From positions 1 through 43,593 of IMG/VR virus record IMGVR_UViG_3300031578_000109: 43,593 nucleotides of DNA; one strand, given 5' to 3'. This document shows, in pieces, positions 1-43,593 of this stretch. Position 1 is the first letter of the stretch. The number at the start of each line of letters is the position of its first letter. Position numbers and translations under genes: made by a program. Below the pieces are notes generated by a model. The model saw only the letters and a list, made by a program, of their open reading frames with translations. It searched no databases and was not told where the DNA came from. Source of the DNA: a virus.

Positions 1-396
1 TATAATTTTTGGAAAGCCGTAGACGTATTGGTTTGGGATAAGGGCCGAATAGGTATGGGCCGCCCGTGGCGCAAGCAGTATGAATTAATAATTGCGGCCC
101 ACGACGAGGATTATTGTAAAGGGGATATGGCGACGCGTGCAGATATTCTTAAATTTACACCGATTAATCATACGAACCGAACACACCAAGCCGAAAAACC
201 CGTTACTCTTTTAAGTGAATTGATAAAAGCTACTACGGCGGAAGGTGCGATAATATTTGACCCATTTGTCGGCACCGGAGCCACAGCCGTCGCAGCCCAA
301 AAACTCAATCGAAATTATATAGGCCTTGAAATCAACCCCGACTATTGCGAAATAGCCCGCAAGCGTTTAGCGCAAGAGGTATTGATAAATGCCTAA
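1..396 (+). CDS. DNA methyltransferase, C-terminal part (beta class, N6-adenine or N4-cytosine)
   Basis: This is the C-terminal part of a site-specific DNA methyltransferase that begins at 43462 if the molecule is circular. It is open in frame from base 1. Residues VWDKGRIGMGR belong to the central strand and target region of the family. FDPFVGTGATAVAA followed by YIGLEINPDYCEIARKRL is the S-adenosylmethionine-binding FxGxG motif at the C-terminus. Having DPPW first and FxGxG last is the beta-class order. The gene ends in an ATGCCTAA overlap with the helicase gene, so the two are translationally coupled. It would protect phage DNA from restriction or serve regulation. The specificity cannot be read from the sequence. 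Confidence 0.85.
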   Translation, partial: YNFWKAVDVLVWDKGRIGMGRPWRKQYELIIAAHDEDYCKGDMATRADILKFTPINHTNRTHQAEKPVTLLSELIKATTAEGAIIFDPFVGTGATAVAAQKLNRNYIGLEINPDYCEIARKRLAQEVLINA

Positions 397-1576
397 ATCC
401 CTTCGCGAACGAACCATCGCCTGGGCGCTGCAAAGCGAATCCGCCCAGCGTATCCGCGCCTGCCTTGATATCGCGCGGTGCCTCCCGCCTATCGACGACG
501 ACGGCGAGGGCTGGGACGCCATAACGTATAAGCTGGGCTGCGCGAACGGCGTCATCAACCTCCGCATCGACGCCCTCGAGGCCGGCGTGAAAGAGGATAA
601 GATTAGCCGCACGACGCGCGTCGCCTACAACGTCGACGCCGCGGCGCCCCGCTGGGAGCAGTTTCTGCGCGAGGTATTCGTAAATGACGACCTAATAGCA
701 TACGTCCAACTCGCCGTCGGCTATTCCTTCACCGGCGACATCTCCGAGCACTGCTTCTTCTTGTGCCACGGCGGCGGCGCCAACGGCAAATCGACATTCC
801 TGGGCGCGCTAAAACACGCCGCCGGCGACTACGGCTACACCCTTCCCTTCACCGTTCTCGAGCCAAGCCGCAACGCTGGCGAAGGCGCGTCGCCCTATAT
901 GGCCGACCTTGACGGCGCGCGCTTCGTTACCGCCTCCGAGGTCCGCGAAAATACCAAGCTCGACGAGTCGCGCATCAAACTGCTCAGCGGCGAATATGAC
1001 ATAACCGCGCGGCGCCTCCACGGCGCACCCTTTACGTACCGGCCGCAACTCAAACTGTGGCTCGGCGTCAACCATAAACCCCGCGTTGCCGACGACACCG
1101 ACGGCTTCTGGCGGCGGCCGCGGTACATTCCCTTCACGCAAAAATTCGAGGGCGATGCGCAGGATACGCGGCTCTTCGACGCGCTGCTGGCGGAGACACC
1201 CGGTATATTGCGATGGGTCGTCGAAGGCGCGGCGAAATGGTACGCCGCCGCCGAAGCGAACGGCGGCCGGCCGGTTCTCGCCGTCGTCCCGGGCGCCGCG
1301 GAGCTACTAAAGGAGTGGCGCGGCGAGAGCGACCCTATACAAGAGTTTCTTAACGATAGATGTATTGAAAATTACGATGTTCGCGCTGAGCGCGGCGATG
1401 TTTACCGAGAATATGACGAATGGTGTAGCGATAACCGCGTACCTCACAAGGAACGCCTAACACGTAACGGCTTTATAAGAAGATTAACCTCTCGTTACGA
1501 TACTGTTAAAGTTGGCAATAGAAGATTTTTTAAAGGTTTAGGGTTAATTGATGAGAATACGGAGTCCGCATTTTAA
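389..1576 (+). CDS. SF3/D5-family replicative helicase domain protein (C-terminal part of a split primase-helicase)
   Basis: This is a 395-residue superfamily 3 helicase. The first 60 residues (SESAQRIRACLDIAR and then CANGVINLR) are the D5_N region, which in homologues continues directly from the primase part. Walker A is GGGANGKST at residues 128-136, Walker B ends at RFVTASE near residue 184, and the sensor asparagine is in WLGVNHKPR near 228. The C-terminus is a small winged-helix-like region. It should unwind the phage DNA at replication forks. The start ATG at 389 overlaps the methyltransferase stop and has no clear ribosome site, so translation probably depends on coupling. The missing N-terminal half is at 42459-43462. 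Confidence 0.9.
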   Translation: MPKSLRERTIAWALQSESAQRIRACLDIARCLPPIDDDGEGWDAITYKLGCANGVINLRIDALEAGVKEDKISRTTRVAYNVDAAAPRWEQFLREVFVNDDLIAYVQLAVGYSFTGDISEHCFFLCHGGGANGKSTFLGALKHAAGDYGYTLPFTVLEPSRNAGEGASPYMADLDGARFVTASEVRENTKLDESRIKLLSGEYDITARRLHGAPFTYRPQLKLWLGVNHKPRVADDTDGFWRRPRYIPFTQKFEGDAQDTRLFDALLAETPGILRWVVEGAAKWYAAAEANGGRPVLAVVPGAAELLKEWRGESDPIQEFLNDRCIENYDVRAERGDVYREYDEWCSDNRVPHKERLTRNGFIRRLTSRYDTVKVGNRRFFKGLGLIDENTESAF

Positions 1577-1579
1577 GAG

Positions 1580-1683
1580 CGGCACAACGGCACTTTAAAC
1601 CCCCATTTGGTATATTATACATACGTGGAAGTTACTATAGAAAGAAAATACGCAAATAGGCCTCTAAAGTGCCGCAAGTGCCG
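1580..1683. repeat. Long inverted repeat with doubled GGCAC/GTGCC boxes
   Basis: The left arm CGGCACAACGGCACTTTA (1580-1597) is matched on the other strand by TAAAGTGCCGCAAGTGCCG (1665-1683), with one extra base. Each arm holds two GGCAC boxes. CCATTT (1604-1609) and AAATGG (1684-1690) extend the symmetry. The AT-rich centre contains GTATA-T-TATAC. It lies directly behind the helicase gene and ahead of a helix-turn-helix gene. It could be an operator array or a replication origin. There is no T-run, so a simple terminator is unlikely. Confidence 0.6.
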
Positions 1684-1723
1684 TAAATGGCTATAAGGCG
1701 GTCAACAATAACGGAGGTTCGCT

Positions 1724-1933
1724 ATGGTAGTACTCAACGGTCAGGTTGACACCGAGGAGGTATACGTTGGCTGGAAGGCTATCGCCGCGGCGCTGGGCGT
1801 GTCGGTAACGACGGCGAAGCGATGGCGGCGTAAAAATAAGTTGCCGGCGTATAAGGTTGTAGGTCAATTTCGTGCAAGTAGGGCGGAAATAAAGGCGTGG
1901 ATGGCCGGTTTTGGCCTAAAAAAGCCTAAATAA
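1724..1933 (+). CDS. Small helix-turn-helix DNA-binding protein (MerR/excisionase-like)
   Basis: This 69-residue protein has a single helix-turn-helix at about residues 15-45 (WKAIAAALGVSVTTAKRWRRKNKLPAY). The following residues, FRASRAEIKAWM, are typical of the HTH_17/excisionase-type winged fold. A ribosome site, ACGGAGG, precedes the ATG. It stands alone between the replication genes and the terminase, between an inverted repeat upstream and a promoter downstream. It is therefore a good candidate for the regulator of the late genes or of its own region. An excisionase role is possible but less likely, because it is far from the integrase. Confidence 0.75.
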   Translation: MVVLNGQVDTEEVYVGWKAIAAALGVSVTTAKRWRRKNKLPAYKVVGQFRASRAEIKAWMAGFGLKKPK

Positions 1934-1948
1934 GTCGATTTTGTTATC

Positions 1949-1977
1949 TTGTCAAAGGGGATATTATCGGTTATGCT
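1949..1977 (+). promoter_or_regulatory. Probable late promoter
   Basis: TTGTCA (1949-1954) and TATGCT (1972-1977) are separated by 17 bases and match the sigma70 pattern. It points into the terminase and structural genes and leaves a leader of about 130 bases. Confidence 0.5.
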
Positions 1978-2017
1978 TATAGCGTGAAATTAGTATACAG
2001 CGAATCCTCCCTTCCCT

Positions 2018-2101
2018 GGCGACGCACGGCCTTTAGGCTGGCGTCGCCTTTATCGCAATTTAGGCCCGAGGTAGGCGCGCCGAAATAGCAAAGCCTCGGG
2101 C
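2018..2101 (+). other. Two strong hairpins in the leader of the terminase genes
   Basis: GGCGACGC (2018-2025) pairs with GCGTCGCC (2041-2048), and GCCCGAGG (2064-2071) pairs with CCTCGGGC (2094-2101). They fill the space between the late promoter and the small terminase start at 2119. There is no T-run. They may control transcription or translation. A packaging site is also possible, since such sites often lie by the small terminase gene, but nothing specific shows it. Confidence 0.45.
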
Positions 2102-2118
2102 AGCCCTGCGGGGCGTAT

Positions 2119-2463
2119 ATGGTTAAGGCGAAGCAACCGAATAAAACGGTGGATAACGGCCGTAAGGCTAATGGCCAGTTCGGCGCCGGTAACGATTTTG
2201 GCGAGCGTTCTGGGCCGTATAGCAAGCAGGACCGCGAGTGGAAGCGGCAGGCTGAAGAGGCGATGCGGCGTGCGGTGCCCGTTGAGCGCCTTGAGCGCAT
2301 AATGGACGTGATGGCGCAGAAGGCCGAGGATGGCAACGCCGAAGCGGCTAAGTTTATTGCGGACCGCTTACTTGGCAAGGCACCGCAGCAGCTCAACGTC
2401 GGCGGCGCCGACGGCGGCCCGCTTGAACTAACGGTAAATGTTACGCCGCCTAAAAATAAATGA
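2119..2463 (+). CDS. terS: Terminase small subunit
   Basis: The product has 114 residues. A basic N-terminus with the KANGQFGAGN motif is followed by a helical region (residues 40-95) rich in E and R and the segment ADRLLGKAPQQ. This layout is common in phage small terminases and DUF5681-like proteins. It should recognise the packaging site on concatemeric DNA and load the large subunit. It lies directly before the large terminase gene and overlaps it by about 26 bases. No good ribosome site precedes the ATG at 2119; the start could also lie slightly elsewhere. Confidence 0.75.
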   Translation: MVKAKQPNKTVDNGRKANGQFGAGNDFGERSGPYSKQDREWKRQAEEAMRRAVPVERLERIMDVMAQKAEDGNAEAAKFIADRLLGKAPQQLNVGGADGGPLELTVNVTPPKNK

Positions 2464-3730
2464 GGAATGGCCCGGTGGATCGAAGGCCCAAAAGCAATAC
2501 ACGGTTTATAAGGCGTGCGTTGATGGTCGTTATCGCCGCGTCGTCGTGCGGGCTGGCCGCAAGTTTGGCAAGACGTTTACCGCGGTCCGGGTTGCACGTA
2601 GCTGGGCGGCGGAAAGCCCGGGCGAGATTATTTTATTCGCGGCGCCGGAGTTCTCGTACTTGCGCGACCAGGTTGTACCGGAGCTGATAAAGGACATACC
2701 AAACGAGGCGGTTAAGGGCGGTAGTTGGGGCGTCGGATATAATAAGTCGGAGCATATCTTAACTATGGGGAATGACGCGCAGATATTTTTACGGAGTATG
2801 GAGAACGCGGACTCGGTGCGGCCGTTGTCGGTTGCGGGTTTAATCGCCGAGGAGTTTAGCTTGTGGACTCCCTACGCGTGGAATGAGTGCGTCCGGCCGA
2901 CGCTTATGGCGAAGGCGGCGCCGGCGCTGTTTATCTTTACGCCTAAAGGTATGAACCAGGCATACGAGCTTTGGGACCATGCGATATCAGGCGCTGAAGG
3001 CCATAAGGCGTTTCACTTCACGAGTTACGATGGCCCGGTGCCCCGGGAGGCTATCGACGCGGAGGCGGCGACGATGCCGGAGGGCGTGCGGCGCCAGGAA
3101 ATATACGCCGAATTCCTTGAGGACTTGGGCGGCGTGTTTCAGGGTGTTATGGATTGCGTCGCCGGCGATAAGGAAAGCGCGTTACTAAACGAGATTTACG
3201 TTATAGGCGCCGATGTAGGCGAGGTCCACGACTTCAACGTAGCGACGGTTGTGCGGCGCAGCACCAAGGCCGTCGTCGAGCAAGTCAGGTTTACGGGCGT
3301 TGAGCCTGAAATGGTCGTTGACCGCTTTAAGGCGTTGAGCGACCAGTATAACGGCGCTGTAGTTCTAATCGACAATACGGGGTTGGGCTGGGCCGTTTGG
3401 GGCCGGCTAAAGACGCTTGGCGTGCCAGTCAAGCCTTACAGATTTACGGCGGAGTCGAAGCGCCAATTAATCGCGAACCTCGTAATGATGATTTCGCAGC
3501 GCTCGATACGTTACCCTGATATCCCGGAGCTTATTAACGAATTGCAGATATACGAGGCGAAGCAGCTCCCGAGCGGCACCGTTCAATACGGCGCCCCCTC
3601 GGGTTACCACGACGACTGCGTGACGGCGCTGGCGTTGGCGTGCTGGGAGCTGGGCCACGGTATACAGATAACCGACTTCCGGCCGGTGATGGGCCGCGAG
3701 CGGAGTCAGTTGCCGGCGGGGCCGTTCTGA
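2438..3730 (+). CDS. terL: Terminase large subunit
   Basis: This 430-residue protein has the two domains of a packaging motor. In the ATPase, Walker A is RAGRKFGKT at residues 38-46 and Walker B is GLIAEE at about 134-139. In the RNase H-like nuclease, the acidic residues are D259 (IGADVG), D312 (LIDNTG) and D392-D393 (YHDDC). It translocates DNA into the prohead and cuts it. The first ATG overlaps terS and has no clear ribosome site, so it is probably coupled to it. The stop TGA shares its A with the start of the next gene. Confidence 0.93.
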   Translation: MLRRLKINEEWPGGSKAQKQYTVYKACVDGRYRRVVVRAGRKFGKTFTAVRVARSWAAESPGEIILFAAPEFSYLRDQVVPELIKDIPNEAVKGGSWGVGYNKSEHILTMGNDAQIFLRSMENADSVRPLSVAGLIAEEFSLWTPYAWNECVRPTLMAKAAPALFIFTPKGMNQAYELWDHAISGAEGHKAFHFTSYDGPVPREAIDAEAATMPEGVRRQEIYAEFLEDLGGVFQGVMDCVAGDKESALLNEIYVIGADVGEVHDFNVATVVRRSTKAVVEQVRFTGVEPEMVVDRFKALSDQYNGAVVLIDNTGLGWAVWGRLKTLGVPVKPYRFTAESKRQLIANLVMMISQRSIRYPDIPELINELQIYEAKQLPSGTVQYGAPSGYHDDCVTALALACWELGHGIQITDFRPVMGRERSQLPAGPF

Positions 3731-3888
3731 TGACGTTGACGCAAGCAGAGCAGAGGATAATCGAGCTATACCGCGAAGTAAAACATCACGGGTACGGTGG
3801 CTTTGAAGTTCGCGTTGAGAGCGGCCAAGCAACGTTCATTAGGGTTAGGGATTACAAAGTAGAAAAACTCGACGATGCCACAGCTTAA
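3730..3888 (+). CDS. Small DUF2292/YezD-like protein
   Basis: This 52-residue protein has the DUF2292 pattern: a short helix (EQRIIELYREVK), a strand pair (GFEVRVESGQATFIRVRD) and a short tail. Its function is unknown. It starts on the last base of the terL stop (TGATG) and overlaps the portal start by 14 bases, so the three genes form one tightly coupled unit. A similar fold is encoded at 31639. Confidence 0.65.
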   Translation: MTLTQAEQRIIELYREVKHHGYGGFEVRVESGQATFIRVRDYKVEKLDDATA

Positions 3889-5980
3889 GCCACAACTCGA
3901 TATAAATAAAATCCTGCAGTCGATGGGATACGGCTACCTGTTTAGTAATCCCTTTGCGACTGAGTATGGCCGCGACCCGAAAAACGCCTACCGTACGGCG
4001 TGGGACGCCTACGATAAGATGCTGGCCTGGGACCCGGAGTTAGCGGCGCTCGACAAGCTGGCGCGGATGGCGGTGCTGGCCCACGATACCGAAATCGTCG
4101 CGGCTACCGAAGACGCTGAGAGCGAGAAAGCGGCGGAGTTCTGCCGCGAGATGATTTCAAATATACCGTATTGGGACGACATCCTATACGACCTGCTTGA
4201 CTCGCCAGCCAAGGGTATGGCGGTGATTCAAAAGAATTACGTTCGCGACGGCTCGCGAATACTCATCGCCGACGGCGATAACGGCCCGGCGCTGCAAACG
4301 CTGCCGCAATACTGGTTTTATTGGAAGCCCGTCGACGGCGTGCCGACGCTTGTATACCGCGGTTCGTACGGCGGCGAGAAAGAGCAACCCCTCGACCCCG
4401 AGAACTTTATTATTGCGCGGCACGGTTATACTGTTGAGAATCCCTATGGCCGCGGCTACCTTACCGAAGCATTCTGGACGTTCGTAACGAAGAAAATTAT
4501 TAAGGGATGTATGGTTCAGCTTGTAAAGCGTGGCGTCGAGGTAGAGCGCTGGGTGCAGTGCATAGCGGAAGACGTAGGTAAAGAAGCCTGGAATATGAAA
4601 GATATTATCCGCGACGCGCTTAGCGACTTTGCGCGATATAGCGATATAGTATTGCCGCCCGGCGCCGAGTTACACCACCAGCCCGGCGACCAGGGCGCGC
4701 TGCAGTCGGAGCTCAATTTTACCCACCTGCTCGATAACTACGAAGCGAAGTTAGTTCTCGGCCAAACGCTTACGACGGACCAAGGCCGTACCGGCAGCTA
4801 CGAGCTCGGTAAGATACACGAGTTACAGCAGAACCGCTTTACGATTTCACGCTGTAAAGACCGTGATGCCGATATTAGCGACCAGCTCCTAACGCCGGTA
4901 TGTGAGCTCAACTTCAACGTTGGCCGGGCGAAGTTCAAGACGAAATACGAACCGGAACGCGACCGTAAGGAGGACGCGGAGATACTTGAACGGCTTGGTA
5001 AAACGGTAAAGGGATTAAGAACTACCCAAGACCACGTACATTATGCGTTTGACCTTCCTCGACCGGAGCCGAACGCGCCGCCTGAAGAGATATACGAGAT
5101 TACGGTCGGCAGCGGGGGCGGCAGCGGCGGCGGCGGCGAGCCCTTCGGTGAACCGTTCGGCGGCTTCGCGGCTGTGGCGCAAAAAAAAAAGTTGACGGCG
5201 CTGGCGACGAAGGCGGCGCGGCAGGACGAAGCAGATAAGCGCGTAAAGCTCGTAGACGGCCAGGTAGCGCGGTACTTAACGCTCGTAAAGGGTACGGTAG
5301 ATAGGCGGTTCAAGGAATGGCGAAAACTAATCGACAAATCGCGATCCTACGACGACTTAATGGCCCGCGTCGAGTCGCGCGCGCGCGAGTGGCCGGCGTT
5401 CGCCGGCGCGCTGCGTACGGCCGCCGTCGCCAGCTACGCGCTCGGTATGGCGACGCAGGCGACGCAGACGGCCGTCAAGGCCGCGGCGATAGCGGCGCCG
5501 CCCGAGTATGATACCTGGGAAGACGTGCTGCGGGCGTTCAAGGACAAGGTGCCGATAAGCGCGGAGGTATTTTACAGCCTCGACCAGGAGTTACGCGCTA
5601 AATACTTCGCGACGGCGATAGCGGAAGATGACTATATGGCGACGGTGTTGCATAGCTTGATGACGACGGCGATAGAAGGCGGCGAGACGTTCTCGACGTT
5701 CAAGGCGGGCGCGTATGAGGGTATGCGCGCCGGCGGCTATACCTTCCCGGAGCCGTACCGCCTCGAGACGGTATTTCGCCGGCATATCAGTACCGCCGAC
5801 GCCGCGGCGCGCGATGAGTGGTACGAGATACCCGAAGTCGCCGAGATGCTTTGGGGCTTCGTCTATACTACCTCGGGGCGGCCGAACGTGCGGCCATCGC
5901 ACGCTAGCCTTAATAAGACGAAGTTGCCGAAGGAGCATCCATTCTGGAATACGAATTCGCCCCCTAACGCCTATGGTTGA
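3875..5980 (+). CDS. Portal protein (Mu gp29/DUF935-like) fused to MuF-type head morphogenesis domain
   Basis: Residues 1 to about 400 are a DUF935-type portal, with NPYGRGYLTEAFW and LGQTLTTDQG as family signatures. The portal ring is the DNA entry channel and the vertex to which the neck attaches. A glycine-rich linker (GSGGGSGGGG, near residue 415) leads to a MuF-like domain at about 600-701 (ETVFRRHISTADAAARDEW, then HPFWNTNSPPNAYG). In Mu these are separate proteins, gp29 and gp30. The reading frame stops at TGA 5978-5980, exactly before the CxC motif expected after PPNxYG, while recognisable MuF sequence continues in the same frame to 6115. See the next two entries. Confidence 0.9.
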   Translation: MPQLKPQLDINKILQSMGYGYLFSNPFATEYGRDPKNAYRTAWDAYDKMLAWDPELAALDKLARMAVLAHDTEIVAATEDAESEKAAEFCREMISNIPYWDDILYDLLDSPAKGMAVIQKNYVRDGSRILIADGDNGPALQTLPQYWFYWKPVDGVPTLVYRGSYGGEKEQPLDPENFIIARHGYTVENPYGRGYLTEAFWTFVTKKIIKGCMVQLVKRGVEVERWVQCIAEDVGKEAWNMKDIIRDALSDFARYSDIVLPPGAELHHQPGDQGALQSELNFTHLLDNYEAKLVLGQTLTTDQGRTGSYELGKIHELQQNRFTISRCKDRDADISDQLLTPVCELNFNVGRAKFKTKYEPERDRKEDAEILERLGKTVKGLRTTQDHVHYAFDLPRPEPNAPPEEIYEITVGSGGGSGGGGEPFGEPFGGFAAVAQKKKLTALATKAARQDEADKRVKLVDGQVARYLTLVKGTVDRRFKEWRKLIDKSRSYDDLMARVESRAREWPAFAGALRTAAVASYALGMATQATQTAVKAAAIAAPPEYDTWEDVLRAFKDKVPISAEVFYSLDQELRAKYFATAIAEDDYMATVLHSLMTTAIEGGETFSTFKAGAYEGMRAGGYTFPEPYRLETVFRRHISTADAAARDEWYEIPEVAEMLWGFVYTTSGRPNVRPSHASLNKTKLPKEHPFWNTNSPPNAYG

Positions 5981-6115
5981 AACTGCACCAAGGTTGAAGT
6001 GCTTGCCGAAGGCAGGCCTAGCGAAAACGAGCCGCCGGAGAATTGGCGTAGTATACCTGACGCCAAAGCTGGCTTCGACAAAACGCCTGGCGAGATGTTG
6101 AGGGCGATGCCGTAA
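5978..6115 (+). other. In-frame extension of the MuF domain behind a TGA codon (possible selenocysteine readthrough)
   Basis: After TGA at codon 702 the frame stays open for 44 codons to TAA at 6113-6115. It reads NCTKVEVL and then PDAKAGFDKTPGEML. MuF domains normally read PPNGxGCRCxV followed by a PDxGFxxNPG-like stretch. The TGA thus stands where the first conserved cysteine belongs, and the family sequence resumes right behind it. Codon use resembles the rest of the gene. Other genes here (terL, 10882-11328, the tape measure) use TGA as stop, so the code is not globally changed. Selenocysteine, UGA misreading, a mutation or a sequencing error could explain it. Confidence 0.6.
6001..6017 (+). 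promoter_or_regulatory. SECIS-like hairpin behind the in-frame TGA
   Basis: GCTTGCC (6001-6007) pairs over seven positions with GGCAGGC (6011-6017), including one U-G pair, and closes a GAA triloop. Twenty-seven bases separate the TGA from the loop, and the first loop base is G. Both agree with the bacterial SECIS rule of an apical loop about 16-37 bases downstream with a G in its first two positions. A bulged U as in E. coli is not seen. Such hairpins also occur by chance in GC-rich genes. Confidence 0.4.
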
Positions 6116-6270
6116 TGGAAGATTGGGAAAAACAATACAGAATACGTTTAGGTGAACTTATCGTAAAAGAGATGCTCCGCGAGCTGTTACCCGTGTTTTT
6201 AGCTGGCTTTGCTATAGGAGCGGTCGTAGTTGGTGCCGTAGCGATTATAATGATAATGATTATGATATGA
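6115..6270 (+). CDS. Small single-pass membrane protein
   Basis: This 51-residue protein begins MEDWEKQYRIRLGEL and has one hydrophobic segment from about residue 26 to the end (VFLAGFAIGAVVVGAV, then repeated isoleucine and methionine). The ATG overlaps the TAA that ends the MuF extension (TAATG). This supports translation running through the TGA upstream, because coupled genes here normally abut. The function is unknown. It might be a minor membrane factor of infection or lysis. Confidence 0.6.
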   Translation: MEDWEKQYRIRLGELIVKEMLRELLPVFLAGFAIGAVVVGAVAIIMIMIMI

Positions 6271-6303
6271 CCTTAAAGAACTAACTACCTTAGCCGAAAC
6301 CCG

Positions 6304-6340
6304 GCGGGGTCCGCTCTTCGGAGCAGGCCCCGCTTTTTTT
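6304..6340 (+). terminator. Rho-independent terminator with TTCG loop
   Basis: GCGGGG (6304-6309) pairs with CCCCGC (6328-6333). An inner stem GCTC-TTCG-GAGC (6313-6324) follows, and seven Ts come directly behind. It lies inside the late gene cluster, so it probably only partially reduces or regulates transcription of the downstream head genes. Confidence 0.85.
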
Positions 6341-6541
6341 ATGGCGACATCACACGAAAGAGGTTGGCCGATTTATTACGACGGAAGGATATGGCGCTAC
6401 GCCGATACGAACGCGGCTATTACGGGGCGGCGGCCTTGCCGGCGCTGTGGCCATCGGCCGACGCTCGAGGGCTACGACGCTTGCCTGGGGTATATCCCCG
6501 GCGTTACCGCCGCGTGCTGCGGCCACGGGTTAAGGAGCTAA
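6341..6541 (+). CDS. Small cysteine-rich conserved phage protein
   Basis: The product has up to 66 residues. It carries CRRCGHRPTLEGYDACLGYIPG and then ACCGHG, a pattern I recognise from short conserved proteins beside head genes of many siphoviruses. The cysteines suggest a zinc site. The function is unknown. The first ATG directly follows the T-run of the terminator and has no ribosome site. Its mRNA would have to come from readthrough, or the real start lies a little further inside. Confidence 0.65.
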   Translation: MATSHERGWPIYYDGRIWRYADTNAAITGRRPCRRCGHRPTLEGYDACLGYIPGVTAACCGHGLRS

Positions 6542-6543
6542 CT

Positions 6544-7884
6544 ATGTGGGCACCGATTTGTCAAGTAGGCAAGTGGCAAGGGATGTTCGGTGAGGTTGAG
6601 GTAACGCACAAGAAGCTCGACACCTGGATTGCCGCGTTTGGCCCCGACGAGAAGATACCCGTTACGCGGGGCCACTTGGCCGACCCGGAGAATCAACACG
6701 CCTCGACGGATGAGCCGGCGTTGTGTTGGATTAGCGGCCTTATGAAAGCCGGCGACTTGTTGCTCGGCAATTACGTTGGCTGGACGCCGGAGGGGCTGGA
6801 GGCGATTACGAGCGGCGGTTACAAGAATCCGTCTATCGAGAGTACGGACGGCTCACGGCTTAACAGCGTTGCGTTGCTTGGCGCCCGTACTCCCGCCGTC
6901 GAGTTTCACGGCGAGCGCGGCCGCTTCGCCCCCCTCGATATGGCGGGGCCGTGCCTTGGCGACGGCGCGCAGGTATTACTGGCGGAGCGGCTTGAGTCGC
7001 TTGGTGAGCCGATTGCCTTGCCCTACAAATCCCCGCCTAAAAAAATAACAGACTTGTTCGACGACGAGAAAGGCCCGGACGCTTGGACCAAAGCGTTCAA
7101 CGCCGCCTTCGAACAGTACGACGGCGACGAGGGCAAGGCTAACGCGACGGCGTGGGCGGCAATAAAAAAAATGGGATACGTAAAAGGCAAGGACGATATT
7201 TACCGTAAATCCAAAACTGCGGCAGAAGCCGCGAACCAAGGAGGCCAAGAAATGGCCGTGGAACAAGCGGCGAAAGCCGCGGAGGAACGAAAGTCGGTTT
7301 TAGCGACGGTAGCGAACTGGCTCGGCATCGGGGACGCCCCGCCTGCCGAGTTAGCTGCGCTGCCCAAGCCCGAGCCGACGGCGGAGAGCGCCGAGCAAAA
7401 AGCGCTGGCGGCGCGGGTCGAAGCGCTCGAGAAGCGGGTCGAAGACCAGGCTACCGAGTTGCAGATGGCCGGAGCTACAGCGCAAGCGACGGCGCTATGC
7501 CAGGCGGCACATCTCGCGCCCAAGTTTGAGCGGCCGCTCGCCGAATACCTTGCCGGCAAGGCTGAGATAACGCTTGCCGAGCCCGAGGTAGACGACAAGG
7601 GTAACGTAGTGAAGGAGCACAAGGTTTCGCGCAACGAGTTTTTCACAGCGCTCCTCGCGGCTAAAGGTACGACGAAGCTCGATGACCCGAAGGTACTTAG
7701 CAAGCCGCCGAAGAAGGTGTTGGTCAAGCCGTTTGAAAGTGAAAACGAAGGCGAAGTTTCCGACGAACGTAAGGCCGAAATCGCGCGCGAGGCCCACGCC
7801 GAAGCGTTGGCGGCGGGCAAGGGCGACGACGCGGTCTTAATCAAAACCCTGATGGTCTCCAAGATGAACGCGGAGGTGAAGTAA
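6544..7884 (+). CDS. Mu I-like prohead protease with ChaB-type insert and C-terminal scaffold region
   Basis: This is a 446-residue protein with ribosome site AAGGAG before the ATG. Residues 1-150 resemble the Mu gpI protease family (VTRGHL, then YKNPSIE and VALLGARTPA), which cleaves the scaffold inside the prohead. Residues of about 165-220 (DLFDDEKGPDAWTKAFNAAF, then TAWAAIKKMGY) match the ChaB fold. The rest is charged and coiled-coil-like (EQKALAARVEALEKRVEDQ), as expected for a scaffold. A strong internal start at 7252 gives the scaffold alone. Confidence 0.8.
   Translation: MWAPICQVGKWQGMFGEVEVTHKKLDTWIAAFGPDEKIPVTRGHLADPENQHASTDEPALCWISGLMKAGDLLLGNYVGWTPEGLEAITSGGYKNPSIESTDGSRLNSVALLGARTPAVEFHGERGRFAPLDMAGPCLGDGAQVLLAERLESLGEPIALPYKSPPKKITDLFDDEKGPDAWTKAFNAAFEQYDGDEGKANATAWAAIKKMGYVKGKDDIYRKSKTAAEAANQGGQEMAVEQAAKAAEERKSVLATVANWLGIGDAPPAELAALPKPEPTAESAEQKALAARVEALEKRVEDQATELQMAGATAQATALCQAAHLAPKFERPLAEYLAGKAEITLAEPEVDDKGNVVKEHKVSRNEFFTALLAAKGTTKLDDPKVLSKPPKKVLVKPFESENEGEVSDERKAEIAREAHAEALAAGKGDDAVLIKTLMVSKMNAEVK
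7252..7884 (+). CDS. Nested scaffolding protein from an internal start
   Basis: An in-frame ATG at 7252-7254 is preceded at ideal distance by AAGGAGGCC, a ribosome site stronger than most in the window. Translation from here would give 210 residues that begin MAVEQAAKAAEERK and comprise only the helical region. Nested protease and scaffold genes are known from lambda (C/Nu3) and Mu (I/Z). The product would guide capsid assembly and later be degraded by the protease encoded by the full gene. Confidence 0.7.
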   Translation: MAVEQAAKAAEERKSVLATVANWLGIGDAPPAELAALPKPEPTAESAEQKALAARVEALEKRVEDQATELQMAGATAQATALCQAAHLAPKFERPLAEYLAGKAEITLAEPEVDDKGNVVKEHKVSRNEFFTALLAAKGTTKLDDPKVLSKPPKKVLVKPFESENEGEVSDERKAEIAREAHAEALAAGKGDDAVLIKTLMVSKMNAEVK

Positions 7885-8282
7885 TGGCAGTAGGACCTTC
7901 CAATCCGAATAACACTAAGACAATACACCCGACGGTCTTGGTCGCGGTGCGACGGTTTATACAGCCTAACGATGAGCAGGCTACCGTCGCGGGCCAGGTT
8001 GTTATAGGCGCTTCGCCGGAGGCCATCGCGGCCACCGGCTTCGGCCCCTGCGATATAGGCGGCGCGGTCGTAGTTGAGGCTGGCGCTCCTATCGCTTTGG
8101 GCCGCGGCCCCGCCGGCTATCCCAATACCTACGAGTGGGTACAGACCGACGCGAACGGCCGCGCGATAACTTGGGTGGCCGGAAGCGCAGTGGCCGGCTT
8201 CATAAACGTGGCGGCGACGGTTGCGTCGCAACAGTTGACCGTTTACATGCTGCCACAAACGGCTCCAATCCTACCTGAATAG
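7884..8282 (+). CDS. Putative capsid decoration protein (DUF2190-like)
   Basis: This 132-residue beta-rich protein contains no cysteine pairs or membrane segments. It begins MAVGPSNPNN and has the glycine- and alanine-rich strands seen in DUF2190 or head-decoration proteins (GAVVVEAGAPIALG, VQTDANGRAITW). It starts on the stop of the protease/scaffold gene (TAATG) and lies before the capsid gene, the usual place for a decoration protein. The assignment rests mostly on position and composition. Confidence 0.55.
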   Translation: MAVGPSNPNNTKTIHPTVLVAVRRFIQPNDEQATVAGQVVIGASPEAIAATGFGPCDIGGAVVVEAGAPIALGRGPAGYPNTYEWVQTDANGRAITWVAGSAVAGFINVAATVASQQLTVYMLPQTAPILPE

Positions 8283-8293
8283 GAGTGATAGGT

Positions 8294-9631
8294 ATGAAGA
8301 AATTCCTATGGCTTTTACCATTTATCGCCGCCGTAAGTTGGGGTGCTCAAGCCGACTGCTTTGTCGGTGCCGGCACGCCGGAGAACGCTTTTGTCGAAGG
8401 CGATATTTACGGTACGGGCGATGCAGAGATTGACGGCGTTCTGCTTCTGGAAGCCGCTACGGCCGCAGTCGACGACGTTACGCCGACGGTTGCTGGCGGG
8501 AATATCCTTATTACCGGCATCAACACCGTCCCCACGGCAATTACGGATTTAGACCTTCCCATCCCCGGCGCGACGTATACGATTATCTGCGGCGATATAG
8601 CGAACGCCTCGACGATAGCGGACGCTGGTAACTTTACTCTTAACGGCGCGTGGAACCCGGCGACGGTAAGCGATTCTATCACGCTTTATTGCTTCGCCGA
8701 TAACGATTACCGCGAAGTAAGTAGAAGCTACGCCGTTGCCGGCCCGGTAGAGGGCGACCCGTTCCTGGCTGGCCCGGATGTTGTAGGTGCTCCTGGCCAT
8801 TCGTGGATAGCCGACCCTACTACGGGAGTATATAACATCGGCGCGGGCGACGTAGGCGTGGCGGCTGCGGGTGCCCTGGTGGGCAACTTCGACGCTACGG
8901 GCCTTAATACCTGCGTTATAGGCGCAACGGTTCCCGCCGATGGGACATTCTTGGACGTTATTGTGGACGAGGATTTTCAACTCGGCCAGGACCCGCCCGA
9001 CATTCACATCGGTTATAAAGACCGCTCCGATTACATCACGTTCTCCGAGACGTTCGACATCGGCGTCGACGCCGACCTCGCGGTTCGCTGGGATATTGCG
9101 ACTCTCGTCGTGGGCGGACCCGGTAGCTTCGTAGATGAAACCACGAACGACGGCTGGTGCCTCTTAACTACGGGGGGTGCTGGCGGCCCGGATAGTGCCG
9201 GGATTAGGTCTGCGGGTTTAAATCATGACCCCGCTTACGCGACGAGAATAGAGACGGTTGTTGACCTCGGTGCGATTGCGGCCGGCCAAACGTTCCACTT
9301 TGGATTTTGGGCTGCGGCTGCCCGATACGTCGAGATTATTCACGAACCCGATGCGGATGCGAACTGGGTTTTGCGGGTAGATGATACCGCCGGCGCGGAA
9401 ACGGAAAACTCCGGCGTCCCGGCTACGCTCAATCCAACCAAGCTCGAAATCGCGGTTACAGCGGGCGGTGTCGTTTCGTGGGCTATCGACGACGTGGCTA
9501 TGCCAGTCGGAGGTATAACTAACGTGATGGCCAACCCGCATTATGTGCGGTGGTATTTGCTTGATGTCGCCGGTGCAGGGCATACCGCGACCATCGATTA
9601 CTACATTAGCGAGCAACTCAAACAGCAATAA
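8294..9631 (+). CDS. Large beta-rich protein with N-terminal signal peptide inside the head module
   Basis: The ATG at 8294 follows an AGGAG ribosome site. The 445-residue product begins with MKKFLWLLPFIAAVSWGAQA, a typical Sec signal with a cleavage site behind AQA; a lipidation site is unlikely. The rest is rich in strands and glycine. Residues of about 225-440 look like a concanavalin/LamG-type jelly roll (YVEIIHEPDADANWVLRVDD). By position it could be a head fibre or decoration protein, yet virion head proteins are not exported. Alternatives are an exported lysogeny factor or a hydrophobic N-terminus with another role. No family was recognised. Confidence 0.6.
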   Translation: MKKFLWLLPFIAAVSWGAQADCFVGAGTPENAFVEGDIYGTGDAEIDGVLLLEAATAAVDDVTPTVAGGNILITGINTVPTAITDLDLPIPGATYTIICGDIANASTIADAGNFTLNGAWNPATVSDSITLYCFADNDYREVSRSYAVAGPVEGDPFLAGPDVVGAPGHSWIADPTTGVYNIGAGDVGVAAAGALVGNFDATGLNTCVIGATVPADGTFLDVIVDEDFQLGQDPPDIHIGYKDRSDYITFSETFDIGVDADLAVRWDIATLVVGGPGSFVDETTNDGWCLLTTGGAGGPDSAGIRSAGLNHDPAYATRIETVVDLGAIAAGQTFHFGFWAAAARYVEIIHEPDADANWVLRVDDTAGAETENSGVPATLNPTKLEIAVTAGGVVSWAIDDVAMPVGGITNVMANPHYVRWYLLDVAGAGHTATIDYYISEQLKQQ

Positions 9632-9640
9632 GGAGGCAAG

Positions 9641-10618
9641 ATGCCGAGCCCTCTTGAAGTACGTTTTGGCGTTAATCCTATTCTCGAAGGAATTATTTAC
9701 GGGTATAGGAATAACGCTTATATCGGCGGCGAAATCTTTCCGAACTTCCCGATGAAGTATGACGGCGGAACCGTGCCGCTTATCGGCGGTAAAGAGCAGA
9801 TGCGTCGCCACATCGTCAACTGGGCACCTGGTGCCGGGCCGAACTACTTCGGCTTTGAGGTTAGCCAGGTTACGTTGACTAAGCCTTACCAGCGGGCGAA
9901 CGTAAAAATTACTAAACAGATGACCGAGCAATGGCTCGCTTCGGGTATAAGCCCGGAGACTATCGCCTACGAGATGGCAGCCGAAACCATCGCGCACGAG
10001 TTGGAATGTGCGCAGGCGGCGGTTGCGATGTCCGCCGCGACTTACGCCGCTGGCCTTTCACAGAACGCCGCCGCCGCTTGGGCTCCTGCTGCTTACGGCC
10101 TACTTGCGCAGATAGCTACGCAGCGCCAAGCGATGGCGCTCGCGTGCGGTAAAGACCCGAATATCTTCTGGTGTGGCCGGGACGTCTGGGAATCCGGTAT
10201 CAAGTCGAATACCGGCGTCCAGGTTGCCGCGGCAATCGCGCGGTACGGCGTTCAATCCGGCGCCGCCGCCACGCCCGAAATGGTAACGACTCAAACGTTC
10301 GCGGCGTTAATCGGCGTGGACCGAGTCATCGTTGGAAGCGGTAAGGTCGCATCCGATGCGACGCCGCCGGTTATAACCTATATCTGGGCCGATACCGCGG
10401 GCCTTGCTTACGTACCGCCCAGTAATCGCGTTCTCCTGGAGGCGCCGTTCGGGTTCACGTTCCGCGGCGAAGGTTATCCGACCTCAAAAAATTGGTGGAG
10501 CGATGAGTTTCAATCCACCATTTACGACGTAACGGACAACGCTGGCCCGCAGATAATCCCGAGCACGGCACTCGTAATTACAACCGAGTCCGGCTACCTC
10601 TGGACGAACTGCATCTAA
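9641..10618 (+). CDS. Major capsid protein
   Basis: The product has 325 residues behind an AAGGAGG ribosome site. The N-terminal region MPSPLEVRFGVNPILEG and the segment YQRANVKITKQM resemble Mu-type or E-type major capsid proteins of HK97 fold. The middle (HELECAQAAVAMSAATYAAG, near residue 115) would be the long alpha-helix of the fold. It follows protease, scaffold and decoration protein, and precedes connector genes, which is the normal order. No separate propeptide is obvious. Confidence 0.8.
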   Translation: MPSPLEVRFGVNPILEGIIYGYRNNAYIGGEIFPNFPMKYDGGTVPLIGGKEQMRRHIVNWAPGAGPNYFGFEVSQVTLTKPYQRANVKITKQMTEQWLASGISPETIAYEMAAETIAHELECAQAAVAMSAATYAAGLSQNAAAAWAPAAYGLLAQIATQRQAMALACGKDPNIFWCGRDVWESGIKSNTGVQVAAAIARYGVQSGAAATPEMVTTQTFAALIGVDRVIVGSGKVASDATPPVITYIWADTAGLAYVPPSNRVLLEAPFGFTFRGEGYPTSKNWWSDEFQSTIYDVTDNAGPQIIPSTALVITTESGYLWTNCI

Positions 10619-10629
10619 AAGGAGGCGTG

Positions 10630-10857
10630 ATGAAGAAATATCGAGTTATGGACCAGGCTATCGCGCCTTTCGAGGACGGCGAGAATAAGGGCAAGCACTA
10701 TTACCCCGGCTCGCCTCACGGCGACGTGGTGGAGCTTAACGACGGCGACCCGCGCGTGGCGATATGGCTGGAGGACGGCGTAATTACGCCGGAACATAGT
10801 CATAAGGAGCCGAAACTTAAAGAAGATAAACCCGAGAGTAAAGGGGAGGGGCGATAA
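10630..10857 (+). CDS. Small protein between capsid and connector genes
   Basis: The product has 75 residues. The ATG at 10630 follows AAGGAGG; a GTG three bases earlier is possible. The first 55 residues form a compact unit (YRVMDQAIAPFEDGENKGKH). The last 20 are a charged, probably disordered tail ending in SKGEGR. Proteins of this size between capsid and head-completion genes often belong to the head, but I recognise no family. Confidence 0.6.
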   Translation: MKKYRVMDQAIAPFEDGENKGKHYYPGSPHGDVVELNDGDPRVAIWLEDGVITPEHSHKEPKLKEDKPESKGEGR

Positions 10858-10866
10858 TCCCTCCCC
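10843..10866 (+). other. Hairpin at the junction of two head genes
   Basis: GGGGAGGG (10843-10850) pairs with CCCTCCCC (10859-10866) around an eight-base loop that holds the stop codon of the upstream gene. No T-run follows. It could stabilise RNA 3' ends or tune expression between capsid and connector genes. Confidence 0.45.
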
Positions 10867-10881
10867 CTCCGGGGGTAACGT

Positions 10882-11328
10882 ATGCCGTGGACAACTCCAG
10901 CGCTCGTAAACGAATACATTCCGGCGATTGACCTCGTAGCGGAGCCGACGGCGTTTGATAACTCGATAATCGTAGCCGAGCAGGACTTGCGCGCGCGGCT
11001 GCTGGTATTTATCGCCGACGCGACAATCGCGACGTGGACAGACCCCGCAGATACGCCCGAACTCGTGGTTAGTTGGGCCACAGAAATGGCCGCGGCTTAT
11101 TACGAGTCTACCTACGAGGGCTACCACTTACAACCTGAAATCCCCGATAACCCGGCGGCTAAAGTCTACGACCGCGTGCTAAAGCAAATCGAGGCGGCGA
11201 AGTACGGCGGCGTAATAATCCTGGACGTTGCCGGCGCTCGCGTTGCCGTCGCCGGCATTACGGTAACGGCGCCGATAGATTACATCAAATATCTTCCAAC
11301 GCACGAAGGCGGTGAAATCGACGACTGA
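10882..11328 (+). CDS. Head-tail connector protein (Mu gp36/DUF1320-like)
   Basis: This 148-residue, mainly helical protein fits the size and pattern of neck proteins that bind the portal (Mu gp36 or HK97 gp6 type). WATEMAAAYYESTYEG is the helix carrying family-like aromatic residues. It would sit between portal and tail. Its stop TGA overlaps the ATG of the next gene (TGATG). Confidence 0.6.
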   Translation: MPWTTPALVNEYIPAIDLVAEPTAFDNSIIVAEQDLRARLLVFIADATIATWTDPADTPELVVSWATEMAAAYYESTYEGYHLQPEIPDNPAAKVYDRVLKQIEAAKYGGVIILDVAGARVAVAGITVTAPIDYIKYLPTHEGGEIDD

Positions 11329-11837
11329 TGCCTGCGGTACGTTTAAGGTGGGAACCGAAGCCCGCGTTTGGCGGGATGTTGAAGCGGCTCAAGAACAAGC
11401 GGCCCCTCTATCTGCAGCTCAATAATCTAATGATAGCGATGGTCAACGAGACGCACCAGCACGCCGGGATGCCGAAATGGAAACCATCGCAACGTGCGAT
11501 AGATGAAGGTAGCTTAACGGGCCGTAAATCCGGTCATCTTTGGAATAGCTGGCGGCCCGTATCGGGCAAAGCCCGCATCGAGAACCGTACCGCCTACGCC
11601 GTCGATTTCTACCACGGCCACGGCGCCAGGACGGTCCAAGTGCCGGCGAGCTACCGAAGGATACGAAGGACCGCTAAACTCTACGGCCAGACGCGGAGAC
11701 GCAAGCAAACGGTCGCGGTGTCGATGGTCAAGGCGCATACGAAGCGTGAGCGGCCGCAGCCGGCGCGGCCTATTAAGTGGACGCGCCGCTACATAAAAAA
11801 GGCCGAGCGAAAAGTTCTTGAACATGTCCTGAAATAA
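11328..11837 (+). CDS. Mu gpG-like virion morphogenesis protein
   Basis: This 169-residue basic protein belongs to the phage virion morphogenesis (tail completion) group. PKWKPSQRAIDEG, SGHLWNSW and the YAVDFYHGHG stretch are signatures of Mu gpG/P2 gpS-like proteins. Such proteins act at the head-tail joining stage. The C-terminus is rich in lysine and arginine. It starts in the stop codon of the connector gene and ends one base into the next start. Confidence 0.75.
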   Translation: MPAVRLRWEPKPAFGGMLKRLKNKRPLYLQLNNLMIAMVNETHQHAGMPKWKPSQRAIDEGSLTGRKSGHLWNSWRPVSGKARIENRTAYAVDFYHGHGARTVQVPASYRRIRRTAKLYGQTRRRKQTVAVSMVKAHTKRERPQPARPIKWTRRYIKKAERKVLEHVLK

Positions 11838-12271
11838 TGCTAACGCCCGAAGCAGACGCGGTTGACTTCATATACGACATCTTGAACGCCGAGATGGGCG
11901 GCGCCGGTGCATTAACTGCTCTAGGCGTCAAGGAGCTAATCAAGGACGAGCCCGGCACGCCGCACGAGAACTATATCGCTGTCTTGTTCGGCGGCGGCGA
12001 AGAGTTGGGTTCAAGCGGCCTCGCGCGCGTAACGGTTCTGGTGGATATCCGAAGCCAGGAGCTAATGATGGGCAAAGCAACGAATCCCTTAACGCGATTT
12101 AAGGAGCGTATCCAGCTTTGCCGCCAGCTTATACGTTCCCGCTCTTCGGGGCGCGGCGTCAAGGTCGAACCGATGAGTTATCCGATGGCGCAGTCGGAGC
12201 CGGACGAGAACAAGCATTACTTTTTTAACGCAACCATAACCGTCCCGGTCATCGTCGGCGGCGGCATTTAG
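11837..12271 (+). CDS. Putative tail terminator protein
   Basis: The product has 144 residues. Helix EADAVDFIYDILNAEMG is followed by strands (YIAVLFGGGEELG, ARVTVLVDIRSQ) and a C-terminal strand (NATITVPVIVGGG). Size, fold pattern and place between the gpG-like gene and the tail tube suit a tail terminator, which stops tube growth and binds the neck. No motif proves it. Confidence 0.5.
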   Translation: MLTPEADAVDFIYDILNAEMGGAGALTALGVKELIKDEPGTPHENYIAVLFGGGEELGSSGLARVTVLVDIRSQELMMGKATNPLTRFKERIQLCRQLIRSRSSGRGVKVEPMSYPMAQSEPDENKHYFFNATITVPVIVGGGI

Positions 12272-12278
12272 GAGGAAT

Positions 12279-12677
12279 ATGACTTACGAAAATATAGCAG
12301 AGGTCGTCGTGGGCGTTACGGCTCGAGGCGACGCAACGCCGGGGACTATCCGGTTTGGCGGAAAGCCCATTGCCAGGGGGGTATATAGTGCAAGCAATGT
12401 CCCTCCCGGCTTTAAGTGGAACGAGTTCGCCAGGAAAGCAATTCAGCACGACGGTTTCGGCCTTACCGTGCTTTATGTCGGCGATGAGCGGATTAACGCT
12501 GCGGTTCGTTCTGCGGCGGAGAAGATGGTAGCCGCCGACAAACGCCAGCTTGATGAGCAGGCCAAGGTGCGGGACGCTATGGTGGGCGGGCGCCACGTCG
12601 CCGAACACGATACTTTCCAAGGAGAAGACAAAGGAAAAGTAAAAGGGAAAACTTCGGAGGTGACGCCGAATGAGTAG
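12279..12677 (+). CDS. Conserved-position tail protein of unknown function
   Basis: This 132-residue protein has a strong ribosome site (TAGGAGG). It has an N-terminal beta-region of about 75 residues, a helix (AAEKMVAADKRQLDEQ) and a charged tail. It lies directly before the tail tube gene and overlaps it by eight bases. It might be a small tail or neck component. I recognise no family. Confidence 0.5.
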   Translation: MTYENIAEVVVGVTARGDATPGTIRFGGKPIARGVYSASNVPPGFKWNEFARKAIQHDGFGLTVLYVGDERINAAVRSAAEKMVAADKRQLDEQAKVRDAMVGGRHVAEHDTFQGEDKGKVKGKTSEVTPNE

Positions 12678-13434
12678 TGGAGCCCCTGTCATAAGTCTAC
12701 CGGCCGAGGTTAGATTCTCCGATGTTACCGGCCTGGTAACGGGAACCGCGCATTGCGCGCTAAAAGATGCGGCCCTTACCATAGACAATAAGACGCTGAC
12801 TACCATTAAAAACTTCGCGCAATACGGCGAATGGGAAATGCGGACAGGCAAGAAGACGACGCTGGAGTTGCAGTTGGAAGCCCCGAGCCTTGAGATAGAA
12901 GCCCTCCTGACCGGCGCCGACCTTATAACGACACGTTCCTACGAGGGCTATTTCGGCGAAATCGTAGGCCCGGCCATCGCCGGCGTATTTCCGGCCCTGA
13001 CAAATATTCCTCTACTCGAAGGTTCGGAGGTCGTGCGTAAGTGCTCGGATCCCGAAGGCAAAGATATAACCGGCCTGCTCGATTTTACGGCGGGAGCCCC
13101 TGCCGTTACCAGTTACAGTATCGTTAACGCTACGGGTGTTATGACCACGGACGGCGCGTATATCCTTTACGCAATAGCTAACTACGCCAAATATGACGCC
13201 GCGGCGGGCGAAACCTTAATCACGGACGACACCGCAGACCTGCCGTTGCAGGACGTAGTTATTATTGCTAAAGCCTGGGAGCCTACCCTCCAGAAAAAAG
13301 GTAGCGCCGTATTTGTGTTTGAGGCGTGCGAGATTATACAGGAACCCGGACAAGGCATTACAGATTCGGCTAACACGGTCACGGTACGCTTTAACGTGGG
13401 CGGGCCGATGAAGAAAAGTATCCACCTAGTGTAA
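12670..13434 (+). CDS. Major tail tube protein (probable)
   Basis: This 254-residue protein is strongly beta-structured. The N-terminal part (TIDNKTLTTIKNFAQYGEWE) and the C-terminal TVTVRFNVGG fit phage tail tube proteins. The central region of about 120-190 looks like an inserted domain. The position before the frameshifted chaperone gene and the tape measure gene supports this strongly. It would polymerise into the tail tube. Confidence 0.7.
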   Translation: MSSGAPVISLPAEVRFSDVTGLVTGTAHCALKDAALTIDNKTLTTIKNFAQYGEWEMRTGKKTTLELQLEAPSLEIEALLTGADLITTRSYEGYFGEIVGPAIAGVFPALTNIPLLEGSEVVRKCSDPEGKDITGLLDFTAGAPAVTSYSIVNATGVMTTDGAYILYAIANYAKYDAAAGETLITDDTADLPLQDVVIIAKAWEPTLQKKGSAVFVFEACEIIQEPGQGITDSANTVTVRFNVGGPMKKSIHLV

Positions 13435-13998
13435 ATGAAAGCGCCGGAACCTACACCCGAAGAAATTGAGCAGACGCTCGCGCGTATAGATGCGCGACGC
13501 GGCGGCGAGACCGAGGCTGAGGCTGAACGCAACCGGCGCCGCAAGGTGGAAATCTACGACGACTTTTGCCACGTTACCACTAAATTGCGGACGCTACATA
13601 TTCCGCAGCCTACGCTTGGGTTTTTAATGCTCTATCACGAACGGAGGTCATACTTCGAAGACGACGACCACGGCCTCGGCCGGTTGATGGTAGCTTTAAG
13701 GCGAATGAAGGAGCCCGGCTATGTCCGGGCTCTTCGTATGAACGAGGTTATACCGGATGACGAGGCCGAAGAAGCGATGCGGGGCGTTTACTCCGAGGAC
13801 CGGGCCGAATATTACTTGGTTATTGAGCGGATGGCGAAATACGGCGAAGACGAGACGGAAAAAAAAACGGCGAAACTCCTGGCGCTGCGGATGGGCCTCG
13901 ACTCGGACCTGCTGGAGCATTTGCGCAGCTTGTCGAGTTTACCGGGTATACCATCGACGAAATTCTCAATATGCACGTCGGCGCCCTCAGAAATTTAA
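13435..13998 (+). CDS. Tail assembly chaperone, short form (gpG analogue)
   Basis: This 187-residue helical, acidic protein begins on the base after the tail tube stop. By size and position, between tail tube and tape measure, it is the tail assembly chaperone. A nine-A run (13859-13867), read as GAA AAA AAA ACG, gives a canonical A-AAA-AAA slippery site within the gene. Minus-one slippage produces the longer form described next. Without slippage the product ends at 13998. Confidence 0.75.
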   Translation: MKAPEPTPEEIEQTLARIDARRGGETEAEAERNRRRKVEIYDDFCHVTTKLRTLHIPQPTLGFLMLYHERRSYFEDDDHGLGRLMVALRRMKEPGYVRALRMNEVIPDDEAEEAMRGVYSEDRAEYYLVIERMAKYGEDETEKKTAKLLALRMGLDSDLLEHLRSLSSLPGIPSTKFSICTSAPSEI

Positions 13999-14072
13999 TT
14001 GAGGGAATGCCTGAGTTAGACAAAAAGAGGTACGGACCCAAAAATGAAGGCACAGGTATAGGCAAATGGTAG
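13859..14072 (+). CDS. Minus-one frameshift extension of the tail chaperone (gpGT analogue)
   Basis: After slippage in the A-run the minus-one frame is open from 13866 to the stop TAG at 14070-14072. It contains the protein-like stretch AFAQLVEFTGYTIDEILNMH and LIEGMPELDKKRYG, which resembles the C-terminal part of other phage gpT domains. The fused product would have about 212 residues. Its end overlaps the tape measure start at 14066. In lambda, G and GT together coat the tape measure protein during tail assembly. Confidence 0.75.
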
Positions 14073-16192
14073 TAATGGGTTCAGCGGGCAAGGCGGTCGT
14101 CGAGCTCGACCTCGACGATAAGGACTTCAAGGGTAAAGCAGGCCAGGCGACGGCGGGCCTTGACTCGAATATGAAGAAGCTCGGCGGCACTATTCTGGGC
14201 GTCGTCGGTGCCCTCGGTGTTCTGGCCGCGGCGAAGGGCGCGGTCAAAATGCTTACCGACCTTACTAAGAAGGCCATCGAGGTCGCCGACTCGTTCGAAG
14301 TAATGGAGAAGCAGCTCACGACCCTTACGAAATCGAAGGACAAGGCCGCCGCGTTTTTTGCCGAAATAAAAAACTTCGCCAAGGATACGCCGTACCAGGT
14401 TAAAGACCTGGCGCAATCGTTCAATATGCTTTACCCCGTATTCAAGGATAAGACCATTCCGATGTTAAAGCTGATAGGCGACACCGCCGCGGGTACGGGG
14501 CGGTCCTTTCAGGATACGGGCTCGGCGATGATGCGTATGGCAACGGGGGACTGGGGCGTCGAAATAATGCGTCAATTATTCCTGGTTAAAACCGAGTTCG
14601 GCGATTTGTTTGGGCCGACGGGGACGCTGGTAGGGACGCAGGAGGAGGCGTGGGCCAAGCTCGAAGAAATACTCGGCGACCGCTTTGGCGGGATGATGGT
14701 GGGGATGATGGACACCGTACAGGGCAAGGTATCCAACGTAAAGGACGTACTCGATAGCCTCGCCGCCGCCGTGGGTTCGGAGCTTACGCCGATTACGAAA
14801 GAATTTCTTGATGTACTTATTGAAACGGTGAAAGAGTACGAGAGGACCGGGCAACTACAAGACCTCGCTCAAGACATAGCAACGGCGATAAGCGAGAACA
14901 AGGATTTAATACTCGATATTATAGCGTTACTGCCGGATATCGTAACGGGCGGCGTAGAAATAGTACGTACATTAACCGATGTTCTCGGGCGGCTTAACGA
15001 AATTAACGAAGCGTGGGGGGAATGGACGGGTAACGGCTTGACCGCTATTGAAACGCTCGGCGGGGCGATGAGATTATTGATAGCCGGAATGATAGGCTTG
15101 CGCGAACTTTATATAGATATGTGGGAAGGTATAAAGGAAGGCGGCGAGCCCACCGAACGCGGCCGGAGGGGAAGAGGGCCGATTTGGGCGCCGAAGGAAA
15201 AGGGATGGACGGGAAAAAAGAAGGAGGACTGGTTAGAGCGGGCCGGGAAGCGCGTCGAGGAGTTATACGGCGTAACGCGGGAGGCCGCCCCGGAATATAC
15301 CGCGATGGGGCCGGCGTCGGCGGTAGACGCGGCGAAGGCGCTGCTGAAAAGCGGCGAAGCCCGCGACGCCCGCGACCTTGAACTGCGGGGATACTCGCCC
15401 GAAGTTATAGCGGAGGCGACGGGGCGCGCCGGGGTAACGGCTCCGGCACCGGCTGCGGGCAAGGCAAAAAAGCGGAAGAAGATACCGCGCGTCGAGAAGG
15501 GCCTCGGTGGCGTCGATGTATTGACCGGCGAAGAGATGGCCGGCGCCGAAATCGAGCTGGCGAATATTGAGGCATACGAGCGCCTTGAGGCGCGCCGGGA
15601 AGAGGCCCGCGAAAAGGAGAAAGAAGAAATTGAGAAAATGGCCGATTTATACGCTGGTTATTTCAATATTAGCTCGTACTTGGTTGAAGGGTTAAAATCC
15701 GGCGAGTTGAAACAAGCGGTAGAGGACTTCGCCGTCGGCCTGGGGACAAGGGTAGCGGAGGAATTACTTGATAAGCTAATTATGATGGGGATAATGGCGA
15801 TACTAAATATAGCGACCGGCGGCGCCACAACGCCCCTTGGAATGGGGCCGATGGGTCGCGGCGGCGTCATTAAGGCGGCGGGGGGACTACTCGCCAGCCT
15901 ACCACCGCGCCCGGGCGGGTACTATATTCCTTTCGGCAATAAGATAATTAACTTCGGCGAGGCCGGCCCCGAGGTCGCGGCATTTCTACCGGGCGGCCGC
16001 CGCGGCCAGGATATTATTCAAAGACAACTAATGCCGATGTTCAACATAAGGCCGCAGCTCGAGGCCAACGTCGAGATGCGGCCCAAAGTCGAAACCAACG
16101 TATACGTAACAGACCGCGACGGCCACGGCATCCGCTACTATAATAAAGTTACCGCCGGCAAGGTAAACAAGGCGGTCAGTGTAAGAGAATGA
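14066..16192 (+). CDS. Tail tape measure protein
   Basis: This 708-residue protein has a hydrophobic segment at about residues 38-60 (ILGVVGALGVLAAAKGAV). A helical region with FEVMEKQLTTLTKS and the tape-measure motif TPYQVKDLAQSF follows. After it come long helices, a basic and alanine-rich linker (near 400-490), and a compact C-terminal domain with a second hydrophobic part (LLDKLIMMGIMAILNIATGG). It sets tail length and probably passes into the cell envelope. By the rule of about 0.15 nm per residue, the tail would be near 0.1 micrometre. It overlaps the next gene by four bases. Confidence 0.9.
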   Translation: MVVMGSAGKAVVELDLDDKDFKGKAGQATAGLDSNMKKLGGTILGVVGALGVLAAAKGAVKMLTDLTKKAIEVADSFEVMEKQLTTLTKSKDKAAAFFAEIKNFAKDTPYQVKDLAQSFNMLYPVFKDKTIPMLKLIGDTAAGTGRSFQDTGSAMMRMATGDWGVEIMRQLFLVKTEFGDLFGPTGTLVGTQEEAWAKLEEILGDRFGGMMVGMMDTVQGKVSNVKDVLDSLAAAVGSELTPITKEFLDVLIETVKEYERTGQLQDLAQDIATAISENKDLILDIIALLPDIVTGGVEIVRTLTDVLGRLNEINEAWGEWTGNGLTAIETLGGAMRLLIAGMIGLRELYIDMWEGIKEGGEPTERGRRGRGPIWAPKEKGWTGKKKEDWLERAGKRVEELYGVTREAAPEYTAMGPASAVDAAKALLKSGEARDARDLELRGYSPEVIAEATGRAGVTAPAPAAGKAKKRKKIPRVEKGLGGVDVLTGEEMAGAEIELANIEAYERLEARREEAREKEKEEIEKMADLYAGYFNISSYLVEGLKSGELKQAVEDFAVGLGTRVAEELLDKLIMMGIMAILNIATGGATTPLGMGPMGRGGVIKAAGGLLASLPPRPGGYYIPFGNKIINFGEAGPEVAAFLPGGRRGQDIIQRQLMPMFNIRPQLEANVEMRPKVETNVYVTDRDGHGIRYYNKVTAGKVNKAVSVRE

Positions 16193-19100
16193 CCGACTAC
16201 GCTTATACCGTTGAGCTACACAAGGCCGGCATAACTATGACGGAGCCGTTCGTGCCGGACTTAATTATAGATTCACTCGAAGACCTCGGCGCCGGCCTCG
16301 AGGACGACGAGCGCGGTCAGGCGTGTTGCCCGCGGCTCGACTTCTCGATATGGGCCACGACCGAGGCGGCGGCGTTTATAGCCGCTATCAACGACGCCCA
16401 AAATATATGCGTCAGCGTTTTCGAATACGACGCGCAATTCCCCACGCAGCGCTACCGCCGCTTCGCCGGCCGCCTTATTGAGTTACCGCGCCGCGGCAAG
16501 TCGGCGGACGAAGATGTATTTATATTCAGCGCGACGGGGTTCCTCTCCACCTACGACGAAGTAGACGTGGTAGACCCGGTATCCGGCGGCGCGTACCGTG
16601 ACGCGTACTTCACCGATTTAATCACGGCGCTCTTAAAAGCGGCCGCCCATACGGGGGGCGTCTCCATCGACGCCGGCGCGCCGATAAAAACCGCCGACCG
16701 TTGGACCTCGCGGCTTTTTTACCCCGGCAAACACCGCTTCGGCGGTAACTACGTAACGACGGACCGGATAACCGCTATTTGTAACGACGGCGCCAATCTC
16801 TATATCGGCGTAGGCCACTGGCTTTGCCGGTACAACCCGGCGACGCGGGAGGCGGTAAAGCTCGCCCGATTGAATTATACCGGCAAGGCCCTTAACCTGG
16901 CGGCGTGGCAGTGGCGCATCGCCCACATCGCCTACGACGCCGGCAACGTCGTGGGGTGGGCGGAGTCGGTTTATGAAGACTTGAAAGACAACGCCGCGCA
17001 CGCGAAGATTTCGTTTACCTACGCCGGCGGCAACCTGATTGACCTCGCGGACGCGAACCTTATTTATAACTACGACCGCGACTACTACGTTAAATCCCGT
17101 AACGTCGTCGCCTATAACCGCGGCGGGCCGCCCCCAGGTACAGACTTTGCTACATGGTATTACAAGGAAATCGGCGAGGCGACGCCGCAATCAAATAAGA
17201 CCCTCGGCCTATCCGACCCCGGAAATAATTGGGGCCAAATAGGTATAGACGTTAAAATTGGCGATACCAGTATTACGGAAATACAAGGCCTTACCATACG
17301 TCCGCATATAGGTGATAGGGTATCTTTACACCAGGGCGATACCCACCAGGATATGGGAGAAGTTACGGGTTGGGGCCGCGGGTACGGCGGCGGCCTCGGC
17401 AATACTATAAACATCGGGGTGCAATATAAATCCCGCTACCTTTTTCTCGTCGGGGCGAAGGTACTCATTTTAGCTAAAGGCTATGAAGCGCCGACGGGCA
17501 ACTTAGAAATCCCCAGCTACCGGGAGATGAAAGTCGAATACGAACTACCCAGCGGCATAGGTTCGCCGACGCCGGTAGACGTACGCGTTGAACGGCGCCG
17601 CAACGATGATAGTAGGTCCGCCTTTTATTGGCCGGAAATCCTGGGCTATGCCGGCAAAAACAAAACGGTTTTCGTCTCCGGCCCGTACCTCGCCCTCGGC
17701 GAGGGGAACTTGCCCGAGGAATACAAATTCGCCGCCCCCAACAGATATTATGTCAGCGAAGAGGTGCCTAACTTCTACGTCAAAATGGAGGACGCGGCCC
17801 ACTTCGCCAATCTACCCATCGACGGATATTGCGTCAAAAATAAAAAACAACCAGCCGCAACCGGCGTCCCAGGTGAGAACGTCCTCGTTCACAACGGAAC
17901 GCCGGTCAAGATATCAAACGAAGGGAACGATGTTTTAAGTACGCGCGGGAATATCTACCTCGCCAAGGAAGGCAATACCGTTTACGTCGCCTGGAACCGC
18001 TGGCGTTGGGTAGAGGGCGGCTGGTTTTTACAGGTAGCCTGGGGCAAACTTAACGGCGATATGGCTATGATTATCGGCCGCGACCGCAACTGGACGAACT
18101 ATCAGGGGCGGCTGCCGCGGGAGATAACGGCCTTCGCCGTTCACGATAACAAGTTCTGGTTCGGCGTTAAGCGTATCGAGCCGCGCTGGCGCAATACGAC
18201 GATGCAAATAATATGGGCCTCGCCGCCCCACAACGAACTCAAGCCCGACGACTACGACGGCGGCCTAATCGCGACGTGCCTCGTTACCTACGACAAGACC
18301 GAATATTTGGAAATGGGTGGTTTAATCCGCGTAAGGGCGGAGGGCAAGGCCGAGGCGCTCCCCAAGGAATACCTGATATCGGAGTGCGAGGTTATCCCAC
18401 CTTTCGAAATAATAGATACCGACCATTCGTATAGAAAGTACCCCCCGGAGGTCCGTACGCGCTTCGTCCTGTTCGCGCTGGATCTCTTTAACGTCGAAGT
18501 TCCGGGCAATTACGCCGAGCAGGCCAAAAAGGAACTCGCCGACAAATACGTAACGATTATGGAAGGGTGGGATATTCGCGGCGAGATTTGCTACGCCGAC
18601 GGCGACGAATTGAAGGTAGGCCATACCGCAGTCGCTAAATACGGCGAACCCACCGACGGCGAATTGTACGATTGGAACCAAAAGGAGTGGCACGGCGAGA
18701 GCATCGCCCCCGAGCCGGACGGCCCCGCGCCGTGGACAGAACTATCGGAACCGCGCGTCGTACCGGGGTCGTTGACCGTAACGCAGATAGATAGTAAAAA
18801 GGAATTCAAGGTTACGGATAAGACAAACCTGGTGGAAGGAGAGATGCCGATACCGCCGCTGGACGAGGTATACGTGAAACACCGGGAAGGCGGCGAATTC
18901 ACGGAAACCGCGCTTTATTTCAACCCCGCGTACGTTGGCGGCCGGCGAAACATATTTTCGCCGGAGGTTAATATAACCCTTTATATGGAGGGGCAACCCT
19001 TCGACGTCCAGTACGAATATTACGCCAACCGCGTATACGTTGAGCCGTTCGTCCTCGACGGCGCCCTTTACTTCAACGAGACCGAGACGGGCGCGATATA

Positions 19101-19782
19101 CCGCCGCGACGGCGATACAAACTGGACGCGCGTTACGGCGTGGCCGGCGCCGCCGGTAAAGGTAGACGTGTTCGGCGACGACGTGTACGCGCTGGCCGAA
19201 AACGACGGCGCCCTTATGCGATATGGCCGCACGTGGCCGGGGTACATCAACCCCGAGGTCGGCGGCGCCGACTCGATAGACATATTTTCGGCGTTGACGA
19301 AGATAGCACAGGCGGCGGATTGCTTTTTGGGGGAGGAGAACGGCCGGATTATGTTGCGGCCGCGGGTTCAAAGCGGCTGTATCGTAAAGGCCGTGGACTT
19401 CGAGGACTTCGAAACGGTTCAATACTTAGAGCAGAAAAAGTATCGCGGCGTCTTATTCACGTACGCGAACGGCAAGGCGTACTGCGGCCAGAACGACCCG
19501 CCCGACGACTTGATACTCCGGCGCAGCGCGACCTGCGTCTCCGACTACGGCCTGGCCGCCGAGCTTGCGCGGCGATATTACGAATACTTTATTTCCGAGG
19601 CCGTTATTTATGACGTTGGAACGGCGCGGGAAGGCTTGACCGTACCGATGCTGGCCGGGATACTGAACGTCGGCGAGATAAACGGCCGCCTGCTCGCGTA
19701 TACAATTCAACCCGGTGGTAAAATAAGTATGCGTATCGAAAAGACCGTCGGCGGCCGGTTAATGATAGGAGCGATAGCGTGA
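16189..19782 (+). CDS. Large tail tip/baseplate protein
   Basis: This 1197-residue protein follows the tape measure gene. The N-terminus (YTVELHKAGITMTEPF) resembles distal tail or hub proteins. The middle has repeated tryptophan- and tyrosine-rich blocks of about 40-60 residues (WQWRIAHIAYD, YVAWNRWRWVEGGWFLQVAW, TYDKTEYLEMGGL) that look like propeller blades. The C-terminal part (GADSIDIFSALTKIAQAADC) resembles tail-hub proteins. It is probably the host-facing tip. No catalytic motif was seen. It overlaps its neighbours on both sides by four bases. Confidence 0.7.
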   Translation: MTDYAYTVELHKAGITMTEPFVPDLIIDSLEDLGAGLEDDERGQACCPRLDFSIWATTEAAAFIAAINDAQNICVSVFEYDAQFPTQRYRRFAGRLIELPRRGKSADEDVFIFSATGFLSTYDEVDVVDPVSGGAYRDAYFTDLITALLKAAAHTGGVSIDAGAPIKTADRWTSRLFYPGKHRFGGNYVTTDRITAICNDGANLYIGVGHWLCRYNPATREAVKLARLNYTGKALNLAAWQWRIAHIAYDAGNVVGWAESVYEDLKDNAAHAKISFTYAGGNLIDLADANLIYNYDRDYYVKSRNVVAYNRGGPPPGTDFATWYYKEIGEATPQSNKTLGLSDPGNNWGQIGIDVKIGDTSITEIQGLTIRPHIGDRVSLHQGDTHQDMGEVTGWGRGYGGGLGNTINIGVQYKSRYLFLVGAKVLILAKGYEAPTGNLEIPSYREMKVEYELPSGIGSPTPVDVRVERRRNDDSRSAFYWPEILGYAGKNKTVFVSGPYLALGEGNLPEEYKFAAPNRYYVSEEVPNFYVKMEDAAHFANLPIDGYCVKNKKQPAATGVPGENVLVHNGTPVKISNEGNDVLSTRGNIYLAKEGNTVYVAWNRWRWVEGGWFLQVAWGKLNGDMAMIIGRDRNWTNYQGRLPREITAFAVHDNKFWFGVKRIEPRWRNTTMQIIWASPPHNELKPDDYDGGLIATCLVTYDKTEYLEMGGLIRVRAEGKAEALPKEYLISECEVIPPFEIIDTDHSYRKYPPEVRTRFVLFALDLFNVEVPGNYAEQAKKELADKYVTIMEGWDIRGEICYADGDELKVGHTAVAKYGEPTDGELYDWNQKEWHGESIAPEPDGPAPWTELSEPRVVPGSLTVTQIDSKKEFKVTDKTNLVEGEMPIPPLDEVYVKHREGGEFTETALYFNPAYVGGRRNIFSPEVNITLYMEGQPFDVQYEYYANRVYVEPFVLDGALYFNETETGAIYRRDGDTNWTRVTAWPAPPVKVDVFGDDVYALAENDGALMRYGRTWPGYINPEVGGADSIDIFSALTKIAQAADCFLGEENGRIMLRPRVQSGCIVKAVDFEDFETVQYLEQKKYRGVLFTYANGKAYCGQNDPPDDLILRRSATCVSDYGLAAELARRYYEYFISEAVIYDVGTAREGLTVPMLAGILNVGEINGRLLAYTIQPGGKISMRIEKTVGGRLMIGAIA

Positions 19783-20411
19783 ACCGAATGTGGCATTTAG
19801 GCGTAGGCCAGCCGAAGGTTCAGTTACTCGACGCGAATAAGGTAAGCGTGGGAGAGTTTAACCTTGACGTTCCGAAACCCGACGCGAGCGTGAACATCGC
19901 GGCGATGATGGCATACGGCCATACACCCGAGCGGACGCCGACAGTTTACGGCGACGGTACGAAGCGCGACGAGCCGCACGGCTATCGCTTTCGCGCCCAC
20001 CTTTATTACACGATGACTAACGCGACCGGCCGCGCGTTATGCGTCGCCGTCGTTAGCCATCTTATGAATAACCGGCGCAACACGGTTAAGTTTTGGCCGC
20101 ACCGCGACGTAGTAAATAATTGGCATATCTGCAAATTAGACGAGGACCCGGACGTCGACGCCCTTATCGAGTACCGGGCCATCGGCTATTCCCTGACACT
20201 TTCGCTTGAGGGCGTACGGCGCGAGTACGTATTGCCGACAACCGTAATAGGATGTATCACCAACTTTAACGAGGTAGGGGCCGCTTACGCCGTCGGCGAC
20301 CACGTAAAGAATTTTGCCAGCGTCGCGGCAGTATATGGCCCGGACGACCAACCCGCGTATTTTTGTTCTCGCCCGTCGAAGGGCGAAGCCGACTTACCGG
20401 ACTACAGTTAA
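19779..20411 (+). CDS. Tail protein of unknown function
   Basis: This 210-residue protein begins MNRMWHLGVGQPKVQLL and is strand-rich. The start overlaps the stop of the tail tip gene by four bases, so both are made together. It probably belongs to the tail tip. The C-terminal 45 residues (YAVGDHVKNFASVAAVYG) resemble a small carbohydrate-binding-like module (xAYxVGDxV pattern), which may help adsorption. This is only pattern recognition. Confidence 0.55.
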   Translation: MNRMWHLGVGQPKVQLLDANKVSVGEFNLDVPKPDASVNIAAMMAYGHTPERTPTVYGDGTKRDEPHGYRFRAHLYYTMTNATGRALCVAVVSHLMNNRRNTVKFWPHRDVVNNWHICKLDEDPDVDALIEYRAIGYSLTLSLEGVRREYVLPTTVIGCITNFNEVGAAYAVGDHVKNFASVAAVYGPDDQPAYFCSRPSKGEADLPDYS

Positions 20412-20420
20412 GGAGGAAAA

Positions 20421-20999
20421 ATGAAGAAGGACGAATTGAGCAAAGGGATAACGACCTATGACGGTGATACGGATAGTACGCCGGCAACAGAGCGAGTAGA
20501 TGCCGACAAAATCAAGGAAATCCTTATCAACCCGGCGGTGCCGCCCGAGCTACAGGCGCTGGCCGAGAGCGCGACGGCGGCGTTGAAGGCTCATACCGCC
20601 GAGGGCAAGTCTATCGTATTGACGGAGCTCCGCAAGCGGTTCGACGTTGCCATCGCGGAGCTACGGGCGATGGGATGCGATAAAACCGTACCCGACGAGA
20701 AAATGATAAATCTTATGAGCGCCGCCTTCGGTAAAGGCTTAACCGATATCGTCGTCGACGAATGGGCGAAGGCCGTCGGTAACGCCGAACCACTCGAGGG
20801 CCTGCCGAATGAGCTTACCGACGTCGGCAAGCAACAAGCCGTCATCAATATAGCGGAAGCCGTCGGCCGGGACGCCGCCCGCGCCGTCTTTACCAGTATA
20901 TTCAACAAGGCGTATTGGGAAGGCGTTACCTTCGCCGGCGCCATCTTCGCGAATTTCAAGGATGATATACTAATAGCAAACGAAAAAGACAAGTCTTAG
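20421..20999 (+). CDS. Helical protein of the tail region
   Basis: This 192-residue protein with a strong AAGGAGG ribosome site is almost entirely alpha-helical and acidic (ELQALAESATAALKAHTAEG, ARAVFTSIFNKAYWEG). It has no signal or membrane segment. It lies between a tail tip gene and the fibre gene. It could be a fibre assembly factor or a minor tail protein. I recognise no family. Confidence 0.5.
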   Translation: MKKDELSKGITTYDGDTDSTPATERVDADKIKEILINPAVPPELQALAESATAALKAHTAEGKSIVLTELRKRFDVAIAELRAMGCDKTVPDEKMINLMSAAFGKGLTDIVVDEWAKAVGNAEPLEGLPNELTDVGKQQAVINIAEAVGRDAARAVFTSIFNKAYWEGVTFAGAIFANFKDDILIANEKDKS

Positions 21000-21011
21000 C
21001 GGATACCCCGC

Positions 21012-21032
21012 GGGGCCTCATTAGGAGGCTCC
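21012..21032 (+). promoter_or_regulatory. Hairpin that hides the ribosome site of the fibre gene
   Basis: GGGGCCTC (21012-21019) pairs with GAGGCTCC (21025-21032) around the loop ATTAG, giving eight pairs with one G-U. The Shine-Dalgarno bases GGAGG (21024-21028) lie in the loop edge and 3' arm. The ATG follows at 21034. Translation of the fibre would need this stem to open, for example by an upstream ribosome, a protein or heat. Confidence 0.55.
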
Positions 21033-21033
21033 T

Positions 21034-23172
21034 ATGGCTTCACCTACATACAGTTTTCTCCAACCGTTCGTTAATTTAGTTCCAGGCCAGGTGGAAGTGG
21101 CGGCGAAGCGCGTCGACGCCGACGCTATCAACCTCTTTGGAACGGACCTGGCCCGCGCCTCCGCCGTCCGCGGAACCTACGGCGACAAGGCCGCCGATGC
21201 CGGCTCAAACCCCGTTCGGTGCTCGCTTACGTTAAAGTCCGACTCGTTACGTACCGGCGTCATCAAGGCCGGCGACTGGTATAAGGTAACGGAACTCGGC
21301 ACCGGAAGCGTATGGACCGGCACGGCTCAAATCGACGACGTAACCGCATTCTCGACGCTCGGCGGCGCTGGCGACGGTCTACTGGTTGAGGGCGCCGCGC
21401 CCGGCGCCGGATACGACGCCCCGGCGTTTTGGGCCGACTTACGTATCGAAATCCGTCATCAACTTGTTTCCAGGGTTCAGGTAGAACAAATCAACCTTAC
21501 CGATGGCGCCGTTGGCGCGCTGCAGACAAATGATATCGCGCGCCCGGGCGGCGCCATACTCGAGACGGATATGGCCGCCGACGAGACCGCCTTCGCCGTC
21601 GGGCACAACGCCGGCACCGGCGCGCATAATGCCGGCGTAATCGACGAGGCTATGTTCGCCGATACCGCTTTCGAGAACTTCAACTACGCCAACCTGCTCG
21701 CGAACGGCGGGGCCGAGGCCGGCGAGGCCGCCGCGGGCGAGGCGGACCCCGACAATATTCTTTTCAACCCGCCGTTCTACTGGAGCGCCGTCGCGGGCCG
21801 CGAGCCCGACGCCTTATTCCTTACCACCACGACGCCGTACGAAGGCCGGTACTGTTGCCAGGCTACGTTTAGCGCGGCGAACCAGGCGGTAGACCAGGAG
21901 TTTGACCCGCTGGAGTTCGACGTTACGCAGCACCGCGGGAAGTACGTCGCGCTAACGGTCGCCGTGCTCGCTGCCGAGGCGGACAGCATAAAGGTCGGCT
22001 TCAACGGCGCCGTCGGCGCCGAGGACCTTTGCGCCACGGCCGGGGGCGTAGCAGCGACCTGGACTATCCTAACGCACATAATGCAGATAGACGCGCTGGA
22101 GACGGCAATAACGGCGCGGTGCGTCAACCAATTCGCCGGCGCCAACGTAACGCTATTCGACGCCGCTATCACGGTGCTCGGCAGCAAGCCGGTGGCCTAT
22201 AGCCGCTCGACGTGGGAGGCGGGCGCCATTAGGGCGCGTGACGCCTCCATCTTCAACCTGGCGCTAAATAACCTGTTCTCGTACTGGACGAACGGCGTCG
22301 CCGTTGACCCGGACTGCTGGGAGTCGGGCGGCCTCGCTACTTGTATACAAGAGGCCGTCGCGGCCAACGTTGCCCGCGGCGACTTCTCGGCCCACGTAAC
22401 GTTGCCGGATGACGCCGCCAGTTTTAGTCATCGCGTGGGCTATTCGCCAACGAACAAGTGCGCCGAGGCGTTGCGGGGCCGCTACGTAACGGCGAAGTTC
22501 AAGGTCAAATGGGTAGCCGGCACGCGCAACCTCCACGCGACGCTGCTATCGAACGTGGCGGGGAACTCCAAAACTATATCGATTGACCTACCCAACGCCG
22601 CGGACTTTAACCCTTGCGCCATAATTGCGCTGGAGGTAGGCGCCGCGGCGACGGACCTGTATTTGCAATTTGAAAACCTCGACGCCGGCGCGCCGACGCC
22701 GATAGAATTCTACCTCGATGACGTACAGATAACGCCGACGCCCTGGCCGTGCGCGCCGATTATCCCCAACTTCTGGACCATTCAAACCGAGGAGTGGACG
22801 TACAGCGGCTCCTGCGACCCGACGATGGGCGATGTTGATTTATTCAAGGGAAACGTCGGCATCTTCGCCGTCAACCAAGGCGTCCAGGCCGGCTTTTACG
22901 GCGTGGCGCTTAGGGTCTACGTGGAGAGCAACACCGCCCCGGCCGTCGCGACGACGTTTGATTTGATTCATCTCGGCGCCCCTATAGATAGTATAACTTT
23001 AACCAACCCCGCGACCGAAGCACAGGCCCACACCAACGCTCCAGGAGCTTGGAACCGTATAACACCCGAGAATAATCTCCGCGTTCTCGCCGCCGCCGGC
23101 GGCTCGGCCGTCGAGGACGTCGTCGTTCGCTGGGTTTTCCTTAAATCCGCGGCTAATACTTCAGAAGTATAA
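21034..23172 (+). CDS. Putative tail fibre/receptor-binding protein with carbohydrate-binding-like modules
   Basis: The product has 712 residues, glycine- and alanine-rich with many strands. Two modules start with NANLLANGG-like and ALNNLFSYWTNG motifs (near residues 223 and 412). They continue with W, G and E residues as in galactose-binding jelly-roll (CBM-like) modules. A third such module may lie at the C-terminus. Place and architecture suit an adsorption protein that binds host surface glycans. Its ribosome site is masked by the hairpin at 21012-21032. Confidence 0.6.
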   Translation: MASPTYSFLQPFVNLVPGQVEVAAKRVDADAINLFGTDLARASAVRGTYGDKAADAGSNPVRCSLTLKSDSLRTGVIKAGDWYKVTELGTGSVWTGTAQIDDVTAFSTLGGAGDGLLVEGAAPGAGYDAPAFWADLRIEIRHQLVSRVQVEQINLTDGAVGALQTNDIARPGGAILETDMAADETAFAVGHNAGTGAHNAGVIDEAMFADTAFENFNYANLLANGGAEAGEAAAGEADPDNILFNPPFYWSAVAGREPDALFLTTTTPYEGRYCCQATFSAANQAVDQEFDPLEFDVTQHRGKYVALTVAVLAAEADSIKVGFNGAVGAEDLCATAGGVAATWTILTHIMQIDALETAITARCVNQFAGANVTLFDAAITVLGSKPVAYSRSTWEAGAIRARDASIFNLALNNLFSYWTNGVAVDPDCWESGGLATCIQEAVAANVARGDFSAHVTLPDDAASFSHRVGYSPTNKCAEALRGRYVTAKFKVKWVAGTRNLHATLLSNVAGNSKTISIDLPNAADFNPCAIIALEVGAAATDLYLQFENLDAGAPTPIEFYLDDVQITPTPWPCAPIIPNFWTIQTEEWTYSGSCDPTMGDVDLFKGNVGIFAVNQGVQAGFYGVALRVYVESNTAPAVATTFDLIHLGAPIDSITLTNPATEAQAHTNAPGAWNRITPENNLRVLAAAGGSAVEDVVVRWVFLKSAANTSEV

Positions 23173-23177
23173 AAGGT

Positions 23178-23288
23178 ATGGCCGATAAGAAAATCGAAAC
23201 GGTAGCCGAGCTGATAATAAGGGTTGAAAGCCTGGAGGCCCAAGCCGCCGAACTCGAAGCGCGCCTGGCGAAGGTAGAAAAGAAATAG
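23178..23288 (+). CDS. Tiny coiled-coil protein
   Basis: This 36-residue protein, MADKKIETVAELIIRVESL and so on, is one amphipathic helix with heptads of L, V and A. It follows the fibre gene at five bases and precedes the holin-like genes. It may be a trimerising accessory to the fibre or a lysis regulator. The ribosome site (AAAAGG) is weak. Confidence 0.5.
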   Translation: MADKKIETVAELIIRVESLEAQAAELEARLAKVEKK

Positions 23289-23296
23289 GAGGTGGT

Positions 23297-23563
23297 ATGG
23301 CAAACGGCAACGAGAATAAATGGCGCGATATGAACGCGGCCGAGTGGCGCGGTAAAATCGGCGAGAAGATAGACCGCCTCGAAACATTGGTCACGGCGAT
23401 TTGCGCGAAGGTAGACACCCACGATAAAGACCTCGCCATTCTGCAGGACCGGGATACTCGGACGCGACTTGGCTCGCGCGCGCGCGCGATTATAGCCGCG
23501 GCCATAATAACTTCGGCGGCGAGTATCTTTATTGCCTTACTCGCGTTATTAGGAGGTGTGTAA
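23297..23563 (+). CDS. XhlA-like membrane protein of the lysis cassette
   Basis: This 88-residue protein behind AGGAGG has a charged coiled-coil-like first half (KIGEKIDRLETLVTAICAKV, then DKDLAILQD). A single membrane helix near the C-terminus covers about residues 63-86 (RAIIAAAIITSAASIFIALL). This is the layout of XhlA/hemolysin-type lysis proteins, which act with a holin and an amidase. It overlaps the next gene by one base (TAATG). Confidence 0.7.
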   Translation: MANGNENKWRDMNAAEWRGKIGEKIDRLETLVTAICAKVDTHDKDLAILQDRDTRTRLGSRARAIIAAAIITSAASIFIALLALLGGV

Positions 23564-23769
23564 TGAACGGTTTTAAATCCCGGAAGTTTATACTCGCGCT
23601 AATCGGCGTCGCCGGCGGCGCCATCGCCGCGTTCATTTTACCGGCGTTCGGGCCGTTCGCGTGGCTAAAAGAACATAGCGTTACGATATTCGCGACGGTG
23701 TGCTCGCTCGCGACGGCTTATATCGTCGGGAACGCGATAACGGATTGGGGCCATAAGAAGGATGCCTAA
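23563..23769 (+). CDS. Holin
   Basis: This 68-residue protein has two membrane helices (residues 9-30, FILALIGVAGGAIAAFILPA, and 39-57, VTIFATVCSLATAYIVGNAI) and a charged C-terminus (DWGHKKDA). Its size, and its location directly before the amidase gene, which it overlaps by eight bases, make it the holin. It permeabilises the inner membrane at the end of the lytic cycle. Confidence 0.75.
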   Translation: MNGFKSRKFILALIGVAGGAIAAFILPAFGPFAWLKEHSVTIFATVCSLATAYIVGNAITDWGHKKDA

Positions 23770-24412
23770 GTTAATCTGGCAACCCTCGCGCGGCTTCGGC
23801 GACCGCTGCGGCTACGCCGTCGACTTCATCGTGTTGCATTATACCTGGGGACGCAAGGCCGGCGACCTCGCGACGCTGTGTTCGAAACGCGCGTCGAGTC
23901 ATTTCTATATTACGCTCAACGGCGACCTCTACTGGCTCGTCCGCTTCGAGAACCGCGCCTTTCACGCCGGCGTCGAGTGGCGCGACCGCGGCACTTGGCA
24001 ATACAAACGCTGGAAGGCGATACGGCCAAACGAGCGGTCAATCGGCATCGAAATTGAGGGCTTCGGCGAATACACCGAGGAGCAATATCGCGCGCTGGAA
24101 TGGGTATTGCCGCTGCTGCTCGAGCGCTTCGATATACCGCTGCGCCTTTTACCCGACCCGTACTGTGGAATGAAGGACCGCGACGCGTATAGCATCGCCG
24201 TCCTAAAAGACTTCCGCGGCGTCCTCGGCCACGGCAATATCCATTACTCGAAGCGCGACCCCGGCATAGAATTCGATTGGGAGCGGCTGCGGTGCCTGGC
24301 GCTGCTGCCCGACCCCGGCTGCTTGACCTGGCCCGAGAACATCGTATACCGCGGCGACCCGGCTTTGTTGCCGGAAGGGGGATTGACGTATGAGTTTAAA
24401 ATTGCCGGTTAA
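23762..24412 (+). CDS. Endolysin: N-acetylmuramoyl-L-alanine amidase
   Basis: This 216-residue protein is an Amidase_2 domain. Histidine 26 lies in FIVLHYTWG, SSHFYI contains H47, FHAGVEWR contains H68, and the distal motif GHGNIHYSKRDPG carries H157, H161 and D166. H26, a later histidine and D166 would hold zinc. It cuts the amide bond between muramic acid and L-alanine in peptidoglycan. No signal peptide is present, so it needs the holin for release. The tail after residue 185 has no recognised wall-binding repeat. The gene overlaps the next by 23 bases. Confidence 0.92.
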   Translation: MPKLIWQPSRGFGDRCGYAVDFIVLHYTWGRKAGDLATLCSKRASSHFYITLNGDLYWLVRFENRAFHAGVEWRDRGTWQYKRWKAIRPNERSIGIEIEGFGEYTEEQYRALEWVLPLLLERFDIPLRLLPDPYCGMKDRDAYSIAVLKDFRGVLGHGNIHYSKRDPGIEFDWERLRCLALLPDPGCLTWPENIVYRGDPALLPEGGLTYEFKIAG

Positions 24413-25007
24413 ATACCTGATACTCGGCGCACTTGCGCTGCTGCTTATAGGCGCGGCGGTCGTGGGGGTCTTTACGTGCCGCTACGACCGCGAGGCCGGC
24501 GAGAACGCCCGCGCTACTCAAAGCGCCGCGCCGCCCGGGTGGGTTGCGCCGCCGACGGAGACGACGCCGTTCCTCTCGTTTAAAAAGAATAAGGCGTCCG
24601 ACGTAACCGCCGGCTTCCCGGCCGGCTCGCGCGTCGTCGTCGTCGAGACGCCGAAGGGCGAGACCGTCGAAATCGGTATCCTCCCCGACGGCCAGGTCGT
24701 TACGAAGGAGGGCGTCAAGGCTACGATATACGAGAAGCGCGCGGCGTTTATCGCGCCGCAGATACGGCCGTTTATAGGGGCCGGCGCCATAGGCCCGGAG
24801 CTGGGCGTCGCCGCGGCCGTCGGCGTCGACCTGCTGCGCGTGTGGCGCGTCAACCTCGGCCTCGGCGCGTTGATTAACGATGAGGCCGTCGCGGCCGCCG
24901 CGTTCGCCGCGTACCCGGTATGGCGCAACGTCGACGCGCGCATCGGCGGCGGCTACGGCACCGCAGGCGCGGCGTACTTCGCCGGCGTGTCGATAGGGAT
25001 AGAATAA
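24390..25007 (+). CDS. Membrane-anchored protein of the lysis cassette (spanin-like position)
   Basis: This 205-residue protein has an N-terminal membrane helix (residues 8-29, YLILGALALLLIGAAVVGVF). A short linker rich in P and T and a globular region of strands and glycine follow, ending in alternating strands that resemble an outer-membrane hairpin (NVDARIGGGYGTAGAAYFAG). The gene is embedded in the end of the amidase gene. This resembles how spanin genes are placed, although the sequence does not look like known Rz proteins. An outer-membrane-acting lysis factor would fit. Confidence 0.5.
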   Translation: MSLKLPVKYLILGALALLLIGAAVVGVFTCRYDREAGENARATQSAAPPGWVAPPTETTPFLSFKKNKASDVTAGFPAGSRVVVVETPKGETVEIGILPDGQVVTKEGVKATIYEKRAAFIAPQIRPFIGAGAIGPELGVAAAVGVDLLRVWRVNLGLGALINDEAVAAAAFAAYPVWRNVDARIGGGYGTAGAAYFAGVSIGIE

Positions 25008-25027
25008 ACTGCCGCGCGGACGGTACG

Positions 25028-25057
25028 AAAAAAGCCCCGGTCGCGCCGGGGCTTTTT
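25028..25057. terminator. Bidirectional rho-independent terminator
   Basis: AAAAAAGCCCCGG (25028-25040) and CCGGGGCTTTTT (25046-25057) form a stem of about eleven pairs around the loop TCGCG. There is a T-run in both directions. It separates the rightward late genes from the leftward accessory and integrase genes. Confidence 0.92.
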
Positions 25058-25075
25058 GTTGTGGGCCGATAGCGT

Positions 25076-25765
25076 TCAGCGGTATAGCGCCTTGACGCGG
25101 CCCAGGGACGCGGGGGCGACGGGGGCATAGCATAAACGTGCCTGGTATACGTATAACCCGGCCGTAAACCAGGTAGCACCGCCGCCGCGCGTTATGCCTA
25201 TGGCATACGTGGGCGTCGTAAAATAGTCGACAACGCTTCCGGTCGTCGTTACCTGGTATAGGTTGCTACCACCGCCGGCAATCCAGATGTACGGCGCTTC
25301 CCAGAATAGGCCCGTTGCGGTAGGGGCGGGCGCTGCGAACGAGTCCATAATCGAGCCAGCCTGGTTTAGCCTAAACACGTCGTCGCCGTTCGAATACCAT
25401 AACGAGGCGCCGCCGCGCGTTACACCGCAGCCGTAAGGCCCAGGGGCGGCGAAGGTACTTATTAAGCTACCTGTCGTTGTAAGGCGCGCTATGATTTTAG
25501 TGTCGCGGTCCGCCAGCCAGAATTCGCCGGCGGTCCGGTCAAGGTCAAACGACTTTCGGCCGGTACGTACCGTCCTAATCACGTTTCCGGCCATCGTCGT
25601 TTCGTATATCAGCCCGAGGTCCGCGTTAATATGGAATATATGGCCATCGTAATAATCTATGCCATACACTCCGCTCGGGCACGGCGATATAAACGACGCC
25701 ACTATCGACGCCGTTCCCGCGAACGCCGTTGCCGCGCATAACGTTATTGCCGCTAACCTTTTCAT
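25076..25765 (-). CDS. Secreted beta-propeller-like accessory protein
   Basis: This 229-residue protein is preceded by AAAAAAGGAGG. The signal peptide MKRLAAITLCAATAFAGTAS is followed by about five repeats of near 40 residues. Each contains a GS-I/V-x-x-F-x-A/T-P core and a glycine-tryptophan strand (TTGSLISTFAAPGPYGCGVT, QAGSIMDSFAAPAPTATGLF, TTGSVVDYFTTPTYAIGITR). This is the pattern of a beta-propeller. The C-terminus ends PASLGRVKALYR, which may be a sorting tail. It is probably an exported lysogenic conversion factor that alters the host surface. It is read opposite to the late genes. Confidence 0.7.
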   Translation of the reverse strand: MKRLAAITLCAATAFAGTASIVASFISPCPSGVYGIDYYDGHIFHINADLGLIYETTMAGNVIRTVRTGRKSFDLDRTAGEFWLADRDTKIIARLTTTGSLISTFAAPGPYGCGVTRGGASLWYSNGDDVFRLNQAGSIMDSFAAPAPTATGLFWEAPYIWIAGGGSNLYQVTTTGSVVDYFTTPTYAIGITRGGGATWFTAGLYVYQARLCYAPVAPASLGRVKALYR

Positions 25766-25781
25766 AGTGTTGCCTCCTTTT

Positions 25782-26147
25782 TTAGCGCCTCTCGAGGAAA
25801 AAATCCGGGATATATACCGGACCGGACTGTCTTACCCGATAGTATCCTTCACAAGGTTGATAATAAAATCTAGTGGCAATATAGCTAATAAGATGTCCTT
25901 CGTGGTCTGAGGAACTACCCGTCATTTCCCAAAAACCCGAGGCATCTGAATCAGTTTCCCAATGGTATTCGTCTTCGCCTCTTTGTTTACACGCTTCGCA
26001 TATAATTATGACGTGAACTCCATCTATGCTAAATTCGCCTACCGCATCCCGAGTATAGCCACAAAAAACTCTTAATTGTTCGGTATCTGTAGGTGAAGAG
26101 TAAGTAGAAATAACGAGAAGCAGCAGAATCATTATCGCCTTTTTCAT
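25782..26147 (-). CDS. Small secreted protein
   Basis: This 121-residue protein has the ribosome site AAAGGAGG just before ATG 26147. The signal peptide is MKKAIMILLLLVISTYSS. The mature part has cysteine pairs (FCGYT, IICEACKQRG, QPCEGYY) that could form disulphides, and beta-strands. The gene is AT-richer than its neighbours. It lies between integrase and propeller gene in the same direction and probably acts in the cell envelope of lysogens, for example in superinfection exclusion. Confidence 0.65.
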   Translation of the reverse strand: MKKAIMILLLLVISTYSSPTDTEQLRVFCGYTRDAVGEFSIDGVHVIIICEACKQRGEDEYHWETDSDASGFWEMTGSSSDHEGHLISYIATRFYYQPCEGYYRVRQSGPVYIPDFFLERR

Positions 26148-26160
26148 TTCTATACCTCCT

Positions 26161-27030
26161 TTACATCTCAAACAGCGTATACTCCTCTCGCCGCTCGGCG
26201 TAGCTCCACCGCAGCAACTCGACGGCGCGGCGCCGCCCGGCATCCGTAGCCTCCAGATAAATTTCGGTGGTTTTTATATCGGCTTGCCCGAGTAAGGTTT
26301 GAACGGTACGTACGCTCGCGCCGCGGTCGTGGATTTCGGTCGCGAAAAAATGCCGGAAGTCGTGGAAGCGGCACGGCAACCCCGTGGCGGTCTTCGCGCG
26401 GCGGAAGCGGCGCTTGAAACTTTTTAAATGGTTTGAGCCGTTTATAAATATGTATCCGGGGACCTTGCGGCGGGCGAGGACGCGGAGCGCTACGTCGTTG
26501 AGCGGTATGTACTGGATGCCGCGGGTTTTCGAAATGGCGACGGCGAGAACGCGCCGCTCCAAGTCGACGTTCTCGCCGCGTATCTTTAAAATGTCGCCTT
26601 TCCGCAGCCCCGTGTTCACCGCTATTGCGGAGAGGTCGTATAGCAGCAGGTCGTTCTGCAGACACCATACGAGCCAGCGTTCCACCTCGGCCGTCGTCGG
26701 CAGCGCCAGCGGGCGGCGCGCCTCGGGCAACATTTTTACTCCCTTCACCGGATTGCATTCTGTATACCCCGAGAGTATAGCATAATTAAATAGGTGTTTC
26801 AACGTCGCGAGCTCGCGATTAATGGTAGGGTTGCCGGCGTCGTCGGCCTTGCAGCTTCGAACGTAGCGCTCCACGTCGGCGCGGGCAATCCCGGCCAGGT
26901 CGCGGTCGCCGAAGAAATATACGAAGCGGCGGACGTAACGGCCTTTACCCTCGAGCGTCTTGGGTGCGTTGTATATGGCGCAGTAGTCGAGGTACGCCCG
27001 GGCGAAGTCATTAAACGCGACGCTACTCAT
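26161..27030 (-). CDS. int: Tyrosine-type integrase
   Basis: The product has 289 residues. The ATG at 27030 follows AAGGGAAG; a TTG 27 bases upstream is less likely. Residues 5-90 are the SAM-like core-binding domain. The catalytic residues are R143 (NTGLRKGD), K168 (ISKTRG), H223 and R226 (FHDFRH) and the nucleophile Y258 (TTEIYLE). The usual second H/W of LLGH is Q249 here (LLGQADIKTT). It should recombine attP with a bacterial tRNA-Val gene; the attP candidate lies 400 bases away, behind the divergent repressor gene. Confidence 0.95.
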   Translation of the reverse strand: MSSVAFNDFARAYLDYCAIYNAPKTLEGKGRYVRRFVYFFGDRDLAGIARADVERYVRSCKADDAGNPTINRELATLKHLFNYAILSGYTECNPVKGVKMLPEARRPLALPTTAEVERWLVWCLQNDLLLYDLSAIAVNTGLRKGDILKIRGENVDLERRVLAVAISKTRGIQYIPLNDVALRVLARRKVPGYIFINGSNHLKSFKRRFRRAKTATGLPCRFHDFRHFFATEIHDRGASVRTVQTLLGQADIKTTEIYLEATDAGRRRAVELLRWSYAERREEYTLFEM

Positions 27031-27058
27031 TTTCGTTCTTCCCTTTTCAGCCCCCAAA

Positions 27059-27106
27059 CTATTTTTTCCCCGTAAATTTATTATTTATACGCTTGCTATT
27101 TTTTCC
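27059..27106. repeat. Pair of 11-bp direct repeats by the repressor promoter
   Basis: CTATTTTTTCC occurs at 27059-27069 and 27096-27106, 37 bases apart. The second copy directly abuts the -35 box. They lie between the divergent integrase and repressor genes. They could be operators for the repressor or arm-type sites of the integrase. Confidence 0.5.
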
Positions 27107-27134
27107 TTGACTTCCGCCGTGGGTCGGTTATAAT
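27107..27134 (+). promoter_or_regulatory. Strong sigma70-type promoter of the repressor gene
   Basis: TTGACT (27107-27112) and perfect TATAAT (27129-27134) are separated by 16 bases. Transcription would begin near 27141, only about seven bases before the ATG at 27148. The message is therefore nearly leaderless, as for lambda cI from its maintenance promoter. It may also drive the early operon. Confidence 0.8.
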
Positions 27135-27147
27135 CTTTACGTAGGAT

Positions 27148-27468
27148 ATGTTACCAGAAAACAACACAGAAGTCAAGGATAAAATTTCACAGCGGCCGGT
27201 CAAAACGAAAATGGTCGTCCGATTAATAAATAGCCGCGGCCTAAAGCATTACTGGATTGCCCGCGAAGTCCTTAATATCCACCCTAAACACTTCAGCAGA
27301 ATACTACGCAACAAAAAGTATTGCCGTCTAAACCCCCGATACGTTCCGGCGCTTGCCAAACTTTTAAAGGTTCGGCAAAACGAAATACGCCGCTTGTTTG
27401 GCCTCCCCGAAAAACACCGCAAAGCTCTGGGCGATGACCGACTCGAACGGTCGACCTCCTGCTTGTAA
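27148..27468 (+). CDS. Putative XRE-family repressor whose 3' end is formed by attP
   Basis: This 106-residue protein has a Cro/C1-type helix-turn-helix at about residues 25-85 (LINSRGLKHYWIAREVLNIH, then FSRILRNKK and ALAKLLKVRQNEIRRLFGL). Position next to a divergent integrase makes it the likely lysogeny repressor. It lacks a second dimerisation or cleavage domain. The last residues (GDDRLERSTSCL) and the TAA stop are encoded by the complement of a tRNA-Val 3' half. The stop overlaps the tRNA anticodon. The nearly leaderless start at 27148 is chosen because of the promoter; ATG 27211 is an alternative without ribosome site. Confidence 0.75.
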   Translation: MLPENNTEVKDKISQRPVKTKMVVRLINSRGLKHYWIAREVLNIHPKHFSRILRNKKYCRLNPRYVPALAKLLKVRQNEIRRLFGLPEKHRKALGDDRLERSTSCL

Positions 27469-27477
27469 GGCAGGGGG
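27428..27477 (-). other. attP: 3' half of a tRNA-Val (UAC) gene
   Basis: Read on the minus strand this is CCTGC-CTTACAA-GCAGG (anticodon arm, anticodon TAC), AGGTC, T-arm GACCG-TTCGAGT-CGGTC, acceptor strand ATCGCCC and A. All parts of a bacterial tRNA-Val from the anticodon arm to the discriminator base are present, and the D-arm and 5' acceptor strand are missing. Such a fragment beside an integrase gene is the classic signature of an attachment site that restores the host tRNA after integration. Confidence 0.9.
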
Positions 27478-27480
27478 CCG

Positions 27481-27509
27481 GTTTGATAAATATGACAAAT
27501 ATGTCAAAC
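27481..27509. promoter_or_regulatory. Imperfect palindrome beside attP
   Basis: GTTTGA (27481-27486) mirrors TCAAAC (27504-27509). Inside, AAATATG occurs twice in direct orientation (27488 and 27497), nine bases apart. It lies between attP and the first early gene. It could be a repressor operator or an integrase arm site. Confidence 0.45.
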
Positions 27510-27536
27510 AAAGTAAGTATTAAAGGAGGAACTTAG

Positions 27537-27725
27537 ATGGAACCGATAATCTACAAGCTCGAAGTCTATAGCGGCGGTAACCTCCTGTTCTTCGTAGGCC
27601 GTCGGCAAACGTTAGACAACGCCCGCCGCGAAGCCCACTATATTATAAAGCAACGCAACGAAGCGGTATACGTGGATATCTGGGACGCCGAGGCCAACAC
27701 GCTCGTCGAACGCGTGGTGCCGTAA
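27537..27725 (+). CDS. Small protein, first gene of the early operon
   Basis: This 62-residue protein is behind AAAGGAGG. It has a beta-alpha-beta pattern (YKLEVYSGGNLLFFVGRR, then DNARREAHYIIKQRNEAVYV). No family is recognised. It overlaps the next gene by one base (TAATG). It directly follows attP, so after integration it would be the first phage gene at that end of the prophage. Confidence 0.6.
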   Translation: MEPIIYKLEVYSGGNLLFFVGRRQTLDNARREAHYIIKQRNEAVYVDIWDAEANTLVERVVP

Positions 27726-28126
27726 TGGAACGCCGTCGCCGCCACGATACCCGCGCCCGCGCTTGCCCACGGCCTAAAATTGACGCAAACGCCAAGGGTA
27801 GACATCCACTAAGGCCCGAGCAACGACGCCTTATAACGGCCCTTAAAGCGCGTCTTATAAAATCCGGTATTTCCGCCTCGGAAGCCGGCCGTATCGCCGG
27901 CGTAGACCCCGGCGACGCCCGCCGCGTCCTGGCGTTCGGGGCGGCGACGCCCCGGACCCTCCGCAAACTTTTCGACGCCTTCAACGTAAACGAATACGAA
28001 GAGCTCAGCGCCGCGGAAAGGCGCGGGGCGATTTTGCTTCAACTTCGCGCCGCGGCGGAGCGCCAGGCCGACCTCTTGGGTGAGCTCGCGGCGTTAAGCC
28101 TAGGCGACGACCCGCCGGGGTTATAG
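27725..28126 (+). CDS. Helix-turn-helix-like early regulator
   Basis: This 133-residue basic protein has a helix-turn-helix-like region at about residues 36-85 (ALKARLIKSGISASEAGRIA, then DPGDARRVLAFGAATPRTLR). The C-terminal helix is QLRAAAERQADLLGELAALS. The fold pattern resembles XRE regulators in which the recognition helix follows GxSxSExxRIAGV. It might be a Cro-like antagonist of the repressor. Confidence 0.55.
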   Translation: MERRRRHDTRARACPRPKIDANAKGRHPLRPEQRRLITALKARLIKSGISASEAGRIAGVDPGDARRVLAFGAATPRTLRKLFDAFNVNEYEELSAAERRGAILLQLRAAAERQADLLGELAALSLGDDPPGL

Positions 28127-28135
28127 GAGCCACGC

Positions 28136-28297
28136 ATGACCGACACCATTATATACCGCGACGCCGACGGCGACGTTATCTACGCCGCCTGCGTCGGCTG
28201 CGAGTTTTACAAGGGCTGCGTCGAAAGCAGCATCACCGAAGACGAGGCGCCGTGCCAGGCGCATCCGCGGAAGCGGAGAAAGCGAAGGGAGAAATGA
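28136..28297 (+). CDS. Small cysteine-rich protein
   Basis: This 53-residue protein behind TAGGAG has cysteines in CVGCEFYKGC and a later APCQAH. Together these could bind zinc. The C-terminus is strongly basic (HPRKRRKRREK), suggesting nucleic-acid contact. It overlaps the following start (ATGATGA). Confidence 0.55.
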   Translation: MTDTIIYRDADGDVIYAACVGCEFYKGCVESSITEDEAPCQAHPRKRRKRREK

Positions 28298-28590
28298 TGA
28301 AAAAGAAGATACGAACGCACAAGGACGCCTTCCGGGCCTACCTAACGCCGGAGAAGTATGAAATAGACCCCGAAGAAAGTTGCGTGTTTTGCCAGTTAAA
28401 AAATAATAATTACAATCGCGGTTTCATTGCGTGTGAGAAATATTGTTCAGTTGCATCGGCGTGTATAGTCGTAGATGACGGAGCCGAACAAAAGAAATTA
28501 ATCCGCTACGTCCTTCGCTACTGCAAAGAATGGCGGGTTAAAAATATCCGCCGCCTGGTAATCAAGAAAATGGAAGCGATGGGTTATTAG
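28294..28590 (+). CDS. Small early protein with CxxC motif
   Basis: The product has 98 residues. The start is ATG 28294, or the next ATG at 28297, behind AAGGGAG. It contains ESCVFCQL, CEKYCSVASAC and a basic helical C-terminus (YCKEWRVKNIRRLVIKKM). The cysteines may bind zinc. The gene is AT-richer than neighbours. No family is recognised. Confidence 0.55.
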   Translation: MMKKKIRTHKDAFRAYLTPEKYEIDPEESCVFCQLKNNNYNRGFIACEKYCSVASACIVVDDGAEQKKLIRYVLRYCKEWRVKNIRRLVIKKMEAMGY

Positions 28591-28599
28591 GAGGCTAAG

Positions 28600-28854
28600 A
28601 TGACCACCTACCCCGACTTACCGTTCGATAAGAGGGCCAACAGCGTGCGGCGTAAGTTTGACCTGGCGCTCCGCCGCATCGTCGAGGCCGGCGACGCCGC
28701 GGAGCTTGACTACCTCGACGTACTCATTAACAGCGCGCTCGCGCATTTCCGCAACTCGCGGCCACGGCGGCCCGCTAAACCCACCGCCGCCGCCGTCGAC
28801 GCCCTCCTGGCCGACATCGTAGCCAAGGGTCGTGAAGGGTGCGGTGGGGCGTGA
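28600..28854 (+). CDS. Small helical early protein
   Basis: This 84-residue protein with strong TAGGAGG site is helical throughout (VRRKFDLALRRIVEAGDAAE, AAAVDALLADIVAKG). It has no signal, membrane or metal motif. The final TGA overlaps the next ATG (TGATG). Confidence 0.55.
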   Translation: MTTYPDLPFDKRANSVRRKFDLALRRIVEAGDAAELDYLDVLINSALAHFRNSRPRRPAKPTAAAVDALLADIVAKGREGCGGA

Positions 28855-29486
28855 TGGAAATAAGAACGATTAAAGTCCCGCGAGAGTTCTGGGGCATACT
28901 TGAACCCGGAAGCGAAATGATAATAGGAGGACGTGAAATGCCGAAGCCGAACTGGAAGGAAGCGTTTGAGTGGGCGCTGGCAAGGGGCGGGGTATCCTGC
29001 CTTACTGTTACCGGTTGCAATTTTTGCGTTTTGGCGGGACACGCAGATAAAGGCAGCCGAACAGGCAAGGATTGTAGTGATTGCCCGCTAAACGTAGTTA
29101 ATAGTAAGGGTACCGATACTTGCGCCCGTATAAAATTAGACGACTCCGAGCGCCGCGCTATCTGCCGCCACGTACTCGCTACCGTCAAGGACTTCACCGA
29201 CCGCGACGAAATCCGCGCCCGCATCGCCGAAATGCTGGACGACGACGCGCGGGAGAAGTTCGTCGGGAAGGCGAAGGCGGAATACCACCGATTTGATTTA
29301 GCCGCAACTGGATTTATGCGCGTTGGTGGTAACACTAAAGTGGTGATACAACCTAATAGGCTTGCTTATACGATTATCGAAGGTAAATATCCTAAAGATG
29401 TAAACGACGAAGAAAATTTTATCGCCGCCTTCCGCGACGCAGAACTCCGCGACCTCGTACTCAAACTCCTACGCGAGGCGAAATGA
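28854..29486 (+). CDS. Early protein with cysteine cluster
   Basis: The product has 210 residues. The first ATG overlaps the upstream stop; an internal ATG at about 28938 with AGGAGG (28926-28931) could give a shorter form. CNFCVLAGHADK, DCSDCPLN and DTCARIK form a possible zinc cluster. Two helical parts follow. It overlaps the nuclease gene by four bases, so a supporting role in recombination or replication is likely. No family is recognised. Confidence 0.55.
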   Translation: MEIRTIKVPREFWGILEPGSEMIIGGREMPKPNWKEAFEWALARGGVSCLTVTGCNFCVLAGHADKGSRTGKDCSDCPLNVVNSKGTDTCARIKLDDSERRAICRHVLATVKDFTDRDEIRARIAEMLDDDAREKFVGKAKAEYHRFDLAATGFMRVGGNTKVVIQPNRLAYTIIEGKYPKDVNDEENFIAAFRDAELRDLVLKLLREAK

Positions 29487-30322
29487 GCGAATACGCCGGC
29501 CCCGCCTACGTGCGGCTTAGCCCGACGCGGATTAACACCGCGCTCGATTGCCCGCGTAAATTCCGCTACCGCTACGTCGACCGCCTCGAGCCGCGCGGCC
29601 TCCCCTCGATGCTCGCCTTCGGCCGCGCCGTCCACGCTGCTATCGCCGCCGCCTACGCCAACCAGAACGCGCCGCTCGACAGCGCCGGCGTCGCCGACGC
29701 CTTTACCCGCCACTTCGCCGTACGCGACGAGCAGGGCATCTCCTATAAAGACGGCGAAGATTACGACAAGCTCGACGCCAAGGGCCGCGCCCTCGTTTCC
29801 TGCTGGTACGAGCAGTTTATCGATGAAGTGCTCGACGCTAAGGTCTGGTCGCTCGAGAGCGAACTCGTCCACGATATCGAACCGGGCCTCGCCGTCGTCG
29901 GCCACCCCGACGTAATTGAGGAGCGCGACGGCCGCCTGTACGTCGGCGAACACAAGACCGTCGCGAGCTGGGGCGAGACAAATGAGATGCTCGTCGGTCG
30001 CAGCATCCAGCTCACCGTCTACGCCTACCTGTGCTGGAAGCACTTCGGCCGCCTCCCCGACGCCCTCTACATCACCGTCCTCAAAAAGACGAAAAAGCCC
30101 GAGGCGTTCCGTTGCTACACGATGCGTAGCGCCGAGGAGGTCGCCGCCTTCGAGGACCAGGCCCGCGATGTCGCGGCGCTGATACGCCACTACGCCGCCG
30201 CTAATACCTACCCCTGCAACTTTCACCGCGACTGCGGCTGGTGCGGCTTTCACCCGAAATGCTGGGGCCTCGACGGCGCCGACGCGATGTTCGCTAAACG
30301 CAAGGAAAAAGACGAACGCTAA
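29483..30322 (+). CDS. Cas4/RecB-like PD-(D/E)XK nuclease with Fe-S cluster cysteines
   Basis: This 279-residue protein reads SPTRINTALDCPRKFRYRYV at the N-terminus, with C23. The active site is H51 (GRAVH), D143 (VVGHPDV), E156 and K158 (YVGEHKT), with the QLTVYAYL helix near 175. Cysteines 250, 253 and 259 (DCGWCGFHPKC) together with C23 should hold a 4Fe-4S cluster, as in Cas4 and AddB. It processes DNA ends, probably for phage recombination together with the neighbouring ssDNA-binding protein. There is no adjacent CRISPR array or other Cas protein. Confidence 0.88.
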   Translation: MSEYAGPAYVRLSPTRINTALDCPRKFRYRYVDRLEPRGLPSMLAFGRAVHAAIAAAYANQNAPLDSAGVADAFTRHFAVRDEQGISYKDGEDYDKLDAKGRALVSCWYEQFIDEVLDAKVWSLESELVHDIEPGLAVVGHPDVIEERDGRLYVGEHKTVASWGETNEMLVGRSIQLTVYAYLCWKHFGRLPDALYITVLKKTKKPEAFRCYTMRSAEEVAAFEDQARDVAALIRHYAAANTYPCNFHRDCGWCGFHPKCWGLDGADAMFAKRKEKDER

Positions 30323-30340
30323 ACCAAGGAGGAGTTGAGA

Positions 30341-31105
30341 ATGGCGAAAGACAAAAGCGTAGTAATCGAAGGTGAAGTGGTGGACGACTCGTTTAGCCTA
30401 TCGGGCGGCCTGGTGCCGATACCGGTAGAAGAAGAAGTCGTGAACGTACCGGGCCTTACGAGCAACGAACCGCCGGACTTCGGGCCGGCCTGGATTAAGC
30501 TCGACCAAGACCGCGGCGGCTTCAATATCGAGGGCGAACACGTCGACCGCCTAGTATGCTGCATCTTCGCGCTAAAGCCGACGTATACGCGATTCGAAAG
30601 GGACGAGAACGGCGACCCCGTCCTCGGCCGGCCGCTTTGCAAATCACTTGATCGCGTACACGGCACCGGCGACCCGGGCGGTAACTGCGCGAAGTGCGCG
30701 AAAAAAGAATGGCCCGAGAAGAAGGGCGCCAAGCCGGATTGTAGCCACACCGCCGAGTTACTACTCGCCCGCGACGCCGGAAGGCCGATGCCAGAAGGGG
30801 CATACCTTCGGGTAAAAGGCATGTCTGTAAATCCGGCACTTCAATACGTACGGAAACTCGGCCGGAAGTATACGAACAACCTATGGCGCGCCCTCACCAT
30901 CATAACGACCGTCCCCGAGAAATACCAGCAGACGAAAACCTATTACGTCGCCGCGTTCGAACAAGTCGAGGGCAAGGATTTCTTAGAAGTCCCGGCGATA
31001 CAACCGGCCCTCATACAACTGAAGGCGCAACTCGAAGAGGGCTTTGTCCTCTTCGCAACCGAGCACGACGATACCGACGACGGCGACGCCGAGCGGTCGT
31101 TTTAA
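30341..31105 (+). CDS. Putative single-stranded DNA-binding protein
   Basis: The product has 254 residues. ATG 30341 follows AAGGAGGAG. The acidic N-terminus is followed by strands that could form an OB fold (DRLVCCIFALKPTYTRFERD). A zinc cluster NCAKCAKKEWPEKKGAKPDC comes near residue 125, then more strands, and a disordered acidic C-terminus (HDDTDDGDAERSF). An acidic tail ending in phenylalanine and the gene position behind a Cas4-like exonuclease both suit an SSB or recombination mediator. The assignment is by layout, not by a defining motif. Confidence 0.55.
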   Translation: MAKDKSVVIEGEVVDDSFSLSGGLVPIPVEEEVVNVPGLTSNEPPDFGPAWIKLDQDRGGFNIEGEHVDRLVCCIFALKPTYTRFERDENGDPVLGRPLCKSLDRVHGTGDPGGNCAKCAKKEWPEKKGAKPDCSHTAELLLARDAGRPMPEGAYLRVKGMSVNPALQYVRKLGRKYTNNLWRALTIITTVPEKYQQTKTYYVAAFEQVEGKDFLEVPAIQPALIQLKAQLEEGFVLFATEHDDTDDGDAERSF

Positions 31106-31120
31106 CCCGTAACACCCAAC

Positions 31121-31161
31121 GGGGCGGCGCGTTAAGTGTCGAGCACGGTTCGCGCCGCCCC
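31121..31161 (+). other. Perfect 11-bp hairpin in a leader
   Basis: GGGGCGGCGCG (31121-31131) pairs completely with CGCGCCGCCCC (31151-31161) around a 19-base loop. No T-run follows, and a ribosome site and ATG 31178 come right behind. It may protect or process mRNA, or attenuate transcription between two early genes. Confidence 0.6.
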
Positions 31162-31177
31162 ACGGAAGGGGAAGGAT

Positions 31178-31459
31178 ATGAGAAAGCCTACATTAGAAAG
31201 GTCGCAAGGTAGATCAGGTGGAATCCAAAGGTTATATCGTTTCGAAAACGGCTTCGGCGCCAGCGTTGTACAAAACACATATAGCTACGGCGGCAACGAA
31301 GGATTATGGGAACTCGCCGTCTTAAAGTTCTCCGGCCCGGACATCAAAGACTACAAATTAACCTACGACACGCCTATTACCGACGACGTGATAGGTCACC
31401 TAAACGAAGCCGAAGTAGAAGAATACCTTGAGAAAATCGAGGCGTTGAAACTCGTATGA
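31178..31459 (+). CDS. Small early protein
   Basis: The product has 93 residues. ATG 31178 follows AAGGGGAAGG. It has a beta-rich middle ([26 protein letters not shown]) and an acidic helix at the end ([15 protein letters not shown]). This resembles small conserved phage proteins of unknown role that lie near Gp37-type genes. It overlaps the next gene by four bases. Confidence 0.6.
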
Positions 31460-31635
31460 GCGCCGACGGCTACCTACCCCCCGGCTGTACGCACCGCGAC
31501 GTCGACCGCGCCGCCGACGCCCGCCTGGACGGCGACGAGCCCGAGGCTTGCCCCGTGTGCGGCGCCCCCGGCGAATTCGTGCGCGGCCGGATGACGTGCT
31601 GCGGCGCAACGGCGAAGGATATCGAGGAGGATTAA
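31456..31635 (+). CDS. Small zinc-ribbon protein
   Basis: This 59-residue protein starts in the stop of the preceding gene (ATGA). CPVCGAPG and MTCCGA form a zinc-ribbon-like four-cysteine set; CTH near the N-terminus may add to it. The function is unknown. Confidence 0.55.
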
Positions 31636-31638
31636 AAA

Positions 31639-31788
31639 ATGCTAAAAGAATTGGTACTTTATCTTGGCCGACTGGCGCGGGAACGTTTTTACGGCACGGT
31701 AGAGCTTAAATTTGAAGCTGGCCGCGTCGTCTCCGTTCGCCTTAACCGAACGCTAAAGCTCGAAGATTTAGCGGGTGAAGGTGAATAG
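31639..31788 (+). CDS. Second small DUF2292/YezD-like protein
   Basis: This 49-residue protein has an N-terminal helix (LVLYLGRLARERFYG) and a strand pair (TVELKFEAGRVVSVRLNR), the DUF2292 pattern. GAGGAGG precedes the start. It is related in layout, not closely in sequence, to the protein at 3730. It lies 27 bases upstream of the tmRNA-like RNA. Confidence 0.6.
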   Translation: MLKELVLYLGRLARERFYGTVELKFEAGRVVSVRLNRTLKLEDLAGEGE

Positions 31789-31815
31789 AAAATTGCGTCG
31801 TAGTTATCCGCAAGT

Positions 31816-31892
31816 GGGGGCGCGAGTGGACTCGACGGTGATTAAAGCCGAAGCGCTCTTCACCGTACCGGGTTCGATTCCCGGCGCCTCCA
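31816..31892 (+). ncRNA. Compact tmRNA-like RNA: tRNA-like domain without messenger domain
   Basis: This 77-nt sequence folds as an acceptor stem GGGGGCG/CGCCTCC with discriminator A and a T-arm CCGGG-TTCGATT-CCCGG. After the acceptor it has TGGACTCGACGG, which matches the tmRNA D-loop consensus (E. coli TGGATTCGACGG) at the same distance from the 5' end. The third acceptor pair is G-U, the alanine identity element of tRNA-Ala and tmRNA. In place of an anticodon arm, ACGGTGA (31835-31841) pairs with TCACCGT (31860-31866) around 18 bases, like a shortened tmRNA P2. No tag frame and no pseudoknots exist. CCA is not encoded. Confidence 0.7.
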
Positions 31893-31907
31893 ATAGGAGG
31901 TAATAAG

Positions 31908-32129
31908 ATGAGCGAGATACAAAGCAAGTTAGGCGACCTTCACCTCACCATACATAGCCTTGAGAGTACGGCCCGGCTCGAGGGTCGTATCAGTGTCCAA
32001 GGTTGGCGGACCGTTATGCTTGACCTCACCGGCCAGGCGCAGCGGGAGCTTATCGAGATATACAAGGAGATACTCGGCGACGCTAAGGTAAATGAGAAGA
32101 TTGACGAAATATTAGCGGCGGCGGAATAA
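31908..32129 (+). CDS. Small early protein
   Basis: This 73-residue protein is behind TAGGAGG. An N-terminal beta-region (DLHLTIHSLESTARLEGRIS) is followed by helices (QAQRELIEIYKEIL). It begins 16 bases after the tmRNA-like RNA, so both are on one transcript. It overlaps the next gene by one base (TAATG). No family is recognised. Confidence 0.55.
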   Translation: MSEIQSKLGDLHLTIHSLESTARLEGRISVQGWRTVMLDLTGQAQRELIEIYKEILGDAKVNEKIDEILAAAE

Positions 32130-32488
32130 TGAACGCGCCGGACCTTACGCAGCTCGACGTATACGACCTCCTGGACCGCTACGGCGGCTACCTGGACGCG
32201 CGGGGGCGCAGCATCCTTGATCACTTCCTCGAGTATATGGCGCACCCCGCGCAGCGCGTCGCCGAAGTGCGCGATGAAGAGGGGTTGAGCAAAAAACTCT
32301 ACTACGCGACGCTGGCGATGCTCGCCAAGCTGCAAACGTTCGCCGCCGGCGCCGAGGAGTGCCCGCCGCCGCCACCCCCCAAGCCGCGGCGCACCCACGC
32401 GCAGGCTGCCCGGGACGCCGCCGTTGACCGCCGCGCCATAACGCGGGCGTGGCGCAGGATATTAAAGGAGGCTAAAAGTGGAAAGTAA
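32129..32488 (+). CDS. Small helical early protein with proline-rich linker
   Basis: This 119-residue protein has a helical N-terminal half (VYDLLDRYGGYLDARGRSIL), a run of six prolines near residue 80 and a basic helical tail (RRAITRAWRRILKEAKSGK). The tail sequence EAKSGK recurs at the end of the next gene, because both gene junctions carry the same repeat. Confidence 0.55.
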   Translation: MNAPDLTQLDVYDLLDRYGGYLDARGRSILDHFLEYMAHPAQRVAEVRDEEGLSKKLYYATLAMLAKLQTFAAGAEECPPPPPPKPRRTHAQAARDAAVDRRAITRAWRRILKEAKSGK

Positions 32489-33044
32489 CGAGCCGAACGA
32501 ACGGGAAAAGAAACTAGCCCAAAAGATATTCGACGAATTATTTAAGCGGTTCACAGCTGTATTCTTAGACGCAAAACTTGGCATAACCGAAGCTACCGAC
32601 CAAGCGGAATGCGTAATATATCAAGCTCTCGCCGCCTACCGCGCCGAACTCACCGCGCCCGCCGGGGGCGATGTAGAGACGGTGGATAAACTCGTAAGGA
32701 GGTTTTACAAAATACCTGACGGCGAGGAGTTGGCGGATTGGGCCTATAAACTCCGCAACGAAATCACAGCCGCCCTCCACGTCGCGCAGCAAGTGGAGCG
32801 GAGCAAGGTTCCGCCGCCCGACGAAATACATCGAGATGGTTACAACAAAGGCGTAGAAGCCGAACGCGAGAGATGGGAAGCGGCGGCGCGAAAATATCGA
32901 AGGATTTATAAAGCGGCGAGGAGAGTATTAAAATCGTGGGAAGAGGACGGTCCGGGTGGCCTAACCGATATAACAATAACGGGCGAATTAAAGGACGCCA
33001 TCACGGCCCTCTTGGCGGGCGAGGAGGCTAAAAGTGGAAAGTGA
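32478..33044 (+). CDS. Helical early protein, first of two tandem paralogues
   Basis: This 188-residue protein starts with GTG behind AAGGAGG. It is helical and charged. Residues YRAELTAPAGGD and the segment TAALHVAQQVERS return in the next gene (YRAELTAPAGGD, EAALHAARQAERA), and so do the start region NEPNERE and the junction bases. The pair arose by tandem duplication. The C-terminus has an inserted coiled-coil part (RERWEAAARKYRRIYKAARR). The function is unknown. Confidence 0.6.
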   Translation: MESNEPNEREKKLAQKIFDELFKRFTAVFLDAKLGITEATDQAECVIYQALAAYRAELTAPAGGDVETVDKLVRRFYKIPDGEELADWAYKLRNEITAALHVAQQVERSKVPPPDEIHRDGYNKGVEAERERWEAAARKYRRIYKAARRVLKSWEEDGPGGLTDITITGELKDAITALLAGEEAKSGK

Positions 33045-33531
33045 ACCGAACGAACGGGAATGGAAATGTCGTTACGAACGGGAAAAAGCTGTAGCGAATA
33101 ATATCGCAAATAGTTTTTCCCGCGTAGTAGAGCTTTCAACCGACGCCAAAGGCATATTGGCCGATTTGGCGTATCTTGAAATCACGGACTACCGCGCCGA
33201 ACTCACCGCGCCCGCCGGGGGCGATGACAGGGAAGCGGCGGAGAAGTTATACGATGATATAGGAATATTCGCGGACGAAACTAAAGCGGGGCGCGATTAC
33301 CGTATAGGGCAAATCGAAGCCGCCCTCCACGCCGCGCGGCAAGCGGAGCGGGCGGAGGGCGAGGCTATCAAGACGGCGGAATTAGAATTTGTAAGGACGA
33401 CCGGACTACTCGTAGCAGATTACGCTACGATGGGCAAGGCGACGCCGGAACGGCAAGAGCAATATATCCTGGCCCGCGACGCCCTCGCGGCGCTCGTGGG
33501 ATGCGAGAAAGAGGTGGAGAGCGGTGAGTGA
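33034..33531 (+). CDS. Helical early protein, second tandem paralogue
   Basis: This 165-residue protein starts with GTG and the same GAGGAGGCTAAAAGTGGAAAGT junction type as its neighbour. It shares the NEREWK start, YRAELTAPAGGD and EAALHAARQAERA with the preceding gene, but has a different C-terminal half (GLLVADYATMGKATPERQEQ). It overlaps the next gene by eight bases. Confidence 0.6.
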   Translation: MESEPNEREWKCRYEREKAVANNIANSFSRVVELSTDAKGILADLAYLEITDYRAELTAPAGGDDREAAEKLYDDIGIFADETKAGRDYRIGQIEAALHAARQAERAEGEAIKTAELEFVRTTGLLVADYATMGKATPERQEQYILARDALAALVGCEKEVESGE

Positions 33532-33748
33532 GAAATGCCAAAATTGTGGGGAAATTTATGAAACGGTTTATAGAATTCCCGATGGAGTTTGGGCGATTTT
33601 GATGAAAGCGATGGGCCTCCGTAGAGCTAACGGCTTATTGTGTATAGGTTGTGCGGATAAAATTGCCCGCGATAAAGGCATTACATTATATTGGGCCGCA
33701 GAGGTTAATCAATACCCGGTAACCCCGCCCGGCGGCGGAAAGGAGTAG
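33524..33748 (+). CDS. Small zinc-binding protein
   Basis: The product has 74 residues. CQNCGEIYE at the N-terminus and LLCIGCADK in the middle form a four-cysteine zinc site (CxxC-x35-CxxC). The middle part is hydrophobic and helical (PDGVWAILMKAMGL). It is probably a nucleic-acid or protein adaptor. Confidence 0.6.
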   Translation: MSEKCQNCGEIYETVYRIPDGVWAILMKAMGLRRANGLLCIGCADKIARDKGITLYWAAEVNQYPVTPPGGGKE

Positions 33749-33752
33749 CGAT

Positions 33753-34055
33753 ATGGCAATAAGACTGCGCGTAAATAAAGTTACGGGGCAATGGATGGCG
33801 TTGTGCGCGGTAGAATATCCCGAAGAATATGGAGATATTTATTTAGACGACGCGCACGACCACGCCCTCCGCGAAAAATACTTGGCCGACTATGAAAGCG
33901 AAGGGTTAATCAACGGTTCCCGCATCGCCGCCCTGGATGCCGAGCGCGACCAGGCCCGCGCCGAACGCGACGCCGCGCGGCGGGCGCTGGATGCGGCGAA
34001 AAAAGAAGCAGCGGATTGGAAAGAAGAAGCGATAGCTATGAGGGCAAGAAGTTAA
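33753..34055 (+). CDS. Small early protein with coiled-coil tail
   Basis: The product has 100 residues. A strand-rich start (IRLRVNKVTGQWMALCAVEY) and an acidic loop are followed by a long charged helix (ALDAERDQARAERDAARRAL) typical of a coiled coil. AAAGGAG precedes the start. The function is unknown. Confidence 0.55.
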   Translation: MAIRLRVNKVTGQWMALCAVEYPEEYGDIYLDDAHDHALREKYLADYESEGLINGSRIAALDAERDQARAERDAARRALDAAKKEAADWKEEAIAMRARS

Positions 34056-34093
34056 ACCCGCGCCGCGCTCAAGGCGGCGGAGAGGAGCGCGAG

Positions 34094-34198
34094 ATGAAGT
34101 CGCTAATCCTAATATGGCCGGTCCTGGTATACGCGGCGTTTATGATTGTAGTAATTATCTACGCCGCCTACGCCAACTACAAAGGGAAGCCGCTTTAA
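34094..34198 (+). CDS. Tiny membrane protein
   Basis: This 34-residue protein reads MKSLILIWPVLVYAAFMIVV and continues as one membrane helix with a short basic end. AGAGGAGCG precedes it. It overlaps the next gene by one base (TAATG). It could be a superinfection-exclusion or early membrane factor. Confidence 0.55.
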   Translation: MKSLILIWPVLVYAAFMIVVIIYAAYANYKGKPL

Positions 34199-34629
34199 TG
34201 AAGGCCGCCGTATACATCCTGGCGGTGCTGCTGCTCGTATCCGCCGCCCTTAATGTGATACTGGGTTTTGAGGTATACAAGGCCCAAGGACAACGGGATG
34301 CCTGGTGCCTCGTGGCCCTCGTAGTTCGGGAAAATAATAAGCAACTCGGCGAAGTTCTTAACGACCGCGAGGCGATGGAGGCGTTTATGCAAAACCAGAC
34401 CGACGCCTACTTTGCCGTCCTTGACGCATTTAATAAAGTAGCGCCGGATATGCCGAAGGGGAATATCCCCGCCGACCCCGAGCTACAACGGTTGTACGTT
34501 CTTTATTACAAGGTAAACGACGAGGCTTGGAACGGCGACGCGGAAAAACTTAGGCTTTGGGGCCAAAAGTATAAATTAGATACGACAATACCGGATAGCC
34601 CGGACCCCATCGCCGGTGGGCCGGAATAA
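34198..34629 (+). CDS. Membrane-anchored early protein
   Basis: The product has 143 residues. The N-terminal hydrophobic helix (YILAVLLLVSAALNVILGFE) is an anchor or uncleaved signal. The rest is helical and acidic and should lie outside the membrane. Together with the preceding tiny membrane protein it may form an envelope unit. No family is recognised. Confidence 0.55.
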   Translation: MKAAVYILAVLLLVSAALNVILGFEVYKAQGQRDAWCLVALVVRENNKQLGEVLNDREAMEAFMQNQTDAYFAVLDAFNKVAPDMPKGNIPADPELQRLYVLYYKVNDEAWNGDAEKLRLWGQKYKLDTTIPDSPDPIAGGPE

Positions 34630-34669
34630 TCGCCGCCCTAATGTGGGCGTGGCGGTTGATAAGAGGAGG
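34630..34669 (+). repeat. 40-bp direct repeat, copy 1 (hairpin plus ribosome site)
   Basis: Forty bases are identical to 35874-35913. The unit holds a hairpin (GCCC-TAATGT-GGGC inside CGCC and GGCG arms), then TTGATAAGAGGAGG, the ribosome site for the next gene. It acts as a portable 5' leader. Confidence 0.85.
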
Positions 34670-34675
34670 TAAGTG

Positions 34676-34990
34676 ATGGAACCGATAAAGGTTTATACGT
34701 GCGGAGCGCGGGCGATATTCGTCGAGTCGCCCGAGAATTGTCTGCTCTTAAAGAACGGCAACTGTAAGGATGGTAAGGCTTGCGACGCCGTCGAGGTCGT
34801 CGTAATCCCCGAAGCCCGCCACGCCAAAACGCAGGCGGCGCTCGCGGCGGCGGAGGAGATATTAAGTAGCCTCGATGAAATTAGTACGGAAAGTTGGGCT
34901 GGAATTGCGGCGGGTAGCTGGGTTGATATGAGCGAAGTACGTGAGGCCCTTGCCCTAATCCGTGAAGCGAAGGGAGCCGAAGATGATTAA
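34676..34990 (+). CDS. Small early protein, member of a duplicated block
   Basis: The product has 104 residues. ATG 34676 follows the ribosome site of the 40-bp repeat. The N-terminal half is cysteine-containing (VYTCGARAIF, NGNCKDGKACDAVE). The C-terminal half (EARHAKTQAALAAAEEIL, then EALALIREAKGAED) is shared with the protein at 35919. The cysteines may bind metal. Confidence 0.6.
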   Translation: MEPIKVYTCGARAIFVESPENCLLLKNGNCKDGKACDAVEVVVIPEARHAKTQAALAAAEEILSSLDEISTESWAGIAAGSWVDMSEVREALALIREAKGAEDD

Positions 34991-35207
34991 ATACAATAAA
35001 AGGGATACGGCCGAAGGGCGTTTACTTTCGGCGATTATCAAGGCTGGATATTTTCCGGCGCTAGCGTATGAAGGGAAAGCCGGTTGGTACGTATATATTA
35101 AAAATAGGTCAGGCATTATGGTAGCGCGCGGGAATAAAAGTAACCGCCGCTCGGCAATAATCGCGGCGATAAAGGACATTAATAAGGGAGCCGAAGATGC
35201 CGGATAA
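34983..35207 (+). CDS. Small basic early protein
   Basis: This 74-residue basic protein has a helix, two strands and a helix (LLSAIIKAGYFPALAYEGKA, WYVYIKNRSG, RRSAIIAAIKDIN). It is inserted between the two genes that are adjacent in the second copy of the block (35919 and 36229). AAGGGAG precedes the start. Confidence 0.55.
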   Translation: MIKYNKRDTAEGRLLSAIIKAGYFPALAYEGKAGWYVYIKNRSGIMVARGNKSNRRSAIIAAIKDINKGAEDAG

Positions 35208-35532
35208 AATAGTAATACCGCCGGAGCGGCCGTGCTGGAAATGTCGGCCCGTGGGGCCGGAAGATATGCCGGAGTTTTTAGCATTTATGGCCGATAAAAA
35301 CTGTACGGCTTGCCACGGCACCGGCCGGACGCGCATCTTCGACGAGTTCGCCGCGGCGATAAAAAAATTACTATATATTAATTACGAACATACCGGGCCC
35401 AGCAGTGGAAACTTACCCGGAAAAAGCTATCGGGTTAAGATATCGAATGGCGCAAGGGAATATATCGCTTTTGGCCCCACGCCCACCGCCGCCATGGAAG
35501 CCGCGGCGGTCAAGTTTAATGAAGGAGGTTAG
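35197..35532 (+). CDS. DnaJ-type zinc-finger-like protein, paralogue 1
   Basis: The product has 111 residues. MPDKIVIPPERPCWKC and CTACHGTGRT form a rubredoxin/DnaJ-like zinc site (CxxC and CxxCxGxG). The second half has strands and ends GPTPTAAMEAAAVKFNEGG. The first and last parts are nearly identical to the protein at 36229, while the middle differs. Confidence 0.6.
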   Translation: MPDKIVIPPERPCWKCRPVGPEDMPEFLAFMADKNCTACHGTGRTRIFDEFAAAIKKLLYINYEHTGPSSGNLPGKSYRVKISNGAREYIAFGPTPTAAMEAAAVKFNEGG

Positions 35533-35536
35533 GAGA

Positions 35537-35740
35537 ATGGAAAACCCAAGACTTTTTCTAAGCGAAGCAAAGGTAAAGGATATAATTCAGGCTTTAGCAA
35601 AGGCCGACCCGGAAGCCTATATTCGTTTTGACGTATGGGATGAGAAACAAGAGTCATACGGTAATGAATATAAATATCTTAACGGGATAGAATACGACCT
35701 TATCGATAAAAACGCAAACGTGATAATTAACGTAGGCTAA
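35537..35740 (+). CDS. Small acidic early protein
   Basis: This 67-residue protein is behind AAGGAGG. It has a helix (EAKVKDIIQALAKADPEAYI) followed by strands (IRFDVWDEKQESYGN, YDLIDKNANVIINV). It resembles small phage proteins of unknown role. The gene is AT-richer than its neighbours. Confidence 0.55.
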   Translation: MENPRLFLSEAKVKDIIQALAKADPEAYIRFDVWDEKQESYGNEYKYLNGIEYDLIDKNANVIINVG

Positions 35741-35765
35741 TCGCCTATCTGATTAGGAGGTCAAG

Positions 35766-35885
35766 GTGAGCGAACCCAAAGCCGAAGCCGTACCATTCAC
35801 GGTGTTTCGCGTCGAGCGCGACGGCCACGTAACGCATACCCTCGCACGGTTGGGGAAGCCGAGCTCGTATTCTTCGCCGCCCTAA
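35766..35885 (+). pseudogene. Truncated copy of the gene at 36890
   Basis: It starts with GTG behind AGGAGGTCAAG and encodes the same first 33 residues as the 36890 gene (EPKAEAVPFTVFRVERDGHV and LARLGKPS), with one residue missing. After LGKPS the frame runs into the second copy of the 40-bp repeat and ends at TAA 35883. The full gene has 83 residues, this one 39. It marks a recombination joint. Confidence 0.8.
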
Positions 35886-35913
35886 TGTGGGCGTGGCGGT
35901 TGATAAGAGGAGG
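35874..35913 (+). repeat. 40-bp direct repeat, copy 2
   Basis: It is identical to 34630-34669. It supplies the hairpin and ribosome site to the gene at 35919 and at the same time forms the truncated end of the pseudogene at 35766. Confidence 0.85.
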
Positions 35914-35918
35914 ATGTA

Positions 35919-36239
35919 ATGAGCGACGAAATAGTAAAGGGTAATACGTGCTGGAACCGAGCCGCATTTACAGGTGAAGTTGCCGATTGCCCCTGTCTAA
36001 CAAAGCACGGCTACGAAGAACTTTGTATCGCTGGCCCGTATGCTGGCGATTGCGACGCCGAACCCGTCTATCTATACCCCAAAGCCCGCCACGCCAAAAC
36101 GCGGGCGGCGCTCGCGGCGGCGGATAAAGTATTAGCCGAATTTGAATTAAGAGTAGGTAGGCGGAGTATTACATTTGATGAAATTAAAGCAGCCCGCGAG
36201 CTAATCCGCGATGCGAAAGGAGCCGAAGATGCCAGATAA
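35919..36239 (+). CDS. Small early protein, second member of the duplicated block
   Basis: The product has 106 residues. The N-terminal half has its own cysteines (NTCWNRAAFTG, DCPCLTKHGYEELC, GDCDAE). The C-terminal half (KARHAKTRAALAAADKVL, then AARELIRDAKGAEDA) matches the protein at 34676. The two are paralogues with exchanged N-terminal parts. Confidence 0.6.
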   Translation: MSDEIVKGNTCWNRAAFTGEVADCPCLTKHGYEELCIAGPYAGDCDAEPVYLYPKARHAKTRAALAAADKVLAEFELRVGRRSITFDEIKAARELIRDAKGAEDAR

Positions 36240-36531
36240 AATAGTAATACCGCCGGAGCGGCCGTGCCCGTATTGCGACGGTAAGGGATACATAATCGAA
36301 TTAGAAGGTGAGAAGTGTTTAAATTGCCACGGCACCGGGCGGGCGTGGGTGTTCGACGAGCTCGCGGCGGCGGTAGACGAAGCCGGTTTTGAAATCGAGC
36401 AGCCTTTTAAAATAGCTTCTAACGAGTGGGAAATAAGCATATCGGATTGCTGGTATAAACATAGCGGCACCGGCCCCGCGCCCACCGCCGCCCTGGTAGC
36501 CGCGGCGGAGAACGCTAATGAAGGAGGTTAG
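36229..36531 (+). CDS. DnaJ-type zinc-finger-like protein, paralogue 2
   Basis: The product has 100 residues. CPYCDGKGYI and CLNCHGTGRAW are two CxxCxGxG zinc motifs. MPDKIVIPPERPC and the end GPAPTAALVAAAENANEGG are shared with the protein at 35197. It overlaps its upstream neighbour by 11 bases. Confidence 0.65.
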   Translation: MPDKIVIPPERPCPYCDGKGYIIELEGEKCLNCHGTGRAWVFDELAAAVDEAGFEIEQPFKIASNEWEISISDCWYKHSGTGPAPTAALVAAAENANEGG

Positions 36532-36535
36532 GAAG

Positions 36536-36877
36536 ATGGGAATGCCTAATACGCAAAAGTATGCTAATTCAGCGGCGGCGAAATTACATGACTTGAGTTT
36601 AACCGAAATTGAGGCTACTTCGCTTGGCGTTGCGCTCGTGCTGGCCATCGTACAATCGTTTCGGGATTTAAAAATACACGACGACGGTAAATACTATGAC
36701 GCATTTATAGCCGGCGCGCCGAGCGAGGAAAAGCGCGTGGCTATAGAAAAGCTCATTAAAACCCTTGACGGCCTCGATAACCACCAAGTCCAAGCGTTGG
36801 GCCATTTTATCGGCGGTCAATTATTTATGGTTCAACAGGCCGACGGGTTAGAAATTTTCGAAGAGGAAATTAATTAA
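36536..36877 (+). CDS. Helical early protein
   Basis: The product has 113 residues. ATG 36536 follows AAGGAGG. It is helical (SLTEIEATSLGVALVLAIVQ, AIEKLIKTLDGLDNHQVQAL) with an acidic end (FEEEIN). It has no membrane or metal motif. The function is unknown. Confidence 0.55.
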   Translation: MGMPNTQKYANSAAAKLHDLSLTEIEATSLGVALVLAIVQSFRDLKIHDDGKYYDAFIAGAPSEEKRVAIEKLIKTLDGLDNHQVQALGHFIGGQLFMVQQADGLEIFEEEIN

Positions 36878-36889
36878 GAGGAGGTCAAG

Positions 36890-37141
36890 GTGAGCGACGA
36901 ACCCAAAGCCGAAGCCGTACCATTCACGGTGTTTCGCGTCGAGCGCGACGGCCACGTAACGCATACCCTCGCAAGGTTGGGGAAGCCGAGCCTTTGTATA
37001 CCCGCCGCCAAAGCGCGGGAGTTTTTGAGCGAAGGGATAAGGCTCGCGGCCATTCTTGCCGTCGAAATTCCCGCATACGAAAAAAGTTGCGACGAATTCC
37101 TGGTAAAAGCTAAAACCCTAAAGGCGACGCTGCCGGAATAG
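36890..37141 (+). CDS. Small early protein (intact copy)
   Basis: This 83-residue protein starts with GTG behind GAGGAGGTCAAG. Strand-like first half (VPFTVFRVERDGHVTHTLAR), helical second half (AKAREFLSEGIRLAAILAVE). A truncated duplicate is at 35766. Function is unknown. Confidence 0.6.
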   Translation: MSDEPKAEAVPFTVFRVERDGHVTHTLARLGKPSLCIPAAKAREFLSEGIRLAAILAVEIPAYEKSCDEFLVKAKTLKATLPE

Positions 37142-37150
37142 GAGGACGAC

Positions 37151-37336
37151 GTGAAAGCGAAGTTTAAAAAGGGCGATATAATATTTATTGAGGGCAGTGC
37201 AGAAAAGTTTTTCGCTCAGGTAATGCGAGTAGGCGGTGCTTATATCAAGTGGTGGGACGGCCGCGAAACCGATTATTGTATGAACCATATCGCAACCCTC
37301 GTATGCCGCGCCGAGAACCGCGAAGATGGCGCGTAG
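37151..37336 (+). CDS. Small SH3-like early protein
   Basis: The product has 61 residues; GTG start behind AGGAGG. FKKGDIIFIEGSAEKFFAQV and IKWWDGRETDYC look like a small beta-barrel of SH3/Tudor type. The function is unknown. Confidence 0.55.
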   Translation: MKAKFKKGDIIFIEGSAEKFFAQVMRVGGAYIKWWDGRETDYCMNHIATLVCRAENREDGA

Positions 37337-37361
37337 CGTCATAAACCCAGGAGGTTAGAAG

Positions 37362-37586
37362 ATGAAGTTATACCAACGCGGATTCGATAAACTAAACGGC
37401 GGCGCGTTAGCTCATACCGGCGAAGCAATATTGATGCTTTGCAAGTTCGCCGACGAAACCAACGCCGACGAAGGTAAATTCACAGTAAGTTGGATTCCCG
37501 ATAACGAAGACGAAAAACCCGCAATCGGCGAATGGGTGCCGGAAGTAATATTGCGCGTTCATAAATATACCGGCGAAGAGGATTAA
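37362..37586 (+). CDS. Small early protein
   Basis: This 74-residue acidic protein is behind AGGAGG. No motif is recognised (HTGEAILMLCKFADETNADE, IGEWVPEVILRVHKY). It overlaps the start of the RuvC-like gene by one base (TAATG). Confidence 0.55.
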   Translation: MKLYQRGFDKLNGGALAHTGEAILMLCKFADETNADEGKFTVSWIPDNEDEKPAIGEWVPEVILRVHKYTGEED

Positions 37587-38071
37587 TGCCGCGTAGCGTC
37601 ATAGCCTTCGACGACTCGCTCCTGACCGTCGGCGCCGTCGCCGTACAGCACGACGAGATTGTGGCGGCGGCGACGTTCGTACACGATACGAACAAGCTCA
37701 AGGGCGTCGAGAAATACGCCTGGGTCGCGGCGTTACAGGCGGCCGACGTTGCCGCGTTCCTCGAGCGCTACAACCGCGACACGCCGGTTATTATCGAGGT
37801 AGGCGCGAACGCCAACGGAACGACGTGGGTAGACAAGGACCGCCGCGTGATACTCACCGACGGCATCGCCTCCGGCGCGGTCTTGGGAACCGCCCAGGCG
37901 CTCGGCTTTACGCACGTTGAGTTTATCCCCGCCGGCACCGGCGGCTGGGGCGGCAAGCGCAACGCGTTTTTAGCGGATAGTTTCGCCGACAGCGACATAC
38001 TCAAAACCGAGCACGAGCGCGACGCCGCAGCGATGGCGGCGTGGTGGCTCGCGCGGAATGGAGTGAGGTAG
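37586..38071 (+). CDS. RuvC-like Holliday junction resolvase
   Basis: This 161-residue protein has an RNase H-like fold. D9 lies in the first strand (SVIAFDD), E71 in VIIEVGANANG, and H143 and D146 in the last helix (HERDAAAMAAWW), as in RuvC's HxxDA motif. It would resolve branched DNA made by replication and recombination before packaging. It starts on the stop codon of the preceding gene. Confidence 0.75.
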   Translation: MPRSVIAFDDSLLTVGAVAVQHDEIVAAATFVHDTNKLKGVEKYAWVAALQAADVAAFLERYNRDTPVIIEVGANANGTTWVDKDRRVILTDGIASGAVLGTAQALGFTHVEFIPAGTGGWGGKRNAFLADSFADSDILKTEHERDAAAMAAWWLARNGVR

Positions 38072-38073
38072 GT

Positions 38074-38442
38074 ATGGCAAGCGCAAGGCGCACAAGAGCG
38101 ATTAGGTTAAGCCGTAAACCCTATTGGATTTTGCCGGTCAATAAAAAAGAAATGGAAAATCTCCAAGAATTCGGCGTACTTCAACATTCGGAACCGCCCG
38201 CTTTGGGGGGTGTAAATTTTTTCCATAGGTATATTTATTACCGTTACGACATCGGCGGCTTTTGGAATAAGGTTAGTACGTTAATACATGAAGTAGTACA
38301 CGTGGCATTTAGGAACCTTCGCAGCAGAATTAAATTTCGCATAAGCCATGATAACGAAGAGGAGTTCTGCAACGAGGTTGCGAACCTAATTGTATGTTGG
38401 TTGCGCCAATGGCACTGGTTTAGAAAAAAGGATATAGCCTAA
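38074..38442 (+). CDS. Zinc metalloprotease-like protein (HEVVH)
   Basis: The product has 122 residues. ATG 38074 is two bases behind the resolvase stop. HEVVH at residues 72-76 is a zincin motif; E101 in FCNEVANLIV could be the third ligand, as in ImmA/IrrE- or SprT-like proteins. The region before it has strands (FHRYIYYRYDIGG). ImmA-type proteases cleave phage-type repressors, so a role in induction is possible but not shown. Confidence 0.65.
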   Translation: MASARRTRAIRLSRKPYWILPVNKKEMENLQEFGVLQHSEPPALGGVNFFHRYIYYRYDIGGFWNKVSTLIHEVVHVAFRNLRSRIKFRISHDNEEEFCNEVANLIVCWLRQWHWFRKKDIA

Positions 38443-38483
38443 CCCCCACGCCCGCGCGGCAAGCGCCGGAGAGGAGAGCGAAG

Positions 38484-38729
38484 ATGCAAAACGAAGATAA
38501 AGTATTGATAGCATTACTACCCGCAGGTTGCGACGATGAAATAATAATTAAGCGTGATGAAGGGCCGGAATATGAAGAAACCCCCAAGCCCATACCGTTC
38601 AAGTTTACGTTCAACGGTTTGGTGTCGGTTAAAGCCCACGACTTACTATCGGGTCTGGCTCTATTAGCCGCAGCCGTTGATGAAATGGTTGCGGAAAATG
38701 AGCGGCGGAGAGGAGAGCGCGATGTCTAA
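38484..38729 (+). CDS. Small acidic early protein
   Basis: The product has 81 residues. The ribosome site GAGAGGAGAG lies behind a GC-rich hairpin (38445-38470). Strands (VLIALLPAGCDDEIIIKRDE) and a helix (HDLLSGLALLAAAVDEMVAE). It overlaps the next gene by eight bases. The function is unknown. Confidence 0.5.
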   Translation: MQNEDKVLIALLPAGCDDEIIIKRDEGPEYEETPKPIPFKFTFNGLVSVKAHDLLSGLALLAAAVDEMVAENERRRGERDV

Positions 38730-39153
38730 AATAATAAAGGTGGTAGGCGTAGGCGACGGCCCCGAGCGAAGGACTTACGTTGAAGGCGGGCCGGCGTGTA
38801 ACGGGGACGGCAACGCATTTTTAGATTGTAAAGGAACGGGGCGGTTTACTATAAGCCCTGGTGCCCCCGCCGACCCTACCATAAATAAAATTGGCGTTGA
38901 TGAACCCTGTTGTATTTGCCACGGTACCGGCGTCCAGGCCGTCGAGCTATGGCCCGACGCGGAGCTAGACCGTTGGCTTGCCGAGCATTTCGAAACGTGG
39001 GATTTACGGATGCGGCGCGAGCTGCATACTAACGAGCCTACTTACTTCGTCGAGGGCGAACCGTTCATAATAAACCCGCCCGGCAGCGATACTTCAAGGG
39101 GCGCCAAAGTCGCGGCGGTTATCGCCGTGGCGGAGGTAGATAATGCCGACTAA
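38722..39153 (+). CDS. Early protein with degenerate DnaJ-type zinc motifs
   Basis: The product has 143 residues. ATG 38722 follows GAGAGGAGAG. Motifs ACNGDGNAFLDCKGTGRF and CCICHGTGVQ resemble CxxCxGxG with partial loss. The C-terminal part is globular (LDRWLAEHFETWDLRMRREL). It is distantly similar to the paralogues at 35197 and 36229. It overlaps the next gene by 11 bases. Confidence 0.55.
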   Translation: MSKIIKVVGVGDGPERRTYVEGGPACNGDGNAFLDCKGTGRFTISPGAPADPTINKIGVDEPCCICHGTGVQAVELWPDAELDRWLAEHFETWDLRMRRELHTNEPTYFVEGEPFIINPPGSDTSRGAKVAAVIAVAEVDNAD

Positions 39154-40207
39154 AATAGAATGGGCCGAGGAGAGTTGGAACCCGGTAACGGGGTGTACGC
39201 CGGTTAGCGAGGGGTGCGAGAATTGCTATGCGGCGCGAATGGCGAAACGACTCGCGGGGCGGGCCGGCTATCCGGCCGACGACCCGTTCAAAGTAACGCT
39301 ACACCCCGAGCGTTTAGAGCAGCCGTTGAAGTGGCGCAAGCCGCGGCGTATCTTCGTCTGCTCGATGGGAGACTTGTTTCACCCGGATGTACCGTTTTGG
39401 TTTGTATGCCAAGTTATGGCAATCGTAGCGGCGTGCCCCCAACATCAATTTCTATTCCTAACAAAGCGGGCCGTGGCGATGCACGATTACTTTACGGCGT
39501 CGTTACCGCTGGAATTTGAACTACCGGAAGCGGCCAAAGAGTTAGGCGTCCTCGATAAAATACCGGGCAAGAAAACGCCGTGGCCGCCCAAAAACATCTG
39601 GCTCGGCGTAACGGCCGAGAACCAGGCCCGCGCCGACGAACGTATACCCGTCCTGTTGAGTATCCCAGCCGCCGTCCACTTCGTAAGTATCGAGCCGTGC
39701 TTGGGGCCGGTGAACATAGAAAAACCCATCGGCGCTATAGGCAACCGAACCAACTTCGTTTTAGAACAGGCTGTCGGCCAACCTCGTATCTTGGCCGCTT
39801 GCCCGGAATGCGAAGGCACCCGCTACTTCCAAACCGACCCGCATATAGAATATTGCAGCGCGTGCGGCGGTACAGGTTGGGGACTCGATTGGATTATCCT
39901 CGGCGGCGAGTCTGGCCCCGGCGCTCGGCCCGTACATCCCGATTGGGTACGTTCGGTCCGCGACCAGTGCCAGGCGGCGGGCGTTCCGTTTTTCTTTAAG
40001 CAGTGGGGCGAATGGATAGCCGACGAAATGGAATTGCCGGGCGAGGGGCCGCGAAGCAGGCCGGAACCGTATAGGTGGTTTCCTCCCCAAAAGGAAAAAG
40101 GTGAAAGTATCGGTACGTGCTGTTACCGCGTTGGTAAAAAAGAAGCGGGCCGCGAACTCGACGGGCGAACGTGGGAACAATACCCCGCCGTGACGGAGGT
40201 GGAGTGA
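39143..40207 (+). CDS. Phage Gp37/Gp68 family protein (DUF5131)
   Basis: This 354-residue protein has the family start IEWAEESWNPVTGC, TPVSEGCENCYAARMAKR (C18, C25, C28) and later IFVCSMGDLFH, FLFLTKR, NIWLGVTAENQ, FVSIEPCLGP and LDWIILGGESGPGARP. The three cysteines resemble those of radical SAM proteins. The molecular activity is not established. Between SIEPCLGP and DWIILGG it carries an inserted zinc ribbon (CPECEGTRY, CSACGGTGW, near residues 216-248), seen in only part of the family. It overlaps the next gene by one base. Confidence 0.88.
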   Translation: MPTKIEWAEESWNPVTGCTPVSEGCENCYAARMAKRLAGRAGYPADDPFKVTLHPERLEQPLKWRKPRRIFVCSMGDLFHPDVPFWFVCQVMAIVAACPQHQFLFLTKRAVAMHDYFTASLPLEFELPEAAKELGVLDKIPGKKTPWPPKNIWLGVTAENQARADERIPVLLSIPAAVHFVSIEPCLGPVNIEKPIGAIGNRTNFVLEQAVGQPRILAACPECEGTRYFQTDPHIEYCSACGGTGWGLDWIILGGESGPGARPVHPDWVRSVRDQCQAAGVPFFFKQWGEWIADEMELPGEGPRSRPEPYRWFPPQKEKGESIGTCCYRVGKKEAGRELDGRTWEQYPAVTEVE

Positions 40208-40419
40208 TGAAATTCGACGAATGGTTTACCGAGCGGTTCGGGCCAGAGCCAGAGCCGGGAAGGGGCTTTGACGACATACGACAGGAAATATACCGCGCGG
40301 AAGAACACGTAACGCTTTGTAGGAATAGGCTCGGAGCGAAGCGCGAATGGTGGGTGCGGCGCAACGGAGCTTTAAAGGCGTGGGTTGCGCGGGAAGATAC
40401 CGCAGCGGAGCACTCGTAA
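40207..40419 (+). CDS. Small charged early protein
   Basis: This 70-residue protein begins on the A of the upstream TGA (TGATG). It is helical (FDDIRQEIYRAEEHVTLCRN). No family is recognised. Confidence 0.55.
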   Translation: MKFDEWFTERFGPEPEPGRGFDDIRQEIYRAEEHVTLCRNRLGAKREWWVRRNGALKAWVAREDTAAEHS

Positions 40420-40451
40420 CGGGCGCTGAAGGCCCGGAAGAGGAGGTTGTG

Positions 40452-40820
40452 ATGCGATATTTAAACGCGAAAGAGGAAAGAATTATAAAGGGCAATATCC
40501 CTTGGGAGCATATAGACCCAAACATAAGGGATTTGGTATCGTTTGCGAATACCATAAACGGATTAGCTACAGTCCAAAGTTGCGCTGGTCATATTAAAGC
40601 TCTTAAAACGGGCGGGTTTAATATATCTGACGCTCACATAGCTTTTAAGGGGACCGAAAGAATAATCCGAAACGCTTTATTCCAAGCCGTTCCCAAATGC
40701 AACATTCGAGATGTAAGTATAAGACGGTTCGATGACGGTAGTTTTTGGATTTGCGTCTATGTTGACCCCGCAGAAAAATCGAAACTTTACGAATTATTTA
40801 GGTTTATCAAGGAGGCTTAA
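40452..40820 (+). CDS. TYW3-like small protein
   Basis: The product has 122 residues. ATG 40452 follows AGAGGAGG. PNIRDLVSFANTINGLATVQ and SCAGH resemble the SCSGR-containing core of the tRNA-wybutosine TYW3 fold, which is also found in small phage proteins. The C-terminal part has strands and a helix (SFWICVYVDPAEKSKLYELF). The function in phages is unknown. Confidence 0.55.
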   Translation: MRYLNAKEERIIKGNIPWEHIDPNIRDLVSFANTINGLATVQSCAGHIKALKTGGFNISDAHIAFKGTERIIRNALFQAVPKCNIRDVSIRRFDDGSFWICVYVDPAEKSKLYELFRFIKEA

Positions 40821-40895
40821 CGTGCGCCACTCCCTAACGGCTATAATCCTCACCGGATAAGTTATTTAAACTATTCAATAAGGAGGTGAAATAAT

Positions 40896-41030
40896 ATGAA
40901 TCAGGCAAAAAACGAAATTCAACGGTTAGCTGATTTTCTTTTAAGGCGTTACCCAGACGAAATCGGTAAGGGAAATCCACAAAGCGGTGAAAGTGCCGTT
41001 GACGTAGCAATTCGCTTATTAAGTAAATAA
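40896..41030 (+). CDS. Small helical early protein
   Basis: This 44-residue protein, MNQAKNEIQRLADFLLRRYP and so on, has a very good ribosome site (AAGGAGGTGAA). It is helical with a GNPQSGESAVDVAIRLL end. The AT-rich 75 bases before it (40821-40895) may hold a weak promoter; no clear -35 box was seen. Confidence 0.6.
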   Translation: MNQAKNEIQRLADFLLRRYPDEIGKGNPQSGESAVDVAIRLLSK

Positions 41031-41072
41031 TAAGCGAAATGGGCGGTGTGGGTGGGCAAAGGAGGCCCCCTA

Positions 41073-41360
41073 ATGCGCTACATCCTAACAGCGTTGGTCC
41101 TCGCCGGCGTCGCGGGCGGGGCGTGGGCGATAGGCGTAGGCGAATACGCAATAGAAGTTTTCGGATTAGAGGACGGCGGATTTCTCATAAAGTATATCTG
41201 GATTGAACTAGGCGCTGGTGGCGATTACGCCATTCTCTTGGGCGATGAAAAGGTTGGTACGTACCCAAGCTATGAAGAGTATCACTACGAAACGGCGACG
41301 TTTCACGTAGACTCCCTGGCCGATATAAAGCCCACGCCGGCGGAGATGGAAAAACGCTAA
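41073..41360 (+). CDS. Small secreted early protein
   Basis: The product has 95 residues. ATG 41073 follows AAAGGAGG. The signal peptide is MRYILTALVLAGVAGGAWA, with a cleavage site behind AWA. The mature part is strand-rich and acidic (YAIEVFGLEDGGFLIKYIWI). An envelope-acting phage protein, for example for superinfection exclusion, would fit. Confidence 0.65.
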   Translation: MRYILTALVLAGVAGGAWAIGVGEYAIEVFGLEDGGFLIKYIWIELGAGGDYAILLGDEKVGTYPSYEEYHYETATFHVDSLADIKPTPAEMEKR

Positions 41361-41391
41361 CCGCGCGGGCGAGGCATAAAAGGAGGCACGG

Positions 41392-41541
41392 ATGAGCGAT
41401 TACCTTAAGCACGCAATCGACGAAATACTTGAAACGATAAAAATACATACGGAAGCGATAACGCTTTTACGCGAACGTATAGAAGCGTTAGAGAAAAAAG
41501 TCAATAGAAAGGAGCCTCTATGCCCACCGAAGACGACGTAG
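41392..41541 (+). CDS. Tiny coiled-coil protein
   Basis: This 49-residue protein is behind AAAGGAGG. Its first 38 residues (SDYLKHAIDEILETIKIHTE, then LRERIEALEKKV) are a coiled coil. The last residues overlap the next gene by 22 bases in another frame. Confidence 0.55.
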   Translation: MSDYLKHAIDEILETIKIHTEAITLLRERIEALEKKVNRKEPLCPPKTT

Positions 41542-41735
41542 CGGCGACGGCGGAGAAGCTGGGTAAAACTAAAGTTTGGAAAAAAGGAACGTACAGCGAA
41601 ACGATAGAATTATCCGAAGCCATAGGTTGGAATTCGGTCCATCGCCTCGCCCGCGTGGCGCTGGGGTTCTGCGAGGCGAGACAGGCATTTAGGGAAGAAT
41701 CAGAAAGGCGGAAAAAATCGTGGATTCCGAAATGA
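41520..41735 (+). CDS. Small early protein
   Basis: This 71-residue protein is behind AAAGGAGC. It is basic and helical (SEAIGWNSVHRLARVALGFC). It overlaps the following tiny gene by four bases (ATGA). The function is unknown. Confidence 0.55.
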   Translation: MPTEDDVAATAEKLGKTKVWKKGTYSETIELSEAIGWNSVHRLARVALGFCEARQAFREESERRKKSWIPK

Positions 41736-41821
41736 GATTAGACCTTGACGCAATAGAGGCGCGCGCGGAAGCGGCGATTAACAATTGGGAACAAAATACC
41801 GAGCGTGCTTTACAGAGTTAA
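41732..41821 (+). CDS. Very small possible protein
   Basis: This open frame of 29 residues (MRLDLDAIEARAEAAINNWE and so on) begins in the stop codon of the previous gene. It is helical. It is short and lacks its own ribosome site, so it is uncertain. Its end overlaps the frame of the methylase remnant. Confidence 0.35.
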   Translation: MRLDLDAIEARAEAAINNWEQNTERALQS

Positions 41822-42009
41822 GCTTAAAGTATTATAACGAAATAATTTTAATTAACGCGGTGGGTAGTTTACCTATTAGGGTAAGTCGACAATTCGGAGC
41901 GGGCCGGAAGGTCGGGCGTACTCACCAAAATATACTCGTATTTTTTAAAGGCAACCCCGAACGCATAAAAAGGGAATTCGGCGATGGAACTTTTACGCTT
42001 CCCAAATAA
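41785..42009 (+). pseudogene. C-terminal remnant of a phage DNA methylase
   Basis: In frame from TTG 41785 the sequence LKYYNEIILINAVGSLPIRV and RTHQNILVFFKGNPERIKRE matches the C-terminal end of phage DNA-modification methylase-type proteins as I know them (xHQNVLVFxKGDP). The N-terminal, catalytic part is missing. The only start is a TTG without ribosome site. The 5' part was probably lost in a rearrangement. The frame still overlaps the next gene normally by 26 bases. Confidence 0.6.
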
Positions 42010-42466
42010 AAAGCTACGCGCCCGCGTCATAAAAGAGTACGTCGCGGCGGCGGGGTATAGGGGCGTTGTATGTTTTTCCTGCGGTAACGCCTCGACAGCG
42101 TTAAAAGAGGCGGGGCTTTACGTTATTGACGTATCGCCGCGGGGAGAACTTGAGGCCCGTAAATGGTGGACGCCCGAGGATATACACCGTGCTTGGCCCG
42201 ACTTATTCGACGCCACCAGTGGACACCTACCGTTGCCTTTAATGGTAAAAATATCAGCGGCTTTCAAAAAGTATTTAGGGCCGGAGCCTTATTCTTTAAA
42301 CGTACCTACCGGCTCGGGCGAAACTATTTTAGCGTTGAAAGTAGCGTACCCGACGCTCGATTTTAGGCCCGTATATAATTTAGATGACGCTACTAAATAC
42401 AATCCAGAAGCGCCACTTAATAAAGTAGTTGAAGGGATATGCGAAATGGAAATTATCAATGCCTAA
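41984..42466 (+). CDS. Conserved phage protein of unknown function
   Basis: This 160-residue protein has CFSCGNASTALKEAGLYVID, RKWWTPEDIHRAWPDLFDAT, SGHLPLPLMVKISAAFKKYL and LNVPTGSGETILALKVAYP. I recall similar phage proteins next to DNA methylases, and the gene here lies directly behind a methylase remnant. The SGNA-like and PTGSGET stretches faintly resemble fold-type II PLP enzymes, but no PLP lysine is evident. It ends in the same ATGCCTAA overlap as the methyltransferase at 396. Confidence 0.7.
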   Translation: MELLRFPNKKLRARVIKEYVAAAGYRGVVCFSCGNASTALKEAGLYVIDVSPRGELEARKWWTPEDIHRAWPDLFDATSGHLPLPLMVKISAAFKKYLGPEPYSLNVPTGSGETILALKVAYPTLDFRPVYNLDDATKYNPEAPLNKVVEGICEMEIINA

Positions 42467-42953
42467 AACCCGCGACGGCAGCGCGATACTCGCCGACCTA
42501 CGGGGCAAGACCGCCAACGCCGCGGCCGAATACGCCGCCCGAGGCTGGGCCGTGTTCCCCTGCGTACCCGGCGGTAAAGTACCGCTGGGAACACTCGCCC
42601 CCCACGGCGTCAAGGACGCGACGACCGACGCGATGAAGATACGGGAATGGTGGACCGCCGAGCCTAACGCCAACGTCGCCATCGCCGCCGGCCGCTCCGG
42701 CCTCGTAATCGTGGACTGCGACGGCACCGAGGGTATAGGTGCCTTTACCTCCTGGGCCGACGCGCAGGATATACCGCTCGGCGACGTACCCTGCGCCGCG
42801 ACGCCGAACGGCGGGCGGCATTACTATTTTGCGGCGGGGAACAGCCCCGCCGTCCCTTTATCCCCCCGCGTACGCGTCCTCCCCGGCGTCGATATCCGCG
42901 CCGGCGAAAGCTACGTCGTCGCGCCGCCGTCAACTTTTGAAGAGGAGAAATAG
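42459..42953 (+). CDS. Prim-Pol domain protein (N-terminal part of split primase-helicase)
   Basis: This 164-residue piece is an archaeo-eukaryotic primase-type Prim-Pol (bifunctional DNA primase/polymerase N-terminal). GWAVFPCVPGGKVPL opens the domain. LVIVDCDG carries the catalytic acids near residue 85, and GGRHYYF and GVDIRAGESYVVAPP are later motifs. It should make primers for phage DNA. The frame ends at TAG 42951 directly behind YVVAPPSTF, where homologues continue. The continuation is found in the minus-one frame from about 42941-42956. Confidence 0.85.
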   Translation: MPKTRDGSAILADLRGKTANAAAEYAARGWAVFPCVPGGKVPLGTLAPHGVKDATTDAMKIREWWTAEPNANVAIAAGRSGLVIVDCDGTEGIGAFTSWADAQDIPLGDVPCAATPNGGRHYYFAAGNSPAVPLSPRVRVLPGVDIRAGESYVVAPPSTFEEEK

Positions 42954-42955
42954 CT

Positions 42956-43462
42956 ATCAAGACGTGGGATTGGACCCTCCCCCCCGACGACGGCGTACCT
43001 GCGGCGCCCACGGCGCTGCTTGAGCTGGCGACGACACCGGCGGCCGCGCCGGCGCAAAACGGCGCCGAAGAACCGATACCCGAAGGTCGCCGGGATATGG
43101 AGCTGACGCGCATCGCCGGCGCGTTGCGGCGACAAGGCGCTACGCAGAACGAAATACTCGCCGCCCTCCGGGCCGTCAACATCCGCTGCCGCCCGCCGCA
43201 CGGCGAAAAGGACCTCATCCGCATCGCCCGCAGCGTTGCGCGGTATGAGCCGGAGCAGCGAAAATACAACCTTACCGACGGCGGCAACGGCGAATTCTAC
43301 GCCGACGAATACGGCGACCGCGTGCGCTACGACCGCCGCCGCGGCGCGTGGTTGGTATGGGACGGTACGATTTGGGGTACAAACAACGACGGCGCGCTCA
43401 CGCGCCTGGCCCTTAAAGCCGCCCGGAAGCGCGGTATGGCGGCGTATGTAGAAAAGGATTAA
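42956..43462 (+). CDS. Primase C-terminal and D5_N piece of the split primase-helicase
   Basis: In frame from 42956 (no ATG until 43097) the sequence IKTWDWTLPPDDGVP, a linker, and LTRIAGALRRQGATQNEILA with LIRIARSVARYEPE form the PriCT domain. VRYDRRRGAWLVWDGTIWG is the beginning of D5_N. The frame ends KAARKRGMAAYVEKD, exactly where the helicase part should start; that part is at 389. The true start is unknown: reinitiation near 42950, a ribosomal frameshift or an assembly indel are possible. The stop overlaps the methyltransferase start (TAATG). Confidence 0.8.
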   Translation: MKTWDWTLPPDDGVPAAPTALLELATTPAAAPAQNGAEEPIPEGRRDMELTRIAGALRRQGATQNEILAALRAVNIRCRPPHGEKDLIRIARSVARYEPEQRKYNLTDGGNGEFYADEYGDRVRYDRRRGAWLVWDGTIWGTNNDGALTRLALKAARKRGMAAYVEKD

Positions 43463-43593
43463 TGACCTGGCGCGAAAAATACCTGAATCAAATCGTATGC
43501 GGCGACTGTCTGGAGTTGATGCCAGAGTTGCCGGCGGGAACTGTTGACTTAATTTTAACAGACCCGCCGTGGTTCGCGCCGGTAGCTACCTAT
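43462..43593 (+). CDS. DNA methyltransferase, N-terminal part (cut by the window edge)
   Basis: Forty-four codons from ATG 43462 to the end of the window: YLNQIVCGDCLELMPELPAG, then VDLILTDPPWFAP. DPPW is the catalytic motif IV of N6-adenine/N4-cytosine methyltransferases. The rest lies at 1-396 in the same frame. Joining directly gives only 175 residues; about 50-60 residues between DPPWFAPVATY and YNFWKAVDVLVWDKG seem to be missing compared with the family. Confidence 0.88.
   Translation, partial: MTWREKYLNQIVCGDCLELMPELPAGTVDLILTDPPWFAPVATY

Follow-up and report, generated by a model that had tools for sequence, protein, structure and literature searches.

Many of the selenoproteins known from prokaryotes act in redox reactions or in the handling of metals. 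A catalogue published in 2026 (PMC13188914) comprises 119 prokaryotic selenoprotein families, some of them with UxC or CxU motifs. Neither PF04233 nor any phage or virion structural protein is included in this catalogue, in which the word "phage" is absent, and phages are not mentioned in the deep-Sep and GOS selenoproteome papers either. For huge phages (>200 kb), tRNA-Sec genes were reported, but tRNA genes only (PMC10747093). A full-text literature search, whose scope did not cover most subscription papers, retrieved no report of a phage selenoprotein. The minor head proteins of the MuF type (Phage_Mu_F, PF04233), such as gpF of Mu and gp7 of SPP1, adjoin the portal or are fused to it and harbor a PPNGxGCxC or HPNCRC motif. 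The title of a cited paper states that gp7 is required for efficient infection.

The DNA analyzed here, referred to as the window, is an IMG/VR virus record (G000) of 43,593 bases. Its ORF 3875–5980 (701 amino acids), which stops at a TGA at 5978–5980, codes for a portal of the Mu type joined to a MuF domain. The phage appears, like dozens of unrelated phages, to produce this portal-linked head protein with selenocysteine (Sec, the 21st amino acid) in place of a nearly universal cysteine. Domain, motif, and linkage to the portal are the same as in the known MuF proteins, and the profile matches span the TGA. Whereas known MuF members have cysteines, one or both of the cysteine codons are TGA in the window and its relatives, mostly followed by a SECIS-like hairpin. 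The arrangement resembles that of bacterial selenoproteins (PMC13188914), in which UGA likewise occupies the position of a conserved cysteine, a bacterial SECIS (bSECIS) is located 16–37 nt downstream, Sec and Cys alternate, and, as in the genomes that carry related prophages, SelB and tRNA-Sec are encoded. A link between phages and selenocysteine is shared with the huge phages (PMC10747093); in the window, however, the proposed Sec codon lies in a structural gene, and a phage tRNA gene is lacking. The features of the locus are as follows:

3875–6115, plus strand: portal–MuF fusion gene with the TGA read through (746 residues, U702, stop codon TAA at 6113–6115; Pfam, PHROG)
5900–5902, plus strand: His of the invariant R-x-x-H (R165 and H168 of the aligned segment), present together with C-x-C in 53 of 53 aligned MuF domains
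5978–5980, plus strand: TGA in frame at the position of the invariant Cys in PPNGxG-C-x-C, proposed to encode selenocysteine 702
5981–6112, plus strand: 44-codon extension behind the TGA, with the final beta strand predicted for the MuF fold and the tail GFDKTPGE
5984–5986, plus strand: Cys704 (TGC), which forms the second position of U-x-C and is replaced by TGA in 14 other phage contigs
6001–6017, plus strand: candidate bacterial SECIS hairpin GCTTGCC-GAA-GGCAGGC (−9.5 kcal/mol; stem of 7 bp; GAA loop 27 nt downstream of the TGA)
6115–6270, plus strand: next gene, a predicted membrane peptide of 51 amino acids read from the sequence, whose ATG at 6115 overlaps the distal TAA (TAATG)

The sequence-only reading had proposed that the TGA replaces a conserved cysteine of the portal–MuF protein, that the frame continues for 44 codons with MuF-like sequence, that the next gene overlaps the distal TAA, and that a 7-bp hairpin with a GAA loop follows. 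Each of these points was borne out: a cysteine is found at codon 702 in all aligned homologs, the frame reaches the TAA at 6113–6115, the ATG at 6115 gives TAATG, and the hairpin is located as claimed. The peptide around the TGA reads PPNAYG-U-NCTKV. Alignment of 13 MuF proteins places their only invariant cysteine at the TGA codon, and this cysteine is likewise invariant in two larger alignments (53 and 88 sequences). The conserved set of the larger alignments consists of Y, R-x-x-H, PPN, G, C, and C, all of which are retained in the window except the first cysteine. An in-frame UGA aligned with a conserved cysteine of homologs, as required for a selenoprotein, is therefore present. In the Pfam search, the read-through protein matched Portal_Mu (PF06074) at residues 43–392 (7.8e-42) and Phage_Mu_F (PF04233) at residues 593–705 (9.6e-08, 33.2 bits vs. 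a gathering score of 29.6); with a score above the gathering score and the fusion to Portal_Mu, it qualifies as a PF04233 member. The profiles of PHROG 113, 220, and 23416 matched up to residue 741 of 746, as did tblastn matches (to approximately 741), so that the family similarity extends about 40 residues beyond codon 702. The GFDKTPGE tail aligns with GWDYNVGE of relatives. The MuF domain of the window shares at most 30% identity with other MuF domains and is known from a single metagenomic record; a search of the viral contigs with the whole portal–MuF protein yielded nothing, and the NCBIfam selenoprotein models gave no match.

A DNA-level scan of 2.9 million viral contigs (IMG/VR) for PPN[GA]-x-G-TGA-x-Cys resulted in 31 matches, 27 of which were plainly MuF with a frame open before and after the TGA; the other four (L017, L018, L023, and L039) were chance matches. 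The occurrence of the TGA in related phages, named in the sequence-only reading as support for a selenoprotein, was thus observed at the same codon in 27 viral contigs. TGA at the second cysteine of C-x-C (Cys2) was detected in 14 contigs, all of them real MuF, and TGA at both cysteine codons in eight contigs, three of which were real MuF. The latter (L120, L121, and L122; PPNGWG-U-K-U) carry two TGA codons in MuF and are candidates for proteins with two Sec residues. The motif exists in four states in phages, CxC, UxC, CxU, and UxU. In the controls, none of four matches with TAA or TAG at the first cysteine (Cys1) and none of two matches with TGA at the neighboring Trp codon was a real MuF. 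The TAA/TAG control is weak on its own because these codons are two changes away from the cysteine codons; the Trp control is fairer, since TGG is converted to TGA by one transition. The presence of TGA at the two cysteines and nowhere else in the motif is a signature of selenocysteine, as opposed to random nonsense mutations.

The hairpin of the window meets the published bSECIS rule (loop 3–9 nt, stem 4–16 bp, G in the first two loop positions, spacing 16–37 nt, MFE ≤ −7.5; PMC13188914), and its GAA loop lacks the common GG or GU. When the region downstream of the TGA was simply folded, it did no better than dinucleotide shuffles, and the bSECIS rule was therefore applied together with synonymous shuffles. 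Taken alone, the window hairpin exceeds chance only modestly and is only weakly significant: it is equaled by 6.5–7.8% of synonymous shuffles with the window's own codon usage and at 2.6% of all the window's TGA triplets. Across the family, the rule was met by 19 of 26 distinct Cys1-TGA genes (73%, window included) and by seven of eight Cys2-TGA genes (88%), compared with approximately 10% (Cys1) and 7% (Cys2) of synonymous shuffles and with 21% and 16%, respectively, of 76 Cys–Cys homologs read at the same sites. With one gene per 60%-identity cluster and the codon usage of each locus, seven of ten Cys1 clusters passed vs. 1.0 expected; the largest number in 200 shuffled sets was four. At positions shifted by 60–120 nt, the pass rate was 4–12% for Cys1 and 0–12% for Cys2, which shows that the hairpin signal is position-specific. 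L019, L037, and L042 failed the rule. L022 and L026 also failed; their hairpin, GUGUCAGGUCUGACAC, with an AGGUCU loop, is located approximately 14 nt from the TGA and thus outside the 16–37 nt range. We take this loop to resemble that of the E. coli fdhF SECIS. A bacterial SECIS is accordingly shown for the family, in which most relatives meet the rule, and is suggestive for the window itself. Among the Cys–Cys MuF homologs, 11 of 45 clusters met the hairpin rule vs. 3.2 expected, possibly as relics of earlier Sec forms or due to coding constraint.

The recurrence and the hairpins bear on the reading offered as the alternative to a phage-head selenoprotein, namely regulated read-through, and on its leaky counterpart. 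In either case the UGA would usually act as a stop, a near-cognate amino acid would be inserted there by a fraction of the ribosomes, and the resulting short and long portal–MuF forms would differ in their last 45 residues. UGA is the leakiest stop codon, a mixture of forms could be useful with MuF fused to the portal, and TAATG links the extension to the gene that follows. However, the TGA is restricted to the two cysteine codons and never found at the adjacent Trp codon, the hairpins lie at SECIS spacing, and UxC, CxU, and UxU alternate in other phages, where two successive read-through events would be very inefficient. Read-through is therefore unlikely. It is not excluded for the window, although the Sec-specific signals argue against a generic process. 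The selenoprotein part of the proposal is supported, and the phenomenon extends beyond this one phage.

The sequence behind the TGA is under purifying selection between close TGA-bearing relatives, with a dN/dS of about 0.1. For L034, L035, and L044, all with TGA, the ratio was 0.10–0.12 over 245 codons after the TGA and 0.06–0.14 before it. The pairs L032/L043 and L046/L055 showed the same tendency (0.09 and 0.20), and the more distant pair L024/L040 displayed weak constraint on either side of the TGA (0.42 and 0.89). In several relatives, the frame extends for more than 200 codons past the TGA. Continued coding is thus evidenced by selection in the TGA-bearing relatives; for the window, it rests on homology and the TAATG coupling only. 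In AlphaFold2 models of a relative and of the window domain (pLDDT 88 and 81, respectively), U-x-C is immediately followed by a beta strand, so that a stop at the TGA would be predicted to remove the end of the domain. Solved structures gave no match by sequence and none by fold at E ≤ 0.001, and the predicted viral structures that matched and were named are mostly head-morphogenesis or minor capsid proteins.

The closest relative of the window by terminase is L291 (IMGVR_UViG_3300031673_011804), which is 99.7% identical to window positions 40400–43593 and 1–3169. The two diverge inside the terminase gene (window 3169, L291 6717), and L291 has a different terminase C-terminus, portal, SPP1-gp7-like MuF, and following genes, either due to a module swap inside terL or due to a chimeric assembly. 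The MuF protein of L291 matches PF04233 and reads ITLHPD-TGA-RCVAEP, with the TGA at the first cysteine of CRC. A hairpin at 20 nt (GCCAGU-AGUUG-ACUGGC) meets the bSECIS rule but is insignificant alone (385 of 2000 shuffles do equally well). It would be surprising for head modules as different as these two to carry TGA there on a shared backbone if UGA were not read as Sec by a common host. If L291 is chimeric, its MuF sequence stands, but the inference of a common host falls.

These data also weigh against an error of sequencing or assembly and against a pseudogene of recent origin, by which the true codon of the window would be TGC or TGT. The window is a single record without read data, and TGA is one base away from both cysteine codons. 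However, more than 40 other contigs and genomes, among them near copies from different samples, share this TGA and in most cases a hairpin of this type, the event recurs in the unrelated module of the sibling phage, and the sequence after the TGA is under purifying selection in relatives. We consider such an artifact very improbable.

Of the 52 matches obtained in genome contigs, 50 arose by chance in frames full of stops; the other two were prophage MuF genes with TGA at the same cysteine, one in a MAG of the Desulfobacteraceae (L085) and one in a MAG of the Nitrospirota (L111). Both genomes encode tRNA-Sec (76.1 and 73.1 bits, respectively; cut-off 47) and SelB (389 and 361 bits; cut-off 242). 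A third genome (G150), which also encodes SelB, has a prophage MuF of another subtype that reads IPVHTF-TGA-RCCWLP; a hairpin of −10.3 kcal/mol lies 18 nt behind its TGA. Of the Sec machinery, for which the host was to be inspected according to the sequence-only reading, SelB (in three of three genomes) and tRNA-Sec (in two of two tested) were thus found for related prophages only, and the host of the window itself is unidentified. In the phylum of the Desulfobacteraceae MAG, 131 of 148 genomes carry SelB; host SelB is hence permissive but hardly discriminating there and was rejected as discriminating proof within that phylum. Among 80-odd MuF places in 395 genomes of this phylum, two contained a TGA, which indicates that the Sec form is in the minority.

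That a specialized tRNA or an altered genetic code causes UGA to be decoded as Cys, or as some other amino acid, would fit the TGA at the site of an expected Cys but is hardly conceivable, as 10 other predicted genes of the window end in TGA, which marks its genetic code as standard and TGA as an ordinary stop (a TGA-reassigned phage of the code 4/25 type would not use TGA as a stop), neither a tRNA gene nor any Rfam match was found in the window, SECIS hairpins would be needless, and the host genomes of related prophages encode SelB and, in the two tested, tRNA-Sec.

The TGA of the window is therefore very probably a selenocysteine codon at which the host SelB inserts Sec by means of the hairpin; this is inferred in the absence of protein, ribosome-profiling, or selenium data and with the host unidentified. 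SelB carrying Sec-tRNA(Sec) would bind the mRNA hairpin just downstream and insert Sec at codon 702, which would yield the complete portal–MuF protein. Without Sec decoding, translation would end at residue 701, and the last strand of the MuF domain would be lost. One may speculate that incomplete decoding leads to a mixture of full and truncated portal–MuF subunits, MuF being fused to the portal. The Sec residue would take the place of one of the two nearly invariant cysteines of C-x-C, a motif paired with the invariant R-x-x-H. In the minor head protein, C-x-C may bind a metal or act in redox chemistry, and a selenolate could serve there as well as a thiolate or better; this putative role of H…U-x-C is likewise an inference.

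In a tree of 121 MuF domains, the four motif states require 22 changes. The Cys state alone requires 17, at least 12 of which are forced by well-supported branches. In one clade, 19 of 21 rows have Sec. The window is located on a very long branch, and its placement is unsure. Phages of Sec-using hosts have very probably switched between Cys and Sec at the MuF site many times. Selenocysteine is probably a recurrent component of tailed-phage heads, with several MuF subfamilies having arrived independently at UxC, CxU, or UxU and with virion assembly or infectivity depending on the host for selenium and SelB. The novelty would lie in a selenoprotein family that is the Sec form of a known head protein; no earlier report of such a use of selenium in virus particles was found. 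If true, Sec in a structural head protein constitutes a new selenoprotein family and, as far as could be found, the first in virions. It would also justify testing whether selenium plays a part when phages are assembled and during ejection, and the C-x-C of MuF, whose conservation is unexplained, would become testable as an active or metal site. Gene callers presumably truncate such minor head proteins, as well as the portal fusion of the window, and phage annotations would need correction.

Further observations concern the layout of the window. Its ends, positions 1 and 43593, are adjacent in L291, separated by 159 bases, and the record may represent a nearly whole, circularly permuted genome. 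Directly after the small membrane gene, a GC-rich hairpin followed by a T run (6304–6340) looks like a terminator ending the portal operon. Large ORFs are sparser in a long region (31100–37500) than elsewhere in the genome.

Follow-up and report, generated by a model that had tools for sequence, protein, structure and literature searches.

A tRNA-like domain of tmRNA without a messenger part in a virus genome is one of a widespread family of phage RNAs

tmRNA is a bacterial RNA that rescues stuck ribosomes, and trans-translation is the main ribosome rescue system of bacteria. The window analyzed here, the whole 43,593-nucleotide stretch of an IMG/VR virus record, carries a 77-nt element with the ends of tmRNA and little between them. 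This raises the question of whether the element is indeed a tmRNA derivative, whether other phages possess it, and what such an RNA may do in an infected cell.

The RNA element and its setting

A sequence-only reading of the window had described at this locus a 77-nt RNA with tmRNA ends, comprising a G3-U70 acceptor stem, an A73 discriminator, a tmRNA-type D-loop, a 7-bp P2, and a T-arm, and our analysis agreed with it in coordinates and in parts. In order, the RNA reads GGGGGCG CGAG TGGACTCGAC GGTGATTAAAGCCGAAGCGCTCTTCACCGTA CCGGG TTCGATT CCCGG CGCCTCC A. The features of the locus are as follows.

31639..31788, + strand: small co-directional ORF of 49 aa, read from the sequence (too short for the ORF list, which starts at 60 aa), stopping 27 nt upstream of the RNA
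31816..31892, + strand: TLD-only tmRNA (tRNA-like domain only; mini-tmRNA), 77 nt; RF00023 E=7.6e-9, leave-out covariance model R1 48.7 bits, E=2.8e-12
31816..31822, + strand: acceptor stem 5′ strand GGGGGCG, G3 at 31818; pairs 7/7 with 31885–31891
31827..31836, + strand: tmRNA-type D-loop TGGACTCGAC, from the sequence; family consensus GG(A/T)TTCGAC
31835..31841, + strand: P2 5′ strand ACGGTGA; pairs 7/7 with 31860–31866; the homologous helix covaries in relatives
31842..31859, + strand: P2 loop TTAAAGCCGAAGCGCTCT, 18 nt, replacing the mRNA-like domain and pseudoknots
31860..31866, + strand: P2 3′ strand TCACCGT, from the sequence
31868..31884, + strand: perfect T-arm CCGGG-TTCGATT-CCCGG, from the sequence and the RF00023 alignment
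31885..31891, + strand: acceptor stem 3′ strand CGCCTCC, U70 at 31889, from the sequence
31892, + strand: discriminator A73; CCA is absent from the window gene
31896..31902, + strand: Shine-Dalgarno AGGAGGT of the next ORF, from the sequence, 3 nt past the RNA end
31908..32129, + strand: downstream ORF of 73 aa, without known family and without relative in the viral collection

The third acceptor pair is G31818-U31889 (G3-U70). P2 encloses just 18 nt, and the window RNA contains neither pseudoknots nor a reading frame for a tag with its resume and stop codons, in keeping with the earlier claim that there is no messenger part and no room for a tag or pseudoknots. Nor does it contain an anticodon loop, P2 closing the 18-nt loop instead, or a D-stem; the D-loop is of the tmRNA type and the T-arm is present in the RF00023 alignment. 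Folding predicts a possible 3-bp hairpin within the P2 loop (31846–31848/31855–31857), which also holds an AAAGCC motif common to relatives such as loci L350 and L333.

Comparison of tmRNA and tRNA models, the check proposed in the sequence-only reading, favored tmRNA. The Rfam tmRNA model RF00023 aligns its positions 1–371 to the element, skipping approximately 306 positions midway, with 25.4 bits; in a genome search the same model gave 45.6 bits. Either value, depending on the search, is under the gathering score of 47, and hence a default Rfam scan reports nothing at this locus, while 17 of 22 checked records of relatives surpass the tmRNA cut-off despite their short form. The tRNA model scored 18.5 bits, under its cut-off of 29, indicating that there is no canonical anticodon arm, the feature named beforehand as speaking against a tmRNA origin, and ARAGORN found nothing. 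A leave-out covariance model built from 27 other phage sequences, with the window omitted, found the element as its sole match in the window. For the same model, the highest score of loci without a TLD, over 425 kb, was 22.3 bits, and genuine tRNAs scored approximately 26 bits. Owing to the longer linker of the window element, this model shifts its acceptor by two bases. Computation thus shows that 31816–31892 is the tRNA-like domain of a tmRNA in which a short P2 loop replaces the mRNA-like domain and pseudoknots.

The window copy has diverged: between P2 and the T-arm it has GTA where relatives usually have GGAC. In its fold of lowest energy, the D-loop is paired to the T-loop region, at −40.1 versus −33.6 kcal/mol for the TLD fold, tertiary contacts being outside the energy model.

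The RNA takes up most of the gap between the two co-directional small ORFs (ending at 31788 and starting at 31908), and a search of the same strand next to it revealed neither a sigma-70-like promoter nor a terminator. We found no close relatives of the window phage carrying the locus: queries with three proteins encoded up to 2.5 kb from the RNA returned none, and the terminase has one 81% relative, whose 17-kb contig is without a mini-tmRNA. Elsewhere in the window, a Prim-Pol/D5-type primase-helicase gene is divided between the record ends (42429–43462 and 28–1576), so the record probably starts within that gene, and a DUF5131 protein of unknown function (PF07505, E=5.9e-96) is encoded at 39143–40207 (+).

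A phage RNA family under selection for fold and G3-U70

Two patterns were used to find relatives. The first comprised the D-loop and T-loop motifs alone at a spacing of 18–48 nt, with no acceptor letters; it returned 30 stretches in viral contigs, about 20 of which fold as TLDs. Among 257 Gb of genomes from bacteria and archaea it returned 112 stretches, of which 4 have the TLD fold together with a match to the family model. When the same motifs were spaced 49–79 nt apart, none of the 24 stretches obtained was a structurally valid member. The second pattern, from TTCGAC through the T-arm to TCCA, produced at least 117 new loci among the matches listed, with at least 84 members (84/117 of those listed). 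Across the pattern scans of viral contigs, at least 87 distinct sequences of 61–88 nt among the matches listed pass a filter of 7/7 acceptor and 5/5 T-stem pairs. The loci, 106 in number, fall into at least 25 groups without any common protein in the fetched flanks. Three of 16 known members were met again among the second-pattern matches listed, and this rough recapture estimate suggests that several hundred viral contigs carry such an RNA. A search of IMG/VR for the exact 15-mer TGGACTCGACGGTGA gave 92 stretches, none of them a mini-tmRNA.

The RNA is phage-borne: approximately 20 of 30 viral matches are real compared with 4 of 112 in the 257 Gb of cellular genomes, and cultured Streptomyces phages carry members. 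Cellular mini-tmRNAs are rare, occurring on a Planctomycetes chromosome (L256), in two Poribacteria MAGs (L183 and L212), and in an alphaproteobacterial MAG (L176). Full-length tmRNA co-occurs with the mini copy in the Planctomycetes genome and in one of the Poribacteria genomes (L183), and PHROG matches around these two loci do not clearly indicate a prophage.

P2 was selected by neither search pattern nor by the filter; while the filter inflates the pairing percentages of the acceptor and T-stem, P2 and its 3-bp hairpin are free of such inflation. In 84 sequences anchored on both sides, P2 pairs 1–6 are paired in 98, 98, 90, 90, 90, and 81%, as against 41–45% in shuffles. MAFFT with RNAalifold on the mixed-length set misaligned the acceptor and returned just the T-arm, and for this reason we used an equal-linker subset with the named structure. 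Sixteen of the 21 pairs of that structure change on both sides in an alignment of 27 sequences, and the covariation score was 0.674 compared with 0.145 in shuffled alignments (0/500 shuffles as high), a signal that collapses in every control slid by one column. Most members have a P2 hairpin of the AAA(G/A)CCGCAYGCGG type, and P2 and this small hairpin covary strongly; the hairpin of the window is a variant, AAAGCCGAAGCGC, near those of L350, L333, and L107. The sequence-only reading had looked to P2 covariation and to a conserved G3-U70 across phages for support, and both were found.

Where the pattern contained no acceptor letters, all 18 members recovered, including the window RNA, have G3-U70, as do 87/87 members overall among the matches listed. 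In the second set U70 was forced by the pattern and G3 was free, and position 3 is always G though A would pair too. By comparison, just 3 of 153 tRNAs of the same contigs have this pair. Acceptor pairs 4–7 vary with compensation among members, so the constancy of G3-U70 does not reflect shared ancestry alone. Since G3-U70 is the alanine identity element established for AlaRS, selection for alanylation of mini-tmRNAs would be the natural reading. These computations show that the window RNA is one of a phage RNA family that is widespread and in which fold and G3-U70 are under selection.

The Streptomyces phages LuckySocke, GiJojo, pSt2308, and BRock each carry a member scoring 83–93 bits with the family covariance model, and Streptomyces phage Riptide carries a diverged one at 63 bits. 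Annotation at the members in cultured Streptomyces phages is blank or reads hypothetical protein. ARAGORN reported none of the tested mini-tmRNAs save for two 343-nt tmRNA calls (L094 2976–3318 and L118 5493–5835), which we rejected: each joins a mini-tmRNA 3′ half to upstream coding DNA, and the tag peptide is spurious. Annotation pipelines overlook mini-tmRNA genes. The cultured Streptomyces phages now named as carriers are open to deletion and tagging assays.

Further phage records showed related RNAs. Riptide (L398, PV654398.1) has a full-length tmRNA at 94862–95130 in addition to its diverged mini-tmRNA near 83300. A TLD-like RNA of greater divergence, with G3-U70 and an encoded CCA (38 bits), occurs in about 291 Vibrio phage records, apparently of a single lineage; in Vibrio phage D419 (L400 357–427), this RNA overlaps a small annotated hypothetical protein on the opposite strand. 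In the cultured Tunturiibacter phage Tunturi_4 (L403, PP885687.1), two ribosome-rescue parts are adjacent, an RF-1 domain release-factor gene directly adjoining a permuted full-length tmRNA. Gordonia phage GMA2 (L401 738–794) has a Pistol ribozyme and a sub-threshold YrlA-like match near a full-length phage tmRNA.

Possible roles in the infected cell

Among the 41 mini-bearing records, which include the window and of which some are fragments, we found no SmpB gene and no gene for an RF-1-domain release factor; a mini-tmRNA must therefore use host partners. We propose that host RNase P and processing of the 3′ end would release the mini-tmRNA from a phage operon transcript, that it would then receive its CCA, that host AlaRS would charge it with alanine via G3-U70, and that host SmpB would be bound through its D-loop/T-arm elbow. 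The resulting Ala-miniRNA-SmpB-EF-Tu complex would rival host tmRNA for SmpB and stalled ribosomes. Without a template to resume on, the mini-tmRNA would block or divert tagging, and host trans-translation would be damped during infection. On balance, we consider it probable that the RNA is an alanylated antagonist, contending with the host's tmRNA for both SmpB and stalled ribosomes.

There is a precedent for this proposal. Table 2 of PMC4131195 (2014) gives the tmRNA of mycobacteriophage DS6A as 'TLD only', an entry repeated in PMC11915505 (2025); thus the sequence-only reading was right to see a tmRNA tRNA-like domain without messenger part and mistaken in holding that no RNA of this form had been described. 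Passages in both articles, citing Mao et al. 2009, report inhibition of the endogenous tmRNA of E. coli by a TLD-only molecule like that of DS6A. On this basis antagonism of host trans-translation, and with it the decoy idea of the sequence-only reading, leads among the functional explanations. Against the antagonist reading stand the divergence of the window copy, its tmRNA score under the gathering value, its better non-TLD fold, and a search for close relatives with the locus that found none. Pure antagonism is also not an obvious match for Riptide, whose genome encodes a full-length tmRNA as well as its diverged mini-tmRNA.

That G3-U70 has no exception speaks for an RNA that would work charged in nature, as either a competitor at stalled ribosomes or a tagless rescue RNA. 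In the latter case, an alanylated mini-tmRNA with SmpB would accept the nascent chain and other factors would dismantle the complex, so that ribosomes are freed with the product untagged, a course also suggested for the CDS-less tmRNAs of mitochondria. Such productive rescue, which we think rather unlikely, would fit the conservation without exception of G3-U70 and of the whole TLD, neither of which a passive decoy needs. It is weakened in that we know of no established route in bacteria for release without a resume codon, and in that with an RF-1 domain release factor in 0/41 mini-bearing records, release would depend on host factors. In its favor, according to PMC11915505, mitochondrial tmRNAs that lack the MLD occur alongside SmpB and are believed to be helpful. 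More broadly, and as a tentative possibility, TLD-only tmRNAs may be widespread, recurrently maintained phage RNA effectors: charged with alanine, partnered with SmpB, and bearing a conserved P2-cap hairpin, they would seize ribosome rescue from the host tmRNA; infection would then switch cells from tagging to tagless rescue, and the window RNA would be a divergent member.

We regard as improbable a pure decoy that titrates SmpB (or AlaRS/EF-Tu) off the ribosome with charging irrelevant. The passage of PMC4131195 citing Mao et al. 2009 is consistent with it, stating that a similar molecule inhibited tmRNA whether chargeable or not, perhaps via SmpB titration. Because that reported inhibition is independent of chargeability, however, simple titration leaves the universal G3-U70 unexplained; the pair is invariant in 87/87 members among the matches listed while neighboring pairs covary, which suggests more than passive titration.

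Far less credible are readings as a degenerate phage tRNA, as a Y-RNA module resembling a tRNA, or as a full-length tmRNA that has decayed. In their favor are the 18.5-bit tRNA score and a weak Deinococcus Y RNA match, but the tmRNA model is far better, the anticodon arm is absent, and there is no YrlA match at E≤10 within the window. The 61–88 nt short form moreover recurs in unrelated phages, with no structurally valid member at larger spacing.

Beside the tyrosine integrase gene (26161–27057, −) lies the 3′ half of a tRNA-Val(TAC) (27475..27428, −), consisting of anticodon arm, T-arm, and acceptor. It is the probable attP core, and the window phage would be temperate, integrating at tRNA-Val. 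Least plausible of all is that the RNA is a recombination scar of phage integration into host ssrA: the phage has an integrase and ssrA serves other phages as attB (PMC10865867), yet the probable attP core is 4.3 kb off and unrelated, att cores hold a 3′ piece only where the window RNA keeps both ends and a P2 that covaries across phages, and DS6A integrates at tRNA-Lys (PMC10865867). Given the independent tRNA-Val attP, a tRNA score below cut-off, and the lack of a YrlA match in the window, we rejected the attachment-site, tRNA, and YrlA-type readings.

Comparison with known tmRNA variants

Cluster K mycobacteriophage attP cores that match the host tmRNA 3′ end (PMC10865867) likewise place tmRNA sequence in phages, but they are 3′ fragments that serve as integration sites and lack the 5′ half and P2, both of which the window RNA has. 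The full-length tmRNAs of mycobacteriophages Bxz1 and Cosmo and Streptomyces phage Gilson, and the permuted full-length tmRNAs of Pseudomonas phage SM1 and Rhodobacter phage RcSimone-Hastad, resemble the mini-tmRNAs in being phage-encoded and in their TLD. Full-length phage tmRNAs, however, retain the mRNA-like domain and pseudoknots and are able to tag, whereas mini-tmRNAs are without both.

The section of PMC11915505 that cites Jacob et al. 2004 describes CDS-less tmRNAs in jakobid mitochondria and Mallomonadaceae plastids, of approximately 65 bp in the plastids. These share with mini-tmRNAs the lack of a tag reading frame, but they are organelle genes with a nucleus-encoded SmpB, while mini-tmRNAs are phage genes in a cell with full tmRNA. 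Closest by its description in PMC4131195 is the gene of DS6A, which like the window RNA is a phage gene of little more than a TLD. That article names one phage, and the present family spans many unrelated phages with a characteristic P2 loop hairpin. The question of whether phages target trans-translation with such an RNA has rested on one phage, and the family greatly exceeds that one case named in the open-access literature searched.
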